A stretch of DNA of 64,000 nucleotides from Cellulophaga sp. BC115SP (GTDB lineage: Bacteria; Bacteroidota; Bacteroidia; Cytophagales; Spirosomataceae): assembly GCF_009905545.1 (NCBI RefSeq), contig NZ_JAAALB010000001.1, positions 310,001-374,000 on the forward strand, read 5' to 3'. The translations under genes and the position numbers were made by a program. Position 1 is the first letter of the stretch; every line of letters starts with the position of its first letter. This document shows, piece by piece, positions 1-64,000 of this stretch. Below the pieces are notes generated by a model, which saw only the letters and a list, made by a program, of their open reading frames with translations, was not told the DNA's origin and searched no databases.

Positions 1-2296
1 AGTTAACTTGTTGGAATTTCAAGTCGTTGATTGTTTTGGTATAAATCCCTTCCAAGGTAATTTTATAACCTTTTACGTTATAATCTACCGCCAAACTACT
101 TCTCCAAACTTGTGGCATTTTGAAGTTATTACTTACTACGTCCACTTGTGTTTGGTTTCCTTGACCGTTATTGAAAGCGAAAGTTTTAGCACCATCTTTC
201 AATACATCGCCTTTTACACCTGATTTTGTTGCCAAGTTGTTTACGTCAAATGAACCATAACCAACACCGTCGTTGTAGAAGGCATATCCTAACCAAGCAA
301 ATGGAATTTTACCCGTGAAAATACCACTACCACCACGTACGATAACCGATTTATCACCATTTACATCATAGTTGAACCCAATACGTGGAGAAACTAATAC
401 CTGTCCAAAGATCTTATTATTAATTTGTGATAAAGGCGTTGATGTGTAAGTAGTTCCTGCATTTTTGTCAATTGCTGTGTTTTTAGTAGCCGAACTAATC
501 GATGGAGAATCTGTAGTTGCTAAGTCAAAACGTAAACCTGGAGATAATCTCAAACGGTCATTTACTTGAATATCATCCTGACCATATACACTGTACATTC
601 CTACGTTGAATTTCGCATAAGGATTGTCGAAGTTATAATCACGGTCGTTGTTTGTAAAGCTATATGAACCTCTAACACGGTTTACTTTTCCCGCAAAAAA
701 CTCATCCAAACTTCTGTAAGATACACGACCATTCCAAGAGTTAACAAAACCATAATTGATTGAATACAACTCGTTGTGCGTACCTACTAAGAAAGTGTGT
801 TTTCCTCTAAACCAAGTAAAGTTATCCGTAATTTCAAATGTTTTTTGACGCATGTTAAATACTGTAGCCTCACGGTCGTTACCGAAAAATACTGTTCCAC
901 CGTTTACAGCAATCTCCACTTGTGGCATCGATACGTTACCACTCAATGGCTGTCTGTAGTCATGAATATCTGAATAACCCAAAATCAAACTGTTTGAAGC
1001 ATTACCAAAACGGCTTTTTAATTCTGCTACAGTAGAGTTTTGATTGTTCACTTGTTTGAAGTCCATACTCGCAAATCTGAAGTTAGCAGCATCTCTTTCC
1101 AAGTTGGTCGCTTCAGAGGTAATATAGTTGTTACGAAGTGACAATTGGTGTTTGTCAGAAATATTCCAATCCAAACGGTTGAAGAATTTATTACTTCTTG
1201 AAGAAATGTTATAATCTCCTGCCGTACCTACATCAAAACCGTAGTTTGTTTTTACAAAATCAGAGATTTTTTGAGCCGTTGCTGCATCAATCAACGATAA
1301 CGTATTTCCATTGGCATCTTTATATCCTGCACCATAGAAAAGGGGTTCTTGACGACGAGTGATTTCTTCGTTTGTAAAGAAGAACAATTTATTTTTAATC
1401 AAAGGCAAACCTACTCTAAAACCTGTTTGGTAGTCATAATAGCTACTTGGGATTTTAGCACCATCACCAGCGTTGTTTGGACCAGTGATTGTTGCATTAC
1501 GACCAAAACCATATACCGAACCTGTTACATCGTTTGTACCACTACGCGTTACAGCGTTGATAGAACCACCTGTGAAGTTACCGATTTTTACATCGTAAGG
1601 AGCAATATATACTTGAATATCTTGAATCGCATCTAAAGAAATAGGATTGGTACGAGTACTACTTCCAGGCATACCCGAAGTACCACCTTGTCCACCCAAA
1701 GATGGGCTAAAACCAATCGCATCGTTGTTGATAGTACCATCAATTGTTACGTTGTTGTAACGGAAGTTTGTACCTGCAAAAGAGTTGTTGGCACTTTGTG
1801 GCGTCATACGAGTCATGTCGGTAAGACTGCGGCTCAAGGTTGGCAATGATTTGATTTGAGCTTCGCCCAAATTAGTGCCTGCACCTAATTTAGCCCCACC
1901 TTTTTCGCCTTTTACTACAACCTCAGCCAATGACGTACTTTCTTCTTGAAGTACAAAATCAACGTTAGAGTTTGAACCTAAATTGAGTGTAATACCCTCT
2001 ACTACTTGCGAACGGTATCCTACAAACGTCACAACGATTTTGTAAGGACCGCCTGGGTTCATGTTAGCAATAGTAAAGTGACCATCACCACTAGAAGCTA
2101 CACCGTATTTGGCACCTGTTGGCAAATAGGTAGCGATAACTGACGCTCCTGGTACTTCCTGACCAGTTTTATCTTTTACTTTTCCAGAAATAGAAGATGT
2201 TGTTACTTGAGCTTGGATTGCAGTCATGCTTAAGAAAAATACAGCAATAACTGTCAACAACTGTGAAAGTTGTTTAGCGTAAACGTTCGTTTTCAT
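1..2296 (-). CDS. Oar-like TonB-dependent receptor (partial, C-terminus outside window)
   Basis: Reading the minus strand from the ATG at 2296 gives one open frame of about 765 codons that continues past base 1. It opens with a signal peptide (MKTNVYAKQLSQLLTVIAVF, cleavage near AIQAQ), then a carboxypeptidase-regulatory-like beta-sandwich (SGKVKDKTGQEVPGASV to FVGYRSQ, about residues 30-105), a TonB-box-like SLAEVVVKGEK, and a plug with NVTIDG and GGSINAVTRSGTN. The rest is aromatic-rich beta-barrel. The N-terminal sandwich plus INAVTRSGTN is typical of Oar/carboxypeptidase-regulatory-like outer-membrane receptors, which import or secrete large substrates with TonB energy. No SusD partner is next to it, which favours the Oar group over SusC. 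The substrate is unknown. Family call is firm; the specific role is not. Confidence 0.9.
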   Translation of the reverse strand, partial: MKTNVYAKQLSQLLTVIAVFFLSMTAIQAQVTTSSISGKVKDKTGQEVPGASVIATYLPTGAKYGVASSGDGHFTIANMNPGGPYKIVVTFVGYRSQVVEGITLNLGSNSNVDFVLQEESTSLAEVVVKGEKGGAKLGAGTNLGEAQIKSLPTLSRSLTDMTRMTPQSANNSFAGTNFRYNNVTIDGTINNDAIGFSPSLGGQGGTSGMPGSSTRTNPISLDAIQDIQVYIAPYDVKIGNFTGGSINAVTRSGTNDVTGSVYGFGRNATITGPNNAGDGAKIPSSYYDYQTGFRVGLPLIKNKLFFFTNEEITRRQEPLFYGAGYKDANGNTLSLIDAATAQKISDFVKTNYGFDVGTAGDYNISSRSNKFFNRLDWNISDKHQLSLRNNYITSEATNLERDAANFRFASMDFKQVNNQNSTVAELKSRFGNASNSLILGYSDIHDYRQPLSGNVSMPQVEIAVNGGTVFFGNDREATVFNMRQKTFEITDNFTWFRGKHTFLVGTHNELYSINYGFVNSWNGRVSYRSLDEFFAGKVNRVRGSYSFTNNDRDYNFDNPYAKFNVGMYSVYGQDDIQVNDRLRLSPGLRFDLATTDSPSISSATKNTAIDKNAGTTYTSTPLSQINNKIFGQVLVSPRIGFNYDVNGDKSVIVRGGSGIFTGKIPFAWLGYAFYNDGVGYGSFDVNNLATKSGVKGDVLKDGAKTFAFNNGQGNQTQVDVVSNNFKMPQVWRSSLAVDYNVKGYKITLEGIYTKTINDLKFQQVN

Positions 2297-2382
2297 GATT
2301 TTACGAAAGAGTGAATAAAGAAATACCATGTTGCATTCAAGATGAATGCAAGAAAATGTGATTAGAATAATGTAGGAAAATC

Positions 2383-2739
2383 TTAAATGAGGAGTTGTAA
2401 AAACAAAATGTAGCGTCCAAACTTAAATAGACTTCTTAGCTGTGTAACCAATGTTTTTGACAATGGTTGAAACGAAAAAGAAATAGCTTCTATTTCGCGA
2501 GCAATCGACGCTTTAACTTCCTGAATATCATCAGTATCGTCTGACTCTATATTTTCAAGAGAAGCATTAGTTTGGCTATCTACTACACTCAGTAGTTTTA
2601 CAGCATGCTGGTTGGAATGATGAGAAACAGATTTCGTCGTAGCATGAACAAGCTTGTGCTCATGACTAATCACCGATTCTCTTGTGCTAATAGAAAAGAG
2701 TGTGATTAGGGTTATGACGATATGTTTCCAGAATTTCAT
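2383..2739 (-). CDS. small secreted protein of unknown function
   Basis: A 118-residue frame starting MKFWKHIVITLITLFSIS, a likely signal peptide, then a His/Ser-rich part (HEHKLVH, SHHSNQH), an acidic stretch (ESDDTDDIQE) and a hydrophobic C-terminal tail ending RYILFLQLLI. No known domain is recognised. A TAAGTTTG element (minus strand, 2744-2751) fits the Bacteroidota -7 box but sits so close to the ATG that transcription would be nearly leaderless. The layout (signal peptide, polar linker, hydrophobic basic tail) resembles the protein at 11819-12238 in front of the first efflux operon. It is read in the same direction as the MFS gene upstream. Confidence 0.55.
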   Translation of the reverse strand: MKFWKHIVITLITLFSISTRESVISHEHKLVHATTKSVSHHSNQHAVKLLSVVDSQTNASLENIESDDTDDIQEVKASIAREIEAISFSFQPLSKTLVTQLRSLFKFGRYILFLQLLI

Positions 2740-2891
2740 GGTACAAACTTACATCGCCAATATTAACTAATATGTATTCCAATGTTAAATTAATGTTAAG
2801 GGTGAGTTTAGGCTTTGAGCTATCGGTTATCGGCTTTCAGTTATTGGGTATCTAATAAAACATATTTTCAAATCTTCAAATTACCAAATTT

Positions 2892-4103
2892 TCAAATTGT
2901 AAAAGGTTTTCCAACACGAACCAATATGACCAAAGAAGAAATAATCGTAAGAATACCAATCAATAAGATAGACATTTCTATACCGAAATAATCTGCCAAA
3001 ATACCTGTCAACAAAGCCCCTGCCGCATAGCCCAAATCACGCCAGAAACGGAAAGTACCCAAACTTTCGGCTCTTTGTGAAGGATGTGTATAATCTGCAA
3101 TAGCATTGATAAAAGTAGGATATACCAAAGCTGTGCCCAAACCTAAAAGGATACCTATTCCTCCAAACATCACGAATGAATTGGCCTTGATTAAACCCAT
3201 AATAGCAATACCTTGAAACAACATTCCTCCAAAAAGCAACATCTTCTTGGAATACACATCGGAAAGCTTCCCCGTAAAAAGCTGACTCAAGCCCCATACC
3301 ATCGGGTATATCGCTGTAAGAATACCGATATTTGTTTGCGAAAATCCTTTACTGAGTAATAAAATGGGTAATAGCCCCCAAACCATCCCGTCATTAAGAT
3401 TGTTGACCAAACCTGCTTGCGTAATTCCGCTAAGGGATTTATGAGTAAAAGATGTATTCAGAAAAATATTTTTGAGTAAAGGAATCGTGCTTTGGGTACT
3501 TTCTTGCCCCACATGTAGACGAGTATCTTTGACAAAAAGTACTGAAAGCAATAAACCCATGATCGAAAAACCTATACCCAGATAAAAAGGATATGGTCTA
3601 ACTCCGTAGGTATTGGCAATATATCCTGTCAAAAACGCCACAATACCAACCGACACATATCCTGCGAATTCGTTGATTCCTACCGCTAAACCTCTTTTTT
3701 TACTACCAACCAAATCTATTTTCATAATCACCGCCATACTCCAAGCCAAGCCTTGATTGATACCCAGTAAGATATTTGCCAAGATAACCCAGTTCCAATT
3801 GTTGGCATAGATTAAGATAAAAGGTACAGGCAAGGCAAATACCCAACCTATCACCAAAAGATTTTTTCGCCCAATAAGATTAGCCAGTTTTCCTGTAAAA
3901 TAATTACAGACTGCCTTCGTGATACCAAAGGCAATGATAAATGAAAACACAGCAGTTTTAGAGGAAATCCCAAAATCTTTCTCAGCCAATTGTGGCAAGA
4001 CCGAACGCTCCAACCCTATCATCCCTCCCACAAAGGCATTGATGATGACAAGAATCGAAAATTGCTTCCAGTTCTCTTTTAAGCCAAGTTGTACGGTATT
4101 CAT
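2892..4103 (-). CDS. MFS transporter in the arsenic locus
   Basis: About 403 residues with roughly twelve hydrophobic segments. It has the MFS loop 2-3 signature (GKLANLIGRKNLLV) and its repeat in the second half (GKLSDVYSKKMLL). The frame can be extended to an ATG at 4151, but that extension runs through a palindromic intergenic repeat, so the ATG at 4103 (MNTVQLGLKENWKQF) is preferred. It is the last gene of the arsenic cluster, 158 bp downstream of acr3. MFS proteins in ars operons (for example ArsJ) export arsenic compounds, but the GAPDH gene that accompanies arsJ is absent here, so the substrate stays open. Membrane topology is clear; an arsenic role is inferred from position. Confidence 0.85.
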   Translation of the reverse strand: MNTVQLGLKENWKQFSILVIINAFVGGMIGLERSVLPQLAEKDFGISSKTAVFSFIIAFGITKAVCNYFTGKLANLIGRKNLLVIGWVFALPVPFILIYANNWNWVILANILLGINQGLAWSMAVIMKIDLVGSKKRGLAVGINEFAGYVSVGIVAFLTGYIANTYGVRPYPFYLGIGFSIMGLLLSVLFVKDTRLHVGQESTQSTIPLLKNIFLNTSFTHKSLSGITQAGLVNNLNDGMVWGLLPILLLSKGFSQTNIGILTAIYPMVWGLSQLFTGKLSDVYSKKMLLFGGMLFQGIAIMGLIKANSFVMFGGIGILLGLGTALVYPTFINAIADYTHPSQRAESLGTFRFWRDLGYAAGALLTGILADYFGIEMSILLIGILTIISSLVILVRVGKPFTI

Positions 4104-4125
4104 AGCTTGATGTCTGAAAATTTCT

Positions 4126-4209
4126 AGTTCAAGACTTAGTCTTGGACTCATTTTTTAAACAGTTTATAAACTGAAACAAACACTAGTCCGAGACTAAGTC
4201 TCGAACTAG
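4126..4209. repeat. two related 23-27 bp palindromes
   Basis: Two inverted repeats lie upstream of the MFS start, centred near 4137 and 4196. Both fit AGTYCRAGACTWAGTCTYGR followed by ACT, with arms pairing over about 11 bp and one mismatch each. The copies differ at compensating positions, as expected of a REP-like family or a hairpin rather than a simple duplication. Similar GACTTAGTC words occur at 5416-5424. They could be REP elements or attenuator hairpins between acr3 and the MFS gene. Confidence 0.6.
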
Positions 4210-4261
4210 GCAAGTCATAAAATTACACTCAAAACTCAGCACTCGAAATTCAGCACTCTAC

Positions 4262-5323
4262 CTAAGTGTACCATTTTTTTCTAAACCAAAAGGCTAAGTT
4301 TACCAATCCAATCAAGGCTGGAACTTCTACCAATGGTCCAATAACACCTGCAAAAGCTTCGCCACTATTGATGCCAAATACGCCAATTGCTACGGCAATC
4401 GCCAATTCAAAATTGTTTCCAGTTGCGGTAAAGGCGATAGAAGTACTTTTGGCATAATCTGCGCCAAAGTTTTTTCCAATAATGAAACTTACCACAAACA
4501 TTACCGCAAAATATATCCCCAGAGGAATAGCAATACGTACCACATCCATCGGAATCTGTACAATAAGTTGACCTTTGAGACTAAACATAATCACAATGGT
4601 AAACAATAACGCTATCAAAGTAATCGGCGAAATCATAGGAACATACTTTTCTTGAAACCAAGTTTCGCCTTTGGTTTTAATCAAAATCCATCTACTAAAC
4701 AGTCCTAAACCAAAAGGAATCCCCAGATAAATCCCCACACTCTCAGCAATCTGACTCATTTTTACCTCAATATTCAATCCTTGAATACCAAAATAAGTGG
4801 GCAAGACTCCGATAAAAATGTACGCATAAACGCTATACAATAGCACTTGAAAAATACTATTTAGGGCAATGAGTCCAGCGGCATATTCACGACTTCCATC
4901 AGCTAAATCATTCCAAACTACCACCATAGCAATACATCTGGCCAGTCCAATCAAAATCAATCCAACCATATAACTAGGATATTCTTTGAGAAAGGTAACA
5001 GCAAGGAGGAACATAAAAATGGGTCCAATAATCCAATTCAGTACCAATGACGCTGATAATACTTTTATGTTGGAAAAGACTTCTCCCATTTTTTCGTACT
5101 TCACTTTCGCAAGCGGAGGATACATCATCAAAATCAAGCCAATTGCCAATGGAATATTGGTCGTTCCACTCGAAAATGAGTTAATCCAATTGGAGGATTC
5201 AGGATAAAAATGCCCGATTCCAACGCCAATCGCCATCGCCAAGAATATCCAAAGAGTCAGATATCTATCTAAAAAACCTAGTTGCTTGCGTTCTACAACT
5301 GGGGCACAATTATTTGCAGACAT
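4262..5323 (-). CDS. acr3: Acr3-family arsenite efflux permease
   Basis: A 353-residue integral membrane protein with about ten transmembrane segments. It carries the Acr3 hallmark around Cys130 ([18 protein letters not shown]) and the second conserved block [20 protein letters not shown] near the C-terminus. Acr3 exports arsenite (and sometimes antimonite) across the inner membrane using the proton gradient; the Cys in the fourth helix is needed for transport. It sits 132 bp downstream of the DUF6428-like gene and upstream of the MFS gene, all on the minus strand. Length and motifs are complete. Together with ArsR and the arsenate reductase it forms the core of the detoxification pathway: arsenate is reduced, arsenite is expelled. 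Confidence 0.95.
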
Positions 5324-5455
5324 TTCGTATCGTTTTTGCTCTAGGCTATAAGCTTTATGCCCTAAGCCAAAATATTAATTGTTTCTTATCAATCTTGTTA
5401 ACCTCAATGCCAAAGACTTAGTCCTGATGATGCGAAGAAGTTAGATTAAACATTT

Positions 5456-5929
5456 TTAACAACATCCGCTTCCAGGCGTGCAGCATGCTGACTGACTTGC
5501 TTGCAAATCACTCAAGCGAACTTTAGGTTTTTGGGCAGGGACGCCACATGCATCTTGCGCCAAACAAGCTGTTTTCTTCGGTAGCAATTGGAAGTTTGTG
5601 CCATCAAATCCTAATCCATACTTCCCAATGGTATCAGACTGATACTCAACCTCTACTTCCAAATCTCCAATACCTAATTTATTTTCGGATAATGCGATGA
5701 TATTCAATAACTTTTGTGGTTTCAAACGATGTTCGAAGTCATTTGCATCCCATAATTGGAAGTTAATAATCTTCTCGATACGCTCTACTCCACCACAATC
5801 AATAAAATGTCTGGTGATTAGTCCGACTTCTGTTACATGAAAATGTTCTGGTACAAAAGTGCCATTTGCTAATTGAAAATTTACCGATTCGGCAGTTGCT
5901 AAATGTTGTTTTACTTCTGAAAGTTTCAT
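5456..5929 (-). CDS. DUF6428-like protein with Cys-rich tail in ars operon
   Basis: A soluble 157-residue protein starting MKLSEVKQHLATAESVNFQL, without signal peptide or membrane segment. The body (FVPEHFHVTEVGLITRHFID) matches the family I know as DUF6428, commonly found in Bacteroidota ars operons. The C-terminus is unusual: ACLAQDACG and then SACCTPGSGCC, six or more cysteines that could bind arsenite or another thiophilic metal. It lies between arsR and acr3. A role as arsenic-binding chaperone or sensor is inference from the tail and the context; no activity is established. Confidence 0.8.
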   Translation of the reverse strand: MKLSEVKQHLATAESVNFQLANGTFVPEHFHVTEVGLITRHFIDCGGVERIEKIINFQLWDANDFEHRLKPQKLLNIIALSENKLGIGDLEVEVEYQSDTIGKYGLGFDGTNFQLLPKKTACLAQDACGVPAQKPKVRLSDLQASQSACCTPGSGCC

Positions 5930-6239
5930 GATTTTATGCGTTTTGATGAAAATAAGTAATCGTGCAGAATAAGATTTAAGCTATGTGTGTAGGCACTAGG
6001 CAACAGGCACAAGGCAAAGAGTGTTAAAAGGTTTTTTAATAACCACAGCCATGCTTTTTTCCAAAGCCCACCGCCGAAAGCCGTTACCTGAAAGCCCAAA
6101 GCCCAATCTTAAATTTTACCCGCTTTAAGCTCTAGGCTTTATGCGGTAGGCAAAAAGTTAAATAGTATTTCTCATGAAGTAATAGAAACTTTTTTGCCTA
6201 ATGCTTACGGCTTATAGCCTAGAGCGTATTAATGCAATT
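5930..6239. repeat. intergenic spacer with degenerate AGGC-type inverted repeats
   Basis: The 310-bp gap between arsR and the DUF6428-like gene has no gene. It holds several degenerate copies of words such as TAGGCTTTATGCGGTAGGC and GCCTAATGCTTACGGCTTA in both orientations (5990-6020, 6060-6105, 6125-6155, 6190-6230), able to fold into hairpins. The same words recur at 5340-5375, 39459-39500, 49660-49760 and 55350-55385, so this is a dispersed repeat family. Confidence 0.5.
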
Positions 6240-6572
6240 TTATTCACAACAACCTTTACGGCTATTGAGCGTGGAGAGAATATTTCCAAAATAACGTTGA
6301 AGCTTCTCGACTCCTTTTTCGTCGATACAATAACAAATAGCATTACCTTCAATAGCACCTTTGATTAATCCTGCATTTTTGAGTTCTTTCAAATGCTGAG
6401 AAATCGTAGGTTGTGCCAAAGGAAGCTCATTAACGATATCGCCTGTAATACAAGCATTTACCTTCAAGAGATAGTCTAGTATAGCTACTCGAGCAGGGTG
6501 ACCAATGGCCTTAAACATAATGGCTAAGTCATTTTGCTCTTCAGAAAAAAAATCTGTTTTTGTAATACCCAT
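6240..6572 (-). CDS. arsR: ArsR-family metalloregulator
   Basis: A 110-residue winged helix-turn-helix protein. The HTH (DIVNELPLAQPTISQHLKELKNAGLI, residues 45-70) and the preceding FKAIGHPARVAILDYLL are diagnostic of the ArsR/SmtB family. Cysteines at 41, 80, 82, 108 and 109 give candidate arsenite ligands; the C-terminal GCCE pair is notable, while the classical CxCxxC in the DNA-binding helix is absent. ArsR proteins repress the operon until As(III) binds. The palindrome in the promoter at 8142-8163 is a plausible target. The arsenate reductase gene ends 32 bp upstream, so they are probably cotranscribed. Confidence 0.92.
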   Translation of the reverse strand: MGITKTDFFSEEQNDLAIMFKAIGHPARVAILDYLLKVNACITGDIVNELPLAQPTISQHLKELKNAGLIKGAIEGNAICYCIDEKGVEKLQRYFGNILSTLNSRKGCCE

Positions 6573-6604
6573 GTTAATTGAGTGATTGAATGAGTGAGCG
6601 ATTT

Positions 6605-7225
6605 TTATTTTACCAAAGAAAACACATATAGTGTCTCCAAAGCGATTTGCTTGCTTCTGGCTTCGTACATGGCAAATTCTTCAGGAGTGCCATCAAAGGC
6701 TTTGGGGTCTTCGTAAGGCGTTGCAACTCTTGCACTCGCGCCAAATACTACAGGACAATTTTTGTCGGCACTATTGCAGGTCATTACAGCACAAAATCCA
6801 GCCTTTGGATTAGCATCACTATCATACTTTTTAGAAAATGCGGTAACAGGCGCTACATCATCAGCAAAATAGACTTGATAGACAGGATTAGCGCCATCTG
6901 TAGTTTTCTCTATTCTAAATCCTAAACGTTCGGATGCCGCAACTGCTCTTTCATTAAAAGCTGTTTCTTCAGTTCCACCCGAATAAGTTTCCAATTGTGG
7001 AATACCATAATAAGCGGCCGCCACACCAGCCCAAATTTGCCCATAATGACTCCTGCGAGAATTGTGTGTACATATATATACCAATCTCACAGGCTCTTGA
7101 TTAGCTACCTGTGCGCTTATATAGCTTGAAATTTGTGTCAGAAGAGCTTTTCTTTCTTCTGAAATCGTATCAAATTGAGCAATTGAGGCTTCAATTAAAT
7201 CTTGAATTGGACTGAAAATCATCAT
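6605..7225 (-). CDS. arsC: thioredoxin-type arsenate reductase / low-molecular-weight phosphatase fold
   Basis: A 206-residue protein. The phosphatase P-loop C52-T-H-N-S-R-R-S matches CX5R, and a redox pair follows at Cys150 and Cys157 (AVMTCNSADKNCPVV) with Cys145 nearby. This arrangement is that of thioredoxin-coupled arsenate reductases, in which the P-loop Cys attacks arsenate and the intermediate is resolved through a disulfide relay. The protein is longer than the roughly 130-residue Gram-positive ArsC: about 45 extra N-terminal residues and an expanded C-terminal part (DPKAFDGTPEEFAMYEARSKQ). This long form is common in Bacteroidota. It supplies arsenite to Acr3. Confidence 0.88.
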   Translation of the reverse strand: MMIFSPIQDLIEASIAQFDTISEERKALLTQISSYISAQVANQEPVRLVYICTHNSRRSHYGQIWAGVAAAYYGIPQLETYSGGTEETAFNERAVAASERLGFRIEKTTDGANPVYQVYFADDVAPVTAFSKKYDSDANPKAGFCAVMTCNSADKNCPVVFGASARVATPYEDPKAFDGTPEEFAMYEARSKQIALETLYVFSLVK

Positions 7226-7601
7226 TAGAAATGTTGGTTAAAATATAAATTCTGAATGTTGAGTGATGACGCAAAATAAAATTGATGTAGTGGTAACTCT
7301 TGCAGTTTCCACCTTCAAAATGGCAACCGCAAGGGTTGCAAGTACACGTTAAAAAACAATGAATAAGAACTCTTTTGAACAAGATAAAAACCTTCTTAAG
7401 CACTAACTCACAAATCATCATTAGGCTTATACGAAGGATTATAGAAACTGTTTATATCGGATGTTGGATTTCGGAAGTATAATCATATATACTTTGTAAA
7501 AATTAAAGGTATTTTACTTTATTTCCGAAATCGGAAATCCCAAATCTACAATAGTCAAAAATCCTTCGTACAGCCCTCATTCATCATTCACAATTCACCA
7601 C
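7226..7601. other. intergenic region with two dispersed repeats, no convincing gene
   Basis: The 376 bp between arsC and arsN1 hold two shared repeats. Around 7290-7350 is an imperfect hairpin (GCAACCGCAAGGGTTGC core) whose relative lies at 48866-48925. Around 7511-7555 is a segment that recurs as its reverse complement at 18408-18462. A reading frame across 7191-7421 gives a Cys-rich peptide (NPCGCHFEGGNC), but it coincides with the repeat and is not called as a gene. Confidence 0.5.
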
Positions 7602-8108
7602 TCAAAACTCTCTGGTGCTTCTTCTCTCTAGGATATAGGTATTGCGCCAAATGCCGTTTCTTTTAGCAATCCTTTCCCGATACCCTACTATCCTAAAACC
7701 TGCCTTTTGATGCAAATGAATGCTAATGGTATTCTCTGAAAAAATACTTGACTGGAGCGTCCATATCCCTGCGTTTTCGCTTTCTTCTATCACTCGACTC
7801 ATTAGGATACTTCCAAGACCTTTACCCTTGGACTCAGTTGCCACATATATGCTCAATTCGGCAACTCCTGCATAGACAGCTCTCGTAGAAACGGGGCTTA
7901 GAGCAGCCCAAGCAATAACTTTATGATCTTGTTCTACGACCAAACGGCAGATTTTTAAATGCCCACTATCCCATTTCTCCCACGAAGGCACTTGTGTTTC
8001 GAATGTAGCCATATCGGTATCCATACCTGCTTGGTAGATATTAGCGACACTTGTCCAATCACTTTCTTTCATGGCACGAACAGGTATATTATTTTTAATA
8101 TCTGTCAT
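7602..8108 (-). CDS. arsN1: ArsN1-like GNAT acetyltransferase (arsinothricin/phosphinothricin type)
   Basis: A GNAT-fold N-acetyltransferase of 168 residues from the ATG at 8108 (MTDIKNNIPVRAM); a TTG at 8120 gives only a four-residue extension. The acetyl-CoA loop is GKGLGSILMSRVIEES and the C-terminal motif HQKAGFRIVGYRERIAKRNGIWRN matches the phosphinothricin acetyltransferase group, to which ArsN1 belongs. ArsN1 acetylates the organoarsenical antibiotic arsinothricin. Placement upstream of arsC, arsR and acr3 on the same strand, behind a strong promoter with an embedded palindrome, supports an arsenic-linked role. Substrate choice between arsinothricin and phosphinothricin cannot be settled from sequence. 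Confidence 0.85.
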   Translation of the reverse strand: MTDIKNNIPVRAMKESDWTSVANIYQAGMDTDMATFETQVPSWEKWDSGHLKICRLVVEQDHKVIAWAALSPVSTRAVYAGVAELSIYVATESKGKGLGSILMSRVIEESENAGIWTLQSSIFSENTISIHLHQKAGFRIVGYRERIAKRNGIWRNTYILERRSTREF

Positions 8109-8135
8109 ACGATTTGGCAAATTTTAAAGACAATA

Positions 8136-8167
8136 CAAATCTATATCGCAATATTGCGATATACAAA
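8136..8167 (-). promoter_or_regulatory. arsN1 promoter with palindromic operator filling the spacer
   Basis: On the minus strand, TTTG (8164-8167) and TAGATTTG (8136-8143) are separated by 20 bp, matching the Bacteroidota -33/-7 consensus. A perfect 22-bp palindrome (8142-8163, core ATCGCAATATTGCGAT) fills the spacer exactly. A repressor bound there would block RNA polymerase. ArsR is the obvious candidate because its gene lies in the same cluster. The elements are seen; the ArsR assignment is inferred. Confidence 0.7.
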
Positions 8168-8185
8168 TTTAACGATATATTTTTT

Positions 8186-8222
8186 CAAAAAAAATCTTGC
8201 TCGCTTTATTCAAACGAGCAAG
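8186..8222 (-). terminator. intrinsic terminator of the GH3 gene
   Basis: The stem CTTGCTCG/CGAGCAAG (8196-8203 with 8215-8222) is followed on the minus strand by ATTTTTTTTG, a classical intrinsic terminator about 30 bp after the GH3 stop codon. It separates the GH3 transcript from arsN1. Confidence 0.8.
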
Positions 8223-8252
8223 ACGTAACAACTAATTATCCAAATATTAACC

Positions 8253-10280
8253 TTATTTCAATGCTTGTAAGCCATCTCCAAATTTATAGAGTGCATAGTC
8301 TCCTTTTTTCATAAAACCTGGAACGTCTGATAGATTTTCTAACACTGCTTTAGATGACGCAGGAATGGAAAATGGAAGTTTACCAGAAGGTTTAAATTTG
8401 CCTAGCACGATATCCAAAATAGCCTCGGGAGTTGTACCAAAAGTAGCTAACAATGCATTACTTGGCGCCAATTCTTCCATTACCCAAGGACTCGTAAAAT
8501 TGACACAAAGTGTGCTTGATTTACCCGACTTTAATAATTTGTTGACATATTCAACATCAATTAAGTTTTTAGAAAGACGTAAATCAATTGGTGCTCCTGT
8601 TGAACCAAATAAGCCACCTGCTGTTCCTGGCATCAACCAAACAATAACCTGATCGGCTTCTTCAGGTGTTTTCACAAACTCTACCGCATAATCCGCTGAA
8701 GATTTTGGTTGATACACATAATGAGGATTATTTTTGCCACTCTCCAAATACGTTTCAAAATATACCTTAGTTTTAGCTTTGATTGGTAAAACCTTTTCGT
8801 TTTTCAACACCACAATCGATTTTCTTAAAGCGATATCTGCCACTTTTTGAAAATTGGCATTTCCTACTGTTTTTTGAGCCGCTTCGGCATCTACATAAGG
8901 ATTCTCAAAAAGTCCTAATTCAAATCTTTCTTTCAAAATTCTCGAAACAGATTCATCAATACGTTTTTCGCTAACAAGCCCTTTTCTAACCGTTTCTATC
9001 AATAAACTTGGGTCGGCAGAACCAGAGTATAAATCAACGCCAGCGTCTAAACTTTTTTGATAACGCTCCAAAATCGAAAGCCCTTCTACGCCCCAAGGCA
9101 TCATTTCGATAGGTCCAGTATCTGAGTTGACAATACCTTGAAAACCTAGTTTTTTTCTCAATAAATCTGTGATAATAGCTTTGCTGTAAGCAAAACCAAC
9201 TTCTTCAAATTCAGTTTTGATAGGTTTGGCATAATAGGGCATCATCGAAGAAGTACCCGCTTTAATAGCCGCAATAAATGGTTTGAGATGGTATTCAAAC
9301 ATTCCTCCAGGATAATGCTGGTCTTTCCCAAAATCAAAATGCGGATCTTGACCTTCCACTTGAGGTCCTCCTCCTGGGAAATGCTTGGTTGTAAGTGCCA
9401 CAGAATTGGGATTCAGTTTTTTTCCTTGAAAACCTTGCACCACTTCAAAAATCATGCTAGCAGCCCAGTCGGCATTTTCGCCAAAAGTGCCTTCTATTCG
9501 TTGCCAACGAGGTTCTGTCGCCAAATCCGCCATGTATTGATAGCCCTTGCGAAGTCCCACAGCCTTCCATTCCTGAGCGGCAATTTCAGCAAACTGGCGC
9601 GTTAATTTCAAATCATGCATAGCTGCCAAACCAAGTTCTCCCGGCCATTTGGAAAACACGGTTGTACCTACACTCAAGCCCACAGAGTTGTCTCTGGTAA
9701 TATGATTACGAGGATTGGACGCCACAATCGCTGGGATACCCAAACGAGTATCTTCGGTAAGTGCTTGCAGATTGTTAGACCATTCTGCTATCGTTTTAGC
9801 ATCGGTGTTGGCACGCAAAATAAAATTTCGCAGGTGTTTTTCTTTCACACCCTTGGTCGTTCCCGATGCCGATAGCAATGGATATGGCAAAGGCTTTCGA
9901 CTAAACATATTGATATTTTGAACCAAATCTTCCTCGTTAAAACCGCTTGTAATAGGTCCTTTCGGCTTACCTTGTTCGAAAGCAAAATCACCGGCCATAC
10001 GGGTTGTACTAATAAGCATCATACCAGCCTTTTCGTCCAAAGTCATTTGGCTTATAAGGTTTTGGATTCGGGTATTGATGGGTAATCGCCAATCTTCATA
10101 GGCGTCGAGTTTCCCATTTTTGTTCAGGTCTTTAAACTTTAATTTCCCAACCGTCAAAATGGGTACTGTTCTATGCCCCAAGTAAGGTTGTTGGGGATTT
10201 TGAGCATATCCTACTCCCCAAATATTTACTAAACCAATAGTAAAAATCGTCTTTAATGAATAAGGTATAATATTTTTCAT
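8253..10280 (-). CDS. secreted glycoside hydrolase family 3 protein
   Basis: A 675-residue protein with signal peptide (to about residue 26, VGYAQ). An EF-hand-like loop DLNKNGKLDAYEDW (51-64) is followed by the GH3 TIM barrel with KHFPGGGP (299-306) and the nucleophile segment GIVNSDTG (Asp387). The C-terminal alpha/beta domain (about 480-640) contributes the second half of the active site. GH3 enzymes act as beta-glucosidases, xylosidases or related exo-glycosidases in the periplasm or outside the cell. NSD instead of the usual SDW makes the subfamily uncertain. The gene is divergent from an AraC regulator (10415), the likely controller. Confidence 0.88.
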   Translation of the reverse strand: MKNIIPYSLKTIFTIGLVNIWGVGYAQNPQQPYLGHRTVPILTVGKLKFKDLNKNGKLDAYEDWRLPINTRIQNLISQMTLDEKAGMMLISTTRMAGDFAFEQGKPKGPITSGFNEEDLVQNINMFSRKPLPYPLLSASGTTKGVKEKHLRNFILRANTDAKTIAEWSNNLQALTEDTRLGIPAIVASNPRNHITRDNSVGLSVGTTVFSKWPGELGLAAMHDLKLTRQFAEIAAQEWKAVGLRKGYQYMADLATEPRWQRIEGTFGENADWAASMIFEVVQGFQGKKLNPNSVALTTKHFPGGGPQVEGQDPHFDFGKDQHYPGGMFEYHLKPFIAAIKAGTSSMMPYYAKPIKTEFEEVGFAYSKAIITDLLRKKLGFQGIVNSDTGPIEMMPWGVEGLSILERYQKSLDAGVDLYSGSADPSLLIETVRKGLVSEKRIDESVSRILKERFELGLFENPYVDAEAAQKTVGNANFQKVADIALRKSIVVLKNEKVLPIKAKTKVYFETYLESGKNNPHYVYQPKSSADYAVEFVKTPEEADQVIVWLMPGTAGGLFGSTGAPIDLRLSKNLIDVEYVNKLLKSGKSSTLCVNFTSPWVMEELAPSNALLATFGTTPEAILDIVLGKFKPSGKLPFSIPASSKAVLENLSDVPGFMKKGDYALYKFGDGLQALK

Positions 10281-10414
10281 AGTAAATTTTATTCAAAATT
10301 TTCTTTAAATATTTACACAAATGTATCAAAGTAATACAAGTAATTATTTACCAATTCTTCTAATTTTCAATACTTTTTTGACAATTTTAGTTAGAAATAT
10401 GTAGAATCAATACC

Positions 10415-11275
10415 ATGAAACCACAGTTACTGAAGATTAATAAGCCTTCGGGTTTATCGTTCAACATATTTGAGCAATCCTGCCAGTTTTTTCCAACGCC
10501 TTGGCATTTTCATCCAGAAATTGAGATCGTTTGGATGAAATCGAGCACTGGCAAAAAATATATTGGTACAAGTATTGAGGAATTTGGACCCGACGATCTA
10601 GTAATTATTGGCTCGTACGTACCACATTTTTACAAAAATGATAGTGATTTTATGGAAGGTAAGTCTTCAGAAATGGCGCAATCGGTTGTGATACATTTTA
10701 CAGAAGATTTTTTAGGAAATGACTTTTTCTTAAAACCAGAAAATCATAAAGTATGGGAATTGTTAGAAAACGCTAAGCGAGGGATTCAATTTCGTAAAGA
10801 GTTTTGTCAGCAAATAAAACCGATACTTGCCTCACTTAGTCAACTGGAAGGTATGGACAAATTGTTAAGTTTTTTATCAATACTCAATCAGATGAGCAAA
10901 GAAACTACGATTAAGTATTTGAACTCTTATACCATTACCATCAACAACTCAGAGGAATCGGCAAGAATCAAACAGGTATTTGCTTATATGATGCAAAATT
11001 TTCAACATGAAATTCATCTCGAACAAGTTGCCAGTTTGGTCAATATGAGCGAATCGGCATTTAGTCGATATTTCAAGCATCGAACTCGGGAGACGTTTAG
11101 CCATATCTTGACCGAAATTCGGATTGAACATGCCTGCAAAATGCTTCAGGAAAAAGATATTTCTATCGCAGATATCTGCTTTGAATCAGGCTTTCAGAAT
11201 GTTTCTAATTTTAATAGACAATTTAGAAAGATGAAAAAAATGACGCCTTTGAATTATCGCCAATTGTTTAATTAA
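10415..11275 (+). CDS. AraC-family transcriptional regulator
   Basis: A 286-residue protein: an N-terminal cupin-like sugar-sensing domain (WHFHPEIEIVWMKSS, GDDLVIIG-type loop) and a C-terminal double HTH (about 190-286) with IADICFESGFQNVSNFNRQFRK and ending MTPLNYRQLF. The histidine-containing FPTPWHFHPEIEI motif is typical of AraC regulators of glycan genes in Bacteroidota. It is transcribed away from the GH3 gene across a 134-bp shared upstream region, so regulation of that gene by its glycan product is likely but inferred. Confidence 0.9.
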   Translation: MKPQLLKINKPSGLSFNIFEQSCQFFPTPWHFHPEIEIVWMKSSTGKKYIGTSIEEFGPDDLVIIGSYVPHFYKNDSDFMEGKSSEMAQSVVIHFTEDFLGNDFFLKPENHKVWELLENAKRGIQFRKEFCQQIKPILASLSQLEGMDKLLSFLSILNQMSKETTIKYLNSYTITINNSEESARIKQVFAYMMQNFQHEIHLEQVASLVNMSESAFSRYFKHRTRETFSHILTEIRIEHACKMLQEKDISIADICFESGFQNVSNFNRQFRKMKKMTPLNYRQLFN

Positions 11276-11818
11276 GCAGTTTTTAGCTCCCAAAAAGCCA
11301 TTTCATAAGGTTATATATTACTGATGAACATTTTTTGATAAAAATCTTACTTTTTTTTAATCGTGCATTAAACCTTTAGAAACGGAATGAGTCTCAACAA
11401 ACAAAAGCTTCTTAAATTGAGGTCAAATATTGAACAAAAACTAGATTTGGGTTATATTTGACTGAAAGTTTAGATTGGACAAATCCAAGATTTAAAACTA
11501 CTTGGAATAAAAACTGAGCTAAATTAAAGAGCGACCACAGCATACAGATTGAATTAATAGTGCCACATACAAAAGTCAACTCACTATATTTCAAACACTT
11601 AAAAGCTTCGCTTTTTTACTTCTTTGTATACTCGCCCTTCTAGCTCAATTTGAAGTTTTTGTAGATACTGAAAAAGTACAAAAAAATTTAGACTCACAAG
11701 TATTTTTAATAAGAAATAAGGATATAATATAACTAATACAAGATTCTTGTTTCCTTAATAAAAAATTTGAGTTAAAACATTTGCAAGTGTTATTTCAACA
11801 CACTACTTTTCGCATCAA
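11276..11818. other. long AT-rich intergenic region, no gene seen
   Basis: The 543 bp between the AraC gene and the small secreted protein contain no frame with coding character. A loose inverted repeat (TAGATTTGGG near 11450, CCAAGATTTA near 11486) may terminate the AraC transcript. The part from about 11700 must carry the efflux operon promoter, but I cannot point to a clean -33/-7 pair. Confidence 0.4.
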
Positions 11819-12238
11819 ATGAACAAGACGTTTGTAAAATATCTCTTCTCACTAGTTATCCTCGTGTTGAGCTTCACGAACCAGTTGATGGCTCGCTCGC
11901 ACAAGGAAGGAGAGAATATTGTGTCTTCTTCTACCTCAAATTCGTCTTTTCACAACGCACTTCTTGACTCGCACCAAAGTCCTGTATTCTCTGTACCTGT
12001 TTCAGAAAGAGGAGAAAAAGTATTTTTTGATGCTAATGAAAAAGAAGTCGAAGAGGATGAAGCCATTTTAGCTTCGTCAGAACATATCCAAGGTGGCAAT
12101 GCCATTGCTTCTCTTTTCTTTAGTTGGTATCACCGTTTAATCCAACTTCGCAGTCCTCAATTTTCTTATTACGATAAGAACCTTTTACAATTAACTCCTA
12201 ATAAGTTATTCATAGTCTTTCGTGTAATTAGACTATGA
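11819..12238 (+). CDS. small secreted protein leading the RND efflux operon
   Basis: A 139-residue frame with a signal peptide (MNKTFVKYLFSLVILVLSF, cleavage after about LMA), a Ser/His-rich part, an acidic segment (ANEKEVEEDEA) and a C-terminal aromatic/basic tail ending LFIVFRVIRL. No domain is recognised. It precedes the membrane-fusion gene by 174 bp in the same direction, so it may be first in the operon. General design resembles the protein at 2383-2739. Function unknown. Confidence 0.6.
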   Translation: MNKTFVKYLFSLVILVLSFTNQLMARSHKEGENIVSSSTSNSSFHNALLDSHQSPVFSVPVSERGEKVFFDANEKEVEEDEAILASSEHIQGGNAIASLFFSWYHRLIQLRSPQFSYYDKNLLQLTPNKLFIVFRVIRL

Positions 12239-12412
12239 GATGATACTTTTGGGGGTTATGCTCCCGTCCTCATTCCAACTATTGTTTCAGTTTCCTAAGT
12301 AAGTGATTATTAAGACAGTATGTTTAGGTATTGACTTTGCCTATACTTATTGCCTAAATTGCTTCTAGAACTGATTACAGTAATCTATCTCACAATTTCA
12401 CAATACAAAATC

Positions 12413-13498
12413 ATGAAAAAAATTCTCATCCTAATGGGTGTGGCTGTGATGCTATGCCATACTAGCTGCGATTCTAAAAAAGAGGAAGAAAAGAAAGAAG
12501 AGATCAAACTTCTTGTAACCAGCCCGCTAAAAAAAGACACAACCGCCATTCACGAGTTTGTGAGCCAGATTCGCGCGATTCAGCACATCGAGTTGCGTGC
12601 TTTAGAAAAGGGTTACTTAAAAAAGATTTATGTTGATGAAGGTCAGTTTGTGAAGAAAGGACAGTTGATGTTCCAAATTCTTCCTTTGCAATACCAAGCT
12701 GAGTTCCAAAAAGCACAAGCTGAAGCAAATTTTGCTGAAATCGAATACCAAAACACTAAGTCGTTGGCTGAAAGTAATATTGTTTCTAAAAACGAATTAG
12801 CCTTGGCAAAAGCAAAATGGGACAAAGCAAAAGCTGAAATGGATTTGGCAAAAGTACACTTAGGCTTTACTGAAATCAGAGCACCATTTGATGGTATCAT
12901 GGACCACTTCGCTGTACGTGAAGGTAGTTTGTTGGATGACGGTGATTTGTTGACAACACTTTCAGACAACAGCAAAATGTGGGTTTATTTCAATGTGCCT
13001 GAATCTCAATATCTTGACTTAAAAACAAAGTCAAAAGGAACAACTTTACCTGTGGTAAAATTGAAAATGGCCAATCAAGATATATTTTCTCATACGGGTG
13101 TGATTCAAACGATTGAAGCTGACTTCAACAATGAAACAGGTAACATCGCTTTCCGTGCTACGTTTCCAAACCCAGAAAAATTGTTGAGACATGGTGAAAC
13201 TGGTAGTATTTTGATGGAATCTCCATTGAAAAATGCCGTTATCATTCCACAGAAAGCTACTTTCGAAGTACTTGAGAAAAAATATGTGTTTGTTGTTGAT
13301 AAAGATAATACGGTAAAATCACGTGAAATTACTATTGCTGCTGAATTGCCAGATATCTATATCATCAAATCAGGTTTGAAAGGTGATGAAAAAATACTTC
13401 TTGAAGGTATTAAGAAAGTGAGAGACAACGATAAGATTAAGTTCGATTACGAGGATCCACAAAAAGTGATTTCGCACTTAAGAGTGTATGCTGAATAA
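12413..13498 (+). CDS. RND efflux membrane-fusion lipoprotein
   Basis: The start at 12413 (MKKILILMGVAVMLCHTSC) gives a lipoprotein signal with the lipidated Cys at residue 19; the upstream in-frame ATG at 12350 would hide it. The 361-residue body has the HlyD/AcrA layout: biotinyl-lipoyl-like half-motifs (HIELRALEKGYLKKIYVDEG and FTEIRAPFDGIMDHF) flanking an alpha hairpin rich in KAQAEANFAEIEYQ, followed by a beta-barrel and membrane-proximal domain. Such adaptors join the inner-membrane RND pump to the outer-membrane channel. Both partners follow at 13680 and 16879. Confidence 0.92.
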   Translation: MKKILILMGVAVMLCHTSCDSKKEEEKKEEIKLLVTSPLKKDTTAIHEFVSQIRAIQHIELRALEKGYLKKIYVDEGQFVKKGQLMFQILPLQYQAEFQKAQAEANFAEIEYQNTKSLAESNIVSKNELALAKAKWDKAKAEMDLAKVHLGFTEIRAPFDGIMDHFAVREGSLLDDGDLLTTLSDNSKMWVYFNVPESQYLDLKTKSKGTTLPVVKLKMANQDIFSHTGVIQTIEADFNNETGNIAFRATFPNPEKLLRHGETGSILMESPLKNAVIIPQKATFEVLEKKYVFVVDKDNTVKSREITIAAELPDIYIIKSGLKGDEKILLEGIKKVRDNDKIKFDYEDPQKVISHLRVYAE

Positions 13499-13679
13499 TA
13501 GTAGAAATTGTGAGAGTTAACTATTATGCTTGAGTGAATTCTTAATGCGTGAGTTCTGGAATTCGCACGCATTGGGTTATGGATGAGGTGGTTGTGACTC
13601 ATAACCACCAATTCACTCAGCTTCAACTCTTTCAATACTTACTTCAATCACTTGTGTATTCAAAAACTTCAAGAAGAAT
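13499..13679 (+). repeat. structured spacer inside efflux operon
   Basis: This 181-bp gap between the adaptor and the pump genes is rich in inverted repeats: GAGTGAATT (13532) with AATTCACTC (13610), AATGCGTG with CACGCATT around GGAATT, and GGTGGTTGTG with CATAACCACC. It could fold into a branched hairpin in the mRNA. The second efflux operon also has a repeat-filled gap at the same place (44017-44181). Confidence 0.5.
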
Positions 13680-16600
13680 ATGTTTAGTAAATTCATACAG
13701 AGACCGGTATTAGCGATAGTAATATCGATCGTCATCGTTTTTATGGGGATTTTGTCTTTGAAGACACTCCCTACTTCACAATTCCCAGAAATTGCACCTC
13801 CAGTAGTAATGGTAAGTGCATCTTATCCTGGTGCTAGTGCCAAAGTACTTACCGAGTCTGTGCTTATTCCCCTTGAGCAGGCTATCAACGGTGTTTGGGG
13901 TATGCGCTACATGACTTCCGATGCTACCTCTGCGGGTGAAGCCAACATTCAAATTGTATTTAACTTAGGTACCGACCCCGACCAAGCCCTTGTACAGGTA
14001 AATACTAGGATTGCCCAAGTATTGAACCGCCTTCCGACCTTGGTACAACGTGAAGGGGTTGTTGTAAACCGTGTAATGAACAGTATGTTGATGTATGTCA
14101 ACCTCTACTCGAAAGACAAAAATGCGGATATGAAATTCTTGTTCAACTTTGCTGGGGTGAACATGATTCCTGAATTACAACGTTTGAATGGTATCGGTCA
14201 GGCTCGTATATTGGGTAGCCGTCAGTACGCTATGCGTATTTGGTTGAACCCAGACCGTATGCGTGCTTACAACGTTTCAGCAGACGAAATCATGGAAGCT
14301 TTGGGTGACCAAAGTGTGATTGGTTCGCCTGGTCGTATTGGTCGTGCCGATGGTAAACGCGCCGAAGCGCTCGAATATGTATTGACGTATCAGGGACGTT
14401 TTAACAAACCTGAACAATATCAAGATGTCATTATCCGCTCGAATCCCAACGGGGAAATCCTGAGGTTAAAAGATGTTGCCAAGGTAGAACTAGGTAGTGA
14501 ATATTATGATATTTACTCCAACCTAAATGGTTATCCTTCAGCGGCGATTGTCTTGAAACAAACTTATGGTTCAAATGCGAGTGATGTAATCAAGAGTGTT
14601 AAAGATAAATTAGATGAACTGAAAAAGTCGTCATTCCCTCCAGGTATGGACTATCAAATCAGTTATGACGTATCTAACTTCTTGAATGCTTCTACCGAAA
14701 ACGTAATTCATACCCTTCGCGATGCCTTCATTCTTGTGGCATTAGTAGTATTTGTGTTCTTGGGAGACTGGCGCTCAACGTTGATTCCAACGCTTGCAGT
14801 ACCTATTTCATTGATTGGTGCATTCATCTTTATCAAGTTGTTTGGTTTGACCATCAACATGATCACCTTGTTTGCCTTAGTATTGGCTATCGGTATCGTA
14901 GTGGATGATGCCATTGTCGTCGTCGAGGCCGTCCATGCCAAGATGGAAGAGGAACATCTGTCCCCTTATAAGGCCGTAAGAAAAGTATTAGGTGAGATTA
15001 GTGGTGCCGTTATTGCGATTACTTTGTTGATGACAGCGGTATTCGTACCAGTAGCATTTATGAGTGGTCCTGTAGGTATTTTCTACCGTCAGTTCTCTAT
15101 TACAATGGCGAGTTCAATTATTCTCTCGGGGGTAATTGCCCTTACAGTAACGCCAGTACTTTGTGCTATGATTTTGAAAAATAATCATGGTAAGCCTAAG
15201 AAGAAAAATATCTTAGACAAAGCCTTGGATGTTTTCAACGCAGGTTTCGAAAAGCTGACAAACTTCTATGTGAATATATTGAAGGTAATTGCTCACCGCA
15301 AACTAGTTACTGTTGTATTGTGGATTGTATTTGTGCTTGGTATCGCTGGTATTGCATCAAACCTTCCTTCTGGTTTTATCCCAAGTGAAGACCAAGGTAT
15401 GATTTATGCCATTATCCAGACACCTCCAGGGTCAACATTGGAGCGTACCAACGATATTTCACGTAAACTTCAAGAAATTGCTGAAAAAGTAGAAGGTATT
15501 CAATCGGTATCAGCCTTGGCTGGTTATGAGGTACTTACCGAAGGTCGTGGTTCGAACGCGGGTACTTGTTTGATTAACTTAAAACCATGGGATGAACGTC
15601 ATCACTCTGTTTCTGAAATCATTTATGAGTTAGAAGAAAAAGCACATGAAATCCCTGGAGCGACCATCGAATTCTTCGATCCACCAGCGGTTCCTGGTTA
15701 TGGTGCAGCGGGTGGTTTTGCCCTACAATTGTTGGATAAAACTAACTCGGGTGACTACAACCAATTGGAAAATGTGAAAAATGATTTCATGAAAGCCCTA
15801 GAAAAACGTCCTGAGCTTACAGGTTTGTTTACTTTCTTTAGTGCCAACTATCCTCAGTACGAACTAGAAATTGACAACCAATTGGCTATGCAAAAAGGCG
15901 TATCAATTGGTAATGCCATGAACACTTTGTCTATCTTGATTGGTAGTACATACGAACTAGGTTTTATCAAATTCCAACGTTTCTTTAAAGTATTCGTACA
16001 AGCTTCGCCAGAGTTTAGACAATTGCCAGAGGATGTCATGAAATTGTATGTGAAAAATAACCGTGACGAAATGGTTCCTTTCTCATCTTTCATGAAAATC
16101 AAAAAAATGCAAGGTCCAAACGAAATTAACCGTTACAACATGTACACCACAGCAGCGATTCGTGGTGGTGCTGCTAAAGGTTTTAGTTCGGGTCAGGCGA
16201 TTGCGGCGGTACAACAAGTTGCCAAAGAAACATTGCCACACGGATTTGATATTGACTGGGCTGCCCTTTCTTACGATGAAGTTAGACGTGGTAACGAAGC
16301 TATCTATATCTTCCTTATCGTATTGGCCTTCGTTTATGTAGTATTGGCTGCTCAGTACGAAAGCTTTATTATTCCATTGTCGGTAGTATTATCGTTACCA
16401 GCAGGGGTATTTGGTTCATTCTTAATGATTAAATCAATGGGATTAGCCAACGATATTTATGCACAAGTTGGTTTGGTTATGTTGGTTGGTTTGTTGGGTA
16501 AAAACGCCGTATTGATTGTAGAGTTTGCCATGCAAAAACACCACCAAGGCGCAACAGTACTCGACGCTGCTATCGAAGGAGCTAGAGTTCGTTTCCGTCC

Positions 16601-16886
16601 AATCTTGATGACTTCATTTGCCTTCATTGCAGGTTTGATTCCATTGGTATTGGCACATGGTGCAGGTGCAATTGGTAACAAAACAATTGGTGCTTCGGCA
16701 TTGGGTGGTATGTTATTCGGTACCATCTTCGGGGTAATCATTGTGCCAGGCTTGTATTATATCTTTGGTTCAATGGCAGAAGGTCGCAAACTCATCAAAG
16801 ACGAAGAGAACGACTCATTGACAGAAAACCTTGTTCATCAATTAGATTCATTCCCTCAACCAGACGACAGTAACGACGATGAATAA
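13680..16886 (+). CDS. RND efflux pump, HAE1/AcrB family
   Basis: A 1068-residue inner-membrane pump starting MFSKFIQRPVLAIVISIVIV. It has the internal duplication and twelve helices expected of AcrB. Helix 4 carries the proton-relay aspartates in GIVVDDAIVVVEAVHAKMEEE, and helix 10-11 contains VGLLGKNAVLIVEFAMQ. The porter domain shows FPEIAPPVVMVSASYPGASA near the N-terminus. HAE1 pumps expel hydrophobic and amphiphilic drugs by proton antiport. It overlaps the channel gene by 8 nt, indicating translational coupling. The C-terminus has an acidic tail (QPDDSNDDE). The substrate is unknown. Confidence 0.95.
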   Translation: MFSKFIQRPVLAIVISIVIVFMGILSLKTLPTSQFPEIAPPVVMVSASYPGASAKVLTESVLIPLEQAINGVWGMRYMTSDATSAGEANIQIVFNLGTDPDQALVQVNTRIAQVLNRLPTLVQREGVVVNRVMNSMLMYVNLYSKDKNADMKFLFNFAGVNMIPELQRLNGIGQARILGSRQYAMRIWLNPDRMRAYNVSADEIMEALGDQSVIGSPGRIGRADGKRAEALEYVLTYQGRFNKPEQYQDVIIRSNPNGEILRLKDVAKVELGSEYYDIYSNLNGYPSAAIVLKQTYGSNASDVIKSVKDKLDELKKSSFPPGMDYQISYDVSNFLNASTENVIHTLRDAFILVALVVFVFLGDWRSTLIPTLAVPISLIGAFIFIKLFGLTINMITLFALVLAIGIVVDDAIVVVEAVHAKMEEEHLSPYKAVRKVLGEISGAVIAITLLMTAVFVPVAFMSGPVGIFYRQFSITMASSIILSGVIALTVTPVLCAMILKNNHGKPKKKNILDKALDVFNAGFEKLTNFYVNILKVIAHRKLVTVVLWIVFVLGIAGIASNLPSGFIPSEDQGMIYAIIQTPPGSTLERTNDISRKLQEIAEKVEGIQSVSALAGYEVLTEGRGSNAGTCLINLKPWDERHHSVSEIIYELEEKAHEIPGATIEFFDPPAVPGYGAAGGFALQLLDKTNSGDYNQLENVKNDFMKALEKRPELTGLFTFFSANYPQYELEIDNQLAMQKGVSIGNAMNTLSILIGSTYELGFIKFQRFFKVFVQASPEFRQLPEDVMKLYVKNNRDEMVPFSSFMKIKKMQGPNEINRYNMYTTAAIRGGAAKGFSSGQAIAAVQQVAKETLPHGFDIDWAALSYDEVRRGNEAIYIFLIVLAFVYVVLAAQYESFIIPLSVVLSLPAGVFGSFLMIKSMGLANDIYAQVGLVMLVGLLGKNAVLIVEFAMQKHHQGATVLDAAIEGARVRFRPILMTSFAFIAGLIPLVLAHGAGAIGNKTIGASALGGMLFGTIFGVIIVPGLYYIFGSMAEGRKLIKDEENDSLTENLVHQLDSFPQPDDSNDDE

Positions 16887-18321
16887 TATAAGAAAAATCA
16901 ATTATTTAGCAACGGGCTGTGTACTGATGATGGTAGCGGCCTGCGTACCAAAGTCTTTGGTACCTGTGACTAAAACAGAAAATCGTAATACACCTGCTAC
17001 TTATAATGGCGGTACAAGCGACTCGACCAATGTGGCTAAAATCAAGTGGAAAGAGTTTTTCACTGATCCAAAATTGGAAGCCTTGATTGATACAGCTTTG
17101 TTAAACAATCAGGAATTGAATCTTACTTTACAAGAAATTGAAATTTCGCGCAACGAAATCAATGCTCGTAAAGGGGAATACCTTCCTTTTGTAAAACTTG
17201 GCGGTGGCTTGGGTGTAGACAAGGTTTCGAGATATACCAGTCAAGGTGCGGCAGACGATATGTCTGAAATCCGTCCTGGCGTAAGAACTCCAGAGGTTTT
17301 GCCTGATATGATGGTGGGCGCAAGAGCGAGTTGGGAAGTGGATATTTGGCACAAATTGCGTAACGCACAAAAAGTAGCTGCACAAAACTATTTCGCAAGC
17401 ATTGAAGGCAAAAACTTTCTGGTAACCAATTTGGTAGGCGAAATCGCTAACTCTTATTACGAGTTGTTGGCATTAGACAACCAATTGGCTATTATCAAGC
17501 AAAACATCGAGATTTTGAACAATGCCTTGAATATCATCAGACAAGAAAAACAAGCAGCTAAAGTTACTGAACTAGCTGTGCGCAGATTCGAGGCTGAGGT
17601 ATTCAAAACGCAAAGTTTACAGTATGAAATTCAGCAGAAAATTGTTGAAGCCGAAAACAAAATCAACTTCTTGGTGGGACGTTACCCTCAACATGTCGAT
17701 AGAAGTTCGGACAATTTCAACACTTTGGCACCAACAAAGATATATGCTGGCTTGCCTTCGCAATTGATTATCAACCGTCCAGATGTAAGAGCCGCAGAGT
17801 TGAAACTATCGGCTGCGAAACTAGACGTAAGTATTGCGAGAGCCAACTTCTACCCTTCTTTGGGTTTGAGTGCTGGTTTGGGCTTTAGATCTTACAATCC
17901 TTTGTATTTGGTCAATCTACCTCAAGCATTGATTACCTCATTGGCTGGCGATATTGCAGGTCCATTGGTAAACAAATATGCCTTGATTGCTGGCTATAAT
18001 ACCGCTAGCGCCAAGCAAATCAAAGCAATCATCGAGTTTGAAAGAACGGTGTTGAATGCTTGTATTGAGGTAACAAACCAATTATCAAACATTGATAACT
18101 TGGATAAGAACTTCAACATGAAGGCTAATCAAGTAGATGCACTTACACAATCTACGGAAATCTCTATCAAACTCTTCAAGTCGGCTAGAGCAGATTATAT
18201 GGAAGTGTTGTTGACCCAACGTGACGTATTAGAATCACGTATGGAATTGATTGAAACAAAAATGCGCCAAATGAATGCTTTTGTAAATGCTTACAGAGCA
18301 CTCGGCGGCGGCTGGAATTAA
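16879..18321 (+). CDS. outer-membrane efflux channel, TolC/NodT family lipoprotein
   Basis: A 480-residue protein with a lipoprotein signal (MNNIRKINYLATGCVLMMVAAC, lipid Cys at residue 22). The two OEP repeats of long helices and short strands are visible: WKEFFTDPKLEALIDTALLNNQELN and, in the second half, LPSQLIINRPDVRAAELKLSAAK, a signature of the NodT subfamily. It ends AYRALGGGWN, also typical. It forms the outer-membrane exit duct of the pump encoded just upstream, with which it overlaps by 8 nt. Confidence 0.93.
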   Translation: MNNIRKINYLATGCVLMMVAACVPKSLVPVTKTENRNTPATYNGGTSDSTNVAKIKWKEFFTDPKLEALIDTALLNNQELNLTLQEIEISRNEINARKGEYLPFVKLGGGLGVDKVSRYTSQGAADDMSEIRPGVRTPEVLPDMMVGARASWEVDIWHKLRNAQKVAAQNYFASIEGKNFLVTNLVGEIANSYYELLALDNQLAIIKQNIEILNNALNIIRQEKQAAKVTELAVRRFEAEVFKTQSLQYEIQQKIVEAENKINFLVGRYPQHVDRSSDNFNTLAPTKIYAGLPSQLIINRPDVRAAELKLSAAKLDVSIARANFYPSLGLSAGLGFRSYNPLYLVNLPQALITSLAGDIAGPLVNKYALIAGYNTASAKQIKAIIEFERTVLNACIEVTNQLSNIDNLDKNFNMKANQVDALTQSTEISIKLFKSARADYMEVLLTQRDVLESRMELIETKMRQMNAFVNAYRALGGGWN

Positions 18322-18350
18322 TTTGTATTGTGTAATCGTTAGTGCAAATA

Positions 18351-18382
18351 ACCCCATTTTACCGAGTAAGATGGGGATTATT
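18351..18382 (+). terminator. terminator of the first efflux operon
   Basis: CCCCAT and ATGGGG arms (18352-18375, extended by imperfect TTTTAC/GTAAG pairing) are followed by ATTATTTTTA about 30 bp after the channel stop codon. It is a reasonable intrinsic terminator and marks the left limit of the repeat-separated gene array. Confidence 0.65.
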
Positions 18383-18407
18383 TTTAATTATGAGTTTTGA
18401 GTGATGA

Positions 18408-18462
18408 ATTGTGAAACTATTGTAGATTTGGGATTTCTGATTTCGGATATAAAGTAAAATAG
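18408..18462. repeat. dispersed intergenic repeat (inverted copy of 7511-7555)
   Basis: The segment from CTATTGTAGATTTGGG to ATAAAGTAAAAT appears as its reverse complement at 7511-7555 upstream of arsC. Similarity extends over roughly 45 bp with a few mismatches. Its internal GATTTCNGATTTCGG word is imperfectly palindromic with CCGAAATCGGAAATC. Confidence 0.5.
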
Positions 18463-18465
18463 ACT

Positions 18466-18616
18466 GTGCTGGTGCTGGATAGAATCCAGCACCTTTTTTT
18501 TCTCTGGATTCTATCCAGAAGCTTTCTTTCCAAAACTTTACAAGGGAGTTGATTTTTATAATAGGATTGGAATCCTTAGATTGAGTTAGTACTGGCTAGG
18601 AAGCCAGCACCAGCTG
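18466..18616. repeat. array repeat copy A
   Basis: Short form (about 150 bp). Left arm hairpin GTGCTGGAT-AGA-ATCCAGCAC (18472-18492), second hairpin CTGGATTCTATCCAG, third AGGATTGGAATCCT, right arm GTACTGGCTAGGAAGCCAG ending at 18616. It ends 6 bp before the stop codon of the gene at 18623. Confidence 0.85.
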
Positions 18617-18622
18617 AGAAAA

Positions 18623-18967
18623 TTACTTAGCCTCTCTAATAATTATTTTATCTTCACCATCATGTAGGATATAAAAGTAGTTTTTATCTTCATATTTTGC
18701 ATTTACAGTATTCCTCCCCTCAACATTATGAAATGTTGGAATATCAATTGAACTAACAGGAACATTTATTTTTTTAAGTTCGCCATTAACCATTTCATTC
18801 TCTATGATTGTTAGATATTGGCTCTCTCCAAATTTGATTAATAATTCTCCCAAGATACCTTTATATATTGGGAATTTAATTTCTTTTGAGAGCCTAATAT
18901 TCAATTCTTTATGAACGAATACTAGCAAAATAACAAAAGCTACACATAAAAATATTTTCTTAACCAT
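18623..18967 (-). CDS. small membrane-anchored protein of unknown function
   Basis: A 114-residue frame with one N-terminal membrane anchor (MVKKIFLCVAFVILLVFVH) and a polar C-terminal part containing YFYILHDGEDKIIIREAK. No known family is recognised. It occupies the space between array repeats A and B on the minus strand, with repeat A 6 bp after its stop codon. It is the first member of the array of orphan genes with this arrangement. The frame is plausibly real because it is single, has a normal start context and a membrane anchor. Confidence 0.6.
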   Translation of the reverse strand: MVKKIFLCVAFVILLVFVHKELNIRLSKEIKFPIYKGILGELLIKFGESQYLTIIENEMVNGELKKINVPVSSIDIPTFHNVEGRNTVNAKYEDKNYFYILHDGEDKIIIREAK

Positions 18968-19007
18968 AATTCTATTTGTCGTTTAGAAGGTCAAATAATT
19001 GTACATT

Positions 19008-19200
19008 AGCTGGTGCTGGCTTCCTAGCCAGTACCTATTTTTTCTCTGGATTGTATCCAGAGACTATCTTCTATCTTCCACAACTTCACAAATGAGTTGA
19101 CTTTTATCATAGGCTTACCTCATAGACAGATAGCAGAATTATAGAAAGGATTGGAGTCCTTAGATTGAGTTAGTACTGGCTAGGAAGCCAGCACTAGCTG
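19008..19200. repeat. array repeat copy B (most complete)
   Basis: Terminal arms are near-perfect inverted copies: AGCTGGTGCTGGCTTCC (19008) pairs with GGAAGCCAGCACTAGCT (19183-19199). In between are the CTCTGGATTGTATCCAGAG hairpin and the conserved segment CTCATAGACAGATAGCAGAA followed by TTATAGAAAGGATTGG. The end lies 58 bp before the stop codon of the gene at 19258. Confidence 0.88.
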
Positions 19201-19257
19201 AGTTCCGTTTGGATTATCAATACCTCCCTGCTTTTTATAGATTGGAATATTAATGTT

Positions 19258-19599
19258 TTATTTGCTATAATTAGTAAATAATGTGTCTGTCTCCATAATT
19301 ATCCACTTTTCTTTCGTTCTTCTTAGAGTACCTTTTAGAGTCATTTTTCGTTTTTCTCTAAATAATGTTAATTCAAATTTTGTTGGTAAATCTTTGTAAT
19401 AATTTGCATCGTCAAAAGTATATTTGTAGTCATCAACTTTACCAATTTCACTCTCTATTGAGGAGTCTTCTTTCATTTTTTCAATAGCCTCATTTAGGAT
19501 TTCAGGAGATATTCTATTGAAGATTATATTATTCACCGTATCTAAAAAAACATTTCCTATTATTAGAGTAATTATGATTTTAACGATTTTATTCTTCAT
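19258..19599 (-). CDS. small membrane-anchored protein, possibly Coa1-like
   Basis: From the ATG at 19599 (MKNKIVKIIITLIIGNVFLD) the protein has 113 residues with one N-terminal anchor; an ATG at 19626 adds nine polar residues. The pattern ILNEAIEKMKEDSSIESEIG, then a beta-rich part (FELTLFREKRKMTLKGTLRR, EKWIIMETD) recalls the Coa1/Tim21-like fold of small bacterial proteins. That resemblance is from pattern only and is tentative. Array repeat B lies downstream and repeat C upstream. The AT content is high like its neighbours in the array. Confidence 0.6.
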   Translation of the reverse strand: MKNKIVKIIITLIIGNVFLDTVNNIIFNRISPEILNEAIEKMKEDSSIESEIGKVDDYKYTFDDANYYKDLPTKFELTLFREKRKMTLKGTLRRTKEKWIIMETDTLFTNYSK

Positions 19600-19663
19600 T
19601 ATTTTTAATTGACAATTTGAATTCAACTCCTATTATTAGTTTTGCACTAAATGAGAACACAAT

Positions 19664-19838
19664 AGCTGATTTTTTCTAGCTTCCTATGTACCAATGCTTC
19701 TCTAGATTCTATTCAGAAACAATCTCACACTTGAGTTAACTTTCAACATAGGTTTACCTCATAGACAGATAGCAGAATTATAGAAAGGGTTAGAGTCCTT
19801 AGATTGAGTCAGTACTGGCTAGGAAGTTGGCACTAGCA
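19664..19838. repeat. array repeat copy C
   Basis: The left arm is eroded (AGCTGATTTTTTCTAGCTTCC) while the middle segment with CTCATAGACAGATAGCAGAA and the right arm AGTACTGGCTAGGAAG are well conserved. It ends 13 bp before the stop codon of the lipoprotein gene at 19852. Confidence 0.82.
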
Positions 19839-19851
19839 GGGGGAAAAAGAT

Positions 19852-20235
19852 TTATTCTACCTTTATGTCTTCATCTCGAATGTACTTTTGCCAAAAAGAT
19901 AAATATTCACTTTTATTCAAATAACAGTAGGCTTTACCATTTCTGACATCAATAACTGTATACTTTCTCTTCTCTATTGGGATGTCTTTCAACTTCAAAC
20001 GACATGAAATTGAGTCAGTTGATACAGCGCAAATAAAATCGTCGTTAAATTTTAGATCCTTTACCGACTCTATCAAATTACAGCTTCCACCAAGTCCACC
20101 TCCTAATGATAGACGATTCGTGCAAGAACCTTCTACATAATATGCATTGTTTCCAGGCAGTTCAATCATACCATCTGACATATTGCAGCTATTTAAGATA
20201 AAAAAGCAGGCAGTAAATAATAGTTTTTCTTTCAT
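19852..20235 (-). CDS. orphan lipoprotein
   Basis: A 127-residue protein with a lipoprotein signal (MKEKLLFTACFFILNSC, lipid Cys at 17). The mature part contains GLGGSCN, FICAVSTDSISCRLK and a C-terminal YLSFWQKYIRDEDIKVE; the cysteines could form disulfides in the periplasm. No family is recognised. It lies between repeats C and D on the minus strand. The lipoprotein assignment is fairly safe, the function is unknown. Confidence 0.65.
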   Translation of the reverse strand: MKEKLLFTACFFILNSCNMSDGMIELPGNNAYYVEGSCTNRLSLGGGLGGSCNLIESVKDLKFNDDFICAVSTDSISCRLKLKDIPIEKRKYTVIDVRNGKAYCYLNKSEYLSFWQKYIRDEDIKVE

Positions 20236-20240
20236 AATAT

Positions 20241-20316
20241 ATTCACCTCGTGGATTGATAGCAGGGTTGAAGTTCTTAGATTGAGTTAGTACTGGCTAGG
20301 GAGCCAGCACTAGCGG
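20241..20316. repeat. array repeat copy D (truncated)
   Basis: Only the right 75 bp of the unit remain, from TTCACCTCGTGGATTGATAG to GAGCCAGCACTAGCG. It starts 6 bp upstream of the start codon at 20235 and is followed by a small hairpin CAAGTC-ATA-GACTTG (20322-20336) that recurs in copy J. The stop codon of the next gene is 35 bp away. Confidence 0.75.
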
Positions 20317-20350
20317 GTGTCCAAGTCATAGACTTGAACCATTATCATAT

Positions 20351-20716
20351 TTATTTAATCCGTTTGAAAAAACTTGACATAAAAATAGCATTTGCATGAA
20401 CATAGTCTAATTGCATAGTATCATTATAAAATACGCATTTATATGTGGTTCCACCTGAATTCAGAAACCCATTATTTTCCCAAAAGTATTTTTCTACAAC
20501 CATATTGCCCGTAGTATATTGCTGGTGTAAAAAAACACTATCCTCAAGATATTCATCATACCATTTTACGCCAGATGGTGCTTCTATTCTTCCATTACCG
20601 AGACCGATGAATTCCCATTTCCCTAAAATCGCTTTTTGTGGAGAAATATCTTCGTCTTTACAGCCTGTAGAAAGCGTAAATAACAATAGTAAAATAAGTG
20701 CAGATCGTGTTTTCAT
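20351..20716 (-). CDS. lipocalin-like lipoprotein (paralogue 1)
   Basis: A 121-residue lipoprotein (MKTRSALILLLLFTLSTGC, lipid Cys at 19). The mature start KDEDISPQKAILGKWEFIGLGNG followed by strands with YFWENNGF and CVFYNDTMQLDYV resembles the small lipocalin-like proteins of Bacteroidota, in which GKW begins the first strand. It is paralogous to the gene at 23604-23999 (KEEEISPKEIILGKWEEIYLGNG). Both copies belong to the repeat-separated array. Ligand and role are unknown. Confidence 0.7.
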   Translation of the reverse strand: MKTRSALILLLLFTLSTGCKDEDISPQKAILGKWEFIGLGNGRIEAPSGVKWYDEYLEDSVFLHQQYTTGNMVVEKYFWENNGFLNSGGTTYKCVFYNDTMQLDYVHANAIFMSSFFKRIK

Positions 20717-20865
20717 TTTTGCAGAAATAAAGTATTGAATGTGTAAAATATAACCCTGTATTAAAATCTAATTTTAGATAAATTTCAAGTTTAATAATGA
20801 GATTAATCTAAAGATACTTCACGGATAATAATGGTTGTAATTAGCCTCCACTTTTATAGAATCAA

Positions 20866-21026
20866 CCAACACTGGTGCTAGATTCTATCCAGAGGCTATC
20901 ATCTCAAAACTTCACAAATGAGTTGACTTTCATCATAGGTTTACCTCGTAGACAGATAGCAGAATTATAGAAAGGATTGGAATCCTTAGATTGAGTTGGT
21001 GCTGGCTGGGAAGCCAGCACGAGCGG
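20866..21026. repeat. array repeat copy E
   Basis: The unit has a shortened left arm (ACTGGTGCTAGATTC), the conserved CTCGTAGACAGATAGCAGAA segment and an intact right arm (GGTGCTGGCTGGGAAGCCAG). It ends 71 bp before the AraC stop codon. The remaining 150 bp of this gap (20717-20865) hold nothing recognised apart from the promoter region of the lipoprotein gene at 20716. Confidence 0.82.
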
Positions 21027-21096
21027 GGAACTTTCCTTCTAGAAGTATAGATGTATATTTGAAGAAGGCTATTTTATGATTTTATGCTAACGTTTC

Positions 21097-22008
21097 TTAA
21101 TTAAATGATCTTCGAAAATCCAATGGCGAAACGCTTGTCTTCTTTTTGAAAAGTTTGCTAAAAGACTGAGGGTGCTCAAACCCCAGTTCATAGGCAATTT
21201 CACTGACTGAAAGTTGAGTAACAGATAACTTCTCTTTCGCCTTTTCGATCAGTTTTTGATGTATGTGCTCCTGAGCATTTTTACCAGTGAGTTGCTTCAA
21301 CATACTACTCAGGTAATCAGGTGAAACATTCATAGCATCAGCAACGTTTTTCACGAAAATAAGACCGTCTTTTTTGGGAGCTTCAGATGAGAAATAGGAG
21401 TTCAGATAGTTTTCAACTTTCGTCAGCATTTGGTGATTGCTGATTTTTCTGGTAATAAACTGTCGGTGATAAAACCTCTCACAATATTTGAGTAGAAGTT
21501 CTATCTGAGCAATAATAAGACCTTGTGAAAAGCCGTCAATATTAGCATGATATTCCTGCCTGATGTTTTCGAAAATATTGAGGATAGTAGTTTCTTCTTT
21601 ACTGGAAAGGAATAGAGCTTCATGAATCGAATAATCAAAAAAGGAATAATTTTTAATATTCTGTGCTAAATGCGATCCCCATATAAAGTCAGGATGTACT
21701 TGCAACAAATAACCGGACCCATTGTTTAATGAGTCCGGGTTTCTTTCGATCCGTAGAACCTGCCCTGGTGCAATAAAAGACATCAGTCCTTCATCAAAAT
21801 CGTAAATCTGTTGCCCGTAATAAAGTTTGGCTCCAATATCGCGCTTTAAAGCTATCGAATAAAAATCCATGACAATATTCACAGCTTGAGAATATTCGGC
21901 AAACTGCAACATCGAATAATCAACGAGGCTGATTAGCGGATGTTCGGGCTTGGGGAGTCCTCTGAAACGGTGGTATTCAGTAATTGATTTAATTCTTACG
22001 ATTTCCAT
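21097..22008 (-). CDS. AraC-family transcriptional regulator
   Basis: A 303-residue protein with an N-terminal ligand-sensing part (FDEGLMSFIAPGQVLRIER) and a C-terminal double HTH from about residue 200: VADAMNVSPDYLSSMLKQLTGKNAQEHIHQKL and SVSEIAYELGFEHPQSFSKLFKKKT. This class commonly regulates short-chain dehydrogenase genes nearby. It follows the SDR and SnoaL-like genes on the same strand (84 bp behind the latter), so the trio may be one unit. The unit as a whole is inserted between array repeats E and F. Confidence 0.9.
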   Translation of the reverse strand: MEIVRIKSITEYHRFRGLPKPEHPLISLVDYSMLQFAEYSQAVNIVMDFYSIALKRDIGAKLYYGQQIYDFDEGLMSFIAPGQVLRIERNPDSLNNGSGYLLQVHPDFIWGSHLAQNIKNYSFFDYSIHEALFLSSKEETTILNIFENIRQEYHANIDGFSQGLIIAQIELLLKYCERFYHRQFITRKISNHQMLTKVENYLNSYFSSEAPKKDGLIFVKNVADAMNVSPDYLSSMLKQLTGKNAQEHIHQKLIEKAKEKLSVTQLSVSEIAYELGFEHPQSFSKLFKKKTSVSPLDFRRSFN

Positions 22009-22092
22009 ATAGGCAAATGTAAAGTTTTCTAAGCTATTGCGGAATGAACAATTTGAAAAAGACAGATAGAGAGCAGACCATCTGACGATTTT

Positions 22093-22527
22093 CTACGACT
22101 TACTTTTCATTAAAAGCCCAAACCAATCTTCCAGATGCCAAGTGTGGGTAAGCTTACCTTCTTTTAGGTAATGAAATTCGTGCAATGCTACAGAAACCTT
22201 TTGGTGTGTTGGCGCAATCCCCATGATTTCATGAGCATGGGTAAACTCCATTGAAGCCCTTACAGCAGCCCGCTCATGGGTTCCGACAATGTCATGAACG
22301 ACAACCTCTATATCTGGACAGAGTTCAAAAAGATGTCTCATAATTTTCTGAAGCCCCTTTGGTCCGTCTTCCTGACCGGGAGCAAGCGGAATATCTTTCC
22401 AGTCAGGCATGCAAATTTGATCTAATATTTCAGGATTCTTCATCTTGAATGCACCGTAAAATTTCATGATCGTATCGATCTCTGTTTCCGTTAATGCTTT
22501 AATGAGCATAGTTTCTCTATTTTCCAT
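22093..22527 (-). CDS. SnoaL-like ester cyclase / NTF2-fold protein
   Basis: A 144-residue protein of the SnoaL/NTF2-like fold: helix KALTETEIDTIMKFYGAFK, then GPKGLQKIMRHLFELCPDIEVVVHDIVG, and the conserved strand AAVRASMEFTHAHEIMGIAPTHQKVSV and WHLEDWFGLL. Members include polyketide cyclases and uncharacterised proteins acting on small organic substrates. The SDR gene ends 13 bp upstream, so the two are probably cotranscribed. An internal ATG seven residues in (MLIKALTETE) is an alternative start. Confidence 0.8.
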   Translation of the reverse strand: MENRETMLIKALTETEIDTIMKFYGAFKMKNPEILDQICMPDWKDIPLAPGQEDGPKGLQKIMRHLFELCPDIEVVVHDIVGTHERAAVRASMEFTHAHEIMGIAPTHQKVSVALHEFHYLKEGKLTHTWHLEDWFGLLMKSKS

Positions 22528-22540
22528 TTTGATTTAGCTA

Positions 22541-23305
22541 TTAAAGATTAGATCCTCCTGAAATCTCGATTCGCTGGGCATTGATCCAACCTGCAGCATC
22601 ACTACATAAAAAAGCAACAACTCCTCCGATATCTTCCGGAAGTCCGACTCTTCCCAAAGCAGTCTGAGAGGCTAAATATTGATTCATTTCTGCATTATCC
22701 CTCACGGCACCGCCCATAATATCAGTTTCAATCGCTCCTGGAGCTACTACGTTTGCCCTGATGTTTCTTTTGCCTAATTCCTGAGCTTGGTATTTAGTCA
22801 ATGTTTCCATAGCACCTTTTAATGCGGCATAAGTTGCAAAACCTGGGGTAGTAAAGCGAGTAAGACCTGAAGAAACATTTACGATACCACCGAAAGCATT
22901 AATTTGGGGCAACAACTTTTGGGTGAGAAAAAATGGTCCTCGAAAGTGTACATTTTCCATTTCTATGAACTGTTCTTCTGTGATATGTTCATAAGCTGCA
23001 TAATGAATAAATCCTGCATTATTAACCAGAAAATCAAAACGATCCGTATTCCATTGAGACTGTAATTCGGATGTTAAATCTGTTACAAATACATCAAAAC
23101 TTGAAGAATCTGAAACATCAAGTTTCAATGCAATTCCTTTTTGTCCGAGTTCCTCAATTTGTTTTACGACTTTTTCGGCAGCTTCTTTTTGGCTATTATA
23201 GGTAAAAACTATATCCAATCCATTTTTGGCTAGACTAAGGACCATATCTTTTCCGAGACCACGGCTTCCTCCTGTTACGACTGCAATTTTGTTTTTAGTT
23301 GACAT
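22541..23305 (-). CDS. short-chain dehydrogenase/reductase
   Basis: Classical SDR of 254 residues from the ATG at 23305 (MSTKNKIAVVTGG); ten upstream residues would come from an earlier ATG at 23335. The nucleotide-binding motif TGGSRGLGK (11-19), NNAGFIHYA, catalytic Ser in VNVSSGLTRF and Tyr/Lys in TYAALKGAMETL, and the family motif NVVAPGAIETD are all present. It reduces or oxidises a carbonyl or hydroxyl group with NAD(P). It is first of a probable SDR/SnoaL/AraC unit. The substrate is unknown. Confidence 0.92.
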   Translation of the reverse strand: MSTKNKIAVVTGGSRGLGKDMVLSLAKNGLDIVFTYNSQKEAAEKVVKQIEELGQKGIALKLDVSDSSSFDVFVTDLTSELQSQWNTDRFDFLVNNAGFIHYAAYEHITEEQFIEMENVHFRGPFFLTQKLLPQINAFGGIVNVSSGLTRFTTPGFATYAALKGAMETLTKYQAQELGKRNIRANVVAPGAIETDIMGGAVRDNAEMNQYLASQTALGRVGLPEDIGGVVAFLCSDAAGWINAQRIEISGGSNL

Positions 23306-23463
23306 ACTTTTGCTTTTTATATTAATGTGCAGCAAAGGTATGTCGAGAATATAAAGAGAATTTAGCCATATCCTGACTCTTCGTAGCTAAAACCAGAATT
23401 ATATATAATATTAGTTTTTAGATATTCAATATCTTTTTTAATTGTTATTCGTATCAATACATT

Positions 23464-23612
23464 CATACTGGTGCTGGAGACTATCTTCCTACAACCTCAC
23501 AATTGAGTTGACTTTCACCGTAGGTTTACCTCATAGACAGATAGCAGAATTATAGAAAGGATTGGAACCCTTAGATTGAGTTGGTGCTGGCTGGAAGTCA
23601 GCACTAGAGAGG
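23464..23612. repeat. array repeat copy F (overlaps a stop codon)
   Basis: The unit has a reduced left arm (ACTGGTGCTGGAG), the conserved CTCATAGACAGATAGCAGAA segment and a right arm GGTGCTGGCTGGAAGTCAGC ending in CACTAGAGAGGGG. The CTAG of this end supplies the stop codon (23604-23606) of the lipoprotein gene at 23604, so repeat and gene overlap by about 9 bp. Confidence 0.82.
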
Positions 23613-23999
23613 GGATTTTATTTTTTTTGAAATAGAGACATTAAATATGGTTGAAAAATTATTAGTTTCAAGACGAAGGTTGTCATCATAAAATTGATAC
23701 TTGTAATCGAATATCAACCAGAAGCCATCTTGACGTTGAGTTCCTATATGTAGAAGAGAATCTATCCAATATTTCTTCACAAATGACTTTTTTGTTGCAT
23801 AATCATATTCAATAAGTACGCTATCACTAAGAAATTGACGATACCCGCTAGGAACTAATAGTGGTCTTTCTTCTCCATTACCTAGGTATATCTCTTCCCA
23901 CTTACCTAAAATAATCTCTTTCGGAGAAATTTCTTCTTCTTTACAAGCAGAGGGTAATACGTATATGGATAGTAAAAAAATAATAGATGTCTTTTTCAT
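23604..23999 (-). CDS. lipocalin-like lipoprotein (paralogue 2)
   Basis: A 131-residue lipoprotein (MKKTSIIFLLSIYVLPSAC, lipid Cys at 19) with mature start KEEEISPKEIILGKWEEIYLGNG, matching the protein at 20351 almost residue by residue over the first 25 positions and more weakly after that (DSVLIEYDYATKKSFVKKYW against DSVFLHQQYTTGNMVVEKYF). The last residues and the stop codon are encoded by repeat F. It belongs to the array. The fold is probably lipocalin-like, role unknown. Confidence 0.7.
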   Translation of the reverse strand: MKKTSIIFLLSIYVLPSACKEEEISPKEIILGKWEEIYLGNGEERPLLVPSGYRQFLSDSVLIEYDYATKKSFVKKYWIDSLLHIGTQRQDGFWLIFDYKYQFYDDNLRLETNNFSTIFNVSISKKIKSPL

Positions 24000-24055
24000 C
24001 TTCGCTCAACTAACGTGATAATTGTATACAATTCAACAATAAAAAATATTCATGT

Positions 24056-24205
24056 TTTTGGTAAAGAATAATGCTAAAAGAGCCGTGAATTTCAGACTGA
24101 AAATATAGCCATTTATCCAAACTAGAAACATAACCCTTAATCTGTTTCCGATGAAGATATAATATTTATTGGCTACTTCCCTATCGGTTTTTATCAGAAA
24201 AATTT
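24056..24205 (-). pseudogene. 5' fragment of a PH-domain-like membrane protein gene
   Basis: Read on the minus strand, this stretch gives NKYYIFIGNRLRVM, then YIFSLKFTALLALFF. The intact gene at 26339-26794 reads NKYSFFVVNRLGVM and YIFSLKVIALLALFF at the same positions, with clear nucleotide similarity over about 140 bp. The fragment has no ATG and breaks off after about 48 codons into the upstream region of the lipoprotein at 23999. As with the intact gene, an array repeat (copy G) lies a few base pairs beyond its 5' end. Confidence 0.75.
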
Positions 24206-24210
24206 AACTC

Positions 24211-24361
24211 CCGCTGGTGCTGGCTTCCTAGCCAGTACCTATTTTTCTCTGGATTCTATCCAGAGGCAATCTTTCCAAAACTTCACAATTGAGCTGACTT
24301 TCTTTATAGATTGGAATCTAAGATTGAGCTAGTACTGGCTTGGAAGCCAGTACTAGCGGGG
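24211..24361. repeat. array repeat copy G
   Basis: Short form. Termini CCGCTGGTGCTGGCTTCC (24211) and GGAAGCCAGTACTAGCGG (24342-24359) are inverted copies over about 18 bp. It includes the CTCTGGATTCTATCCAGAG hairpin but lacks the CATAGACAGATAGCAG segment. The stop codon of the next gene begins 1-2 bp after its end. Confidence 0.88.
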
Positions 24362-24362
24362 T

Positions 24363-24953
24363 TTAATTAGTACTTATAGCATTTAAAAATGCTTGATTTT
24401 CAACTAACTTCATCACTAATGCATCAATTGCGGGTGGCATAAACTCCTTAAAGCTTCCACCTTTAGTTTTTACTTTACCCACTAAAATATCTGTCCAAAT
24501 AACCTTATTATTATTGTCTAATAGTTGAAACTTTACGGTAATTTCTGGAATCATTTGAACACTTGCAAAACCACTTATTGCCTCGTAGTCTAATTTTATC
24601 AACCAAGATTTGAGTATCAAATCCTCATGTTGAGAATTGTACTGTATTCCTTTTTCTTTTAGCCCATTTTCAATAGCATTCAATAGAATTTCAGTGACAG
24701 GATTTTCAGCAAGGTAAGTTCCAGACATAGTCTGACTGTACATATTCTTCTTGTAAAATATTATTCTTTCATCATCATACCCTCTTTCGTCTTTCATTGG
24801 CTCAAGTTTAACCTGTTTACTTGATGGCAGTTTATCAGAAATAGTCAATGATGGGCTGTAATTGATGCTTTGAACAGAATTAGTTAAAGCACAGCTAGTT
24901 AAAGTAGAAACAATAAAAGAATAGAGTGCGAATTTTAAAATTAGTCGATTCAT
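24363..24953 (-). CDS. YajG-like lipoprotein
   Basis: A 196-residue lipoprotein (MNRLILKFALYSFIVSTLTSC, lipid Cys at 21). The mature protein has EPMKDERGYDDERIIFYKKN, a helix ENPVTEILLNAIENGLKEKG and strands EDLILKSWLIKLDYEAI and IPEITVKFQLLDNNNKVIWTD, a pattern like the YajG/DUF-type lipoproteins that share an alpha/beta fold. The resemblance is moderate. It lies between repeat G and a long gene-free region. Function unknown. Confidence 0.65.
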   Translation of the reverse strand: MNRLILKFALYSFIVSTLTSCALTNSVQSINYSPSLTISDKLPSSKQVKLEPMKDERGYDDERIIFYKKNMYSQTMSGTYLAENPVTEILLNAIENGLKEKGIQYNSQHEDLILKSWLIKLDYEAISGFASVQMIPEITVKFQLLDNNNKVIWTDILVGKVKTKGGSFKEFMPPAIDALVMKLVENQAFLNAISTN

Positions 24954-25239
24954 GTGATTTACATTTTTGTTAAAATAGATTGATTTGGTGTGTCTAAAAT
25001 CGATATTACATATTCAATGCATGCTTTAATTTTTATCTAAAAATCTGACTATCAGATAAATAGAAAATATAATGATTCAATAGAAATACATTTGGGGATT
25101 AAAACTTCATTTTTGAGCGATAAAAATTCAATGAACCATTATTTCACACTATTTATCAAATTATTAATATTTTGATTTTTGCGTTAAAGGATTAGCCCCT
25201 GCTGTATGCTTCTCAACTGATTTTCACTACTAAAATCTT

Positions 25240-25798
25240 ATAGATTAACGTCCCTTCTGACACTTCAGCATTTAGTTTGATAAAATTCAGCGCTAAATCA
25301 TCAGCTGCGTTGTATAGCTCCTTGAGTTATTTAGAATATTGCAAGATGAAATCTATGCTTATTAGTCCATTTATCATTGAGGAATTGTTACAATTTGAAG
25401 AATTCTGATACTTGGTTTTCTATATGATAGTTTTCTTTGTGGAGCAACATGAAAATGTTGAATGTTGAAATAATCGCAACTTTGAATTAAATGGCTGTTG
25501 AGGCTTTCTTCTTCCGAGGTTTAATGGATATTCAATTTATATCCTTGCATTATCCACAAATAATGTAGCAAACTCCATAGTCAGGTTTATAAAACTTTGG
25601 ATATTGTTTTTGAGGTTGATTAACGTTTACAAATTCTTTTGTACAGTCATTTTGGAGTACGAATGGATTCTATGTTTGCTATCTTAATCACAGGTGTTTT
25701 TGATGATAAGCAACCTTATTTCTAGTCCAATCAGTTGATTCTTTAATAGCTGAGACTTGAGTATTCTTGACATTACAATGAGGATGGTAATCAAGCAT
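25240..25798 (-). pseudogene. probable degraded gene
   Basis: Several stretches with protein-like composition follow each other on the minus strand but are broken by stop codons and frame changes: an opening ATG at 25798 with YHPHCNVKNTQV, a middle part with YPKFYKPDYGVCYIICG, and an end with LNAEVSEGTLIYKILVVK before TGA near 25225. No family can be named. It may simply be random sequence. Confidence 0.3.
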
Positions 25799-26043
25799 GT
25801 TCGTATTTTGTTTTGGTGTGTAACTACTAAATATATGCAATATAATTAAAATTTACCTTGACAACTCTCGCAACATATTAAATTGACAAAGGTTTTGGGG
25901 AAGTTTAAAATTTATTAACAAAAATCAAGATCCAAATCCTTTCTCCCATCCCTCCTCATTTCTTAGAAAAGCATGATCATTATCAAAGGCTTCCTCCATG
26001 TGCAATCCCTCTAACAAGTACATCATAGTACACGAATCCTACA

Positions 26044-26068
26044 TAGGATTGAAAGCCAGCACTAGCAT
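26044..26068. repeat. array repeat remnant H
   Basis: Only AGGATTGAAAGCCAGCACTA followed by GCATAG remains, matching the right end of the array repeat. It sits in the gene-poor region, as expected of a decayed cassette boundary. Confidence 0.5.
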
Positions 26069-26338
26069 AGGAATAAGACAAGTGTTGTGCATGCCTGCTT
26101 TTAATGTCGTTAGATTTCAAGTACAGTCCTTGGTCAATTTATTTGAAAGAGTTTATCAAAAAACAAATTTCAAGGTAAATGCATACGTTACTATTCAAAG
26201 AATAATTAATCCAAAAAGAAATTATTACGAGTAAATAGTCTTTATCTATTGCTCACATTAGCTCGAATGATAACAGGGAAAACTTTTACTCGGTTGAATC
26301 TAAATCCAATGAAGCTTCTAATTATTTGTAGAAAGCTA

Positions 26339-26794
26339 TTACATATTATATCTATGAAAAATATACTCTTTAAAGTATGTGTGTTGATATACACTTTGGG
26401 TATATTCATAAATTTTATAGAATGACTTTTCATACTCGGTATCCCCGTCATCAGGATATATACCGTTGCAATTGATCATTACTTTTTTTCCGTTAGTGAG
26501 GGATATTTCTATTGTCTGACTTACAGTCAAAAAATTATTTCTATCAACGAAGACTATCTTTTCTATATTTTTCAAATAAATTTCTCTGTTTTCTTTGGAC
26601 TCAATAATAATCTTAGAATTACTGATTATAAAGTTATTAGAGAAAACAAAGAAATGAATACTACTACAAACAGCAAAGAATAATGCTAACAGGGCTATGA
26701 CTTTCAGACTGAAAATATAGCATATTATCCAAACTGGGAGCATAACGCCTAATCTGTTTACAACAAAGAAAGAATATTTATTTACTATTCTCAT
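26339..26794 (-). CDS. membrane protein with PH-like domain
   Basis: From the ATG at 26794 (MRIVNKYSFFVVNRLGVM) the protein has 151 residues; an earlier ATG at 26815 adds seven. Two hydrophobic segments (VMLPVWIICYIFSLKVIALLALFFAVCSS) precede a soluble beta-rich domain (NNFIISNSKIIIESKENREIYLKNIEKIVFVDRN, TIEISLTNGKKVMIN) that looks like a bacterial PH-like domain. A truncated copy of its 5' end is at 24056-24205. It lies in the array, with repeat I a few bp upstream. Function unknown. Confidence 0.6.
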   Translation of the reverse strand: MRIVNKYSFFVVNRLGVMLPVWIICYIFSLKVIALLALFFAVCSSIHFFVFSNNFIISNSKIIIESKENREIYLKNIEKIVFVDRNNFLTVSQTIEISLTNGKKVMINCNGIYPDDGDTEYEKSFYKIYEYTQSVYQHTYFKEYIFHRYNM

Positions 26795-26818
26795 GCTATT
26801 TTTTATCAGTAACATTTA

Positions 26819-27041
26819 TACCTATGCTAGATTTCACCTATTTTTCATCTTCTCACGCTACTCCCAGGCTCTATCAATAGGCAACAATTCCTGAATTTCA
26901 CAATTGAGTCGATTTTTCTTTACAATTTTATAGTTTAAAAATATGTAAAAAACAGGTCCAACTTATAAAGTAAAATTTCTCAAATAAGATTAGAATCCTT
27001 AGATTGAGTTATTATTAGCGTGGAAGCCAGCACTAGCGGTG
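26819..27041. repeat. array repeat copy I (degenerate, variant middle)
   Basis: The ends are recognisable (TATGCTAGATTTC on the left; TTAGATTGAGTTATTATTAG and GAAGCCAGCACTAGCGG on the right). The middle differs from copies B-F: it contains ACAATTTTATAGTTTAAAAA and AACAGGTCCAAC, shared with copy J. It begins a few bp beyond the 5' end of the PH-like gene. Confidence 0.7.
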
Positions 27042-27090
27042 GAGGCTACAAAATACTTTATCTTCCAGTTTAATAAACAAAGAGCATTAT

Positions 27091-27510
27091 TTGATTAATA
27101 TTACCAAGACACTTACCATGAGAAGAAATGTTTTAAAATTTCATTATGAAGAAATAGTTTTCATATTGATGATTCTGGCTACTACTGATTTAAAAGACTA
27201 TCATGAAGGAGATCTAATGAACTTTGCAGAGGCAATTTTAAGATTAGATTCTTTAGCCGACAAGGATTTCCTGAAAAAATTAAAGCCAATAAATATTAAA
27301 ATTAATAATTATGTTATTAACAGACTTATTGATTTACAGCATGAACTATCTAGTCTTTATGATAGCAAGCTTCATAAGGCTTTGTCTAAAGAAAGTAATA
27401 CTATAAGTAAATGCTTGATTATTTCTAGGCAATTATTGATGAGGTTAAACGAAGAGTATACTGAACCAACTAAGTATGCTGAGAAACACATGGACGTGGA
27501 TTGGGATTAG
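27091..27510 (+). CDS. small soluble protein of unknown function
   Basis: A 139-residue mostly helical protein; the ATG at 27118 (MRRNVLKFHYEE) is an alternative start. It contains YEEIVFILMILATTDLKDYH, LMNFAEAILRLDSLADKDFL and a polar C-terminus HMDVDWD. No signal peptide, no known family. It is the only clear plus-strand gene inside the array, lying between repeats I and J. The small helical acidic character would fit an immunity protein or antitoxin, but nothing else supports that. Confidence 0.5.
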   Translation: MINITKTLTMRRNVLKFHYEEIVFILMILATTDLKDYHEGDLMNFAEAILRLDSLADKDFLKKLKPINIKINNYVINRLIDLQHELSSLYDSKLHKALSKESNTISKCLIISRQLLMRLNEEYTEPTKYAEKHMDVDWD

Positions 27511-27544
27511 ACCTAATTTTGTATTGATACTGAATTATAACTCA

Positions 27545-27706
27545 CATTAGTCCTAGATTCTATCCATAGGCAACAATTCCAGCATTTCACAATTGAGCTC
27601 ATTTTCTTTACAATTTCATAGTTTAAAGATATTAAAAAAATAGGTCCAAGCCGTAGACTTGAACCTATTGGAATTTTTACTCAGGATTGGAGGCTAGCAC
27701 TAGCAT
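27545..27706. repeat. array repeat copy J (last copy)
   Basis: Left part TCCTAGATTCTATCCATAGG and right end AGGATTGGAGGCTAGCACTA flank the variant middle of copy I (CAATTTCATAGTTTAAAGAT) and a CAAGCC-GTA-GACTTG hairpin (27647-27661). It ends 30 bp before the stop codon of the carbonic anhydrase gene, so the last gene of the neighbouring operon also abuts an array repeat. Confidence 0.75.
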
Positions 27707-27736
27707 AAACTTACCCCTGAGAAGATAAAAGATTTG

Positions 27737-28480
27737 CTAGTCAAACAAGTACAAATTGTTTTGTCTTTCCTTGGTAATCAGATTTATGACATCAAATCTC
27801 CTAATCTGCGTAAATGATCCCATGTCACTATCACTGTTAATCAGTATAGATCCGAGTAAAATCACATATTTACAATTATAGTTAGTCAGTTCGACAAGTT
27901 CATTGAGTCGTTGATCGATTGCCTCATAAATTACTTCAGTTGCTTCAAATAAAGGGGATGAAGCAGTAAGTACTCGATTTTTTTGCTTGAGCAAAATTTG
28001 CTCAATGGTATTCATTTGATAATCCAATTCGGTCACATTACCTGCGATGATTTGGTCGTTGAGCAATTTACCAAGTGCTCCTTTTGCAGCACCACAACAG
28101 CCACTATTTTTATGTTGTCCTAGTCGATGAATCTCCCCAATTGTACCTGTTTTTGTTACACCAATATGCGGCCCATAATAAATGAAAACTGCACCATCAT
28201 CAGGAACATGACTGGCAAATGCAGCCATCCCCGTAAGTCCAGTAAATGGATATCCATCCAATCCTCCCATCTTGAAAGGTCCTAAAAACTCTTGAGTCCT
28301 AGCTGGATATTGAATGCTGTTGACATCGTCGCTACAAATACTATCAGCAAGCATTACTTGTTTAGGCTCCAAATCTAGTTCGGATTCTACAAAATCAATG
28401 ACTTTGTTTACACAATCAATCGTTGTCATTGCTTTGGGATACCATTGATGAACAATCCCTAGTTTTTCTCTTTTTTTCAT
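27737..28480 (-). CDS. LCIB/C-type carbonic anhydrase
   Basis: From the ATG at 28480 (MKKREKLGIVHQWYP) the protein has 247 residues; a longer frame to 28546 would overlap the bestrophin gene. It shows the motifs of the limiting-CO2-inducible protein B/C family: SICSDDVNSIQYP (Cys49, Asp51), GGLDGYPFTGLTGMAAFASHVPDDGA, FIYYGPHIGVT (His105) and SGCCGAAKGA (Cys128/129). These give the two Cys and one His expected for the zinc site and an acidic catalytic residue. The family interconverts CO2 and bicarbonate. No signal peptide, so cytoplasmic. It lies 10 bp downstream of a bestrophin gene, with a K+ channel upstream of that. Confidence 0.82.
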   Translation of the reverse strand: MKKREKLGIVHQWYPKAMTTIDCVNKVIDFVESELDLEPKQVMLADSICSDDVNSIQYPARTQEFLGPFKMGGLDGYPFTGLTGMAAFASHVPDDGAVFIYYGPHIGVTKTGTIGEIHRLGQHKNSGCCGAAKGALGKLLNDQIIAGNVTELDYQMNTIEQILLKQKNRVLTASSPLFEATEVIYEAIDQRLNELVELTNYNCKYVILLGSILINSDSDMGSFTQIRRFDVINLITKERQNNLYLFD

Positions 28481-28490
28481 GTCAAAGTAT

Positions 28491-29498
28491 TTAAAGTATG
28501 ATATTATTCTTAGGCTGTAGGGCTGGTGGCAAATCTGTTTCACCAAGCATTTCTCTCATATCTATTTCAATAGTTCGGCTCATTTGGGAAATTGGTACAT
28601 CGTTCGCACTTCCTTCAAAAGGGTTTTCAGTACTTTCGCCCACTTGCTCCAAAGATGTATATATCCAAGAAATCAATACGCTGAACGGAATCACCAACCA
28701 CACCATATATCCTTTCATCACACCCTCTATTCCTTCGTTGAGCTTGTCAAATTCCTTGAGCAAACCGAAAGGAAGAAGAATACAAAACAGCCTAATGAAA
28801 AATGTATTAATCGTTGCGAACTGCCTCGGATAAGGAAAATTTTTGATTCTTTCACTTTTGCCCTGATGATCATAAAATTCCTTCAACATCTTCTGCATTT
28901 CGACCATCAAATACGAATCAATCTCCTGATTAGCATAAAGCTCTTTAATGGTCTTACTTTGTAAACTTAGCAGCTGAGCTGCCTTATTTTTGGTAGACAG
29001 TATATACACTAACTCTTCCGCTGAAAGGTATTTTTTTAATTCCTCTTCTAGTGTCGTTTCTCTTTCTGGAATGGTATAAAATGCTTTGTACTCTTCATTG
29101 TAAGATTTGCTGGCGGTTTCCCAAGCTCTGGCATCTCTCATAGCATATCTAAGCGCAGTCAACCAAGCAAAATGACGATAAAATAGCTCTTTGGTTTTGT
29201 CAGCATTACTCAAAAAATCCCTACTCATAGTGCCCCATGCACGACTACTATTTAGAATTGCTCCCCAAATCTGACGTGCTTCCCATGTTCTATTATAAGT
29301 TTGTGTATTTTTAAAACCTACAATAAAAGCTGTAGCTGTACCCAATAATGAGACTACAGTCCAAGGTATTGCAAGCCATTTTAGGTCGGCGACCTCATAC
29401 AACACCACTGGAACAATACCAATGAATAACGTCTTATAGATATTCCTGCGAGTCCAGACTATAAATTCTGATAGTTTGTAAGATTTTCCTGAATGCAT
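28491..29498 (-). CDS. bestrophin-family anion channel
   Basis: A 335-residue membrane protein of the bestrophin/UPF0187 family. The signature TQTYNRTWEARQIWGAILNSSRAWGTM (about 66-92) corresponds to the conserved first cytoplasmic part, and PFGLLKEFDKL with the later IPFSVLISWIYTSLEQVGESTENPFEG to the second channel-forming half. Bestrophins form pentameric anion channels; algal members pass bicarbonate. The start codon shares one base with the stop of the upstream channel gene (TAATG at 29496-29500), so translation is coupled. The carbonic anhydrase gene follows after 10 bp. Confidence 0.9.
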   Translation of the reverse strand: MHSGKSYKLSEFIVWTRRNIYKTLFIGIVPVVLYEVADLKWLAIPWTVVSLLGTATAFIVGFKNTQTYNRTWEARQIWGAILNSSRAWGTMSRDFLSNADKTKELFYRHFAWLTALRYAMRDARAWETASKSYNEEYKAFYTIPERETTLEEELKKYLSAEELVYILSTKNKAAQLLSLQSKTIKELYANQEIDSYLMVEMQKMLKEFYDHQGKSERIKNFPYPRQFATINTFFIRLFCILLPFGLLKEFDKLNEGIEGVMKGYMVWLVIPFSVLISWIYTSLEQVGESTENPFEGSANDVPISQMSRTIEIDMREMLGETDLPPALQPKNNIIL

Positions 29499-30166
29499 TA
29501 TTTTGATTGATTTGAAGTGAATTTGCTTATTAAAATACCTACCAGAACCACCGAATAAAACTGACCTGCTACACCAATGAGTGAAGTAGTCAATTTGGTA
29601 AAGTAGACATTGGGAGTTATATCTCCATATCCTATTGTCGTAAGTGTGACCGAACAGAAATATACGAGATCCATAAAAGTGAGTGCTGGGTCAGAATAAT
29701 CTACCCCTTTAAATGACTGAGGATACCGATAAACCCACATTTGAAAAAGAAATACGAATATTTCAATTAGTAAAAACAGCCCGCAAGCTGCCGCCGAAAT
29801 GATATCGGTATTAATATAGCTAGGTTTGATTAGGAATTTAAAAACTTCCAGAAAAATGAAGGAATAAAATATGACATAGCAAATATTCAATAGTAGCATA
29901 AATCCGATATTACCTCTGAAGAAAGGAAGCAGGATGGGAAGCAACACCACAAAAAATGTTAAGGCGTTTTTGATGGAATTTTTGGTACGCCCTTTCTCTA
30001 TAAACACACCCACACTAGCTAAACCAAGAATAACCATGTTGATAGGCCAAATTACCTCAGTGTAAAAAGCTAAGTCAGTAACAAAAATCCCTATGTACAG
30101 GTGTTGAACTAAGGCAACCAGCAGTATTTCGTACTTTCTTTCATTGATAAAGCTTTTCAGATTCAT
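29498..30166 (-). CDS. six-helix K+ channel-like protein
   Basis: From the ATG at 30166 (MNLKSFINERKYEILLV) 222 residues with about six hydrophobic segments and a pore loop VTLTTIGYGDITP carrying the TIGYGD selectivity filter. The fourth segment lacks the regular arginines of voltage sensors, so it is probably a non-voltage-gated or weakly gated channel. An ATG at 30208 would add 14 residues. Its stop overlaps the bestrophin start. A cation path beside an anion channel would allow electroneutral movement of bicarbonate with K+; this is inference from context. Confidence 0.85.
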   Translation of the reverse strand: MNLKSFINERKYEILLVALVQHLYIGIFVTDLAFYTEVIWPINMVILGLASVGVFIEKGRTKNSIKNALTFFVVLLPILLPFFRGNIGFMLLLNICYVIFYSFIFLEVFKFLIKPSYINTDIISAAACGLFLLIEIFVFLFQMWVYRYPQSFKGVDYSDPALTFMDLVYFCSVTLTTIGYGDITPNVYFTKLTTSLIGVAGQFYSVVLVGILISKFTSNQSK

Positions 30167-30940
30167 ATAGTTAAAAGAAATAGTTAAGGTTTTTGAAAAA
30201 TTATACAAGCTGAGCTATATGACGAAATGTAACACGTTTGGTTACATACTAGCAGATTGAAGAAAGTGAAGAGGGTTCTCCATGTTCAAATGTTAGTCTT
30301 GCATTTGTTGAGTGGCTTTTGATTTCGGCTATGTTTATGATAAAATAACCTTATGATTTGAGCTATTGAACTAACTCCATTAGCGATTTCTGCATTAGAT
30401 AACTATTAGAAAATTCCTATCATCTGCGCAACTAATAAATCCTAACAAACATCCATGGGCAGTCCCTTTCTGATGTAATCTAAAGTTTGAGATGACTTCA
30501 GTTTTGTGTTTTGTAGCACTCCAAATATAAAATAGATCTAATGAATTCATCTTGGTATAGAAGCGCTTTTAAAAAAATAGAATTTCCTAAAAATCATTCA
30601 CTAAAAAGTAGTATCTTAGATTGTTAATCCACTATTTATCAGTTTGAGACATTTCAATTTTTAAAATAAATACTGATAAAATATACGAATACATGTGAGT
30701 TTAAATGGTTTGTTAGAGACTCTTTCAATACAACATTCACAACTTGTACTTTATAGTGGTGGCTACTTAAAATCCGAAATTCAATTAAAGAAAAGTAAAA
30801 GCCACAAGGCATAAACTTATCTGACACTATTCATATTTGATTCAGGCATCGAAGTTTTCGATGCCTTTTTTTGTACTTAGGACAATCTCGATTACATTTG
30901 AGTCTATAAAGTAAATAGCTACATAAAAAATTATATAAAA
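30167..30940. other. intergenic region with a terminator and no gene
   Basis: About 730 bp between the divergent channel and membrane-protein operons, AT-rich, without a coding frame of gene-like character. It ends with a clear rho-independent terminator at 30844-30873, whose transcript on the plus strand I cannot identify; a small RNA or a lost gene is possible. Confidence 0.4.
30844..30873 (+). terminator. strong intrinsic terminator without obvious upstream gene
   Basis: GGCATCGAA-GTT-TTCGATGCC is followed by TTTTTTTG, a perfect nine-base stem with a U tract on the plus strand. No plus-strand gene precedes it in the 600 bp upstream, which suggests an unannotated short transcript or a remnant. 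Confidence 0.8.
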
Positions 30941-31432
30941 ATGCGCCAGTATCTCTCACTAATATTACTATTAGTCCCTGCAATTTTGTTTGCAACACTT
31001 CTTTGGGTCTTTAAAACCAATATTCACTTAGGCATAAGACAAGTCTTCCCATTTTTACCTTGGCAGTTCTGGGCAATAGCCATCTTTGGAAGTGTGGCAA
31101 CTTGTGGCGGAATTCTTGACTGGCGATACCATCGAAATCCTCTTAATCTAAAAATACCAAAAAAAGAACGAGATGCTGAAGCTGCCGCGCTGGGACTTGG
31201 TGGAATCCCAATGTTTGTACTGATGTGGGTTAGTATGATGAGCAACTCTCCCAAAGTCTACCTTATACCAATTTTAATTGTACTCATCTACACAGTTGTA
31301 GCGATCTGTTATGATGAATTTGTGTTTCATATCAAACGTTGTGGTAAGCTGGAGAACACCTTTCATAGAATGCTAGTTGGCGGGAATGGGATTGCATGGT
31401 TAGCTTGGTTTCATTTTATTTATTGCCAATGA
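30941..31432 (+). CDS. integral membrane protein of unknown function
   Basis: A 163-residue protein with about four hydrophobic segments (MRQYLSLILLLVPAILFATLLW, FWAIAIFGSVATCGGILDW, LGLGGIPMFVLMWVSMM, VYLIPILIVLIYTVVAICYD) and a C-terminal FHRMLVGGNGIAWLAWFHFIY. A charged loop NLKIPKKERDAEAAAL lies between helices 2 and 3. No family name is recognised. Its stop overlaps the next gene's start by ATGA, so the three genes to 32632 are one translationally coupled operon. Confidence 0.75.
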   Translation: MRQYLSLILLLVPAILFATLLWVFKTNIHLGIRQVFPFLPWQFWAIAIFGSVATCGGILDWRYHRNPLNLKIPKKERDAEAAALGLGGIPMFVLMWVSMMSNSPKVYLIPILIVLIYTVVAICYDEFVFHIKRCGKLENTFHRMLVGGNGIAWLAWFHFIYCQ

Positions 31433-31944
31433 AATATCAATATCTAATAAGGAAAAGCTCCGAAATCTTAGCTCAAAGCTCCATTCCCAATACAAAGTTA
31501 TCCCTGCAATTATTTACGGATGGCGCCTTTTGGATGGCACAGTATCTTGAACTACTAAATCCCCATCAAGAAGTAAATCTCCCAAATAGGAGCTTTGAGT
31601 TATATGGATACTTAAAATATAGTCTTTGTATCTTTTTTTCTGTGATCCTTTTGGTTAAAACCTCCTTTTGGTACTTGCCAATTAGTCTTGCTATATTTTA
31701 CCTAGTCGAAGTTCACTTCCTTTTTTTATTTCCTTTGTTAATTGAAAACACTAAAAATCCAATTAAAAAAAGTTGTGAGATACTATACCAATTAGGAGTT
31801 TTCTCAACAGTGCTATTGGTAATGAGAATTGGCATATTTATGCTTATAGGTTTACTTAATTATCGAAAACCCTTACAAAACTGGCATATAGGATGCCTCG
31901 CTGTTATCGTTTGGTATCATGAAGAAGTTAGAAATAGGCTATAA
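31429..31944 (+). CDS. second integral membrane protein of the operon
   Basis: A 171-residue protein from the ATG at 31429 (MKYQYLIRKSSEILAQ), which overlaps the previous stop as ATGA. It has a polar N-terminal part, hydrophobic segments around LKYSLCIFFSVILLV, YLPISLAIFYLVEVHFLFLFPLL and VFSTVLLVMRIGIFMLIGLL, and ends in WYHEEVRNRL. No family recognised. Its C-terminal coding end overlaps the phosphoesterase start by 26 nt. Coupling implies the two membrane proteins work with the phosphoesterase. Confidence 0.7.
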   Translation: MKYQYLIRKSSEILAQSSIPNTKLSLQLFTDGAFWMAQYLELLNPHQEVNLPNRSFELYGYLKYSLCIFFSVILLVKTSFWYLPISLAIFYLVEVHFLFLFPLLIENTKNPIKKSCEILYQLGVFSTVLLVMRIGIFMLIGLLNYRKPLQNWHIGCLAVIVWYHEEVRNRL

Positions 31945-32632
31945 TCATACTTTTGAGATTCGCACTGAAAATATTCAATCAGAGCTTCCAGAAGGATTTT
32001 CAATTCTATTTATATCAGACTTGCATTTATCTTGTTTTAGTCAAAAACTGATTCATAAAGTGATTTGTGAGATTGAGGTAATTAATCCTGATATCATTTT
32101 GCTTGGAGGAGATTATATAGATTTTGATGGTGGTTTGATTTATCTAAATTCTTTATTAGCGTACTTATCAACTAAAAGATATGTTTTTGCCATAGCTGGA
32201 AATCATGATTACTTCTTTGGTATATCGAAAGTGAAATCCTTATTTTTAGAAAATAACATTAAATGGATTGAAAATGGCTATCATATTTTTTCGATAAAGT
32301 CTATCAACCTATTGGTGTCGAATCTACATGAGAAAGTCATGTCGGCAGATTTCAATATCCAGATGGTTCATAATCCGAAAGATTTCGAAAGAACCCAACA
32401 GCACTTCCATTTACAGTTGGCAGGACATCTGCATGGTTGCCAAATTGTATGGTGGAAAAAAGACCATGGATTATATCCTGGAAAACTATTTTACCCTTGG
32501 AATCTTTTAAAAAAGGAAGGACTACACAACCTCAAGCTAATTAGCAAAGGATTGGGAGATACACTCCCTATTCGGTTTAACTGTCCTAAGGATATTATTT
32601 TGGTCAATGTATTAGCTAAAGAGACTAAATGA
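31919..32632 (+). CDS. metallophosphoesterase
   Basis: A 237-residue calcineurin-like phosphoesterase: ISDLHLS (metal site 1), LGGDYID, AGNHDYFFG and AGHLHGCQIVWW complete the dimetal motif set DxH-GD-GNHD-GHxH. Related YkuE/LpxH-like enzymes act on lipid-linked phosphates or nucleotides. It lacks its own N-terminal membrane segment, but the C-terminal part and the two coupled membrane proteins suggest action at the membrane. It overlaps the upstream gene by 26 nt. Confidence 0.88.
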   Translation: MKKLEIGYNHTFEIRTENIQSELPEGFSILFISDLHLSCFSQKLIHKVICEIEVINPDIILLGGDYIDFDGGLIYLNSLLAYLSTKRYVFAIAGNHDYFFGISKVKSLFLENNIKWIENGYHIFSIKSINLLVSNLHEKVMSADFNIQMVHNPKDFERTQQHFHLQLAGHLHGCQIVWWKKDHGLYPGKLFYPWNLLKKEGLHNLKLISKGLGDTLPIRFNCPKDIILVNVLAKETK

Positions 32633-32647
32633 TTTTTGATATTAATA

Positions 32648-32680
32648 AAAAAGGCGATATCCATTACTGAATATCGCCTA
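32648..32680. terminator. terminator of the phosphoesterase operon
   Basis: AGGCGATAT and ATATCGCCT arms (32651-32677) flanked by A-rich and TATCATTA sequence form a stable hairpin 20 bp after the phosphoesterase stop codon. It probably serves the plus-strand operon; the A tract on the left allows function in both directions. Confidence 0.7.
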
Positions 32681-32736
32681 TCATTAATAAATCAGGTTTT
32701 TATTAAAAAGTTTTATACAGAGTTAGATTCAACTTA

Positions 32737-32779
32737 TTGTGAATGTAAAACATTGACAATAAAAGCTTTACATTCACAA
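32737..32779 (-). terminator. hairpin downstream of susD-like gene
   Basis: Arms TTGTGAATGTAAA and TTTACATTCACAA form a perfect 13-bp stem with a 17-base loop, about 30 bp after the SusD stop codon on the minus strand. No long U tract follows, so it may act as an mRNA-end stabiliser or a rho-assisted terminator. Confidence 0.55.
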
Positions 32780-32807
32780 TTCATCATTCACAACTCTGCA
32801 CTAATCA

Positions 32808-34757
32808 TTAATAACCAGGGTTTTGCATAGCAGTTTTTTGATCAGATGTCAAAGGTTTTCCTCCGCTGTACACGCCATCCAAAAATGTCTGTGGAATTGG
32901 TCTCAACAAATGGAAATCTTTAATATTGTTAGCTGCACCAGGGTTGTAAGCTTTCGCTCTAGCTACCAATGTTTTAGTTCTGCTCAAATCTTCCCAACGG
33001 TGGAATTCACCGCAAAGCTCTCTTGTTCTTTCGTTCAATACCAAGCACAACATTTTGTCATACGTAGAAGTATAGCCTAACTTGTTGATTACGGCTACAT
33101 CTTGCGCTGGCAAATTGGTAACACTTGTAATATCAAGCGCTGTTGCTGTAGTTGCGACAGGAATATTATTCGACTCATAGTATGAGTTTTCAGTCATAAA
33201 TGAGTTAATGTTTACATTCTGACCTGATTGAGATACAACATACGCAGCAGCACCATCTGTATAAGCAGCTCTGTCCTCACCAGCTTTATAAGCAGCTCTT
33301 TTTCTTACAGCATTGATGTAAGGAAGCGCAGCATCATAAGAACCTTGACCAAGGTTTGCCAAGCGAATTTTTGCTTCAGCAGCCATCAAATACGTCTCTG
33401 CCGATCTAGCCAATACCATGTCTCTGTAACCTCTTACTTCGTTGATTGCCAAACGTGCTCCATCAAAATGTTTACTCAATGATGGGAAACGAACGTCTTG
33501 CACTAAACTTTTTCCATCTGAAGCATGCGCTACATATACCGTAGGGACGGTTTTGTTGGTTTTTGAATAAACAATCTCATCCACATATTTCGTTTTTGTA
33601 AAACGTGTATCTGATGGACTGTTGATAATAAACATCAAACCAAGGTCACCATTTACGTATTTACCACTACCGTTATTAAGTCTACTTTTTGTTCTAAAAC
33701 TTTTCCAGAATCTTGAGTCATTCACTTGGTCGAAGGCATCATACGTAAAGTATGTAGGTGCCAAACGGCTAAACGGACGCATACCTGTCAAGTCACGTTG
33801 CATATACGGAAGGTCATCATAACGAGCCGTGAAGTACAAGTGCTGATTGTTGAAGTTTGTTGCTAACAAATTGTCCCCAAATTGTGCCGAAAGAATCAAT
33901 TCTGATAGCGTTTCGTTTGTTCCATTAGGTTTGTTATAAGCCCAAAGGTCTCCAAAATTATTTGCCAGAGGGTGTCTTGCAATTACTTCGTCTGAAAGGG
34001 TCACTACCTTAGCTAGGTCTGCGGCCTTGGTAGAAGAGTTCCAGGCATCATTGATTTCACTAGCTCTCGATAAGTACGCTTTAGCTAAGTAATGCGCTAC
34101 AGCATCTTTTGTAATTTTGGCTGGAGCACCTGTATTATCCAACAAATCATACGCTTTTGATAAATCATCGATAATTTGTGCATAAACTTTGTCTGGCGTT
34201 TCGCGAGTAAACTCTAATTCTACCGTTGTACTAACACTCAATTTCAATGGCACAGCACCATATTGACGCACCAATCTCAAGTAGTTATAAGCACGCAAGA
34301 AATAGCCTTCACCTAAAGCTGTTTTTTTGATGGCATTACTTGTCGACTTACTTTCAGTAGCTGATTTAACAATTTGATTGGCCAAACCAATGGCTACATA
34401 GTAAGTATCCCAAGCTCTTTCGGCGGCGATGGTATTACTTGTTACTACAGTCACAATCGACTTAAAACCACCATCATAGTTGTTCCAAGGGCTATTTGAA
34501 CCATCACCTCCTACATGAAACTCATCTGTTCCGTAGTTGGTAGTTGCAAACTGAACCTCTCCACTCAATGGCACATTAAAGGTCTGGTTGTAAGCACCCG
34601 TCACTGCGGCTTGAATACCTTCGTCGGTTGAGTAATAGGCATTACTTCTTTGAGTAGTTAACTCTTCTTTTAGAAAATCTGACTGACAAGACGTTGTTGC
34701 TAAAAGAGCGAATGCACAAATACCTGTTTTTATATATCTAAACTGTACTTTATTCAT
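32808..34757 (-). CDS. SusD/RagB-family glycan-binding lipoprotein
   Basis: From the ATG at 34757 (MNKVQFRYIKTGICAFALLATTSC, lipid Cys at 24) about 649 residues. The mature start QSDFLKEELTTQRSNAYYSTDEGIQAAVTGAYN is typical SusD, as are GEGYFLRAYNYLRLVRQYGAVPL, the RSAETYLMAAEAKIRL helix and the C-terminal LNERTRELCGEFHRWEDLSRTKTLVARA with LRPIP. SusD covers the SusC barrel on the cell surface and delivers substrate. It lies 18 bp after the susC-type gene. No glycosidase is linked, so the substrate is unknown. Confidence 0.94.
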   Translation of the reverse strand: MNKVQFRYIKTGICAFALLATTSCQSDFLKEELTTQRSNAYYSTDEGIQAAVTGAYNQTFNVPLSGEVQFATTNYGTDEFHVGGDGSNSPWNNYDGGFKSIVTVVTSNTIAAERAWDTYYVAIGLANQIVKSATESKSTSNAIKKTALGEGYFLRAYNYLRLVRQYGAVPLKLSVSTTVELEFTRETPDKVYAQIIDDLSKAYDLLDNTGAPAKITKDAVAHYLAKAYLSRASEINDAWNSSTKAADLAKVVTLSDEVIARHPLANNFGDLWAYNKPNGTNETLSELILSAQFGDNLLATNFNNQHLYFTARYDDLPYMQRDLTGMRPFSRLAPTYFTYDAFDQVNDSRFWKSFRTKSRLNNGSGKYVNGDLGLMFIINSPSDTRFTKTKYVDEIVYSKTNKTVPTVYVAHASDGKSLVQDVRFPSLSKHFDGARLAINEVRGYRDMVLARSAETYLMAAEAKIRLANLGQGSYDAALPYINAVRKRAAYKAGEDRAAYTDGAAAYVVSQSGQNVNINSFMTENSYYESNNIPVATTATALDITSVTNLPAQDVAVINKLGYTSTYDKMLCLVLNERTRELCGEFHRWEDLSRTKTLVARAKAYNPGAANNIKDFHLLRPIPQTFLDGVYSGGKPLTSDQKTAMQNPGY

Positions 34758-34775
34758 CTTAAAAATCATTAAAAG

Positions 34776-37700
34776 TTAAAAATCAACATTGATACCCATT
34801 GTAAATCCTCTGTTCCAAGCTGAACTTTGTAAGTCCATATCAATCCAGTTGATATTGTTGTAAACCATTCCTAAGTTTTGTGCTTGGAAATAAACTCTTG
34901 CATGACTCAAGCCAAGGCTCTGAGAGAATTTGTCTGGCAAGTTGTATCCTAATGAGACGTTTCTAATTTTAATAAATGATCCATCTTTGTAGCCTAGTGC
35001 TGTGTAATAAGGGTCACCTGCTGCGGCTGTATAGTATGGGTGTTGATAATCTGCATTGGTATTGTTTGGTGTATAGTAGCTCACAACACGTTGGTTTGAA
35101 CGACCTGTCAATGCCTCACCTCCTGTGTTATACAAGTATTTCAAACGACCATACAACATTACTGATAATGAAAAACCTTTGTAGTCAAATGTGTTAGTCA
35201 TACCTACGATAAATCTAGGAATAGTACTTCCTAATACTCTACGGTCATTTGATGCATCGATTTTATAGTCTCCATTCTGATCTACAGGTCTTACAGAACC
35301 AACAGTGAATGCTTGTCCGTTAGCATTGAATTTAGCCATTTCAGCTGCATCAGCTTCTTTCCACAAACCAGCAGATTGGTAGTCATAAATTACGCCTTGG
35401 CTTTGACCAATAAACCATTTGTTGTTGATATCGTCTACTTTACCGTTTGCTAGAGATACAATCTCGTTAGCTTGCCATGAGCCGTTGAAAGTAGTGCTCC
35501 ATTCAAAGCCTCCTCTGTTCAAGTTTACCGTTGTTACTGTTAAATCAATACCTTGACTTGATGTTTCACCAATGTTTGCATAAGTGTTTACAAAACCTGT
35601 AACAGATGGAATCGTTTTCAACATCAACAAATCTGTTGTACGAGACGTATAGTAATCTAATGTACCACTAACTTTTCTTTTGAAGAATGAGAAATCAATA
35701 CCGTAGTTGATTTGGGTTGTTTTTTCCCAGGTTAAGTCTTGATTCGCTAAGGTTGAGTTATTCACTTGTCCTGTAGCCAAAGTACCTCCATAAGGGTAGT
35801 ATATTTGAGAAAGACCACCTTGAGTAGCATAAGGATCAATTGCCGAGTTACCAGTAACCCCCACCCCTGCTCTTACTTTCAAGTCATCAATCCAACGTTG
35901 ATCTGCCAAAAATGGCTCATTAGTCAATCTCCAACCTAAAGCAGTACTCGGGAAGAATGCCCATTTGTTTCCTTCTGCCAACTGTGACGCACCATCATAA
36001 CGACCTGATACTGTAATCAAGAATTTGTTATTGTAATCATAGTTGATACGACCTAAATATGAACGAAGTTGTCTCTGTGATAACGACGACCCCCAAGCAG
36101 ACAATGGAATATTTAAAGCATTCCATTTTTGACTTGTCATAGGCACGTTATCTGCTGCCATATTATTTTTGTCGTAAGTCCACTCTGTTTGAGTTTGGAG
36201 TGCCAATACACTCAATTGATGCTTTCCTATGGTTTTGTTATAGGTTAGCATATTATCCAAAGTATAAGACAAGGCTTGATCTTTGGTCAATGAAGCATAA
36301 CTTGATCCTGTTCTGATTACTGAGTTCGCATCTAAGAATACCCCATTTTTATTGATTGAAACGTCTGGACCAAAGTTCATTCTGAATTTCAAACCATCCA
36401 ATGCTTTAGAGAATCCAGCGAAGTTGATTTCAGAATACAAACTACCAAAAATACGTAAGTTGCTACGCTGATCCTGAGAATAATTCTCTTCGTTTACAAC
36501 CGTTTTGAAAGCATCGTCACCGCCAGGATACAAGATTCTTGCGCCATTGGCATCGTATGGTACGGTATAAGAAAACAAGTTTCTAGCACTTTCATACAAG
36601 CCCGAAGCACCTACGTTAGTGTTTTTACCTGCACCAGATTGTCCGTACTCATTCACAGAATAGGCTGCATTTAAGACACCGCCCATCGAGAACCACGCAT
36701 TTGGTTTTACGTCAACACTCAATTTTGCAGAGTAACGCTTGTAGCTTTGTCCTTTTACTGTACCTTGGTTATCGATAAAACCAAAAGAGGCGTAAGACTT
36801 CATTTTATCAGTACCACCACTTACACTGATCGTATGTTGACCTGTCAATGACGGACGAGTTACCATACCAATCCAGTCTGTATTTTGTACCTTAGAACCG
36901 TCCCAAGTGCCACCTTCCCAGCCTTTTAGGATATTATTCCAAGATGATAAGTCTCCTGAGCCTTTGAAAATCAAGAAGTCATTGGCCTGAGTAGGTTTGT
37001 CACCACGAGGATACAAATTCTGATTCAAATAATAATATGACCATCTTCTGTAATCGATATATTGCGCAGCGTCCATCAATGGTGAGCTGTTTTGCAATGT
37101 TTCAGTGGTAAAGTTAGAGTTCAAACTCAAGGTATATTTACCATTTTTACCTCTTTTCGTAGTGATAATCACAACACCGTTTGCACCACGCGAACCATAA
37201 ATAGCCGTAGCAGAAGCATCTTTCAAAATGTCTACTGTTTCAATATCGTTAGGGTTGATGTTATCGATACCACCCGATGTCAATGGAATGTTATCTACTA
37301 CGTACAAAGGTGAGTTTGAAGCTGTCAACGAACGAACCCCACGAATCGTGATATTTCCTACTTGACCGGGTCTTTCATTAGAAGTAATGTCAACCCCAGC
37401 CGCTCTACCTTGCATACCTTGTAGCGCATTGGCAACAGGTCTTTGTGTAAGGTCTTTAGCACTTACGCTTACTACTGCACCTGTAACGTCTGATTTTTTA
37501 CGCTCGCCATAACCAATTACGACAACCTCTTCTAAGGCTTTCGTATCTGTTTGTAATACTACATTTATTACCGTCTGATTTCCAACTGCTACTTCTTTTG
37601 TTTCGTAGCCCGTCGAAGAAATTACTAACACCGCATTGCCATCTGGTACATTGAGTTTGAACGAACCATCTACACCAGTTGTGGTTCCTTGATTTGTACC

Positions 37701-37913
37701 TTTGATTTTAATACTTGCTCCTGGAAGAATTTCTCCATCGCTTCCAGTAACCTTTCCAGTTACAGGCAAAGCCAAACTTGATTTGTTTGTTACTCTTACC
37801 GAATGTAGCAAACTAGCCTCTTTTGCAAGTACCAAATTGCCTTTACCTTCAACTTGAGTATAACTTCCAGCTAAGGCCACAAGCACACCCACATTTAGTA
37901 ATTTTTTGAGCAT
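34776..37913 (-). CDS. SusC/RagA-family TonB-dependent outer-membrane transporter
   Basis: A 1045-residue receptor. After the signal peptide (MLKKLLNVGVLVALAGSYTQVEG) comes a carboxypeptidase-D-like domain (VTGKVTGSDGEILPGASIKIK), the SusC TonB-box region EEVVVIGYGERKKSDVTGAV and the plug with VTIRGVRSLTASNSPLYVVDN and DATAIYGSRGANGVVIITTK, followed by a 22-strand barrel. Without an STN domain it is unlikely to signal to an anti-sigma factor. With SusD it imports an oligosaccharide or peptide. The nearest regulator is the AraC gene at 38577, divergent across 663 bp. Confidence 0.95.
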   Translation of the reverse strand: MLKKLLNVGVLVALAGSYTQVEGKGNLVLAKEASLLHSVRVTNKSSLALPVTGKVTGSDGEILPGASIKIKGTNQGTTTGVDGSFKLNVPDGNAVLVISSTGYETKEVAVGNQTVINVVLQTDTKALEEVVVIGYGERKKSDVTGAVVSVSAKDLTQRPVANALQGMQGRAAGVDITSNERPGQVGNITIRGVRSLTASNSPLYVVDNIPLTSGGIDNINPNDIETVDILKDASATAIYGSRGANGVVIITTKRGKNGKYTLSLNSNFTTETLQNSSPLMDAAQYIDYRRWSYYYLNQNLYPRGDKPTQANDFLIFKGSGDLSSWNNILKGWEGGTWDGSKVQNTDWIGMVTRPSLTGQHTISVSGGTDKMKSYASFGFIDNQGTVKGQSYKRYSAKLSVDVKPNAWFSMGGVLNAAYSVNEYGQSGAGKNTNVGASGLYESARNLFSYTVPYDANGARILYPGGDDAFKTVVNEENYSQDQRSNLRIFGSLYSEINFAGFSKALDGLKFRMNFGPDVSINKNGVFLDANSVIRTGSSYASLTKDQALSYTLDNMLTYNKTIGKHQLSVLALQTQTEWTYDKNNMAADNVPMTSQKWNALNIPLSAWGSSLSQRQLRSYLGRINYDYNNKFLITVSGRYDGASQLAEGNKWAFFPSTALGWRLTNEPFLADQRWIDDLKVRAGVGVTGNSAIDPYATQGGLSQIYYPYGGTLATGQVNNSTLANQDLTWEKTTQINYGIDFSFFKRKVSGTLDYYTSRTTDLLMLKTIPSVTGFVNTYANIGETSSQGIDLTVTTVNLNRGGFEWSTTFNGSWQANEIVSLANGKVDDINNKWFIGQSQGVIYDYQSAGLWKEADAAEMAKFNANGQAFTVGSVRPVDQNGDYKIDASNDRRVLGSTIPRFIVGMTNTFDYKGFSLSVMLYGRLKYLYNTGGEALTGRSNQRVVSYYTPNNTNADYQHPYYTAAAGDPYYTALGYKDGSFIKIRNVSLGYNLPDKFSQSLGLSHARVYFQAQNLGMVYNNINWIDMDLQSSAWNRGFTMGINVDF

Positions 37914-38576
37914 TGAGATTAGGTTTTATATGAAATAATTGACAGAAAAAAGACCGCTCTTAATATGATTTATTTTATATTATTTTGTCTTTTTTGTCAA
38001 AGATATTACCATCCCAAACCCAAACCATCATGCTCCGTCCTGAACCATATAGCTACATTTTATTAAATTCATTCTTAAATTGATTCTATTTTCATTTAAG
38101 AAAAATATAATTTTTTCTATATATACTTTTTTTAGTGCTATTTTTAAAAAATATTAATAAAGATTTCTCAAAAGCATAAAACCTATCAGAATGGTTTCCG
38201 AAATCGTTTACGGAACATAAACTATCTTCATTATACGTAAAAAAAATATTACTATTTTGAATCAAAACTAGTATTTTTAAATAGTACAATTGTAATAGTT
38301 TATTGAGTAAATCAAAGCCCTATTTTATGCTTTTTATAGAATAAAATCGCCAGTATTTTTTTACTGATTTTGAAAGTTTTTTTGTCAAACTGCCTAAAAC
38401 CTGATTAATATCACCTTATTTATCCTGCTAATCTTTGCCTAAGCAGTACAGCAACAGGACAGTTCAAATTGTATTATTCTATCAAGACATGTCGTAGCTC
38501 GGGGAACAAATGAATACTCTTTTTCTATTATCTATACAACAAATGTTGACCTACTAAACTCAGCAAAACAATCAAT
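37914..38576. other. 663-bp divergent regulatory region
   Basis: The region between susC and the AraC gene has no coding frame. On the minus strand a TATCTTTG (37997-38004) fits the Bacteroidota -7 element for susC, giving an 84-nt leader; no -33 TTTG is at the optimal distance, only a CAAA 10-16 bp away. A CCGAAATCGTTTACGG palindrome-like word lies near 38198-38213. Very AT-rich otherwise. Confidence 0.4.
37997..38004 (-). promoter_or_regulatory. candidate -7 box of susC
   Basis: TATCTTTG on the minus strand matches TAnnTTTG exactly and lies 84 bp before the susC ATG. The -33 partner is not at the usual distance, so the call rests on one element. Confidence 0.35.
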
Positions 38577-39422
38577 ATGAAATACATTTTTGAAGAAAAC
38601 TCTTTCCATAGTCATTTTTCATTACTAATTGAAGAAAACAGATTTGAACATATTTTTTATGACAATCGCGAAGAACGTTTGCTTACGATTGTGTGGAACC
38701 GTGGGGAATCTCAGCAGATCTCGATAGATGGATACTGTTATACTTTTCCCAAAAACACGATTCTTCCACTAATGGTAAATCAGTCTTTTTGGTTTGAAAA
38801 ACCTCAAAATTTAGTTATCTGGCGTTTCAATAGAGAATTCTATTGTATTGTCGACCACGACAAAGAGGTATCCTGTGTGGGCTTTTTGTTTTATGGCATG
38901 AGAGAAATCACCTTTTTTCGCCTCAATGAAGAAAATCTGTCAAGGTTCGAATCGCTTCGTACGGTATTTATCGATGAGTTTAGTACCATTGATACCATCC
39001 AAGGCGAAATGCTGAGAATGTTACTCAAGCGTTTGATTATTTTAGTAACCAGAATCGCCAAAGAACAAAGTATTCAACCACCTATGGAGGAGCAAGATTT
39101 TGACATAGTTCGCCGATATAATATTGCCGTCGAAAACCACTACAAAACCAAACATCAGGTGCAAGATTATGCCGATATGCTGAGCAAATCGCCCAAAACA
39201 TTATCCAATTTATTTGCCTTATACAATCACAAATCACCTCTTCAAATTATCCACGAGCGTATTACGCTTGAAGCCAAACGTTTACTGATTTTTACAGAAA
39301 AGCCCACTAAAGAAATTGCCTTTGACCTAGGTTTTGAGGAAGTTGCCCATTTTAGTCGCTTATTCAAGAAGGTAGTTGGCGACTCTCCTACTGATTTTAA
39401 AGAAAAACATTTTAGAAATTAA
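38577..39422 (+). CDS. AraC-family transcriptional regulator
   Basis: A 281-residue protein with a divergent N-terminal half (FDNREERLLTIVWNRGESQQISIDGYCYTFPKNTILPL) and a C-terminal HTH pair from about residue 180: VQDYADMLSKSPKTLSNLFALYNHKSPLQIIHERI and TKEIAFDLGFEEVAHFSRLFKKVVGDSPTDF. It is followed in the same direction by the AhpD-like gene, which is its likeliest target. Control of the divergent susCD pair is also possible. Confidence 0.88.
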   Translation: MKYIFEENSFHSHFSLLIEENRFEHIFYDNREERLLTIVWNRGESQQISIDGYCYTFPKNTILPLMVNQSFWFEKPQNLVIWRFNREFYCIVDHDKEVSCVGFLFYGMREITFFRLNEENLSRFESLRTVFIDEFSTIDTIQGEMLRMLLKRLIILVTRIAKEQSIQPPMEEQDFDIVRRYNIAVENHYKTKHQVQDYADMLSKSPKTLSNLFALYNHKSPLQIIHERITLEAKRLLIFTEKPTKEIAFDLGFEEVAHFSRLFKKVVGDSPTDFKEKHFRN

Positions 39423-39647
39423 GTTAGCTGGCAAAATTAAAATAATTGTACCAGCAATAGGCTTTAGGCTGTAAGCCGTAGGCATTAGGCAAACAAATTT
39501 TGATGAAATCCGTAAGCCCAAAGCTGATTACTGAAGGCTTAGGAAATATTGGTAACAAGTCGGGAAAAAGTGGTTCGTTGTGAGCGAGTCTATTGTATCA
39601 ACTTTGCATCAACAAAATGATTCAATTATACTTAAACAAAATCGAAC
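39423..39647. repeat. intergenic AGGC-type repeat before the AhpD-like gene
   Basis: Around 39459-39540 are AGGCTTTAGGCTGTAAGCC, GTAGGCATTAGGCAAAC and GTAAGCCCAAAGC, another copy of the degenerate repeat family seen in the arsenic locus. No gene fits here. Confidence 0.45.
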
Positions 39648-40181
39648 ATGAAAACTTTTGAAGTCCCAACTCGCGAACAAGTATCTGAAACAAACCAACA
39701 TATTTTTGATAACCTCAAAAAAGGAATAGGCATGGTTCCTAATTTGTATGCCACTTTTGCTCATTCAGACAATGCTTTGTCGAGCTATGTGACACTACAG
39801 AGTATGAAATCTTCTTTGAGCAATAAGGAAAAAGAGGTTGTAAACTTGGTGGTAAGTCAGATCAACGACTGTATCTACTGTCTTTCGGCACACACAGCTA
39901 TTGGCAAAATGAACGGTTTCTCAGACGAACAAATCATCAAAATTCGTAAAGTAGCCATCGATTTTGACGCCAAATTGCAAGCTTTAGCACAATTCGTAAA
40001 AGAAACGACTATTGAGCGTGGACACCCTAGTCAAGCATCTGTAGAAGCATTTTTGGAAGCAGGTTATACCAATGCTCAATTAGTGGATACCATCGTATTG
40101 ATTGGCGATAAAATCATCACCAATTATCTACATGGCGTAACGAAAGTACCTGTTGATTTTCCTGTTGCAGTAGCAATTTAG
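39648..40181 (+). CDS. AhpD-like peroxidase-related protein (carboxymuconolactone decarboxylase family)
   Basis: A 177-residue all-helical protein with the AhpD active-site motif NDCIYCLSAH (Cys75, Cys78, His82). The CxxCxxxH arrangement gives thiol-dependent peroxidase or disulfide-reductase activity in AhpD. The N-terminal GIGMVPNLYATFAHSDNALSSYV is typical of the peroxidase-related enzyme subgroup. It probably responds to oxidative or electrophile stress under the upstream AraC regulator. The substrate is unproven. Confidence 0.85.
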   Translation: MKTFEVPTREQVSETNQHIFDNLKKGIGMVPNLYATFAHSDNALSSYVTLQSMKSSLSNKEKEVVNLVVSQINDCIYCLSAHTAIGKMNGFSDEQIIKIRKVAIDFDAKLQALAQFVKETTIERGHPSQASVEAFLEAGYTNAQLVDTIVLIGDKIITNYLHGVTKVPVDFPVAVAI

Positions 40182-40186
40182 TGATT

Positions 40187-40237
40187 GGTGATTGAGTGAA
40201 TGAGTGATTATTTTTAAAAAAACTCATTCACTCAACC
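40187..40237. terminator. bidirectional hairpin between convergent genes
   Basis: TTGAGTGAATGAGT (40192) and ACTCATTCACTCAA (40222) form a perfect 14-bp stem around an A/T-rich loop with T and A tracts, in the 60-bp gap between the AhpD-like gene and the convergent membrane-protein gene. It is well placed to terminate both. Confidence 0.75.
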
Positions 40238-40241
40238 TAAA

Positions 40242-40562
40242 TTAAAGCCCATGCGGCGATGAAAGCTGCATTTTTACTGGCTCTACCATTTGAATACTGA
40301 GCATTGAAACCAGCTGAAATACTGTCGCAAACATCCCAATAATAGCAAAAGCCTGCACCAAATATCCTATCATAACCAAGAGCTTCTCGATATATGCTAG
40401 TCTAGAGGGAACCTCATCCTCGTCGTCTACAAGACTTCCGAATAAACTTCTACAGTACAAAATAACATCCTGATGATGTACAATGATTTTCCCCAAAAAG
40501 AAAACGAAGATATTAAATACAAACGCTGGCAAGGTTGTCAGCAAAGAACCGATGATGAGCAT
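40242..40562 (-). CDS. small membrane protein of unknown function
   Basis: A 106-residue protein with two hydrophobic stretches (MLIIGSLLTTLPAFVFNIFVFFLGKIIV and LLVMIGYLVQAFAIIGMFATVFQLVSML) separated by an acidic loop FGSLVDDEDEVPSR. No family recognised. It stands alone, convergent to the AhpD-like gene. The frame is short but has plausible composition and a clear terminator on its 3' side. Confidence 0.55.
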   Translation of the reverse strand: MLIIGSLLTTLPAFVFNIFVFFLGKIIVHHQDVILYCRSLFGSLVDDEDEVPSRLAYIEKLLVMIGYLVQAFAIIGMFATVFQLVSMLSIQMVEPVKMQLSSPHGL

Positions 40563-40904
40563 GATTAAATAGGTTAAAATGAGTTTATTATAAATAGGTA
40601 TTTTAAAAGTGTTTAAGTACTCCCTTCTTCTTTTATACTCGATTTGTAAATTAATTTTTCCAAAACTCTAAAACTTTAGCTTTTGGTGAATATAGTTTCA
40701 CTGGGTATATCCACAAAATAAGACTTTTCAATTCCTCCTCCACGAAAACTCAGTATCCAAAAATGTATATTCAGATGGATTTTCTGTAGCTTAAGTTAAA
40801 TTATTAGGTTTATTTCTCAACTTGTGAGCAACTTTGTAAACTCATAAATGGCTTTAGATAAATGGCAAAAATGCATAAAGTTAGATTAATGAATTAGAAA
40901 AAGA
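40563..40904. other. upstream region of the LytS kinase gene
   Basis: 342 bp without a gene between two divergent transcripts. It must contain both promoters, but no clear TTTG/TAnnTTTG pair is visible. Confidence 0.35.
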
Positions 40905-41996
40905 ATGTCCAAAACTAGAGATACCTTCCTGAGCATACGTAAAAAACGAATTATTATCATCGTTTTTGCCTTTGTGCTGTACAATTTAGTTTCCTATATC
41001 ATAGACCCATTTTCGGCTTATTGGAAAATCTATTTCCAGCGGGACTCGCTGAATATCTTTTTGGACCTGTTTCTCAATTTTAGCTTTTGCTGCCTCATTT
41101 CTGAATCGAGTATCTATTTAGGAATGCAACTCAACCACTATATCCCTTGGACCAAAAGTCCATATCGCAGACTATTGATTGAAACGGGGCTTAACTTCAT
41201 CTTGGTCATGCTTGCTATTGGCTTCTTTGATTTTTTGTACCGATTCCTAGAAATGTGTGAGGCTTGTCAGAATGTAACAAGCTCAATGAGTATCGAGATG
41301 CAACGAGGTTATATTCAGTGGATTGTGGTGAGTGTCATTATCTCTTTCATGATTATTGGCATCAATACCTGCGTGTATTTGATTGACAATTGGAAAAACT
41401 CCGAAATACGTGCCGCAGCACTCGACCAAATGGCTGTGGAGGCTGAGTTATACTCACTCAAACTCCAAATTGATCCCCATTTTGTGTTCAATAACCTCAG
41501 CGTTTTATCAGAAATGATTCTGAAAGACCAGCAATTGGGCTATGAATATGCCGAAAACTTTTCGAGAATATACCGTTATATGCTCGTCAATACCAAAAAG
41601 GACATTATATCTCTCGAGGAGGAATTAAGGTTTTTAAAATCATACATCTTTCTGATTAAACAACGAATTGGAGACGGCGTAACGTTTGAAGTGGATATTG
41701 AAAAAGAGTGTTTAGGGGCTTATTTGCCTCCTTTAACCTTACAGTTATTGGTAGAAAACGCACTGAAGCATAATAAAACCTCTCGCAGGAATCCGCTCCA
41801 AATTTGCATCTATAATACCGACAAAAATGAGGTTATCGTAGAGAATAACCTTCTTCCGATTGAAAACCCCTTGAATTCATCAGGATTAGGACTACAAAAC
41901 ATTCAAAGACGCTATAAGTTATTATGGCAAAAGGGTTTAGAAATTGACAAAAGCACCGATATTTTCAAAGTAATTATACCACTCATAAAAGCATGA
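40905..41996 (+). CDS. LytS-type sensor histidine kinase
   Basis: A 363-residue membrane kinase. Four hydrophobic segments lie before residue 165 (IIIIVFAFVLYNLVSYII, IFLDLFLNFSFCCLI, FILVMLAIGFFDFLY, IVVSVIISFMIIGINTCVYLI). The His_kinase domain follows with LKLQIDPHFVFNNLSVL (phospho-accepting His192) and the ATPase part LTLQLLVENALKHNK and SGLGLQNIQRRYKLL. No large sensor domain is present. The response regulator gene overlaps its stop by 4 nt. The RND efflux operon begins about 150 bp after that regulator, so the pair may control it. Confidence 0.92.
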   Translation: MSKTRDTFLSIRKKRIIIIVFAFVLYNLVSYIIDPFSAYWKIYFQRDSLNIFLDLFLNFSFCCLISESSIYLGMQLNHYIPWTKSPYRRLLIETGLNFILVMLAIGFFDFLYRFLEMCEACQNVTSSMSIEMQRGYIQWIVVSVIISFMIIGINTCVYLIDNWKNSEIRAAALDQMAVEAELYSLKLQIDPHFVFNNLSVLSEMILKDQQLGYEYAENFSRIYRYMLVNTKKDIISLEEELRFLKSYIFLIKQRIGDGVTFEVDIEKECLGAYLPPLTLQLLVENALKHNKTSRRNPLQICIYNTDKNEVIVENNLLPIENPLNSSGLGLQNIQRRYKLLWQKGLEIDKSTDIFKVIIPLIKA

Positions 41997-42751
41997 TCCA
42001 GAAAGTATTAATCATAGAAGACGAAAGACCAAATGCCGATAGACTTGAACGTTTGATTAAATCTGTTCGCCCTAATGCACAGATTGTAGATGTCTTGGAG
42101 TGTATTTGTGAAAGTATCGAATGGTTTGAAAGCCACGAAATGCCTGACGTAGTGATGATGGATATTCGTTTGTCAGATGGATTGAGCTTCGAGATTTTTG
42201 AAAAAACTACTATTTCTTGTCCTATCATTTTTACAACTGCTTATGACGAATACGCCGTAAAGGCTTTCAAATATAATAGCATTGATTACCTACTCAAACC
42301 TGTAGAGTTGGATGAATTAGAGCGGGCTTTCCAGAAATTAGAGAGTACGTCGTCAGCACCAGAGCCAGCTTCTTTGGCTAATTTGTTAAATTATTTTCAG
42401 CCCAAAGATTTCCGAACTCGCTTTTTACTGCCCTACCGAGATGGCTACAAAAGCCTACAAATCAACGACATATCATATTTTTACTCTAAGCTAAAAATCA
42501 CTCGTGCAAAGCTACACAATGGTTCAGAAGAAATCATTCCATTGACCATGGAAGAGTTAGAAGAACAACTAAACCCTAAGGATTTTTTTCGTGCCAATCG
42601 CCAGTTTATCATCCATGTAGATGCTATTGAACAAATTCATAATTATTTTAATGGTAAACTAAAAGTTGACCTCAAGCGTACACCCGAAGATATGGAGCTG
42701 ATTGTAAGTCGTGAAAAAGCAAGCCTTTTAAAAGCTTGGTTAGATTTTTAG
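41993..42751 (+). CDS. LytTR-family response regulator
   Basis: A 252-residue regulator: receiver domain with VLIIEDERPN, phospho-acceptor Asp57 (VVMMDIRLSDG), the Thr and Lys of TTAYDEYAVKAF and IDYLLKPVELDEL, then a LytTR DNA-binding domain from about residue 140 (FLLPYRDGYKSLQINDISYFYS, FFRANRQFIIHVDAIEQIHNYFNGKLKVDL). It overlaps the kinase gene by 4 nt. The efflux operon at 42898 is the natural target. Confidence 0.93.
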   Translation: MIQKVLIIEDERPNADRLERLIKSVRPNAQIVDVLECICESIEWFESHEMPDVVMMDIRLSDGLSFEIFEKTTISCPIIFTTAYDEYAVKAFKYNSIDYLLKPVELDELERAFQKLESTSSAPEPASLANLLNYFQPKDFRTRFLLPYRDGYKSLQINDISYFYSKLKITRAKLHNGSEEIIPLTMEELEEQLNPKDFFRANRQFIIHVDAIEQIHNYFNGKLKVDLKRTPEDMELIVSREKASLLKAWLDF

Positions 42752-42897
42752 TAGCTAAAACCTTATGCTTCTCCCAAATTTCGGTCAGGCACGTTTTCTT
42801 TTCAGAATCCAATTTTGTCGTTTCGGTCAAATTTGACTAACCTTCTCGCTTTTCTCTTTATTTCTTTGTATCAAAAATTTTCTATCTATACGAAATC

Positions 42898-44016
42898 ATG
42901 ATACAAACCGTATTCAGAACAAGATTGTCTAGTAAGGCACTATTGTTTTTTGCTTTTACACTCTTGTTATTTTCATGTAAAGAACAAGCACAGCAAACCC
43001 AACAGCCACCTCTAATTGTTGATTTTATCCAATTAGGCGCTACAAACGCCGAAGTCGAAAAAAAATATCCTGGCACAATTGAGGGAACAGTCAATGTCGA
43101 CATCAAAGCTCAAGTAACAGGTTATTTAGAGCAGATTTATGTCAAAGAAGGTGACTATGTCAAAAAAGGTCAACCTCTTTTCAAAATCAAAGGAGATGTT
43201 TACGGCGAACAAGTCAATAATAGCAAAGCACAATTAGAAGCTGCTTTGGCAGCACAAGCCACAGCCAAACTCGAAGTTGAAAAACTCAAACCCTTAGTAG
43301 CAGGAAAGGTTGTATCCGAAATGCAACTCAAAACCGCACAATCCAACTATGAGGCAGCCACTGCACAAGTGCAACAAGCCAAAGCAGGATTGAGCTCTTC
43401 CAAAATCAATCTCGATTTTAGTGTTCTCAAAGCTCCAGTAAGTGGCTATATCGGACGTATTCCCAATCGTATCGGCAACTTGGTGATGCCAAATGATGCT
43501 ACGCCATTGACGACACTTTCAGAAATCAACGAGGTTTTAGTCTATTTCTCTTTGAGCGAAGCCGACTATATCTCTTTTGCCAAAGAAGGCGGTTTACAGA
43601 AAAATGCCAATTCAGTGGAGTTGGTAATGGCAGATGGCTCTGTGTATAACCACAAAGGTCGCCTGACTGTGGCAAGTGGGAATATCGATAAAATGACAGG
43701 AAGTATGTCATTCAAAGCGATTTTCCCCAATCCTCAAAAGCTTCTTCGTTCTGGCGGTACAGCAAGAGTTGTACTCAAAAAAGACTTTGACGGCGTGTTG
43801 AAAGTACCAATGGGTAGTGTCAAAGATATTCAAGATAAATTTTTCGTCTTTACCCTTGGCGACAGCAGCAAAGTTGCCATGAAACCTTTTGAAGTAGCAG
43901 GTAAAGTAGACGGTCAATATATCGTAAAATCAGGTCTGAAAGCAGGCGAGAAAATCGCCACCAACAACATCGACATGCTCAACGAAGGCGTAGTAGTGAA
44001 GGCGGTAATTAAGTAG
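42898..44016 (+). CDS. RND efflux membrane-fusion lipoprotein (second system)
   Basis: A 372-residue adaptor with a long lipoprotein signal (ALLFFAFTLLLFSC, Cys at about 27). Lipoyl-like half-motifs are VDIKAQVTGYLEQIYVKEGDYVKKGQPLFKI and FSVLKAPVSGYIGRIPNRIGNLV, around a helical hairpin with AALAAQATAKLEVEKLK. It connects the pump at 44182 with the channel at 47358. The CTTTGTAT element about 30 bp upstream partly resembles a -7 box. Confidence 0.92.
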   Translation: MIQTVFRTRLSSKALLFFAFTLLLFSCKEQAQQTQQPPLIVDFIQLGATNAEVEKKYPGTIEGTVNVDIKAQVTGYLEQIYVKEGDYVKKGQPLFKIKGDVYGEQVNNSKAQLEAALAAQATAKLEVEKLKPLVAGKVVSEMQLKTAQSNYEAATAQVQQAKAGLSSSKINLDFSVLKAPVSGYIGRIPNRIGNLVMPNDATPLTTLSEINEVLVYFSLSEADYISFAKEGGLQKNANSVELVMADGSVYNHKGRLTVASGNIDKMTGSMSFKAIFPNPQKLLRSGGTARVVLKKDFDGVLKVPMGSVKDIQDKFFVFTLGDSSKVAMKPFEVAGKVDGQYIVKSGLKAGEKIATNNIDMLNEGVVVKAVIK

Positions 44017-44181
44017 AAGGCACTAGGCAAAGAGAAAGTATAAATCCTTATCTCTCCTTGCTTGATGCCTATCCCATTGTAACAAAAAGGCAAAGAGACT
44101 TTAAACAAAGAGAATGTATAAAATTTAATCCCTCTTTGCCTGATGCCTCACCCCTTTTTGCCTAATTAAAAAAAATCAACC
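44017..44181. repeat. tandem AGGCAAAGAG-type repeat inside the second efflux operon
   Basis: Two degenerate copies of about 70 bp (44023-44090 and 44091-44165) each start with AGGCAAAGAG, contain AGTATAAA or ATGTATAAA, and end with TTGATGCCT or CTGATGCCT. AGGCAAAGAG pairs with CTCTTTGCCT, so each can fold back. It occupies the adaptor-pump gap, as in the first efflux operon. Confidence 0.55.
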
Positions 44182-47100
44182 ATGCTAACAAAAATAATAG
44201 ACAGACCTGTGCTGGCTACGGTGATTTCGATTGTCATTGTAGTACTAGGATTTGTGGGTCTCGACAGACTCTCTGTCACTCGTTTCCCAGATATTTCGCC
44301 CCCAACCGTAATGGTATCTGGCTCGTATCCAGGGGGTAATAGCGAAACTGTGATACGCTCAGTAGTAACACCACTCGAAGAACAAATCAACGGGGTAGAA
44401 AATATGCAGTACATCAAATCTACGGCTAGTAATGATGGTACATTTTCTATTTCGGTTATCTTCAAACAGGGTGTAAATCCTGACCAAGCGGCTGTAAACG
44501 TACAAAACCGTGTACAACAAGCCACTCCTATTTTGCCACAGGAAGTAATCCGTATGGGTCTTACTACCTCGAAGCAGCAAAATAGTATGATTCTGATTTT
44601 CAACTTGTTTACAGAAGATAACAACAAATACGATGAAACCTTTTTGCAAAACTATGCCAATATCAACCTAATTCCGCAAGTCAAACGTGTACCGGGAGTT
44701 GGTCAAGCCATGGTATTTGGGGCAAAAGATTATTCGATGCGTATTTGGTTGAATCCTCGCAAAATGGCAAGTTATGGTCTTACGCCAGCCGAAGTTTCTG
44801 CTGCCATTGCAGACCAAAGTTTGGAGGCTTCTCCAGGTCGTTTGGGCGAAGAATCAGATGCTCCACTCGAATATGTGATTCGCTATAAAGGAAAGAAAAA
44901 CTTGCCAGAAGACTATGATAATATTGTCGTAAAAAATCAAGGCAATAATATGATTCGCCTGAAAGATGTGGCTCGTGTAGAATTTGGGTCGATTTCTTAC
45001 AGTGGTAGCAACTCTTCCAACATGCGCAATGCAGTGACGATTGCGATTTTACAAACGACAGGCTCAAACGCCAATGCCATCGAAATAGGTATTGATAAAG
45101 AAATTGAACGATTGTCAAAATCCTTCCCACCAAGCATCAAATGTTCAAAACTGATCAGTACCAAAGAGCGTTTGGATGAGGCGACGAATCAGGTAAAATC
45201 TACCTTGTTCGAAGCCTTTATTTTGGTATTTATCGTAGTGTTTGTGTTTTTGCAAGATTTTCGTTCTACCCTTATTCCTGCCATTGCAGTGCCTGTGGCG
45301 ATTATTGGTACGTTCTTTTTCTTATTAGTCTTAGGTTTTACGATCAATATCCTCACCCTATTTGCCTTGGTATTGGCCATCGGTATTGTGGTCGATGACG
45401 CCATTGTGGTAGTGGAGGCTGTGCATAGTAAAATGGAAGGTAGTGATATGAGCGCCAAAGAAGCTACGCATTCTGCCATGAGCGAAATCACTGGGGCAGT
45501 TGTATCTATTACCTTGGTGATGTCGGCGGTATTTATTCCGATTGGCTTTATGACTGGTTCGGCAGGGATTTTTTATAAACAATTTGCTTATACACTTGCC
45601 ATTTCTATCATTATTTCGGCAGTAAATGCTTTGACACTGACACCTGCATTATGTGCACTTTTATTGAAAAATAATCATGCAACTGAGCATCATGGAGAAA
45701 AGAAAAAGCTAGGTTTTGGACAAAGATTTTATGTAGCGTTTAACTACGGCTTCAGTAATTTCACGAATCGCTATGTTAAAATCATTCGCTTTTTGGCACT
45801 ACGTAAATGGTTGGCCGCGGCATTGGTGACAATCGTGATCGCTGCTTCGGCATGGGTAATGAACTCCACGCCAAGAAGTTTTGTGCCTATGGAAGACGAC
45901 AATATGTTTACTTACGTATTGAGTATGCCTCCAGGAACAGCCCTTACCCCTACCACGCAGGTTGCCAACAAAATCAATAAACTTTTGTCTGAACTCGAAG
46001 CCGTTGAAGACAATACTGCAATTACAGGTTTTAACCTTTTGAATAACAGTACTAGTCCCGCTTATGCAGTAGGTTTTGTCAAACTCAAACCTAAAAAACT
46101 TCGTGGTAAAGTACAAGATATAGACGAGTTGATGGGAGTAGTTAATCAAAAGCTGTCTGTCATTAAAGAAGGAATGGTCATGACGATGCGCCTTCCACCG
46201 GTTGATGGTTATGGTATGACCAACGGTGCTGAGATTGTATTGCAAGACCGTAAAGGTAGAAGTCCAAATGTTCTTAAAGCTAAATCGGACGAAGTAATTG
46301 CCGAACTCATGAAAGTACCGGGTGTTGCATCGGCTTACACCGTATTCCGTACTGACTATCCTCAGCTAGAGCTCGAAGTAGACGAAGACAAAGCCAAACA
46401 AATGGGCTTAGGTGTTAGTCAGGTATTGGGTACAGTTCAAAGTTATTTTGCTGGAGACCAAAGTTTGAACTTCTCAAGATTCGGAAAATTCTATCGTGTC
46501 AACATCAAAGCTGATGGCGTGTTTAGAATGGACGAGCAGGCTTTTGATGAAATTTATGTCAAAAATCCACAAGGACAAATGGTTCCTGTCAAGTCAGTAG
46601 TAAAACTCAACAAGGTTTACGGACCAGAGGCTGTGAGCCGCTACAACCTATACAACGCCTTGACGATTTATGTGAATGCTATGCCAGGCACAAGTAACGG
46701 CGCATTGATGGATAATTTGGAAAAAGTGCTAGACAAACTTCCAGCCGATTATAGTTATGAGTGGACAGGTTTGAGCTTGGAAGAAAAAGCTTCTGGCAAC
46801 CAAACCTTGGGCATTTTAGGACTGTGTTTACTATTTGTCTATCTCTTGTTATCTGCACAATATGAAAGTTATTTATTACCAATGGCAGTGCTTTTGTCTA
46901 TTCCTACTGGTTTGTTAGGTGCCTTTTTAGGTATCAGAAGTATCGGTTTGGATAATAACATCTATGTACAAATCGGGATGATTATGTTGATTGGTTTGCT
47001 AGCTAAAAACGCCATTTTGATTGTAGAGTTTGCCGTGCAACGTCGTCGCGCTGGGCTAAGTATTTTAGAATCTGCCGTTGATGCCTCACGAGCACGTTTA

Positions 47101-47310
47101 CGTCCTATCATCATGACCTCTTTTGCCTTTATTGTCGGTATGATTCCATTGATGATTTCTGAAGGAGGAACGGCCACAGGTAACCATTCGATTAGTACGA
47201 GTGCGGCGATGGGGATGTTGAGTGGGGTTGTCCTTGGGATTGTTATTATTCCTATTCTGTATATGTTTTTCCAGTTTTTACAAGAACAAGTAACAGGAAA
47301 AAAGGCGTAA
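44182..47310 (+). CDS. RND efflux pump, HAE1/AcrB family (second system)
   Basis: A 1042-residue pump starting MLTKIIDRPVLATVISIVIV. It shows the usual internal repeat, helix 4 aspartates in GIVVDDAIVVVEAVHSKMEGS, and LIGLLAKNAILIVEFAVQRR in helix 10-11. The porter segment SVTRFPDISPPTVMVSGSYPGG matches HAE1 members. It is similar in plan to the pump at 13680 but clearly distinct in sequence, so the two are not a recent duplication. It likely exports drugs or metabolites under LytS/LytTR control. Confidence 0.95.
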   Translation: MLTKIIDRPVLATVISIVIVVLGFVGLDRLSVTRFPDISPPTVMVSGSYPGGNSETVIRSVVTPLEEQINGVENMQYIKSTASNDGTFSISVIFKQGVNPDQAAVNVQNRVQQATPILPQEVIRMGLTTSKQQNSMILIFNLFTEDNNKYDETFLQNYANINLIPQVKRVPGVGQAMVFGAKDYSMRIWLNPRKMASYGLTPAEVSAAIADQSLEASPGRLGEESDAPLEYVIRYKGKKNLPEDYDNIVVKNQGNNMIRLKDVARVEFGSISYSGSNSSNMRNAVTIAILQTTGSNANAIEIGIDKEIERLSKSFPPSIKCSKLISTKERLDEATNQVKSTLFEAFILVFIVVFVFLQDFRSTLIPAIAVPVAIIGTFFFLLVLGFTINILTLFALVLAIGIVVDDAIVVVEAVHSKMEGSDMSAKEATHSAMSEITGAVVSITLVMSAVFIPIGFMTGSAGIFYKQFAYTLAISIIISAVNALTLTPALCALLLKNNHATEHHGEKKKLGFGQRFYVAFNYGFSNFTNRYVKIIRFLALRKWLAAALVTIVIAASAWVMNSTPRSFVPMEDDNMFTYVLSMPPGTALTPTTQVANKINKLLSELEAVEDNTAITGFNLLNNSTSPAYAVGFVKLKPKKLRGKVQDIDELMGVVNQKLSVIKEGMVMTMRLPPVDGYGMTNGAEIVLQDRKGRSPNVLKAKSDEVIAELMKVPGVASAYTVFRTDYPQLELEVDEDKAKQMGLGVSQVLGTVQSYFAGDQSLNFSRFGKFYRVNIKADGVFRMDEQAFDEIYVKNPQGQMVPVKSVVKLNKVYGPEAVSRYNLYNALTIYVNAMPGTSNGALMDNLEKVLDKLPADYSYEWTGLSLEEKASGNQTLGILGLCLLFVYLLLSAQYESYLLPMAVLLSIPTGLLGAFLGIRSIGLDNNIYVQIGMIMLIGLLAKNAILIVEFAVQRRRAGLSILESAVDASRARLRPIIMTSFAFIVGMIPLMISEGGTATGNHSISTSAAMGMLSGVVLGIVIIPILYMFFQFLQEQVTGKKA

Positions 47311-47357
47311 GGAAATACGGAAAAGCATATTTTCTAATTTTAGAAAAGAACATAAAC

Positions 47358-48761
47358 ATGAAACTAACAAAATATATCAGTATAGGATTGATCGCCTTGC
47401 TTTCGGCCTGTACTGTTGGCAAAAAATACAGTCGCCCCGATGTGAGTATGCCTGAGCATTTCAGAAACTCCATTTCGACTACAGCGGACTCTGTTCAGTT
47501 GCCTTGGAGAACTTTTTTTAAAGAACCTCAATTGGTAGGTTTGATAGAAAAAGCCCTTGCCAAAAACAACGATGTATCTGTAGCGGTGTTGACTATACGC
47601 CAACTTGATTTGAATTACCAGCAAGCAAAGCTAGGCTTATACCCAAACCTTGATTTTAGTCTAGGAGCCAACAGAACTTGGCTCTCAAAAAATTCCTTAA
47701 ACGGCTCTTTGAGTGAGCAATTTCTAGGAACGGCATATATGGACGATTACAGTGCTACAGTACGTTTGTCATGGGAGGCTGATATTTGGGGAAAAGCCAA
47801 AAACCATAAGGAGTCGGCATTGGCGGAGTATTTTATGCAAAAAGAAAATCTTTCAGCGCTCAAAACTCGCTTGATTGCTCAAGTAGCACAAGCCTATTTT
47901 AATCTTTTGACACTGGACGAACAACTTTCGGTTGCCAAAAAGAATATTGCATTCGCCGACACAGCCTTGACAATGATTCGTTTACAATACCAATCTGGAC
48001 AAACCTCCTCCTTGGCGGTAGAACAGGCAGAGGCACAGAAAAAGACCGCAGAATTATTGATTCCTGTAGCCAAACAAGCGATTTCGGCACAGGAAAATGC
48101 GCTTAGTATTTTATGTGGAGAATATCCTACTAGCATCGAACGCACCAAAAGTATGCAAGAGGCGCTACCGACTGCCTTATTTAATGAGGGAGTTCCCGCC
48201 AATTTGCTCAGTCGTCGTCCCGATGTAAAAGCCAGCGAATATGCTGTAATTTCGGCCAATGCCAAGATGAATTTAGCAAACATTGCCATGTATCCAAGCA
48301 TTAGTTTGACGCCTTCCATTGGAGCAAACTCTTTCAAACTAAATACATGGTTCGATTTACCAGGCTCATTAATCAAAACCGTGGGAGTAAACCTCACACA
48401 ACCAATTTTTAATAAAAAAGCCTTACAAACTGCCTTTGAGGTTTCGACGATAGAAAGAGAAAAAGCTGTTTTGAATTTTAGACAGAGCTTAGTGAACGCC
48501 GTTGGAGAAGTTTCAACCGCTTTGAGCAGAGGCACCGCAGCCAAGGAACGTTTGGAACTGATTCAATCAAAAAACAGTATGCTTTCCAAGGCCACCAAAG
48601 ATGCTTTATTACTCTATAAAAACGGTATGGCAAGCTATCTGGAGGTGATTACAACGCTCAATAATTCCCTCCAAAATGAGTTAGACGCCATCAGTGTTCG
48701 TAAAGAGCAATTCGATGCAAGTACTGAGTTATACCGTTCATTAGGCGGTGGCGTAGAATAG
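47358..48761 (+). CDS. outer-membrane efflux channel, TolC/NodT family lipoprotein (second system)
   Basis: A 467-residue channel with lipoprotein signal MKLTKYISIGLIALLSAC (Cys18). The mature start TVGKKYSRPDVSMPEHF and WRTFFKEPQLVGLIEKALAKNNDVSVA are typical of NodT-type factors, as are VPANLLSRRPDVKASEYAVISANAKMN and the end STELYRSLGGGVE. It starts 47 bp after the pump gene and completes the tripartite system. Confidence 0.93.
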   Translation: MKLTKYISIGLIALLSACTVGKKYSRPDVSMPEHFRNSISTTADSVQLPWRTFFKEPQLVGLIEKALAKNNDVSVAVLTIRQLDLNYQQAKLGLYPNLDFSLGANRTWLSKNSLNGSLSEQFLGTAYMDDYSATVRLSWEADIWGKAKNHKESALAEYFMQKENLSALKTRLIAQVAQAYFNLLTLDEQLSVAKKNIAFADTALTMIRLQYQSGQTSSLAVEQAEAQKKTAELLIPVAKQAISAQENALSILCGEYPTSIERTKSMQEALPTALFNEGVPANLLSRRPDVKASEYAVISANAKMNLANIAMYPSISLTPSIGANSFKLNTWFDLPGSLIKTVGVNLTQPIFNKKALQTAFEVSTIEREKAVLNFRQSLVNAVGEVSTALSRGTAAKERLELIQSKNSMLSKATKDALLLYKNGMASYLEVITTLNNSLQNELDAISVRKEQFDASTELYRSLGGGVE

Positions 48762-49103
48762 TTTTTGAGTGAACAGGAACAAAGTGTCTAAGGCACAAAG
48801 TGATTTTCTAAAATACCTAACCCCTACTGTAGAGACGTTGCATGCAACGTCTACCAACTAGTGTTTTGTGTTGTAGCCGCAACCCTTGCAGTTGCCATTT
48901 TGAATGTGACAACCGCAAGAATTGCAGCTACGCAAAAGATCAATCTTCACACTGCACTCATTAGCAAGCAATTATCGAAGAGAAAAATCCCTTAAAATAT
49001 TTTTTCTTACTACAAACCTATTGGGAGCCGTTGCGTGCAACGGCTCTACTAATTTCACTTATTTTTTACTTACTTTGTATCTCTCCTTCAAACCCTATTT
49101 ACC
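48762..49103. repeat. repeat-filled gap after the second efflux operon
   Basis: Three repeats fill this 342-bp gap. A perfect 20-bp palindrome AGACGTTGCATGCAACGTCT is at 48833-48852. A hairpin element GCAACCCTTGCAGTTGCC to GACAACCGCAAGAATTGC is at 48866-48925, related to 7290-7350. A second palindrome GAGCCGTTGC-GT-GCAACGGCTC is at 49025-49046. A Cys-rich reading frame across the hairpin is not called as a gene. The kptA promoter must lie at the right end. Confidence 0.65.
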
Positions 49104-49640
49104 ATGCCTAACTTAACACATATCAGCAAATTACTCAGCAAAATCCTTCGCCATCAGCCTGATTTGATAGGTATTCAATTGGATGAAAATGGCTGGGTAG
49201 AGGTATCTACTCTATTACAAAATCTGGCGAAACACCAAACCTCCATTTCGTTCGAACAACTAAAGGAAGTGGTGGATACTAATAATAAAAAAAGGTTTTC
49301 CTTCAATGATGATTTCTCAAAAATCAGAGCTAATCAAGGACATTCTATAGAGGTAGATTTGGCTTTACAGACACAAATTCCTCCTGATATTTTATATCAT
49401 GGTACCGTTGAAAAAAATCTTACTTCGATTTTTGAAAAGGGTCTTTCAAAAATGAACAGACAGCATGTGCATCTAAGTGCTGATACCGAAACTGCTCAAA
49501 AAGTAGGTATGCGTCATGGAAAGCCCATAATTTTAAAAATTGAAAGCAAAAAAATGTATGACCAAGGCTATGTTTTCTATCTTTCAGAAAATTATGTTTG
49601 GCTAATAGACAGCGTTCCTAGTGAGTTTATTCAGTTATAA
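49104..49640 (+). CDS. kptA: RNA 2'-phosphotransferase KptA/Tpt1
   Basis: A 178-residue protein matching KptA over its whole length. The conserved catalytic residues are present: Arg16-His17 in SKILRHQP, Arg75 in IRANQGHS and Arg137 in VGMRHGKP, with LYHGT and HVHLS in the NAD-binding half. The enzyme transfers an RNA 2'-phosphate to NAD, giving ADP-ribose 1'',2''-cyclic phosphate. Its eukaryotic role is tRNA splicing; the bacterial role is not settled. It is isolated here, with no RNA ligase or splicing partner nearby. Confidence 0.93.
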   Translation: MPNLTHISKLLSKILRHQPDLIGIQLDENGWVEVSTLLQNLAKHQTSISFEQLKEVVDTNNKKRFSFNDDFSKIRANQGHSIEVDLALQTQIPPDILYHGTVEKNLTSIFEKGLSKMNRQHVHLSADTETAQKVGMRHGKPIILKIESKKMYDQGYVFYLSENYVWLIDSVPSEFIQL

Positions 49641-49765
49641 GTAGACAATAAAGATTTAATGATAGGCTTTCAGCAGCCAGCTATGGGCATTCCGCAAAAT
49701 ATTTTGAAACTTTTAGCCTACTGTATATTGCTTAATGCCTACAGCTTACAATCTAAAGCGTATTT
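49641..49765. repeat. AGGC-type intergenic repeat
   Basis: Between kptA and the DHFR-like gene, the words TAGGCTTTCAGCAGCC, TTTTAGCCTACTG and TTAATGCCTACAGCTTA repeat in opposite orientations. The segment GCTTACAATCTAAAGCGTAT resembles GCCTAGAGCGTATT upstream of arsR. Confidence 0.45.
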
Positions 49766-50305
49766 ATGAAAACACAAAATTCAGTTTACATTGCTCAAAG
49801 TCTCGATGGTTATATCGCCGATAAACATGGAGGTATCGCTTGGCTCGATTCAGTTCCTAATCCTGAGGGCGACGATATGGGTTATTTTGATTTCGCTAAT
49901 CGCATGGATGCGCTAGTAATGGGGCGTGTTACCTTCGAAACAGTCTGTGGCTTTGACTGCGATTGGCCCTACACCAAACCTGTATTTGTATTGAGTAATA
50001 CCCTTTCCGAAATTCCAGAAGCTTATTTAGGGAAAGCATTTCTTGTCAAAGGAACACTCACCGAGATATTAGCTCAAATTAATGAGAAGGGCTACTCTCG
50101 ACTTTATATTGATGGAGGAAAAACTATTCAACATTTTTTGAAAGAAGACCTTATCGATGAAATGATTATTACGACTTTTCCCTTATTACTCGGAGGAGGA
50201 TACTCTCTTTTTGGTGATCTTCATGAAACCTTGACCTTCGAACTGACCTCTTCTCGCATCTGTTTAGGGAGTTTGGTTCAATCTCATTTTATTAGAAAAA
50301 GATAA
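49766..50305 (+). CDS. dihydrofolate reductase family protein (RibD C-terminal fold)
   Basis: A 179-residue protein: VYIAQSLDGYIADKHGGIAWLD at the N-terminus, the NADPH-binding VMGRVTFETV and the glycine-rich LYIDGGKTIQHFLKEDLIDEMIITTFPLLLGGGYSLFG. This is the YyaP/YwjB-like branch of the RibD C-terminal/DHFR family, with NADPH-dependent reductase activity on an unknown substrate. True DHFRs for folate have a different active-site pattern. It stands alone between kptA and katG. Confidence 0.88.
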   Translation: MKTQNSVYIAQSLDGYIADKHGGIAWLDSVPNPEGDDMGYFDFANRMDALVMGRVTFETVCGFDCDWPYTKPVFVLSNTLSEIPEAYLGKAFLVKGTLTEILAQINEKGYSRLYIDGGKTIQHFLKEDLIDEMIITTFPLLLGGGYSLFGDLHETLTFELTSSRICLGSLVQSHFIRKR

Positions 50306-52919
<2,614 letters not shown>

Positions 52920-52949
52920 TGATTGACTAGATTATTAAGTTGGTGAATA

Positions 52950-52987
52950 AAACCCGACGGTCGCTTGACTGTCGGGTTTTTGTTTTT
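52950..52987 (+). terminator. katG terminator
   Basis: AAACCCGAC and GTCGGGTTT, extended by GTC/GAC and one G-T pair, followed by TTGTTTTTT, form a strong intrinsic terminator 31 bp after the katG stop codon. Confidence 0.9.
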
Positions 52988-53174
52988 TAGAAAATATTCC
53001 CTCCCATTTTTCTCAAGTTTATCCTGCCAAATCCCCAATCTGTCGGAAAGGTTTTCTAAAAATTTAGTGTTTTGATTTGTTTTGAATCAGAAATCAAACA
53101 AAATCTTGTTCAACAATTCACTAAATTTAACTTAGCATTCTTTGCCTCCGCAAAGCTTGTTTATCCCAATAGCC

Positions 53175-55337
53175 ATGAACAATAAACCGACTTTTGAAAA
53201 AACTTTTGAAGCTGATTCTATCAATCTTCTAGACTTGCAAAACTTTACTGGTGACCTCGAATTGATTGCGCATGATGAGAATACCATTAAAGTAGAAATC
53301 TATGCGAGTGTCAGAAGTATTTTTACCTTTTTTATCTACAGTGATCCTCTCTTGGAATTTGACTTTGATACACACGATTTGCGTTTTGAACAATCGGGCG
53401 ATACTTTCAGTATTTATGCTAAACCACGATACTTTAATGTGTTCAACTGGTTTAATTTTCAAAGTACTTCTTTTCGAATCTATATTCCCACTCGTTTGAG
53501 TTCCCAAACCAAAACATTCGGGGGCGATGTCTCGCTGAAAGGTATTGGAGGTAATCACTTTTTTGAAACATGGGGTGGAAAAATTTTGGCACAAAACACC
53601 GTGGGTAACCTCAAAGGAAAAACGATGGGTGGCAAAATCGAGCTTATTTCTTGCCAAGGAAGCATCGATGTGTCTACGATGGGCGGCAATATTTTTGTGG
53701 CAAATAACCAAGCTGATATTCGTTTGGATACGAAAGGAGGCAATATGCTCGTCCAAAATCATAAGGGTTCTATTAATGGTTCGAGCTGGGGTGGTAAAAT
53801 AGAAGCTTTTGGCGTAGAGGGTTCTTTCGAATGTCATACCTTGGGTGGTAATATTCGTCTGAATGATATTCATGGAAATATTGGCGTAAGTACCAAAGGA
53901 GGTAATATTTTCGCTGATATTCAATCGTTACATCAATACGCTTGGTTTGATACTTCGGGGGGAAATATTAAAATCACCATGCCTCTCAACCAACCCATGA
54001 ATTTGGATGTTTCGGGAAGTCGTATTCAGTTACCACCTCTTTCCGATTTTAAGGGTTTGATGACCAATGACACCATTCATGGTACTATCCTCGGAGGCGG
54101 ACCAACGGTAAGCGTCAAAACCTTGGGAGGTAAAATCAAGATTCGTGAAAACAATCAACCATACGAGCCAATTCGACCAAATGACACTACTGTTAAAGAT
54201 GCCCATAAAACTAACATCAACCTCGAAAAAAAGCCTTTAGATAGCCCAAAAGCTACTTTTTCAACACCTGTTAACCAATTTGACATGGTAGACAGACCTA
54301 AACCCTTTGGTCTAAAACCACCTTATGACCTTGGATTTAGTGTTATTTTTTGTTTGCTTGTCGGTTACGGCATTACAAGTATTGCTTATTTTACCTTAGA
54401 AATTTTAGGTAAATGGCAAATTGATTTTTCAGCTATTCAGCCAGATATGGTGCTTTTAACCACCGCGGCTGGACTTTCGGCGACGTTGGCTTGTTACATT
54501 TTTTTGACATTCATCGAGCCAAAAATCCCGCTCGATGAAGTCAAGTTTTTACCACTGATGGGCTGTGCGTTTGCTTCTTCCGAAATTATTCAATGGAGTA
54601 TTTTACAAACTAATGTTTGGGCATTTAGTGTACCTATGGCTATGTATTTTTATTTGGCATTACCTGCTTTTATTAGTTGGGCATTTTTATATTATTGGTT
54701 TCAACATCGTAATATCAACCGTAAAATTTCTGAAAAAGAATATCAATTACTCAACTTAGAAAAGCTTAAATCAAAAGCGCAACTAGATGCCTTGGAAGCC
54801 AAAATCAATCCTCATTTTTTGTACAATGCCTTAAACAGTATTGCAGGGTTGATTCATGAACAACCGAATCAAGCTGAAGAAATGACCATACAATTATCCA
54901 AGCTTTTTAGATATACGACGGGTCGAACCGAAGAAAGTTTTCATACGCTTTTTGATGAACTTGAAATCATAAGAGCTTATTTGAGTATCGAAGAAGTACG
55001 TTTTGGTCACCGTCTCTCCTACACTATCGCTTGTGATGAAAGTTTGTATTCTCAACAAATTCCTCGATTTTTACTACAACCCTTGGTCGAAAATGCCATT
55101 AAACATGGTATTTCAAAAATAGCCGAGAAAGGTATTATCGAAGTCAACATTAAACAAGACAATGACTTGCTAACCATTCAGATTCAAGATAATGGGCCCG
55201 ATTTTGCAGAAACCTTAGGCGGTGGTTTTGGCTTGAGAAGTGTCAAGGAAAAACTTAAATTGCTTTATGGCAACAAGGCTTCTTTGGAACTAAAAAACAA
55301 CCCCAAAATCATCGAAATTCTTATCATGAATCGATAA
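53175..55337 (+). CDS. sensor histidine kinase with N-terminal DUF4097-like beta-helix
   Basis: About 720 residues from the ATG at 53175 (MNNKPTFEKTFEADSI). Residues to about 340 form a repetitive domain in which TxGGxI or GGNI recurs every 18-25 residues (TFGGDVSLKG, TWGGKILAQN, TMGGKIELIS, TMGGNIFVAN, TKGGNMLVQN), as in DUF4097/putative adhesin beta-helices. Four transmembrane segments follow (about 385-525), then a LytS-type kinase with INPHFLYNALNSIAGL, LLQPLVENAIKHG and GGFGLRSVKEKL. No signal peptide is present and the number of helices is even, so the beta-helix appears cytoplasmic. The LytTR gene at 55466 is its partner. Confidence 0.87.
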   Translation: MNNKPTFEKTFEADSINLLDLQNFTGDLELIAHDENTIKVEIYASVRSIFTFFIYSDPLLEFDFDTHDLRFEQSGDTFSIYAKPRYFNVFNWFNFQSTSFRIYIPTRLSSQTKTFGGDVSLKGIGGNHFFETWGGKILAQNTVGNLKGKTMGGKIELISCQGSIDVSTMGGNIFVANNQADIRLDTKGGNMLVQNHKGSINGSSWGGKIEAFGVEGSFECHTLGGNIRLNDIHGNIGVSTKGGNIFADIQSLHQYAWFDTSGGNIKITMPLNQPMNLDVSGSRIQLPPLSDFKGLMTNDTIHGTILGGGPTVSVKTLGGKIKIRENNQPYEPIRPNDTTVKDAHKTNINLEKKPLDSPKATFSTPVNQFDMVDRPKPFGLKPPYDLGFSVIFCLLVGYGITSIAYFTLEILGKWQIDFSAIQPDMVLLTTAAGLSATLACYIFLTFIEPKIPLDEVKFLPLMGCAFASSEIIQWSILQTNVWAFSVPMAMYFYLALPAFISWAFLYYWFQHRNINRKISEKEYQLLNLEKLKSKAQLDALEAKINPHFLYNALNSIAGLIHEQPNQAEEMTIQLSKLFRYTTGRTEESFHTLFDELEIIRAYLSIEEVRFGHRLSYTIACDESLYSQQIPRFLLQPLVENAIKHGISKIAEKGIIEVNIKQDNDLLTIQIQDNGPDFAETLGGGFGLRSVKEKLKLLYGNKASLELKNNPKIIEILIMNR

Positions 55338-55465
55338 TGAGAAGCAATATCTTGCTTTAGGCTCTAAGCATTAGGCAAAAAAGCTTCAATAAATTCATGA
55401 GAAATATTTTGCCGAGAGCCAATAGTTGAATTTTATTTTACATTCACAACTCAGCATTAATACTT
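55338..55465. repeat. short AGGC-type repeat between kinase and regulator
   Basis: TTTAGGCTCTAAGCATTAGGC (55358 onward) is another copy of the dispersed degenerate repeat, so the kinase and regulator genes are separated by 128 bp instead of overlapping like the pair at 40905-42751. Confidence 0.45.
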
Positions 55466-56224
55466 ATGCCATACAAAACTATATTAATCGACGATGAACC
55501 TATTTCAATCAATCGTATCAAAAGGTTATTGAAAGAATATGACGATACCTTTGAAATCATTGGCGAAGCACTCAACGGACAAGAAGGGCTGGAAATGATA
55601 GAAGACCTCAGACCTGATTTGATATTTTTAGATATTGAAATGCCTATTTTGACTGGTTTTGAAATGCTCGAAAGACTTACTTTCATGCCGATTGTGATTT
55701 TTGTGACGGCTTATGATCAATTTGCCATTAAGGCATTTGAAGAAAATTCTATTGATTATTTATTAAAACCTATCGAAAAATCTCGCTTGGATAAAGCCGT
55801 TCAAAAGCTTCAGAAATTTACAGAAAATCAATCCGTCCAACTGTCGATTGACAGCCTTCAAAGCCTTACAGAACTTCTTAAACCTAAAAAAGACATTCAT
55901 TCTATTTCTGTAAAGCAAGGTGATAAAATCTTAATCATTGCCTTACAAGACATTGCCTTTTTTCAGGCCGATGACAAATATGTTTTTTTACATACCCTCG
56001 ATAATAAACAGTATATCACCAATTATACCATCAGCAACCTAACCGAAAAACTCCCTTCGCATTTTATCAGAATTAGTCGTTCGAGTATCGTGAATGGTAA
56101 CCAAATTAGAGAATTAGAAAAGCATTTTAGTGGAAAATACCTCGTAGCGCTCAACGATGGCAAGCGTACCAAATTGGAGACAGGTATCTCCTATCACGAT
56201 AATCTCAAAAGGTTTTCATTGTAG
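55466..56224 (+). CDS. LytTR-family response regulator
   Basis: A 252-residue regulator: receiver domain with TILIDDEPISINR, phospho-acceptor Asp56 (LIFLDIEMPI), VTAYDQFAIKAFEENSIDYLLKPIEKSRLD, then a LytTR domain (ISVKQGDKILIIALQDIAFFQADDKYVFLHT, FIRISRSSIVNGNQIRELEKHFSGKYLVAL). It works with the kinase encoded upstream. The stop codon is embedded in the GAGACGTTGC palindrome at 56224-56245. The target genes are not apparent from context. Confidence 0.93.
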   Translation: MPYKTILIDDEPISINRIKRLLKEYDDTFEIIGEALNGQEGLEMIEDLRPDLIFLDIEMPILTGFEMLERLTFMPIVIFVTAYDQFAIKAFEENSIDYLLKPIEKSRLDKAVQKLQKFTENQSVQLSIDSLQSLTELLKPKKDIHSISVKQGDKILIIALQDIAFFQADDKYVFLHTLDNKQYITNYTISNLTEKLPSHFIRISRSSIVNGNQIRELEKHFSGKYLVALNDGKRTKLETGISYHDNLKRFSL

Positions 56225-56310
56225 AGACGTTGCAGGCAACGTCTCCAGCAAAAGATTTACTATCATGTAAATGTCAAAACAAATATGTGAAGACGCTGCG
56301 TGCAACGTCT
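56224..56310. repeat. pair of GACGTTGC-type palindromes between convergent genes
   Basis: GAGACGTTGC-AG-GCAACGTCTC (56224-56245) and AGACGCTGCGTGCAACGTCT (56291-56310) lie in the gap between the convergent LytTR and hydroxylase genes, 45 bp apart. They are related to those at 48833, 49025 and 58749 and could terminate both transcripts. Confidence 0.8.
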
Positions 56311-57300
56311 CTACGGTTTTTGTGTGGCGAAATATTCTTTTTTCACAACAGATGCCGTTTTATGCTCGCCCGAATGGTGCCAGCCTGGAGGCATAAAGAT
56401 ATATAAAACTTTGTCTTTTAGTGTCGGTGCATGATATACGTCTTTGGCTAATAGGATAATTTCACCAAAATAAGCATCCCAAAAATCGCCAGATTTCATC
56501 GGTCTGGTAATACCATATTCGATTTTCTCCTCATGTTTTTCATCTTGTAACGTTCCAAATACCTTATCCCAAATATTGAGCAGATTACAAAAGTTGGTAT
56601 CCATATACAAAGGATTACGAGCATGATGTACTCGGTGATGCGAGGGAGTCAGAATGATTTTATTCAAGAAACCCAAACGAGCATCTTTCACCAAGTTTTC
56701 GCCAATATGAATAAAAGCACCCCAAGTGCCATCGATAAACATAATTAGGAACAACAAAGGAGGATTTACTCCCATCAATATACAAATCGTAGTACGAATA
56801 ATATCAGCATAAGGTCCTTCTAAGAAAAAGTGCGCATAAGTAATGGATAGATTCATAGACTCGGAAGCATGATGTGTTGAGTGCAAACACCAAAATAGAC
56901 GCACCTTATGACCTAAATAGTGGTACACAAAATGAGCAAATTCCCAAACCACGTAGCCATAAATAAACCAATACCAAGTAAACTCCGATTTGAAAATGGC
57001 ATAAGGCTCAAACAAACCGATACAAATCCCCACCATCCCAATCGAAATAAATCGAGATATAACACGATTGAAGATGTAGGTAAAAAAAGCAATTTTATAT
57101 TGGGTAAAGCTCAAGCGTTGAAAGAAAAACGCTCGGATTAGCTCGATGACCAGCAATACAGGAATAAGCGGAGCCAATGCTTTTCCAATGCCGTCTTGGG
57201 TTAATAAGGCTTTATAGTTGTCCGTCTGAATAATTTCAATCAGACCACTAAAGCTAAAAAAGCCTACAATTTCACGATACAAGGTTTCTAAGATTTCCAT
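56311..57300 (-). CDS. sterol desaturase / fatty acid hydroxylase family protein
   Basis: From the ATG at 57300 (MEILETLYREIVGFFSFSG) about 329 residues with four or more hydrophobic segments. The diiron histidine clusters are present: FAHFVYHYLGHK, LHSTHHASE and HHRVHHARNP (HxxxH, HxxHH, HxxHH). The family hydroxylates or desaturates sterols, carotenoids or alkyl lipids at the membrane with O2. The N-terminal extension before the first cluster is typical of bacterial members. The substrate cannot be deduced; its 3' end abuts the palindrome at 56291-56310. Confidence 0.9.
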   Translation of the reverse strand: MEILETLYREIVGFFSFSGLIEIIQTDNYKALLTQDGIGKALAPLIPVLLVIELIRAFFFQRLSFTQYKIAFFTYIFNRVISRFISIGMVGICIGLFEPYAIFKSEFTWYWFIYGYVVWEFAHFVYHYLGHKVRLFWCLHSTHHASESMNLSITYAHFFLEGPYADIIRTTICILMGVNPPLLFLIMFIDGTWGAFIHIGENLVKDARLGFLNKIILTPSHHRVHHARNPLYMDTNFCNLLNIWDKVFGTLQDEKHEEKIEYGITRPMKSGDFWDAYFGEIILLAKDVYHAPTLKDKVLYIFMPPGWHHSGEHKTASVVKKEYFATQKP

Positions 57301-57388
57301 AATGTTAAGTTTGAGAAAATTGGTTTTCAAAATTTAACAAAATCATTTTAGAAAACTCTCAGGTTCTGTATGTTTTAGGTAGTACAAC

Positions 57389-57420
57389 AATAATTTGCAA
57401 TTCGCGAATTGCAAATTATT
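57389..57420. repeat. perfect palindrome downstream of the nucleotidyltransferase gene
   Basis: A perfect 32-bp palindrome with half-site AATTTGCAATTCG, centred between 57404 and 57405. It overlaps the stop codon of the nucleotidyltransferase gene (TAA at 57416-57418). Its central 26 bp are identical to the palindrome at 58709-58734 on the other side of the gene pair. Confidence 0.9.
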
Positions 57421-58111
57421 TATTTAGAATGGAATGCCAAATTGCTAATATCCTTTGCTTTCTGGCATAGTGTCCTGAAAAATCAAGACTTGCAGAAATT
57501 TCTTCTTCAATGGTTTTTCTCTCCATTAGTTCTCGCAATGAAGACTTGATATAGTTTAACACATCTTCTGTTGTATTTAAAATTTCATGCTCCAGATTAA
57601 TACGGTTGTCAAAAATGTATATAATATCTTCAAAATCGCTATTCCATCTATAATCTTCTCCATGACGGTTTGATTTTAATGCTTCAAATTTTGAGGCTAA
57701 AAAATATTCTACAGGAAATATGCTGATTGATAATTCTTCATCTATTTCAAATAAAATACTCCATTCCAGTCCCTTTTTATACCAAATATTAGTAAACCCT
57801 AATATTTTTTCATCATCAGGCATTATATCAACTACTATATCATGGTATTTATAGCGACAAATTACACCTGAAAAAATATCATTTTGAAAACCTATACCTC
57901 TAAGTGTTTCTTCTAATTTGGTGTAGGAACCCAAATTCTGAAGTTCTATGACAATATCAATATCATCTGTAGGTCGAACTTCGGCCCTTGCTGAGTCATC
58001 ACAATATAGTTCAACTACAGCACCGCCTACAAATACGATTTTGTGTTCAATTGAAGATAAGGCTTGTGCAAGCACTTTTATTCTTACAATGTTTTGATAA
58101 CTATGTTTCAT
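57416..58111 (-). CDS. nucleotidyltransferase (AbiEii-like)
   Basis: A 231-residue nucleotidyltransferase-fold protein. The GG-(N)-DxD signature is KIVFVGGAVVELYC (Gly29-Gly30) with RPTDDIDIVIE (Asp50, Asp52), and a third acidic residue may be in DIVVDIMPDDE. FPVEYFLASKFEALKSNRHGEDYRWNSDFEDIIYIF matches the AbiEii/type IV toxin-like group. It overlaps the wHTH gene by 4 nt (ATGA). In AbiE systems the nucleotidyltransferase is the toxin and the winged-helix protein the antitoxin and autorepressor. That analogy is inferred from gene order and fold only. Confidence 0.82.
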   Translation of the reverse strand: MKHSYQNIVRIKVLAQALSSIEHKIVFVGGAVVELYCDDSARAEVRPTDDIDIVIELQNLGSYTKLEETLRGIGFQNDIFSGVICRYKYHDIVVDIMPDDEKILGFTNIWYKKGLEWSILFEIDEELSISIFPVEYFLASKFEALKSNRHGEDYRWNSDFEDIIYIFDNRINLEHEILNTTEDVLNYIKSSLRELMERKTIEEEISASLDFSGHYARKQRILAIWHSILNK

Positions 58112-58665
58112 CCTAAAATATATTGCTCTAATTGTGTAGAAGCTAGTTTATTAATTCTTGCAGAACCTGTTCTTATGGCATCAACGAGTGCCAAAAGCGT
58201 ATACAAATTTTCATCATTTTTTACAATTTCAGGAACTGTTGGATACAAAGGCGTGATTGTTTGGCCTCGTACTGTTCCGTTAGCGGATGCCCATACATAT
58301 ACCTCATTCGACACAATGTTTTCGCTTAGTGGTGCTACAGAATGCGCCGTAGGAATTCCCCTAGCAAGTCCTTCGGGATGTGCAGGGAACACGTATTTCA
58401 GTCCATATAGAAGGAAATCCAGAAAAGCCCTTTTATTAATATGCTTGGACTTATAATCTTCAAGTAAACCAGCATACTCAGAGCGCTGAAGAGATTCCGA
58501 AACTTCAGATTCACTCATTTGAAGGTCTTGTGCAATAACTTTATTCGTCAATGACCAATTACTAAGTATGTCATGATTTCTTGCTTCTTGTTTTTTAAAA
58601 TGAGCAAGAATTTCAAGTAAAATCAATACATCCTGCGGACGCATTCCATTATGTTTCTTTCTCAT
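58108..58665 (-). CDS. winged-helix DNA-binding protein paired with nucleotidyltransferase
   Basis: A 185-residue protein starting MRKKHNGMRPQDVLILLEIL. Its wHTH segment is WSLTNKVIAQDLQMSESEVSESLQRSEYAGLLED (about 43-76). The C-terminal half (FLLYGLKYVFPAHPEGLARGIPTAHSVAPL) is conserved-looking but not a domain I can name. It is the first gene of a two-gene unit with a nucleotidyltransferase. The palindrome at 58709-58734 overlaps the -33 element of its promoter, a natural autorepressor site. AbiEi-like antitoxin is a possibility, not shown. Confidence 0.75.
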   Translation of the reverse strand: MRKKHNGMRPQDVLILLEILAHFKKQEARNHDILSNWSLTNKVIAQDLQMSESEVSESLQRSEYAGLLEDYKSKHINKRAFLDFLLYGLKYVFPAHPEGLARGIPTAHSVAPLSENIVSNEVYVWASANGTVRGQTITPLYPTVPEIVKNDENLYTLLALVDAIRTGSARINKLASTQLEQYILG

Positions 58666-58686
58666 AATATCCTTATTTTTAGAAAC

Positions 58687-58734
58687 GTAAAGTTATAAGA
58701 ATTTTATAAATTTGCAATTCGCGAATTGCAAATT
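58687..58734 (-). promoter_or_regulatory. promoter with palindromic operator for the wHTH/nucleotidyltransferase pair
   Basis: On the minus strand a TTG inside the palindrome is followed after 19 bp by TAACTTTA (close to TAnnTTTG), about 25 bp before the start codon at 58665. The 26-bp perfect palindrome (58709-58734, half-site AATTTGCAATTCG) covers the -33 box, which suits repression by the encoded wHTH protein. Confidence 0.6.
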
Positions 58735-58748
58735 ATATATAAAACAAT

Positions 58749-58772
58749 AGAGACGCAAGATATTGCGTCTCT
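58749..58772. repeat. palindrome of the GAGACG family
   Basis: AGAGACGCAAGATATTGCGT followed by CTCT forms a 10-11 bp stem. It lies 18 bp downstream of the glycosidase-like stop codon on the minus strand and may act as a terminator, but also belongs to the family seen at 48833 and 56224. Confidence 0.7.
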
Positions 58773-58789
58773 ACAATCAACATGATTTC

Positions 58790-60640
58790 TTAATTGGTTT
58801 TTACTACTACGTTATCTACATAAAACGTGGTTGGAGCACAAGGTTCGTCGGCACCTTTGAGTGGTGGGTCATTTGTTTCGTTTGGCGTTTGACGTGTTGG
58901 GAAATTACGAAAAGCACCCGTGCGTAGCGATAATCTTTCTATTGACTTCACAGCCTCCGCCAATTGCGCCTTTTCTAATACTTTCTTACCATTAATCAAT
59001 AACGTATAGTTACCATGGGTATTGGCTTCTGTCAAAATCTCGATTTTATACCATTGACCTTTTTGATAAGAGGATACCACTTTTTCGGTGCTTCCATCGG
59101 TAGCGATGATTTGTCCATTTTCATCAAAACGAACACGTACAGGACGATTGCCGTACTGGTCGGTTAGGTCTATTTCGAGTCTTCCTGTATTAGTAACATC
59201 TGTGAATATCTCTAAACTAGTCTGCACTTTGGTTCCTTCTTGAAAAACTCGAATGGCACGAGCATAATCATACAAATCGGTATCGGACAACTGTAAAGCT
59301 TTGCCTGTTCTGTTAGGCGCTTTTACTACCTCTATCGGTGCCCATTTCGGAGCGTAAATATTCCAGTTGGGCACAGCGCCTTCTAAAGCTAAAGCATCAA
59401 AATTATCCGAAACTGTACCTTTTACCGCATATTGAATCGGCACAGGAGTACGACTTACCCATACGTCCTCTTTATTGACGGTATAGGTCATCCACATGTC
59501 ATTGCCAGGAGGATTACCATTCCCTTCTTCGATGCCACGCATATAACAAGGTCCAAAATCTTTCCAGCGACCCGTAAATCTACGCACGGGTACTTCGCCT
59601 TGAATCAAGAGCATATTATCAAACAAAACTCCATCCTCGCCCGTCACCACGACCAACGGAAAACGATACTGCGTTTGTTCAATAGGGTTATAACTAATCG
59701 CATAACGACCATCGTCTGTTTTTTGTCCCCATTGTTTTCCTCCAGACATTAAGAATGTTGGTACTTTGACAGGTTCTGAAAAAGTTTTTCCTTCGTCATC
59801 CGAAAGCGCTACTAAAGATTTTTTCCAAAGAGCCACCACCTTTCCATCTTTACGATGATAATACGATAAAGCTTGTCCCGATTTGTTGCCATTATAAAAA
59901 CCATCTACACCATGATCTTCATCATACCATTGGAACGTTATCAATTTATCTTTTAGCAAAGCATCACAAGCAGTGACAAAACCTACATTTGTAGATTTTT
60001 TGTAGAAAGGATACGAGGTATTGCTTTCATTCCAGTTGGCTTCACTTTCATAACGTATAAAGTATATCGGTCCGTAAGAACCATCCTTGTAGGCTTCGCG
60101 TACCACGCGACCGATTCCCCCTTTTCCAAAAGGGTCATCCGTGTGTCCATAAAAGGCAATTACTAACAAACGACCATCAGGAGCCACATAAAACCCCATG
60201 CGTTGGTGCATCATATAACCATGATAACCCGCAGGAATCTTCACGCCTTCGGGCGCTTTGTAGGGCGGAAAAACCACTTCAGGTTTTTCCCAATGACGAC
60301 CATCTTTTGATTTCACGATAAGGGTTTGTCCTGGCGCTACGTGCTCATCAACAGGATTGCTCAAATACTGCTGGTAAAAAGTATTATTCCAGTAACAAAG
60401 ATTAGAGGCATGGTTGTAGGTCCAGCCATAGCCATCGGCGTATTCGGGATGGGTGCGGTTGGCACGCATGGTCTGTCGGTTTTCGGTACCAATGGCATAA
60501 CGCAAACGTCCTTCGTGCACACTTGGGTCAACGGTCTGACCGCCGATATAACGCAAGGGTTCTGCCACACTGCCTGTTTGGGCAAAGCTAGCACTGGCTA
60601 AACTGGCAAGAATACAGGGAATAGAAACGATTTTTTTCAA
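58790..60640 (-). CDS. secreted beta-propeller glycosidase-like protein (sialidase superfamily)
   Basis: About 616 residues if translation begins at the TTG at 60640, which gives MKKIVSIPCILASLASASFAQ, a perfect signal peptide; a GTG at 60700 would add 20 residues. The central part has BNR/Asp-box-like strands (VKSKDGRHWEKP, LSDDEGKTFSEPV) of a six-bladed sialidase-like propeller, with WTYNHASNLCYWNNTFYQQYLSNP near the start. From about residue 430 a jelly-roll-like domain follows (FTDVTNTGRLEIDLTDQYGNRPVRVRFDENG, NYTLLINGKKVL). It probably hydrolyses or binds a plant or animal glycan. The family is not pinned down. An AraC gene lies upstream on the same strand. Confidence 0.78.
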   Translation of the reverse strand: MKKIVSIPCILASLASASFAQTGSVAEPLRYIGGQTVDPSVHEGRLRYAIGTENRQTMRANRTHPEYADGYGWTYNHASNLCYWNNTFYQQYLSNPVDEHVAPGQTLIVKSKDGRHWEKPEVVFPPYKAPEGVKIPAGYHGYMMHQRMGFYVAPDGRLLVIAFYGHTDDPFGKGGIGRVVREAYKDGSYGPIYFIRYESEANWNESNTSYPFYKKSTNVGFVTACDALLKDKLITFQWYDEDHGVDGFYNGNKSGQALSYYHRKDGKVVALWKKSLVALSDDEGKTFSEPVKVPTFLMSGGKQWGQKTDDGRYAISYNPIEQTQYRFPLVVVTGEDGVLFDNMLLIQGEVPVRRFTGRWKDFGPCYMRGIEEGNGNPPGNDMWMTYTVNKEDVWVSRTPVPIQYAVKGTVSDNFDALALEGAVPNWNIYAPKWAPIEVVKAPNRTGKALQLSDTDLYDYARAIRVFQEGTKVQTSLEIFTDVTNTGRLEIDLTDQYGNRPVRVRFDENGQIIATDGSTEKVVSSYQKGQWYKIEILTEANTHGNYTLLINGKKVLEKAQLAEAVKSIERLSLRTGAFRNFPTRQTPNETNDPPLKGADEPCAPTTFYVDNVVVKTN

Positions 60641-60797
60641 AGTTTTAGAAACGATTTTAAGAGTGAAAATTGGGTAAATCAGTAAAGAGCGAACAGGCAC
60701 AAGGGATAAGTTAATGTCTATTCATCTCAAATTTAAGGTAAAAACCTATTTTTATACTCCAAGACTATAGGGTAGTTTTTGGATAAAAAGTATTCCT

Positions 60798-61643
60798 TTA
60801 AGCCTGATTAATTCGTTTTTTCCGAAAAGCTGTCGGCGTATTTCCTGTGTATTTTCTGAATTGTTTACAGAAATGGCTTTCATCTGTAAACCCAAATTCA
60901 TCCGCTATTTCGGTCAAAGTATGCTGACTAAATTGTAGCCGTGCTTCTATCAAACTCATTTTGAGCTTCGTGATATACTGTTTCAGAGGCTCGCCTGTAT
61001 GTCGTTTGAAGAAAATACTGATATAGGCAGGTGAATAGTGAAAAACCTCAGCCAAATGCTCGATGGTCAAAAAATCAGGTTGGTAGATATGCTGTTTGAT
61101 ATAGCGTAAAATAGCCTCTACCGAATCGTTTGGAGCAATTGAGGCGGTATTTTGTCCTAATAAATTTCTCGCTAAAATCATCATCATACTTCGCATTAGG
61201 TTATCTCGAATAATTTCAAAATACGAAGATTCAGGGTTTTGATATTCGCTTTCAAGTACCTGTAATAAATGATGAAGTTTTTGTTTTTCCCCTAAGTCAT
61301 GGACAATCGAACCCCGACTTTGCGAAGAGGTATATAGCAAGGTTTCTACAATCTGTTGCCAAGTATTGCCATCATGCGCTTGTTGTTTCAAAAAAGATTC
61401 ATTAAACCTGATAAAGCAAAATTCCGTCAAGCTATGTATATCAAAATCATGGAAATCTTCGGGACCTACCAAAAACACATCTCCATCCGAATAGTCAAAT
61501 GAATTACCATTGAGATTATGCCTTCCTTGCCCTTTCAGGATAAAAATAATTTCGAAATAAGTATGCTTGTGTACCGAATGCTCCCATTGGATCGCCTCAA
61601 AATGATAAATATTGAAAGAAGTATGTAAAATATAACGTTTCAT
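60798..61643 (-). CDS. AraC-family transcriptional regulator
   Basis: A 281-residue regulator with N-terminal cupin (QWEHSVHKHTYFEIIFILKGQGRHNLNGNSFDYSDGDVFLVGP) and a C-terminal double HTH (IEHLAEVFHYSPAYISIFFKRHTGEPLKQYI, LTEIADEFGFTDESHFCKQFRKYTGNTPTAFRKK). It is upstream of the propeller gene on the same strand and divergent from the Dabb gene, so it may control either, probably in response to a sugar. Confidence 0.92.
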   Translation of the reverse strand: MKRYILHTSFNIYHFEAIQWEHSVHKHTYFEIIFILKGQGRHNLNGNSFDYSDGDVFLVGPEDFHDFDIHSLTEFCFIRFNESFLKQQAHDGNTWQQIVETLLYTSSQSRGSIVHDLGEKQKLHHLLQVLESEYQNPESSYFEIIRDNLMRSMMMILARNLLGQNTASIAPNDSVEAILRYIKQHIYQPDFLTIEHLAEVFHYSPAYISIFFKRHTGEPLKQYITKLKMSLIEARLQFSQHTLTEIADEFGFTDESHFCKQFRKYTGNTPTAFRKKRINQA

Positions 61644-61874
61644 CGACCATCAAGATGTTTACTAATTATCTACCAAGATATAATGGATTTTTACCATTAT
61701 CTAGAAAAAATCATTTGTAGTTTTGTATTAAAGTTTCAGTGTTATAGCACAGAAATTACGATAAACCACTTATAATCAACATCAAACATCATAAAGAAAG
61801 TTTAATCTATCAATAAAGAGCATAATGGAAATATACATTTTACCTGCTCATCACTTCAAAACATTTACACAATC

Positions 61875-62276
61875 ATGAAAAAATTAGAAAGACGTTCATT
61901 CTTGACCAAAGCCGCAGCAGCGTCGGCATTGACAGCAGTTGCGCTACCTTCGGAAGCAAAGCCAAAGAAAAAAATCTTTATCCACCATGTTTATTTTTGG
62001 TTGAAAAACCCCTCAAGTGAGGCCGACAAAAACAAGCTTATCGAAGGACTAACAGGATTATCGAAAGTGCCAACCATTCGTTTCCACCACATTGGCACAC
62101 CTGCAAGTACCAACCGTAGTGTTATCGAGAGAGGATATTCGGTTTCTTGGATGTTGTTTTTTGACAATTTGGAAGAAGAGGAAATCTACCAAAAACACCC
62201 TATTCACCTCAAATTTGTAGAAGACTATTCACACCTTTGGGAGAAGGTAATTGTGTATGATGCAGAGCAGATTTAG
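61875..62276 (+). CDS. Tat-exported Dabb-domain protein
   Basis: A 133-residue protein with a twin-arginine signal (MKKLERRSFLTKAAAASALT, motif RRSFLTK, cleavage near SEA-KP). The mature part is a stress-responsive alpha/beta barrel (Dabb): IFIHHVYFWLKNPSSEADKNKLIEGLTGL, the strand VSWMLFFDNLEEEEIYQKHPIH and FVEDYSHLWEKVIVYD. Dabb proteins are dimeric ferredoxin-like barrels of mostly unknown function. It is divergent from the AraC regulator, with a long 231-bp shared region. Confidence 0.9.
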   Translation: MKKLERRSFLTKAAAASALTAVALPSEAKPKKKIFIHHVYFWLKNPSSEADKNKLIEGLTGLSKVPTIRFHHIGTPASTNRSVIERGYSVSWMLFFDNLEEEEIYQKHPIHLKFVEDYSHLWEKVIVYDAEQI

Positions 62277-62385
62277 GAAAGAGGCTTGAGGGATAAGGTA
62301 TTAGTTTACATGATTCGTGATATAGCCACAAGCTTTTATGGAATAAATAATCTATAAAAGCTTGTGGCTAATTTCATGGATATAC

Positions 62386-62415
62386 TTTGAAATAATGGGT
62401 AAATCTCTATCTTTG
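62386..62415 (+). promoter_or_regulatory. promoter of the gene at 62462
   Basis: TTTG (62386-62389) and TATCTTTG (62408-62415) are 18 bp apart, a good match to the Bacteroidota -33/-7 consensus, and lie 46 bp upstream of the ATG at 62462. Confidence 0.65.
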
Positions 62416-62461
62416 AAACATCGTTAAAAGCTACCTCAAAAACTAATTCTATATCTATCTC

Positions 62462-63217
62462 ATGCGTTCGAAACCGTTATTACTCAACCTGCTAGTTATA
62501 TCATTTCCTTTATTTTTTATTTGGAATTGCGGACCTCGAAAGAATGATGCCGTTGATACAAATACCGATTCAACAGTAAATCATTCTTCTAAAGTGCTGG
62601 CTCAAGTTTTAGCATCACCCGATACTAACGAACGTCAAATCCAATCAGGGCAATTTATATTTACTTTTGAGCCATCTACTAAAAAAATATACCATCAGTA
62701 CCCTACAAAATCTTTTATTATGCCAGATAGTTCTGGACTTCGCCAAGAGGGTTTGAACTGGTATGCATTGGATATGGAAGGCAAGGAAAAGCTTGTACTC
62801 TCTGGAAATGATAATGAGGGGTTTGATAGTTTTGTCGTTTATGAGTGTTTAGGCTCTGTTAAAAATCTACCATATTGGGTTTTTAAGGTCAATTTTTATG
62901 AAGGAGGAATGTTTACTCTGGTCAATAAAAATACGGGAGAAAAAATAGATTTAGTGAGCCCTCCCATTATATCACCAGACCAAAAGTGGCTTATAAGTGT
63001 ATCTTCCGACTTAATTGCCGAATTCAACTTTAATGGCTTTGTATTACTAGAAATCAAAGACCAAAAGCTAGTCAAAAGTGCAGAAGTAGCACTCAAAACC
63101 AAAGGAATAGAAGATGCCAAATGGATTGATAATAACACGCTTTCCATCAAAGAAACCTATATTCAAAACGATGAAGAAGCCACAAGATATAGCATTCTGA
63201 GAATTGGGGTTAAATAA
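62462..63217 (+). CDS. putative lipoprotein of unknown function
   Basis: A 251-residue protein with hydrophobic N-terminus MRSKPLLLNLLVISFPLFFI then WNCGPRKN; the Cys at about 23 is a loose lipobox, tolerated in Bacteroidota. The mature part is beta-rich (SGQFIFTFEPSTKKIYHQYP, LPYWVFKVNFYEGGMFTLVNK, ISPDQKWLISVSSDLIAEFNFNGFVLLEI), which suggests a WD40-like or TolB-like propeller fragment. No family recognised. It has its own promoter. Confidence 0.7.
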   Translation: MRSKPLLLNLLVISFPLFFIWNCGPRKNDAVDTNTDSTVNHSSKVLAQVLASPDTNERQIQSGQFIFTFEPSTKKIYHQYPTKSFIMPDSSGLRQEGLNWYALDMEGKEKLVLSGNDNEGFDSFVVYECLGSVKNLPYWVFKVNFYEGGMFTLVNKNTGEKIDLVSPPIISPDQKWLISVSSDLIAEFNFNGFVLLEIKDQKLVKSAEVALKTKGIEDAKWIDNNTLSIKETYIQNDEEATRYSILRIGVK

Positions 63218-63555
63218 AAGTAGGTTAATGCTAAGTGCAAAACGATCATTCAATACTGAGCTAGTTACCTATGTTATACACAAATAAGCACTCGAAAACT
63301 TGACCTTTTGATCGATTAAATGTAAAAGATGGATAGCGTTTTGAGTCCAGAAAAATGTTATTTAACTTCAAGAAAGCTGACTTTTCAATAATACAAAAAG
63401 TGCGAAAAGAATAGTATAAGGAATTATCGCCAAAGTGTAAAAATGTAATACAAAACTTTCGTATATTTAAGCGTTGGTGGCTACCACGTAGGAAAACTTT
63501 AAAAGGACAATTTAAGCACCCAAAACTATTTTTGTAAACCTAAATAACTTATCAG
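63218..63555. other. intergenic region, nothing recognised
   Basis: The 338 bp between the putative lipoprotein and the membrane protein at the edge contain no gene-like frame, no clear terminator and no repeat that I can relate to other parts of the window. Confidence 0.4.
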
Positions 63556-64000
63556 ATGGTTAAGAATAATAAAAATTCTATAATAAACATAGTTTATGGC
63601 AGTCTACTTCTTTTATTTTTTATGGGGCTAATAGTGTTTGGGCCAGAAAAATTGTCAGAATACAAGCACAACTTAATAGCTGTAATATCATCATTACTGG
63701 TCGGAATATTTGGTTATTTTTTGACTGGTGAAGTTGGATTGAAAATAAATTCAAAATTCTTAGAAAATAAGGTTGGAAAAATTGCAATTCAAGCCTCTGG
63801 TGGAGTTGCTCTTTTCGTTTTAACAATGGTTTGGTGGCGTAGCCCTTTAACCCCAATTGAGAAAGTTCAAGATAAAATAATAGAAGAACAGCAAAAAGGG
63901 GTAAAAAAAATTGAAAGTGCAATTGATTCCACTTCAAATAAACTTAGCAAAGCGATTAGTGATGATGGAGATAAAACAAGAGAAACTGTTGTGGATGCAG
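63556..64000 (+). CDS. membrane protein with coiled-coil extension (partial, C-terminus outside window)
   Basis: An open frame from the ATG at 63556 runs to the window end, giving 148 residues: MVKNNKNSIINIVYGSLLLL, hydrophobic segments FFMGLIVFGPE, LIAVISSLLVGIFGYFLTG and IQASGGVALFVLTMVWW, then a helical polar part (VQDKIIEEQQKGVKKIESAI, STSNKLSKAI) that could be a coiled coil. No family recognised. Coding character is good, but the rest lies outside. Confidence 0.7.
   Translation, partial: MVKNNKNSIINIVYGSLLLLFFMGLIVFGPEKLSEYKHNLIAVISSLLVGIFGYFLTGEVGLKINSKFLENKVGKIAIQASGGVALFVLTMVWWRSPLTPIEKVQDKIIEEQQKGVKKIESAIDSTSNKLSKAISDDGDKTRETVVDA

Follow-up and report, generated by a model that had tools for sequence, protein, structure and literature searches.

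An operon encoding an LCIB-type carbonic anhydrase, a bestrophin and a K+ channel-like protein as a candidate bicarbonate channel unit

What function joins an LCIB/C-type carbonic anhydrase (CA), a bestrophin and a K+ channel-like protein in one compact bacterial gene group? The three genes (Table 1) were located in a 64-kb stretch of DNA (the window, analysed as a whole) that contained no tRNA genes. The bestrophin and K+ channel genes overlapped by 1 nt, and a gap of 10 bp separated the LCIB and bestrophin genes. This packing on the minus strand had been described in a sequence-only reading of the DNA, together with the CSDD, YGPHIG, and CCGAA motifs and the TIGYGD filter; the coordinates were borne out, and all of the motifs were found in the translations. 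An upstream TTG is an alternative possible start for both outer reading frames (LCIB and K+ channel). A hairpin of 14 pairs followed by a T-run (27669–27639) lay downstream, which is weak evidence alone because four terminator-like sites were found across the window and 1.8 (sd 1.3) were expected. The three-gene grouping itself exceeds chance, as judged by the linkage counts given below.

Table 1. Features at the operon and its borders (positions in the window)
Feature	Position	Strand	Comment
Terminator-like hairpin, T tail	27639-27669	-	downstream of operon; consensus match only
LCIB/C-type carbonic anhydrase	27737-28480	-	247 aa, ATG start
Bestrophin_2 channel	28491-29498	-	335 aa
K+ channel-like protein	29498-30166	-	222 aa, ATG start
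Limit of homology to G003, a genome of the same genus	30218-30372	no strand	just upstream of operon

The LCIB-type protein matched PF18599 (LCIB_C_CA) with E = 1.7e-76 and 256.9 bits, far above the curated cut-off of 25 bits, which confirms the family membership that had been proposed from the sequence. Its AF2 model (pLDDT 89.1) was matched by Foldseek to PtLCIB4 (5b5z, the H88A entry; E = 7.5e-16, TM 0.81), 6kfs (TM 0.84), and CrLCIB (E = 4.6e-10), which shows an LCIB fold. The zinc and catalytic residues, as assigned by alignment, were in register. The presumed zinc ligands, C49, H105, and C129, were each kept in 118 of 119 distinct homologues, and D51, H91, and R119 were kept in all 119. 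Furthermore, the Ser of the CSD motif aligned with Ser47 of PtLCIB4, and a His was situated at PtLCIB4 position 88 by counting along the alignment. These residues suggest that the protein is probably active as a carbonic anhydrase. It was also considered as the only CA of the cell; this was rejected, as a beta-CA was present in 45 of 45 searched genomes (46 of the 80 named loci described below, less L047). The LCIB reading frame of G437, which spans 582 aa from stop to stop, was considered as a fusion and rejected; it was read as an open frame within a tight gene pair.

A survey of gene neighborhoods found LCIB–bestrophin linkage in many genomes, as the sequence-only reading had anticipated. 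Profile match, zinc-ligand alignment, and linkage, the three points on which that reading could have failed, were thus all borne out. A bestrophin adjoined a close LCIB at 47 of 80 named loci (the best 80 of 136 relatives, some on short contigs, with two genomes contributing two loci each). All but one of these 47 pairs (46) had a gap that did not exceed 242 bp, and the bestrophin was upstream of LCIB in 41 and downstream in six. The remaining 33 loci contained a close LCIB with no bestrophin in the available flanks, some of which were short. Six of eight genomes with a close LCIB were linked in a class sample, one by a partial bestrophin match only, and three of five in a phylum sample. The named-loci and class surveys overlap because six genome/locus pairs (G227/L057, G464/L058, G486/L117, G571/L048, G589/L045, and G005/L089) are probably the same assemblies, and five of the eight class-sample genomes with a close LCIB were also among the 80 loci. 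Linked loci were nearly all from Bacteroidota in the searches made, which reached other phyla by one close-relative scan only, and 22 LCIB loci of another bacterial family had no bestrophin within 1.5 kb. LCIB and bestrophin distances were weakly correlated (r = 0.29, 49 pairs, a value reached by none of 2000 permutations), uncorrected for species relatedness; correlations involving the K+ channel were r = 0.52 and 0.65 (17 triples). Around the 33 LCIB loci without a bestrophin (32 of 34 neighbors scanned; a short ORF and a fragment of LCIB were omitted), no family exceeded three members among the 25 of 49 families listed, in which the most shared was ThuA/3-keto-disaccharide hydrolase (three members). 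One H+-pyrophosphatase and one Na+/H+ exchanger were also seen as neighbors there.

The bestrophin matched PF25539 (Bestrophin_2; E = 2.3e-42, 145.9 bits, cut-off 27) and KpBest (4wd7; E = 3.1e-22). Its neck residues were T54-F58-F62, at the positions of I62-I66-F70 in KpBest, with Thr at the first position and Phe at the second and third. All 49 LCIB-linked bestrophins tested shared one clade with the window bestrophin, and the middle neck residue (KpBest 66) was Phe in 94 of 94 rows of this clade (91 distinct) vs. 0 of 16 other bestrophins. A review describes KpBest as a Na+ channel that prefers Cl- when carrying I66F (PMC8496536). Clade members with Phe66 included 34 without a CA neighbor, and the residue is thus a property of the clade that is not specific to CA linkage. 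The clade was first taken as LCIB-specific (49 linked, two unlinked); this claim was dropped after a class search because only 14 of the 60 genomes with a clade bestrophin carried any LCIB. That search returned at least 77 clade matches of at least 360 bits in 60 of 295 genomes, a count that is a lower bound, as few candidates were scored per genome. HCO3- permeation and anion (HCO3-/Cl-) selectivity are predicted for this bestrophin.

The clade was also associated with a second type of CA. Among clade bestrophins that were not beside LCIB, a classical beta-CA was the tight same-strand neighbor in seven of 41 fetched loci, three of the seven being confirmed as PF00484; an unrelated CA occupies the same slot as LCIB. 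CA neighbors were found for 12 of 46 clade bestrophins (the window bestrophin and 45 fetched ones, most of them high in the list of 77 class matches) vs. 1 of 40 control bestrophins, a beta-CA (Fisher p = 0.002), the controls being the top of a different match list from the test set. On a quick bestrophin tree, whose LCIB rows were drawn from an LCIB-centered search, the starred branches forced at least seven LCIB-label changes and at least two beta-CA-label changes; therefore, the CA pairing has been repeatedly gained or lost. The neighbors of the 34 clade bestrophins without a CA (35 of 37 ORFs scanned; a near-duplicate and a long, overlapping ORF were omitted) included no family of more than two members among the 25 of 39 families listed. 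One Sbt_1 and one TMEM175 neighbor were present in this set.

The third protein matched PF07885 (Ion_trans_2; E = 2.1e-11, 44 bits, cut-off 22.5), and its best sequence match to K+ channels had E = 1.3e-7. It contained six helices, one pore, a TTIGYGD filter, and no regulatory domain; an Arg-rich S4 was absent by eye, and the G[YF]GD filter was kept in 18 of 18 homologues. Its AF2 model (pLDDT 84.2), a monomer built from an 18-row alignment, gave no Foldseek match at E ≤ 0.001. The sequence-only reading suggested a charge-balancing role for the K+ channel. This is plausible: an Ion_trans_2 K+ channel was present at 14 of the 47 bestrophin-linked LCIB loci, a TMEM175 K+ channel at L232 and L108, and a Na+/H+ exchanger on the same strand within 5 kb at five linked and four unlinked loci. 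The cation partner of the CA–bestrophin pair varies between loci.

These results suggest that the operon probably encodes a cytoplasmic CA that feeds a bicarbonate channel, with HCO3- moved passively along with counter-ion flow. The LCIB-family zinc enzyme would interconvert CO2 and HCO3- in the cytoplasm beside the bestrophin, possibly in physical contact with it, and the bestrophin, through its anion-favoring (I/T)-F-F neck, would pass the enzyme-made HCO3- passively across the inner membrane. Bestrophins are pentamers in solved relatives. The K+ channel would carry the counter-ion or proton, a task that would fall in relatives to a K+ channel of the TMEM175 type or to a Na+/H+ exchanger. 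Given an inside-negative membrane, net flow of HCO3- is most likely outward; CO2 would be hydrated and HCO3- would exit with K+ or coupled to Na+/H+ exchange, while H+ would be retained. The outcome may be disposal of respiratory CO2, together with a lower cytoplasmic pH or an adjustment of membrane potential.

The sequence-only reading implied a CO2-concentrating role. In a version suited to a heterotroph, HCO3- would be taken up through the channel for carboxylases at low CO2, and LCIB would balance it with CO2. Algal LCIB and bestrophins are reported to serve such a mechanism (PMC6708349, PMC13159521), and one clade bestrophin without a CA neighbor is located 83 bp behind an ORF that matches the C-terminal half of Sbt_1, a Na+/bicarbonate transporter family. 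However, at approximately -120 mV a passive anion channel would, from the Nernst relation, keep inner HCO3- approximately 100-fold below the outer level, which makes this role thermodynamically doubtful in an inside-negative cell. In the algal models, BST channels carry HCO3- out of the negative stroma into the positive lumen, and the bacterial equivalent would be outward; the sole RuBisCO-family match in the genome (RuBisCO_large, 414 aa) is probably a RuBisCO-like protein. Uptake is unlikely on these grounds, and efflux is the likelier direction. An osmotic or chloride valve, in which Cl- through the bestrophin and K+ through the K+ channel give electroneutral KCl release and the CA merely buffers local pH, is rather unlikely as well: K+ and anion channel genes occur together in 14 of the 80 loci and the window, and a Phe neck is of the Cl- channel type, but the valve leaves unexplained why two unrelated CA families recur so tightly while the K+ channel is optional. 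It is very unlikely that LCIB acts here as a non-catalytic CO2 barrier or channel-bound scaffold, as proposed for Chlamydomonas LCIB/LCIC in a paper that reports no CA activity for three purified LCIB homologues (PMC5876011), as the window protein retains the Ser47 and His88 equivalents of PtLCIB4, H91 and R119 are invariant among its homologues, and at other loci the slot is filled by a classical beta-CA.

The genomic context was patchy. A close LCIB was absent in four same-genus genomes, and the nearest LCIBs belong to other families. Homology with G003 (90.9% identity over 30372–37462 and 95% over 30218–30260) ended at the operon edge, and tblastn of the three operon proteins against a 16-kb stretch of G003 gave no match; LCIB homologues were absent from the plasmid and phage collections at E 1e-5. 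Although the absence from congeners, the edge, and the nearest LCIBs in other families would suit chance passengers of a horizontally moving island, this is extremely improbable, as the pairing is repeated across bestrophin subclades, in two gene orders, and with beta-CA replacing LCIB. The suggestion of an older bacterial module was not upheld: the linkage is patchy, missing in four congeners, and repeatedly gained or lost, which gives no basis for dating the LCIB–bestrophin pair against algae.

A published abstract describes what bacterial bestrophins do physiologically as open, and the one that has been studied is a Na+ channel; recurrent linkage to two unrelated types of CA, together with a neck residue that is reported to switch selectivity, offers a concrete and testable role as a bicarbonate channel. 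The operon also provides a genetically simple system for the algal LCIB–bestrophin partnership and could supply components for the engineering of CO2/HCO3- fluxes. Among known systems, PtLCIB4 (PDB 5b5y) and other LCIB-type CAs share the Pfam family, the fold (TM 0.81), and the active-site residues with the window protein, whereas PtLCIB4 is eukaryotic and 27% identical to it in the structural alignment; to our knowledge, no linked channel is known for such CAs. KpBest, the nearest solved relative of the bestrophin, shares its family and pore positions but is a Na+ channel with an I-I-F neck, compared with T/I-F-F in the window clade. The DAB2 vectorial CO2-hydrating complex is described as a membrane unit that couples CO2 hydration to membrane energy; in contrast, it consists of unrelated proteins and performs energized one-way CO2 hydration in autotrophs. 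We know of no pairing of SbtA or BicA with LCIB. Both are reported to move HCO3- across the bacterial inner membrane (PMC13159521), but as sodium-dependent transporters rather than channels. An interaction between LCIB/LCIC and BST proteins has been reported in algae (PMC6708349), and Chlamydomonas LCIB/LCIC with the thylakoid BST1-3 resemble the operon in that a member of the LCIB family lies on the negative side of an energized membrane and has a bestrophin partner with a proposed HCO3- role. On the other hand, that system belongs to the CO2-concentrating mechanism of a photosynthetic chloroplast, whereas the window contains a bacterial operon whose cation partner is a K+ channel, its place being taken in some relatives by a Na+/H+ exchanger. 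Tentatively, Bacteroidota may possess a modular HCO3- efflux unit: bestrophins of an anion-selective clade would repeatedly be combined with a docked CA, of the LCIB or the classical beta family, and with swappable K+ or Na+/H+ partners. The algal LCIB–BST complexes would then be a second, parallel deployment of this protein pair, likewise on the negative face of the membrane.

The window contained three minus-strand genes, spaced by a 1-nt overlap and then a 10-bp gap, that encode a K+ channel, a bestrophin, and a protein of the LCIB/C-type carbonic anhydrase (CA) family, hereafter LCIB. The sequence-only reading had described their order, overlap, and gap accurately, and the Pfam matches agreed with its account. 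Dispersed repeats of 66-144 nt, in up to 7 copies, were found at 18497-24371 of the window, and a stretch resembling them by eye was also present at the operon's 3' end, at ~27550-27710.

Features of the window operon
Feature	Position	Strand	Pfam match	Place
K+ channel gene	29498-30166	minus	PF07885, 2.1e-11	first in transcription order
bestrophin gene	28491-29498	minus	PF25539, 2.3e-42	second in transcription order
LCIB-type gene	27737-28480	minus	PF18599, 1.7e-76	third in transcription order
terminator-like hairpin	27669-27639	minus		3' of the operon

The linkage of LCIB with bestrophin that had been noticed in the window recurred in other genomes, in part together with the K+ channel. An alignment of six close LCIBs (those of the window's type) was used to scan 84,980 species genomes, and the best 80 of the 136 relatives retrieved were examined with up to 5 kb of flanking sequence. 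A same-strand bestrophin was found at 47 of these 80 loci, within 242 bp in 46 of the 47 and mostly with 4-nt spacing or small overlaps; the bestrophin came first at 41 loci and LCIB at six. The bestrophin was accompanied by a K+ channel at 14 of the 80 loci, by a Na+/H+ exchanger within 5 kb at five, and by TMEM175 at one, and was the only partner at 27. A K+ channel without bestrophin occurred at one locus, a Na+/H+ exchanger without bestrophin at four, and none of these partners at 28. Linked hosts included Chryseobacterium, Epilithonimonas, Flavobacterium, Pedobacter, Sphingobacterium, Dyadobacter, Runella, Arsenicibacter, Emticicia, Rudanella, Algoriphagus, and MAGs of Cyclobacteriaceae, Saprospiraceae, and Chitinophagales; the linked loci labelled Pseudomonadota (L095) and Armatimonadota (L108) were both on MAG contigs and may be misbinned.

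LCIB was present in 14/295 genomes of the class sample, with the close type (E <= 4e-60) in eight, six of them linked (the window's genome G000, G571, G589, G486, G437, and G633, the last through a partial bestrophin match only) and two not (G227 and G464). The phylum sample had LCIB in 35/395 genomes; its close LCIBs had a linked bestrophin in G000, G313, and G328 and lacked one in G227 and G243. In the class sample, seven divergent LCIB copies, one of them the second LCIB of the window's genome, had no bestrophin of the clade (the branch holding the window bestrophin and the LCIB-linked bestrophins) in the examined flanks, which were 1.5 kb for five of the seven, and family f37 had no bestrophin within 1.5 kb at 22/22 LCIB loci examined in the phylum sample. 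Linkage with bestrophin is therefore a property of one LCIB subfamily. Several other arrangements were observed. Genome G469 carried a bestrophin of another type ~6 kb from one of the seven divergent LCIBs, and at L154:585-2178 a divergent LCIB gene came immediately after a same-strand beta-CA gene, placing two CAs side by side. The LCIB of Spirosoma lacussanchae (L068:4986-5765) was split by a stop into two ORFs and is likely a pseudogene. A small conserved membrane-like protein of ~170-195 aa, with no Pfam match in the one scanned (L089), directly preceded the bestrophin ORF at L089, L081, L095, L111, and L073; at four of these loci the two ORFs overlapped slightly, counted from stop to stop.

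Profile and structural comparisons placed the 247-residue protein in the LCIB family, as the sequence-only reading had proposed, with its presumed site residues aligned. The nearest solved chains were all LCIB-family proteins (6kfs, 4.4e-29; 9vzj, 5.3e-27; PtLCIB4 5b5y, 3.3e-23; CrLCIB 5k5w, 1.8e-7), and the AlphaFold2 model (pLDDT 89.1, pTM 0.88) had TM scores of 0.81 to PtLCIB4 and 0.84 to 6kfs. Among 119 distinct LCIB homologues collected (rows <180 residues excluded), C49, H105, and C129 were each conserved in 118, and D51, H91, and R119 in all 119. The PtLCIB4 mutation S47R maps by alignment to the Ser of C-S-D, window S50, and PtLCIB4 H88 corresponds to H91 by position counting along the same ungapped stretch. 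The active site of this putative CA looks intact because these residues are kept and the two PtLCIB4 positions align. According to a review (PMC5876011), His162/161 and Arg194/193 are disordered in the structures of inactive LCIB-family members; judging by spacing, their equivalents are probably H91 and R119.

All 49 LCIB-linked bestrophins of a 66-row tree belonged to a single 51-row branch (support 100/99), outside which fell 15 other bestrophins, most of which came from the same genomes or from related ones. The clade is common and mostly does not adjoin LCIB, since a clade search (alignment A3) gave at least 77 matches of >=360 bits in 60/295 class genomes. The pore neck I62-I66-F70 of KpBest, a solved bacterial bestrophin (PDB 4wd7), corresponds to window T54-F58-F62 by position counting on the alignment. 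Among 110 bestrophins, position 66 was Phe in 94/94 clade members (91 distinct sequences; 82 TFF and 12 IFF) and Ile, Leu, or Met in 16/16 non-clade members. A review describes KpBest as a Na+ channel whose neck is IIF, eukaryotic Cl- channel bestrophins as having an IFF neck, and the I66F change as making KpBest favour Cl- (PMC8496536); from its Phe neck, the entire clade is predicted to conduct anions. The second restriction, the aperture (KpBest I180), was variable in the clade, mostly Tyr or Phe. Animal bestrophins are highly permeable to HCO3- according to the title of a cited reference (PMC6708349, PMC13159521). An ORF at L217:4067-4648, 83 bp before a clade bestrophin, had a match to Sbt_1 (Na+/bicarbonate transporter family) that was confined to the C-terminal half, and it is possibly a broken gene.

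In ~10 kb around each of 45 full-length clade bestrophins of the class sample, LCIB adjoined four and a classical beta-CA seven, all seven being tight pairs (L191, L193, L201, L203, L204, L205, and L219; families f103 three times, f106, f94, f100, and f77) whose spacing ranged between a 67-nt stop-to-stop overlap and a 9-bp gap. Three of the seven beta-CAs were confirmed by PF00484, and the other four were identified with a profile for which one of those three served as seed. With the window added and the partial G633 case excluded, 12/46 clade bestrophins had a CA neighbour, compared with one of 40 other bestrophins retrieved in the same way from the phylum sample (a beta-CA at non-clade L243; Fisher p=0.002, the sets coming from different hit lists and not having been drawn at random). 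In a 91-row tree of the clade, made by a quick method without bootstrap and with LCIB rows that an LCIB-centred search had supplied, the label for LCIB needed 11 changes, seven forced by starred branches, and the beta-CA label two. The strongest evidence that HCO3-/CO2 is the shared substrate comes from the repeated pairing, the occurrence of both gene orders, and the presence of an unrelated CA family at the same position.

The cation partner varies, with a tendency towards proteins that transport K+, Na+, or H+. In the K+ channel model, five helices were followed by a pore helix and one final helix (6TM-1P); the model lacked a regulatory domain, and inspection by eye showed no charged S4. 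A fold search with it gave no significant match. The filter was G[YF]GD in 18/18 channels (GFG in 15, GYG in three including the window). In G227 (apparently Runella aurantiaca, of the window's own family), a clade bestrophin ORF overlapped a TMEM175 K+ channel ORF (PF06736, 2.3e-25; L232:8514-10168), and LCIB stood alone within the 12 kb examined on another contig; at L108, TMEM175 lay behind LCIB. A TMEM175-like ORF, known by profile match only and truncated at the locus end, overlapped a non-clade bestrophin in G103 (L137:346-1799), so bestrophins may be paired with K+ channels beyond this operon as well. Na+/H+ exchangers adjoined L091, L098, L103, L104, L115, and L117 (PF00999 confirmed for L091, L104, and L187, the apparent twin of L117), and an H+-pyrophosphatase gene preceded two Spirosoma LCIBs, L062 (PF03030 confirmed) and L068 (by clustering). 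In L062:2113-4872, the pyrophosphatase and a C-terminal OmpA domain formed one 920-aa ORF just before LCIB.

The close LCIB was absent from all four same-genus genomes searched, and a divergent LCIB was present in two of them. Homology with the same-genus genome G003 resumed immediately upstream of the operon, at window 30218-30372, and the corresponding G003 region lacked all three operon proteins. The LCIB nearest to the window's (87%) came from a Chryseobacterium (Weeksellaceae), outside the window's own family. Together these observations point to an operon that was either acquired horizontally or lost repeatedly, and they lend no support to the older bacterial module suggested earlier. 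The window's genome (7.08 Mb) contained two LCIBs, one beta-CA, and at least three bestrophins (window, C196, and C56), and no alpha-CA was found in it. Its second LCIB (L038:8104-8868, G000:C13) was divergent (38% identical), had no bestrophin in the 17 kb examined, and apparently has a counterpart in two congeners. A beta-CA was also found in 45/45 LCIB-locus genomes searched (46 of the 80 loci were asked, and one, L047, was not covered), so the LCIB is an additional and probably dedicated CA. The single RuBisCO-family protein of the window's genome (414 aa, L275:1105-2349, G000:C196) is probably a RuBisCO-like protein, and the ORF neighbouring its gene presumably resembles a glycoside hydrolase.

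The operon is a real, recurrent gene unit for which the proposed mechanism is plausible and testable; among the matches listed from the open-access literature, no title or abstract opening described bestrophin and LCIB, or bestrophin and a different CA, joined in one bacterial operon. Cytoplasmic LCIB would supply or remove HCO3-, which the bestrophin would conduct. Under an inside-negative potential, a passive anion channel would let HCO3- out unless outer HCO3- were about a hundred times higher, by the Nernst relation. If HCO3- left with K+ and the proton stayed inside, cytoplasmic pH would fall and CO2 would be disposed of; with a Na+/H+ exchanger as partner, HCO3- exit would suit alkaline pH control. 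We infer this direction of flow and physiological role. Chlamydomonas models place LCIB in the stroma and have BST channels take HCO3- into the lumen (PMC6708349, PMC13159521), a flow that in our own reading of the charge side would run from the negative to the positive side. The bacterial unit has the same topology of layout as LCIB and BST of Chlamydomonas, from which HCO3- exit is predicted.
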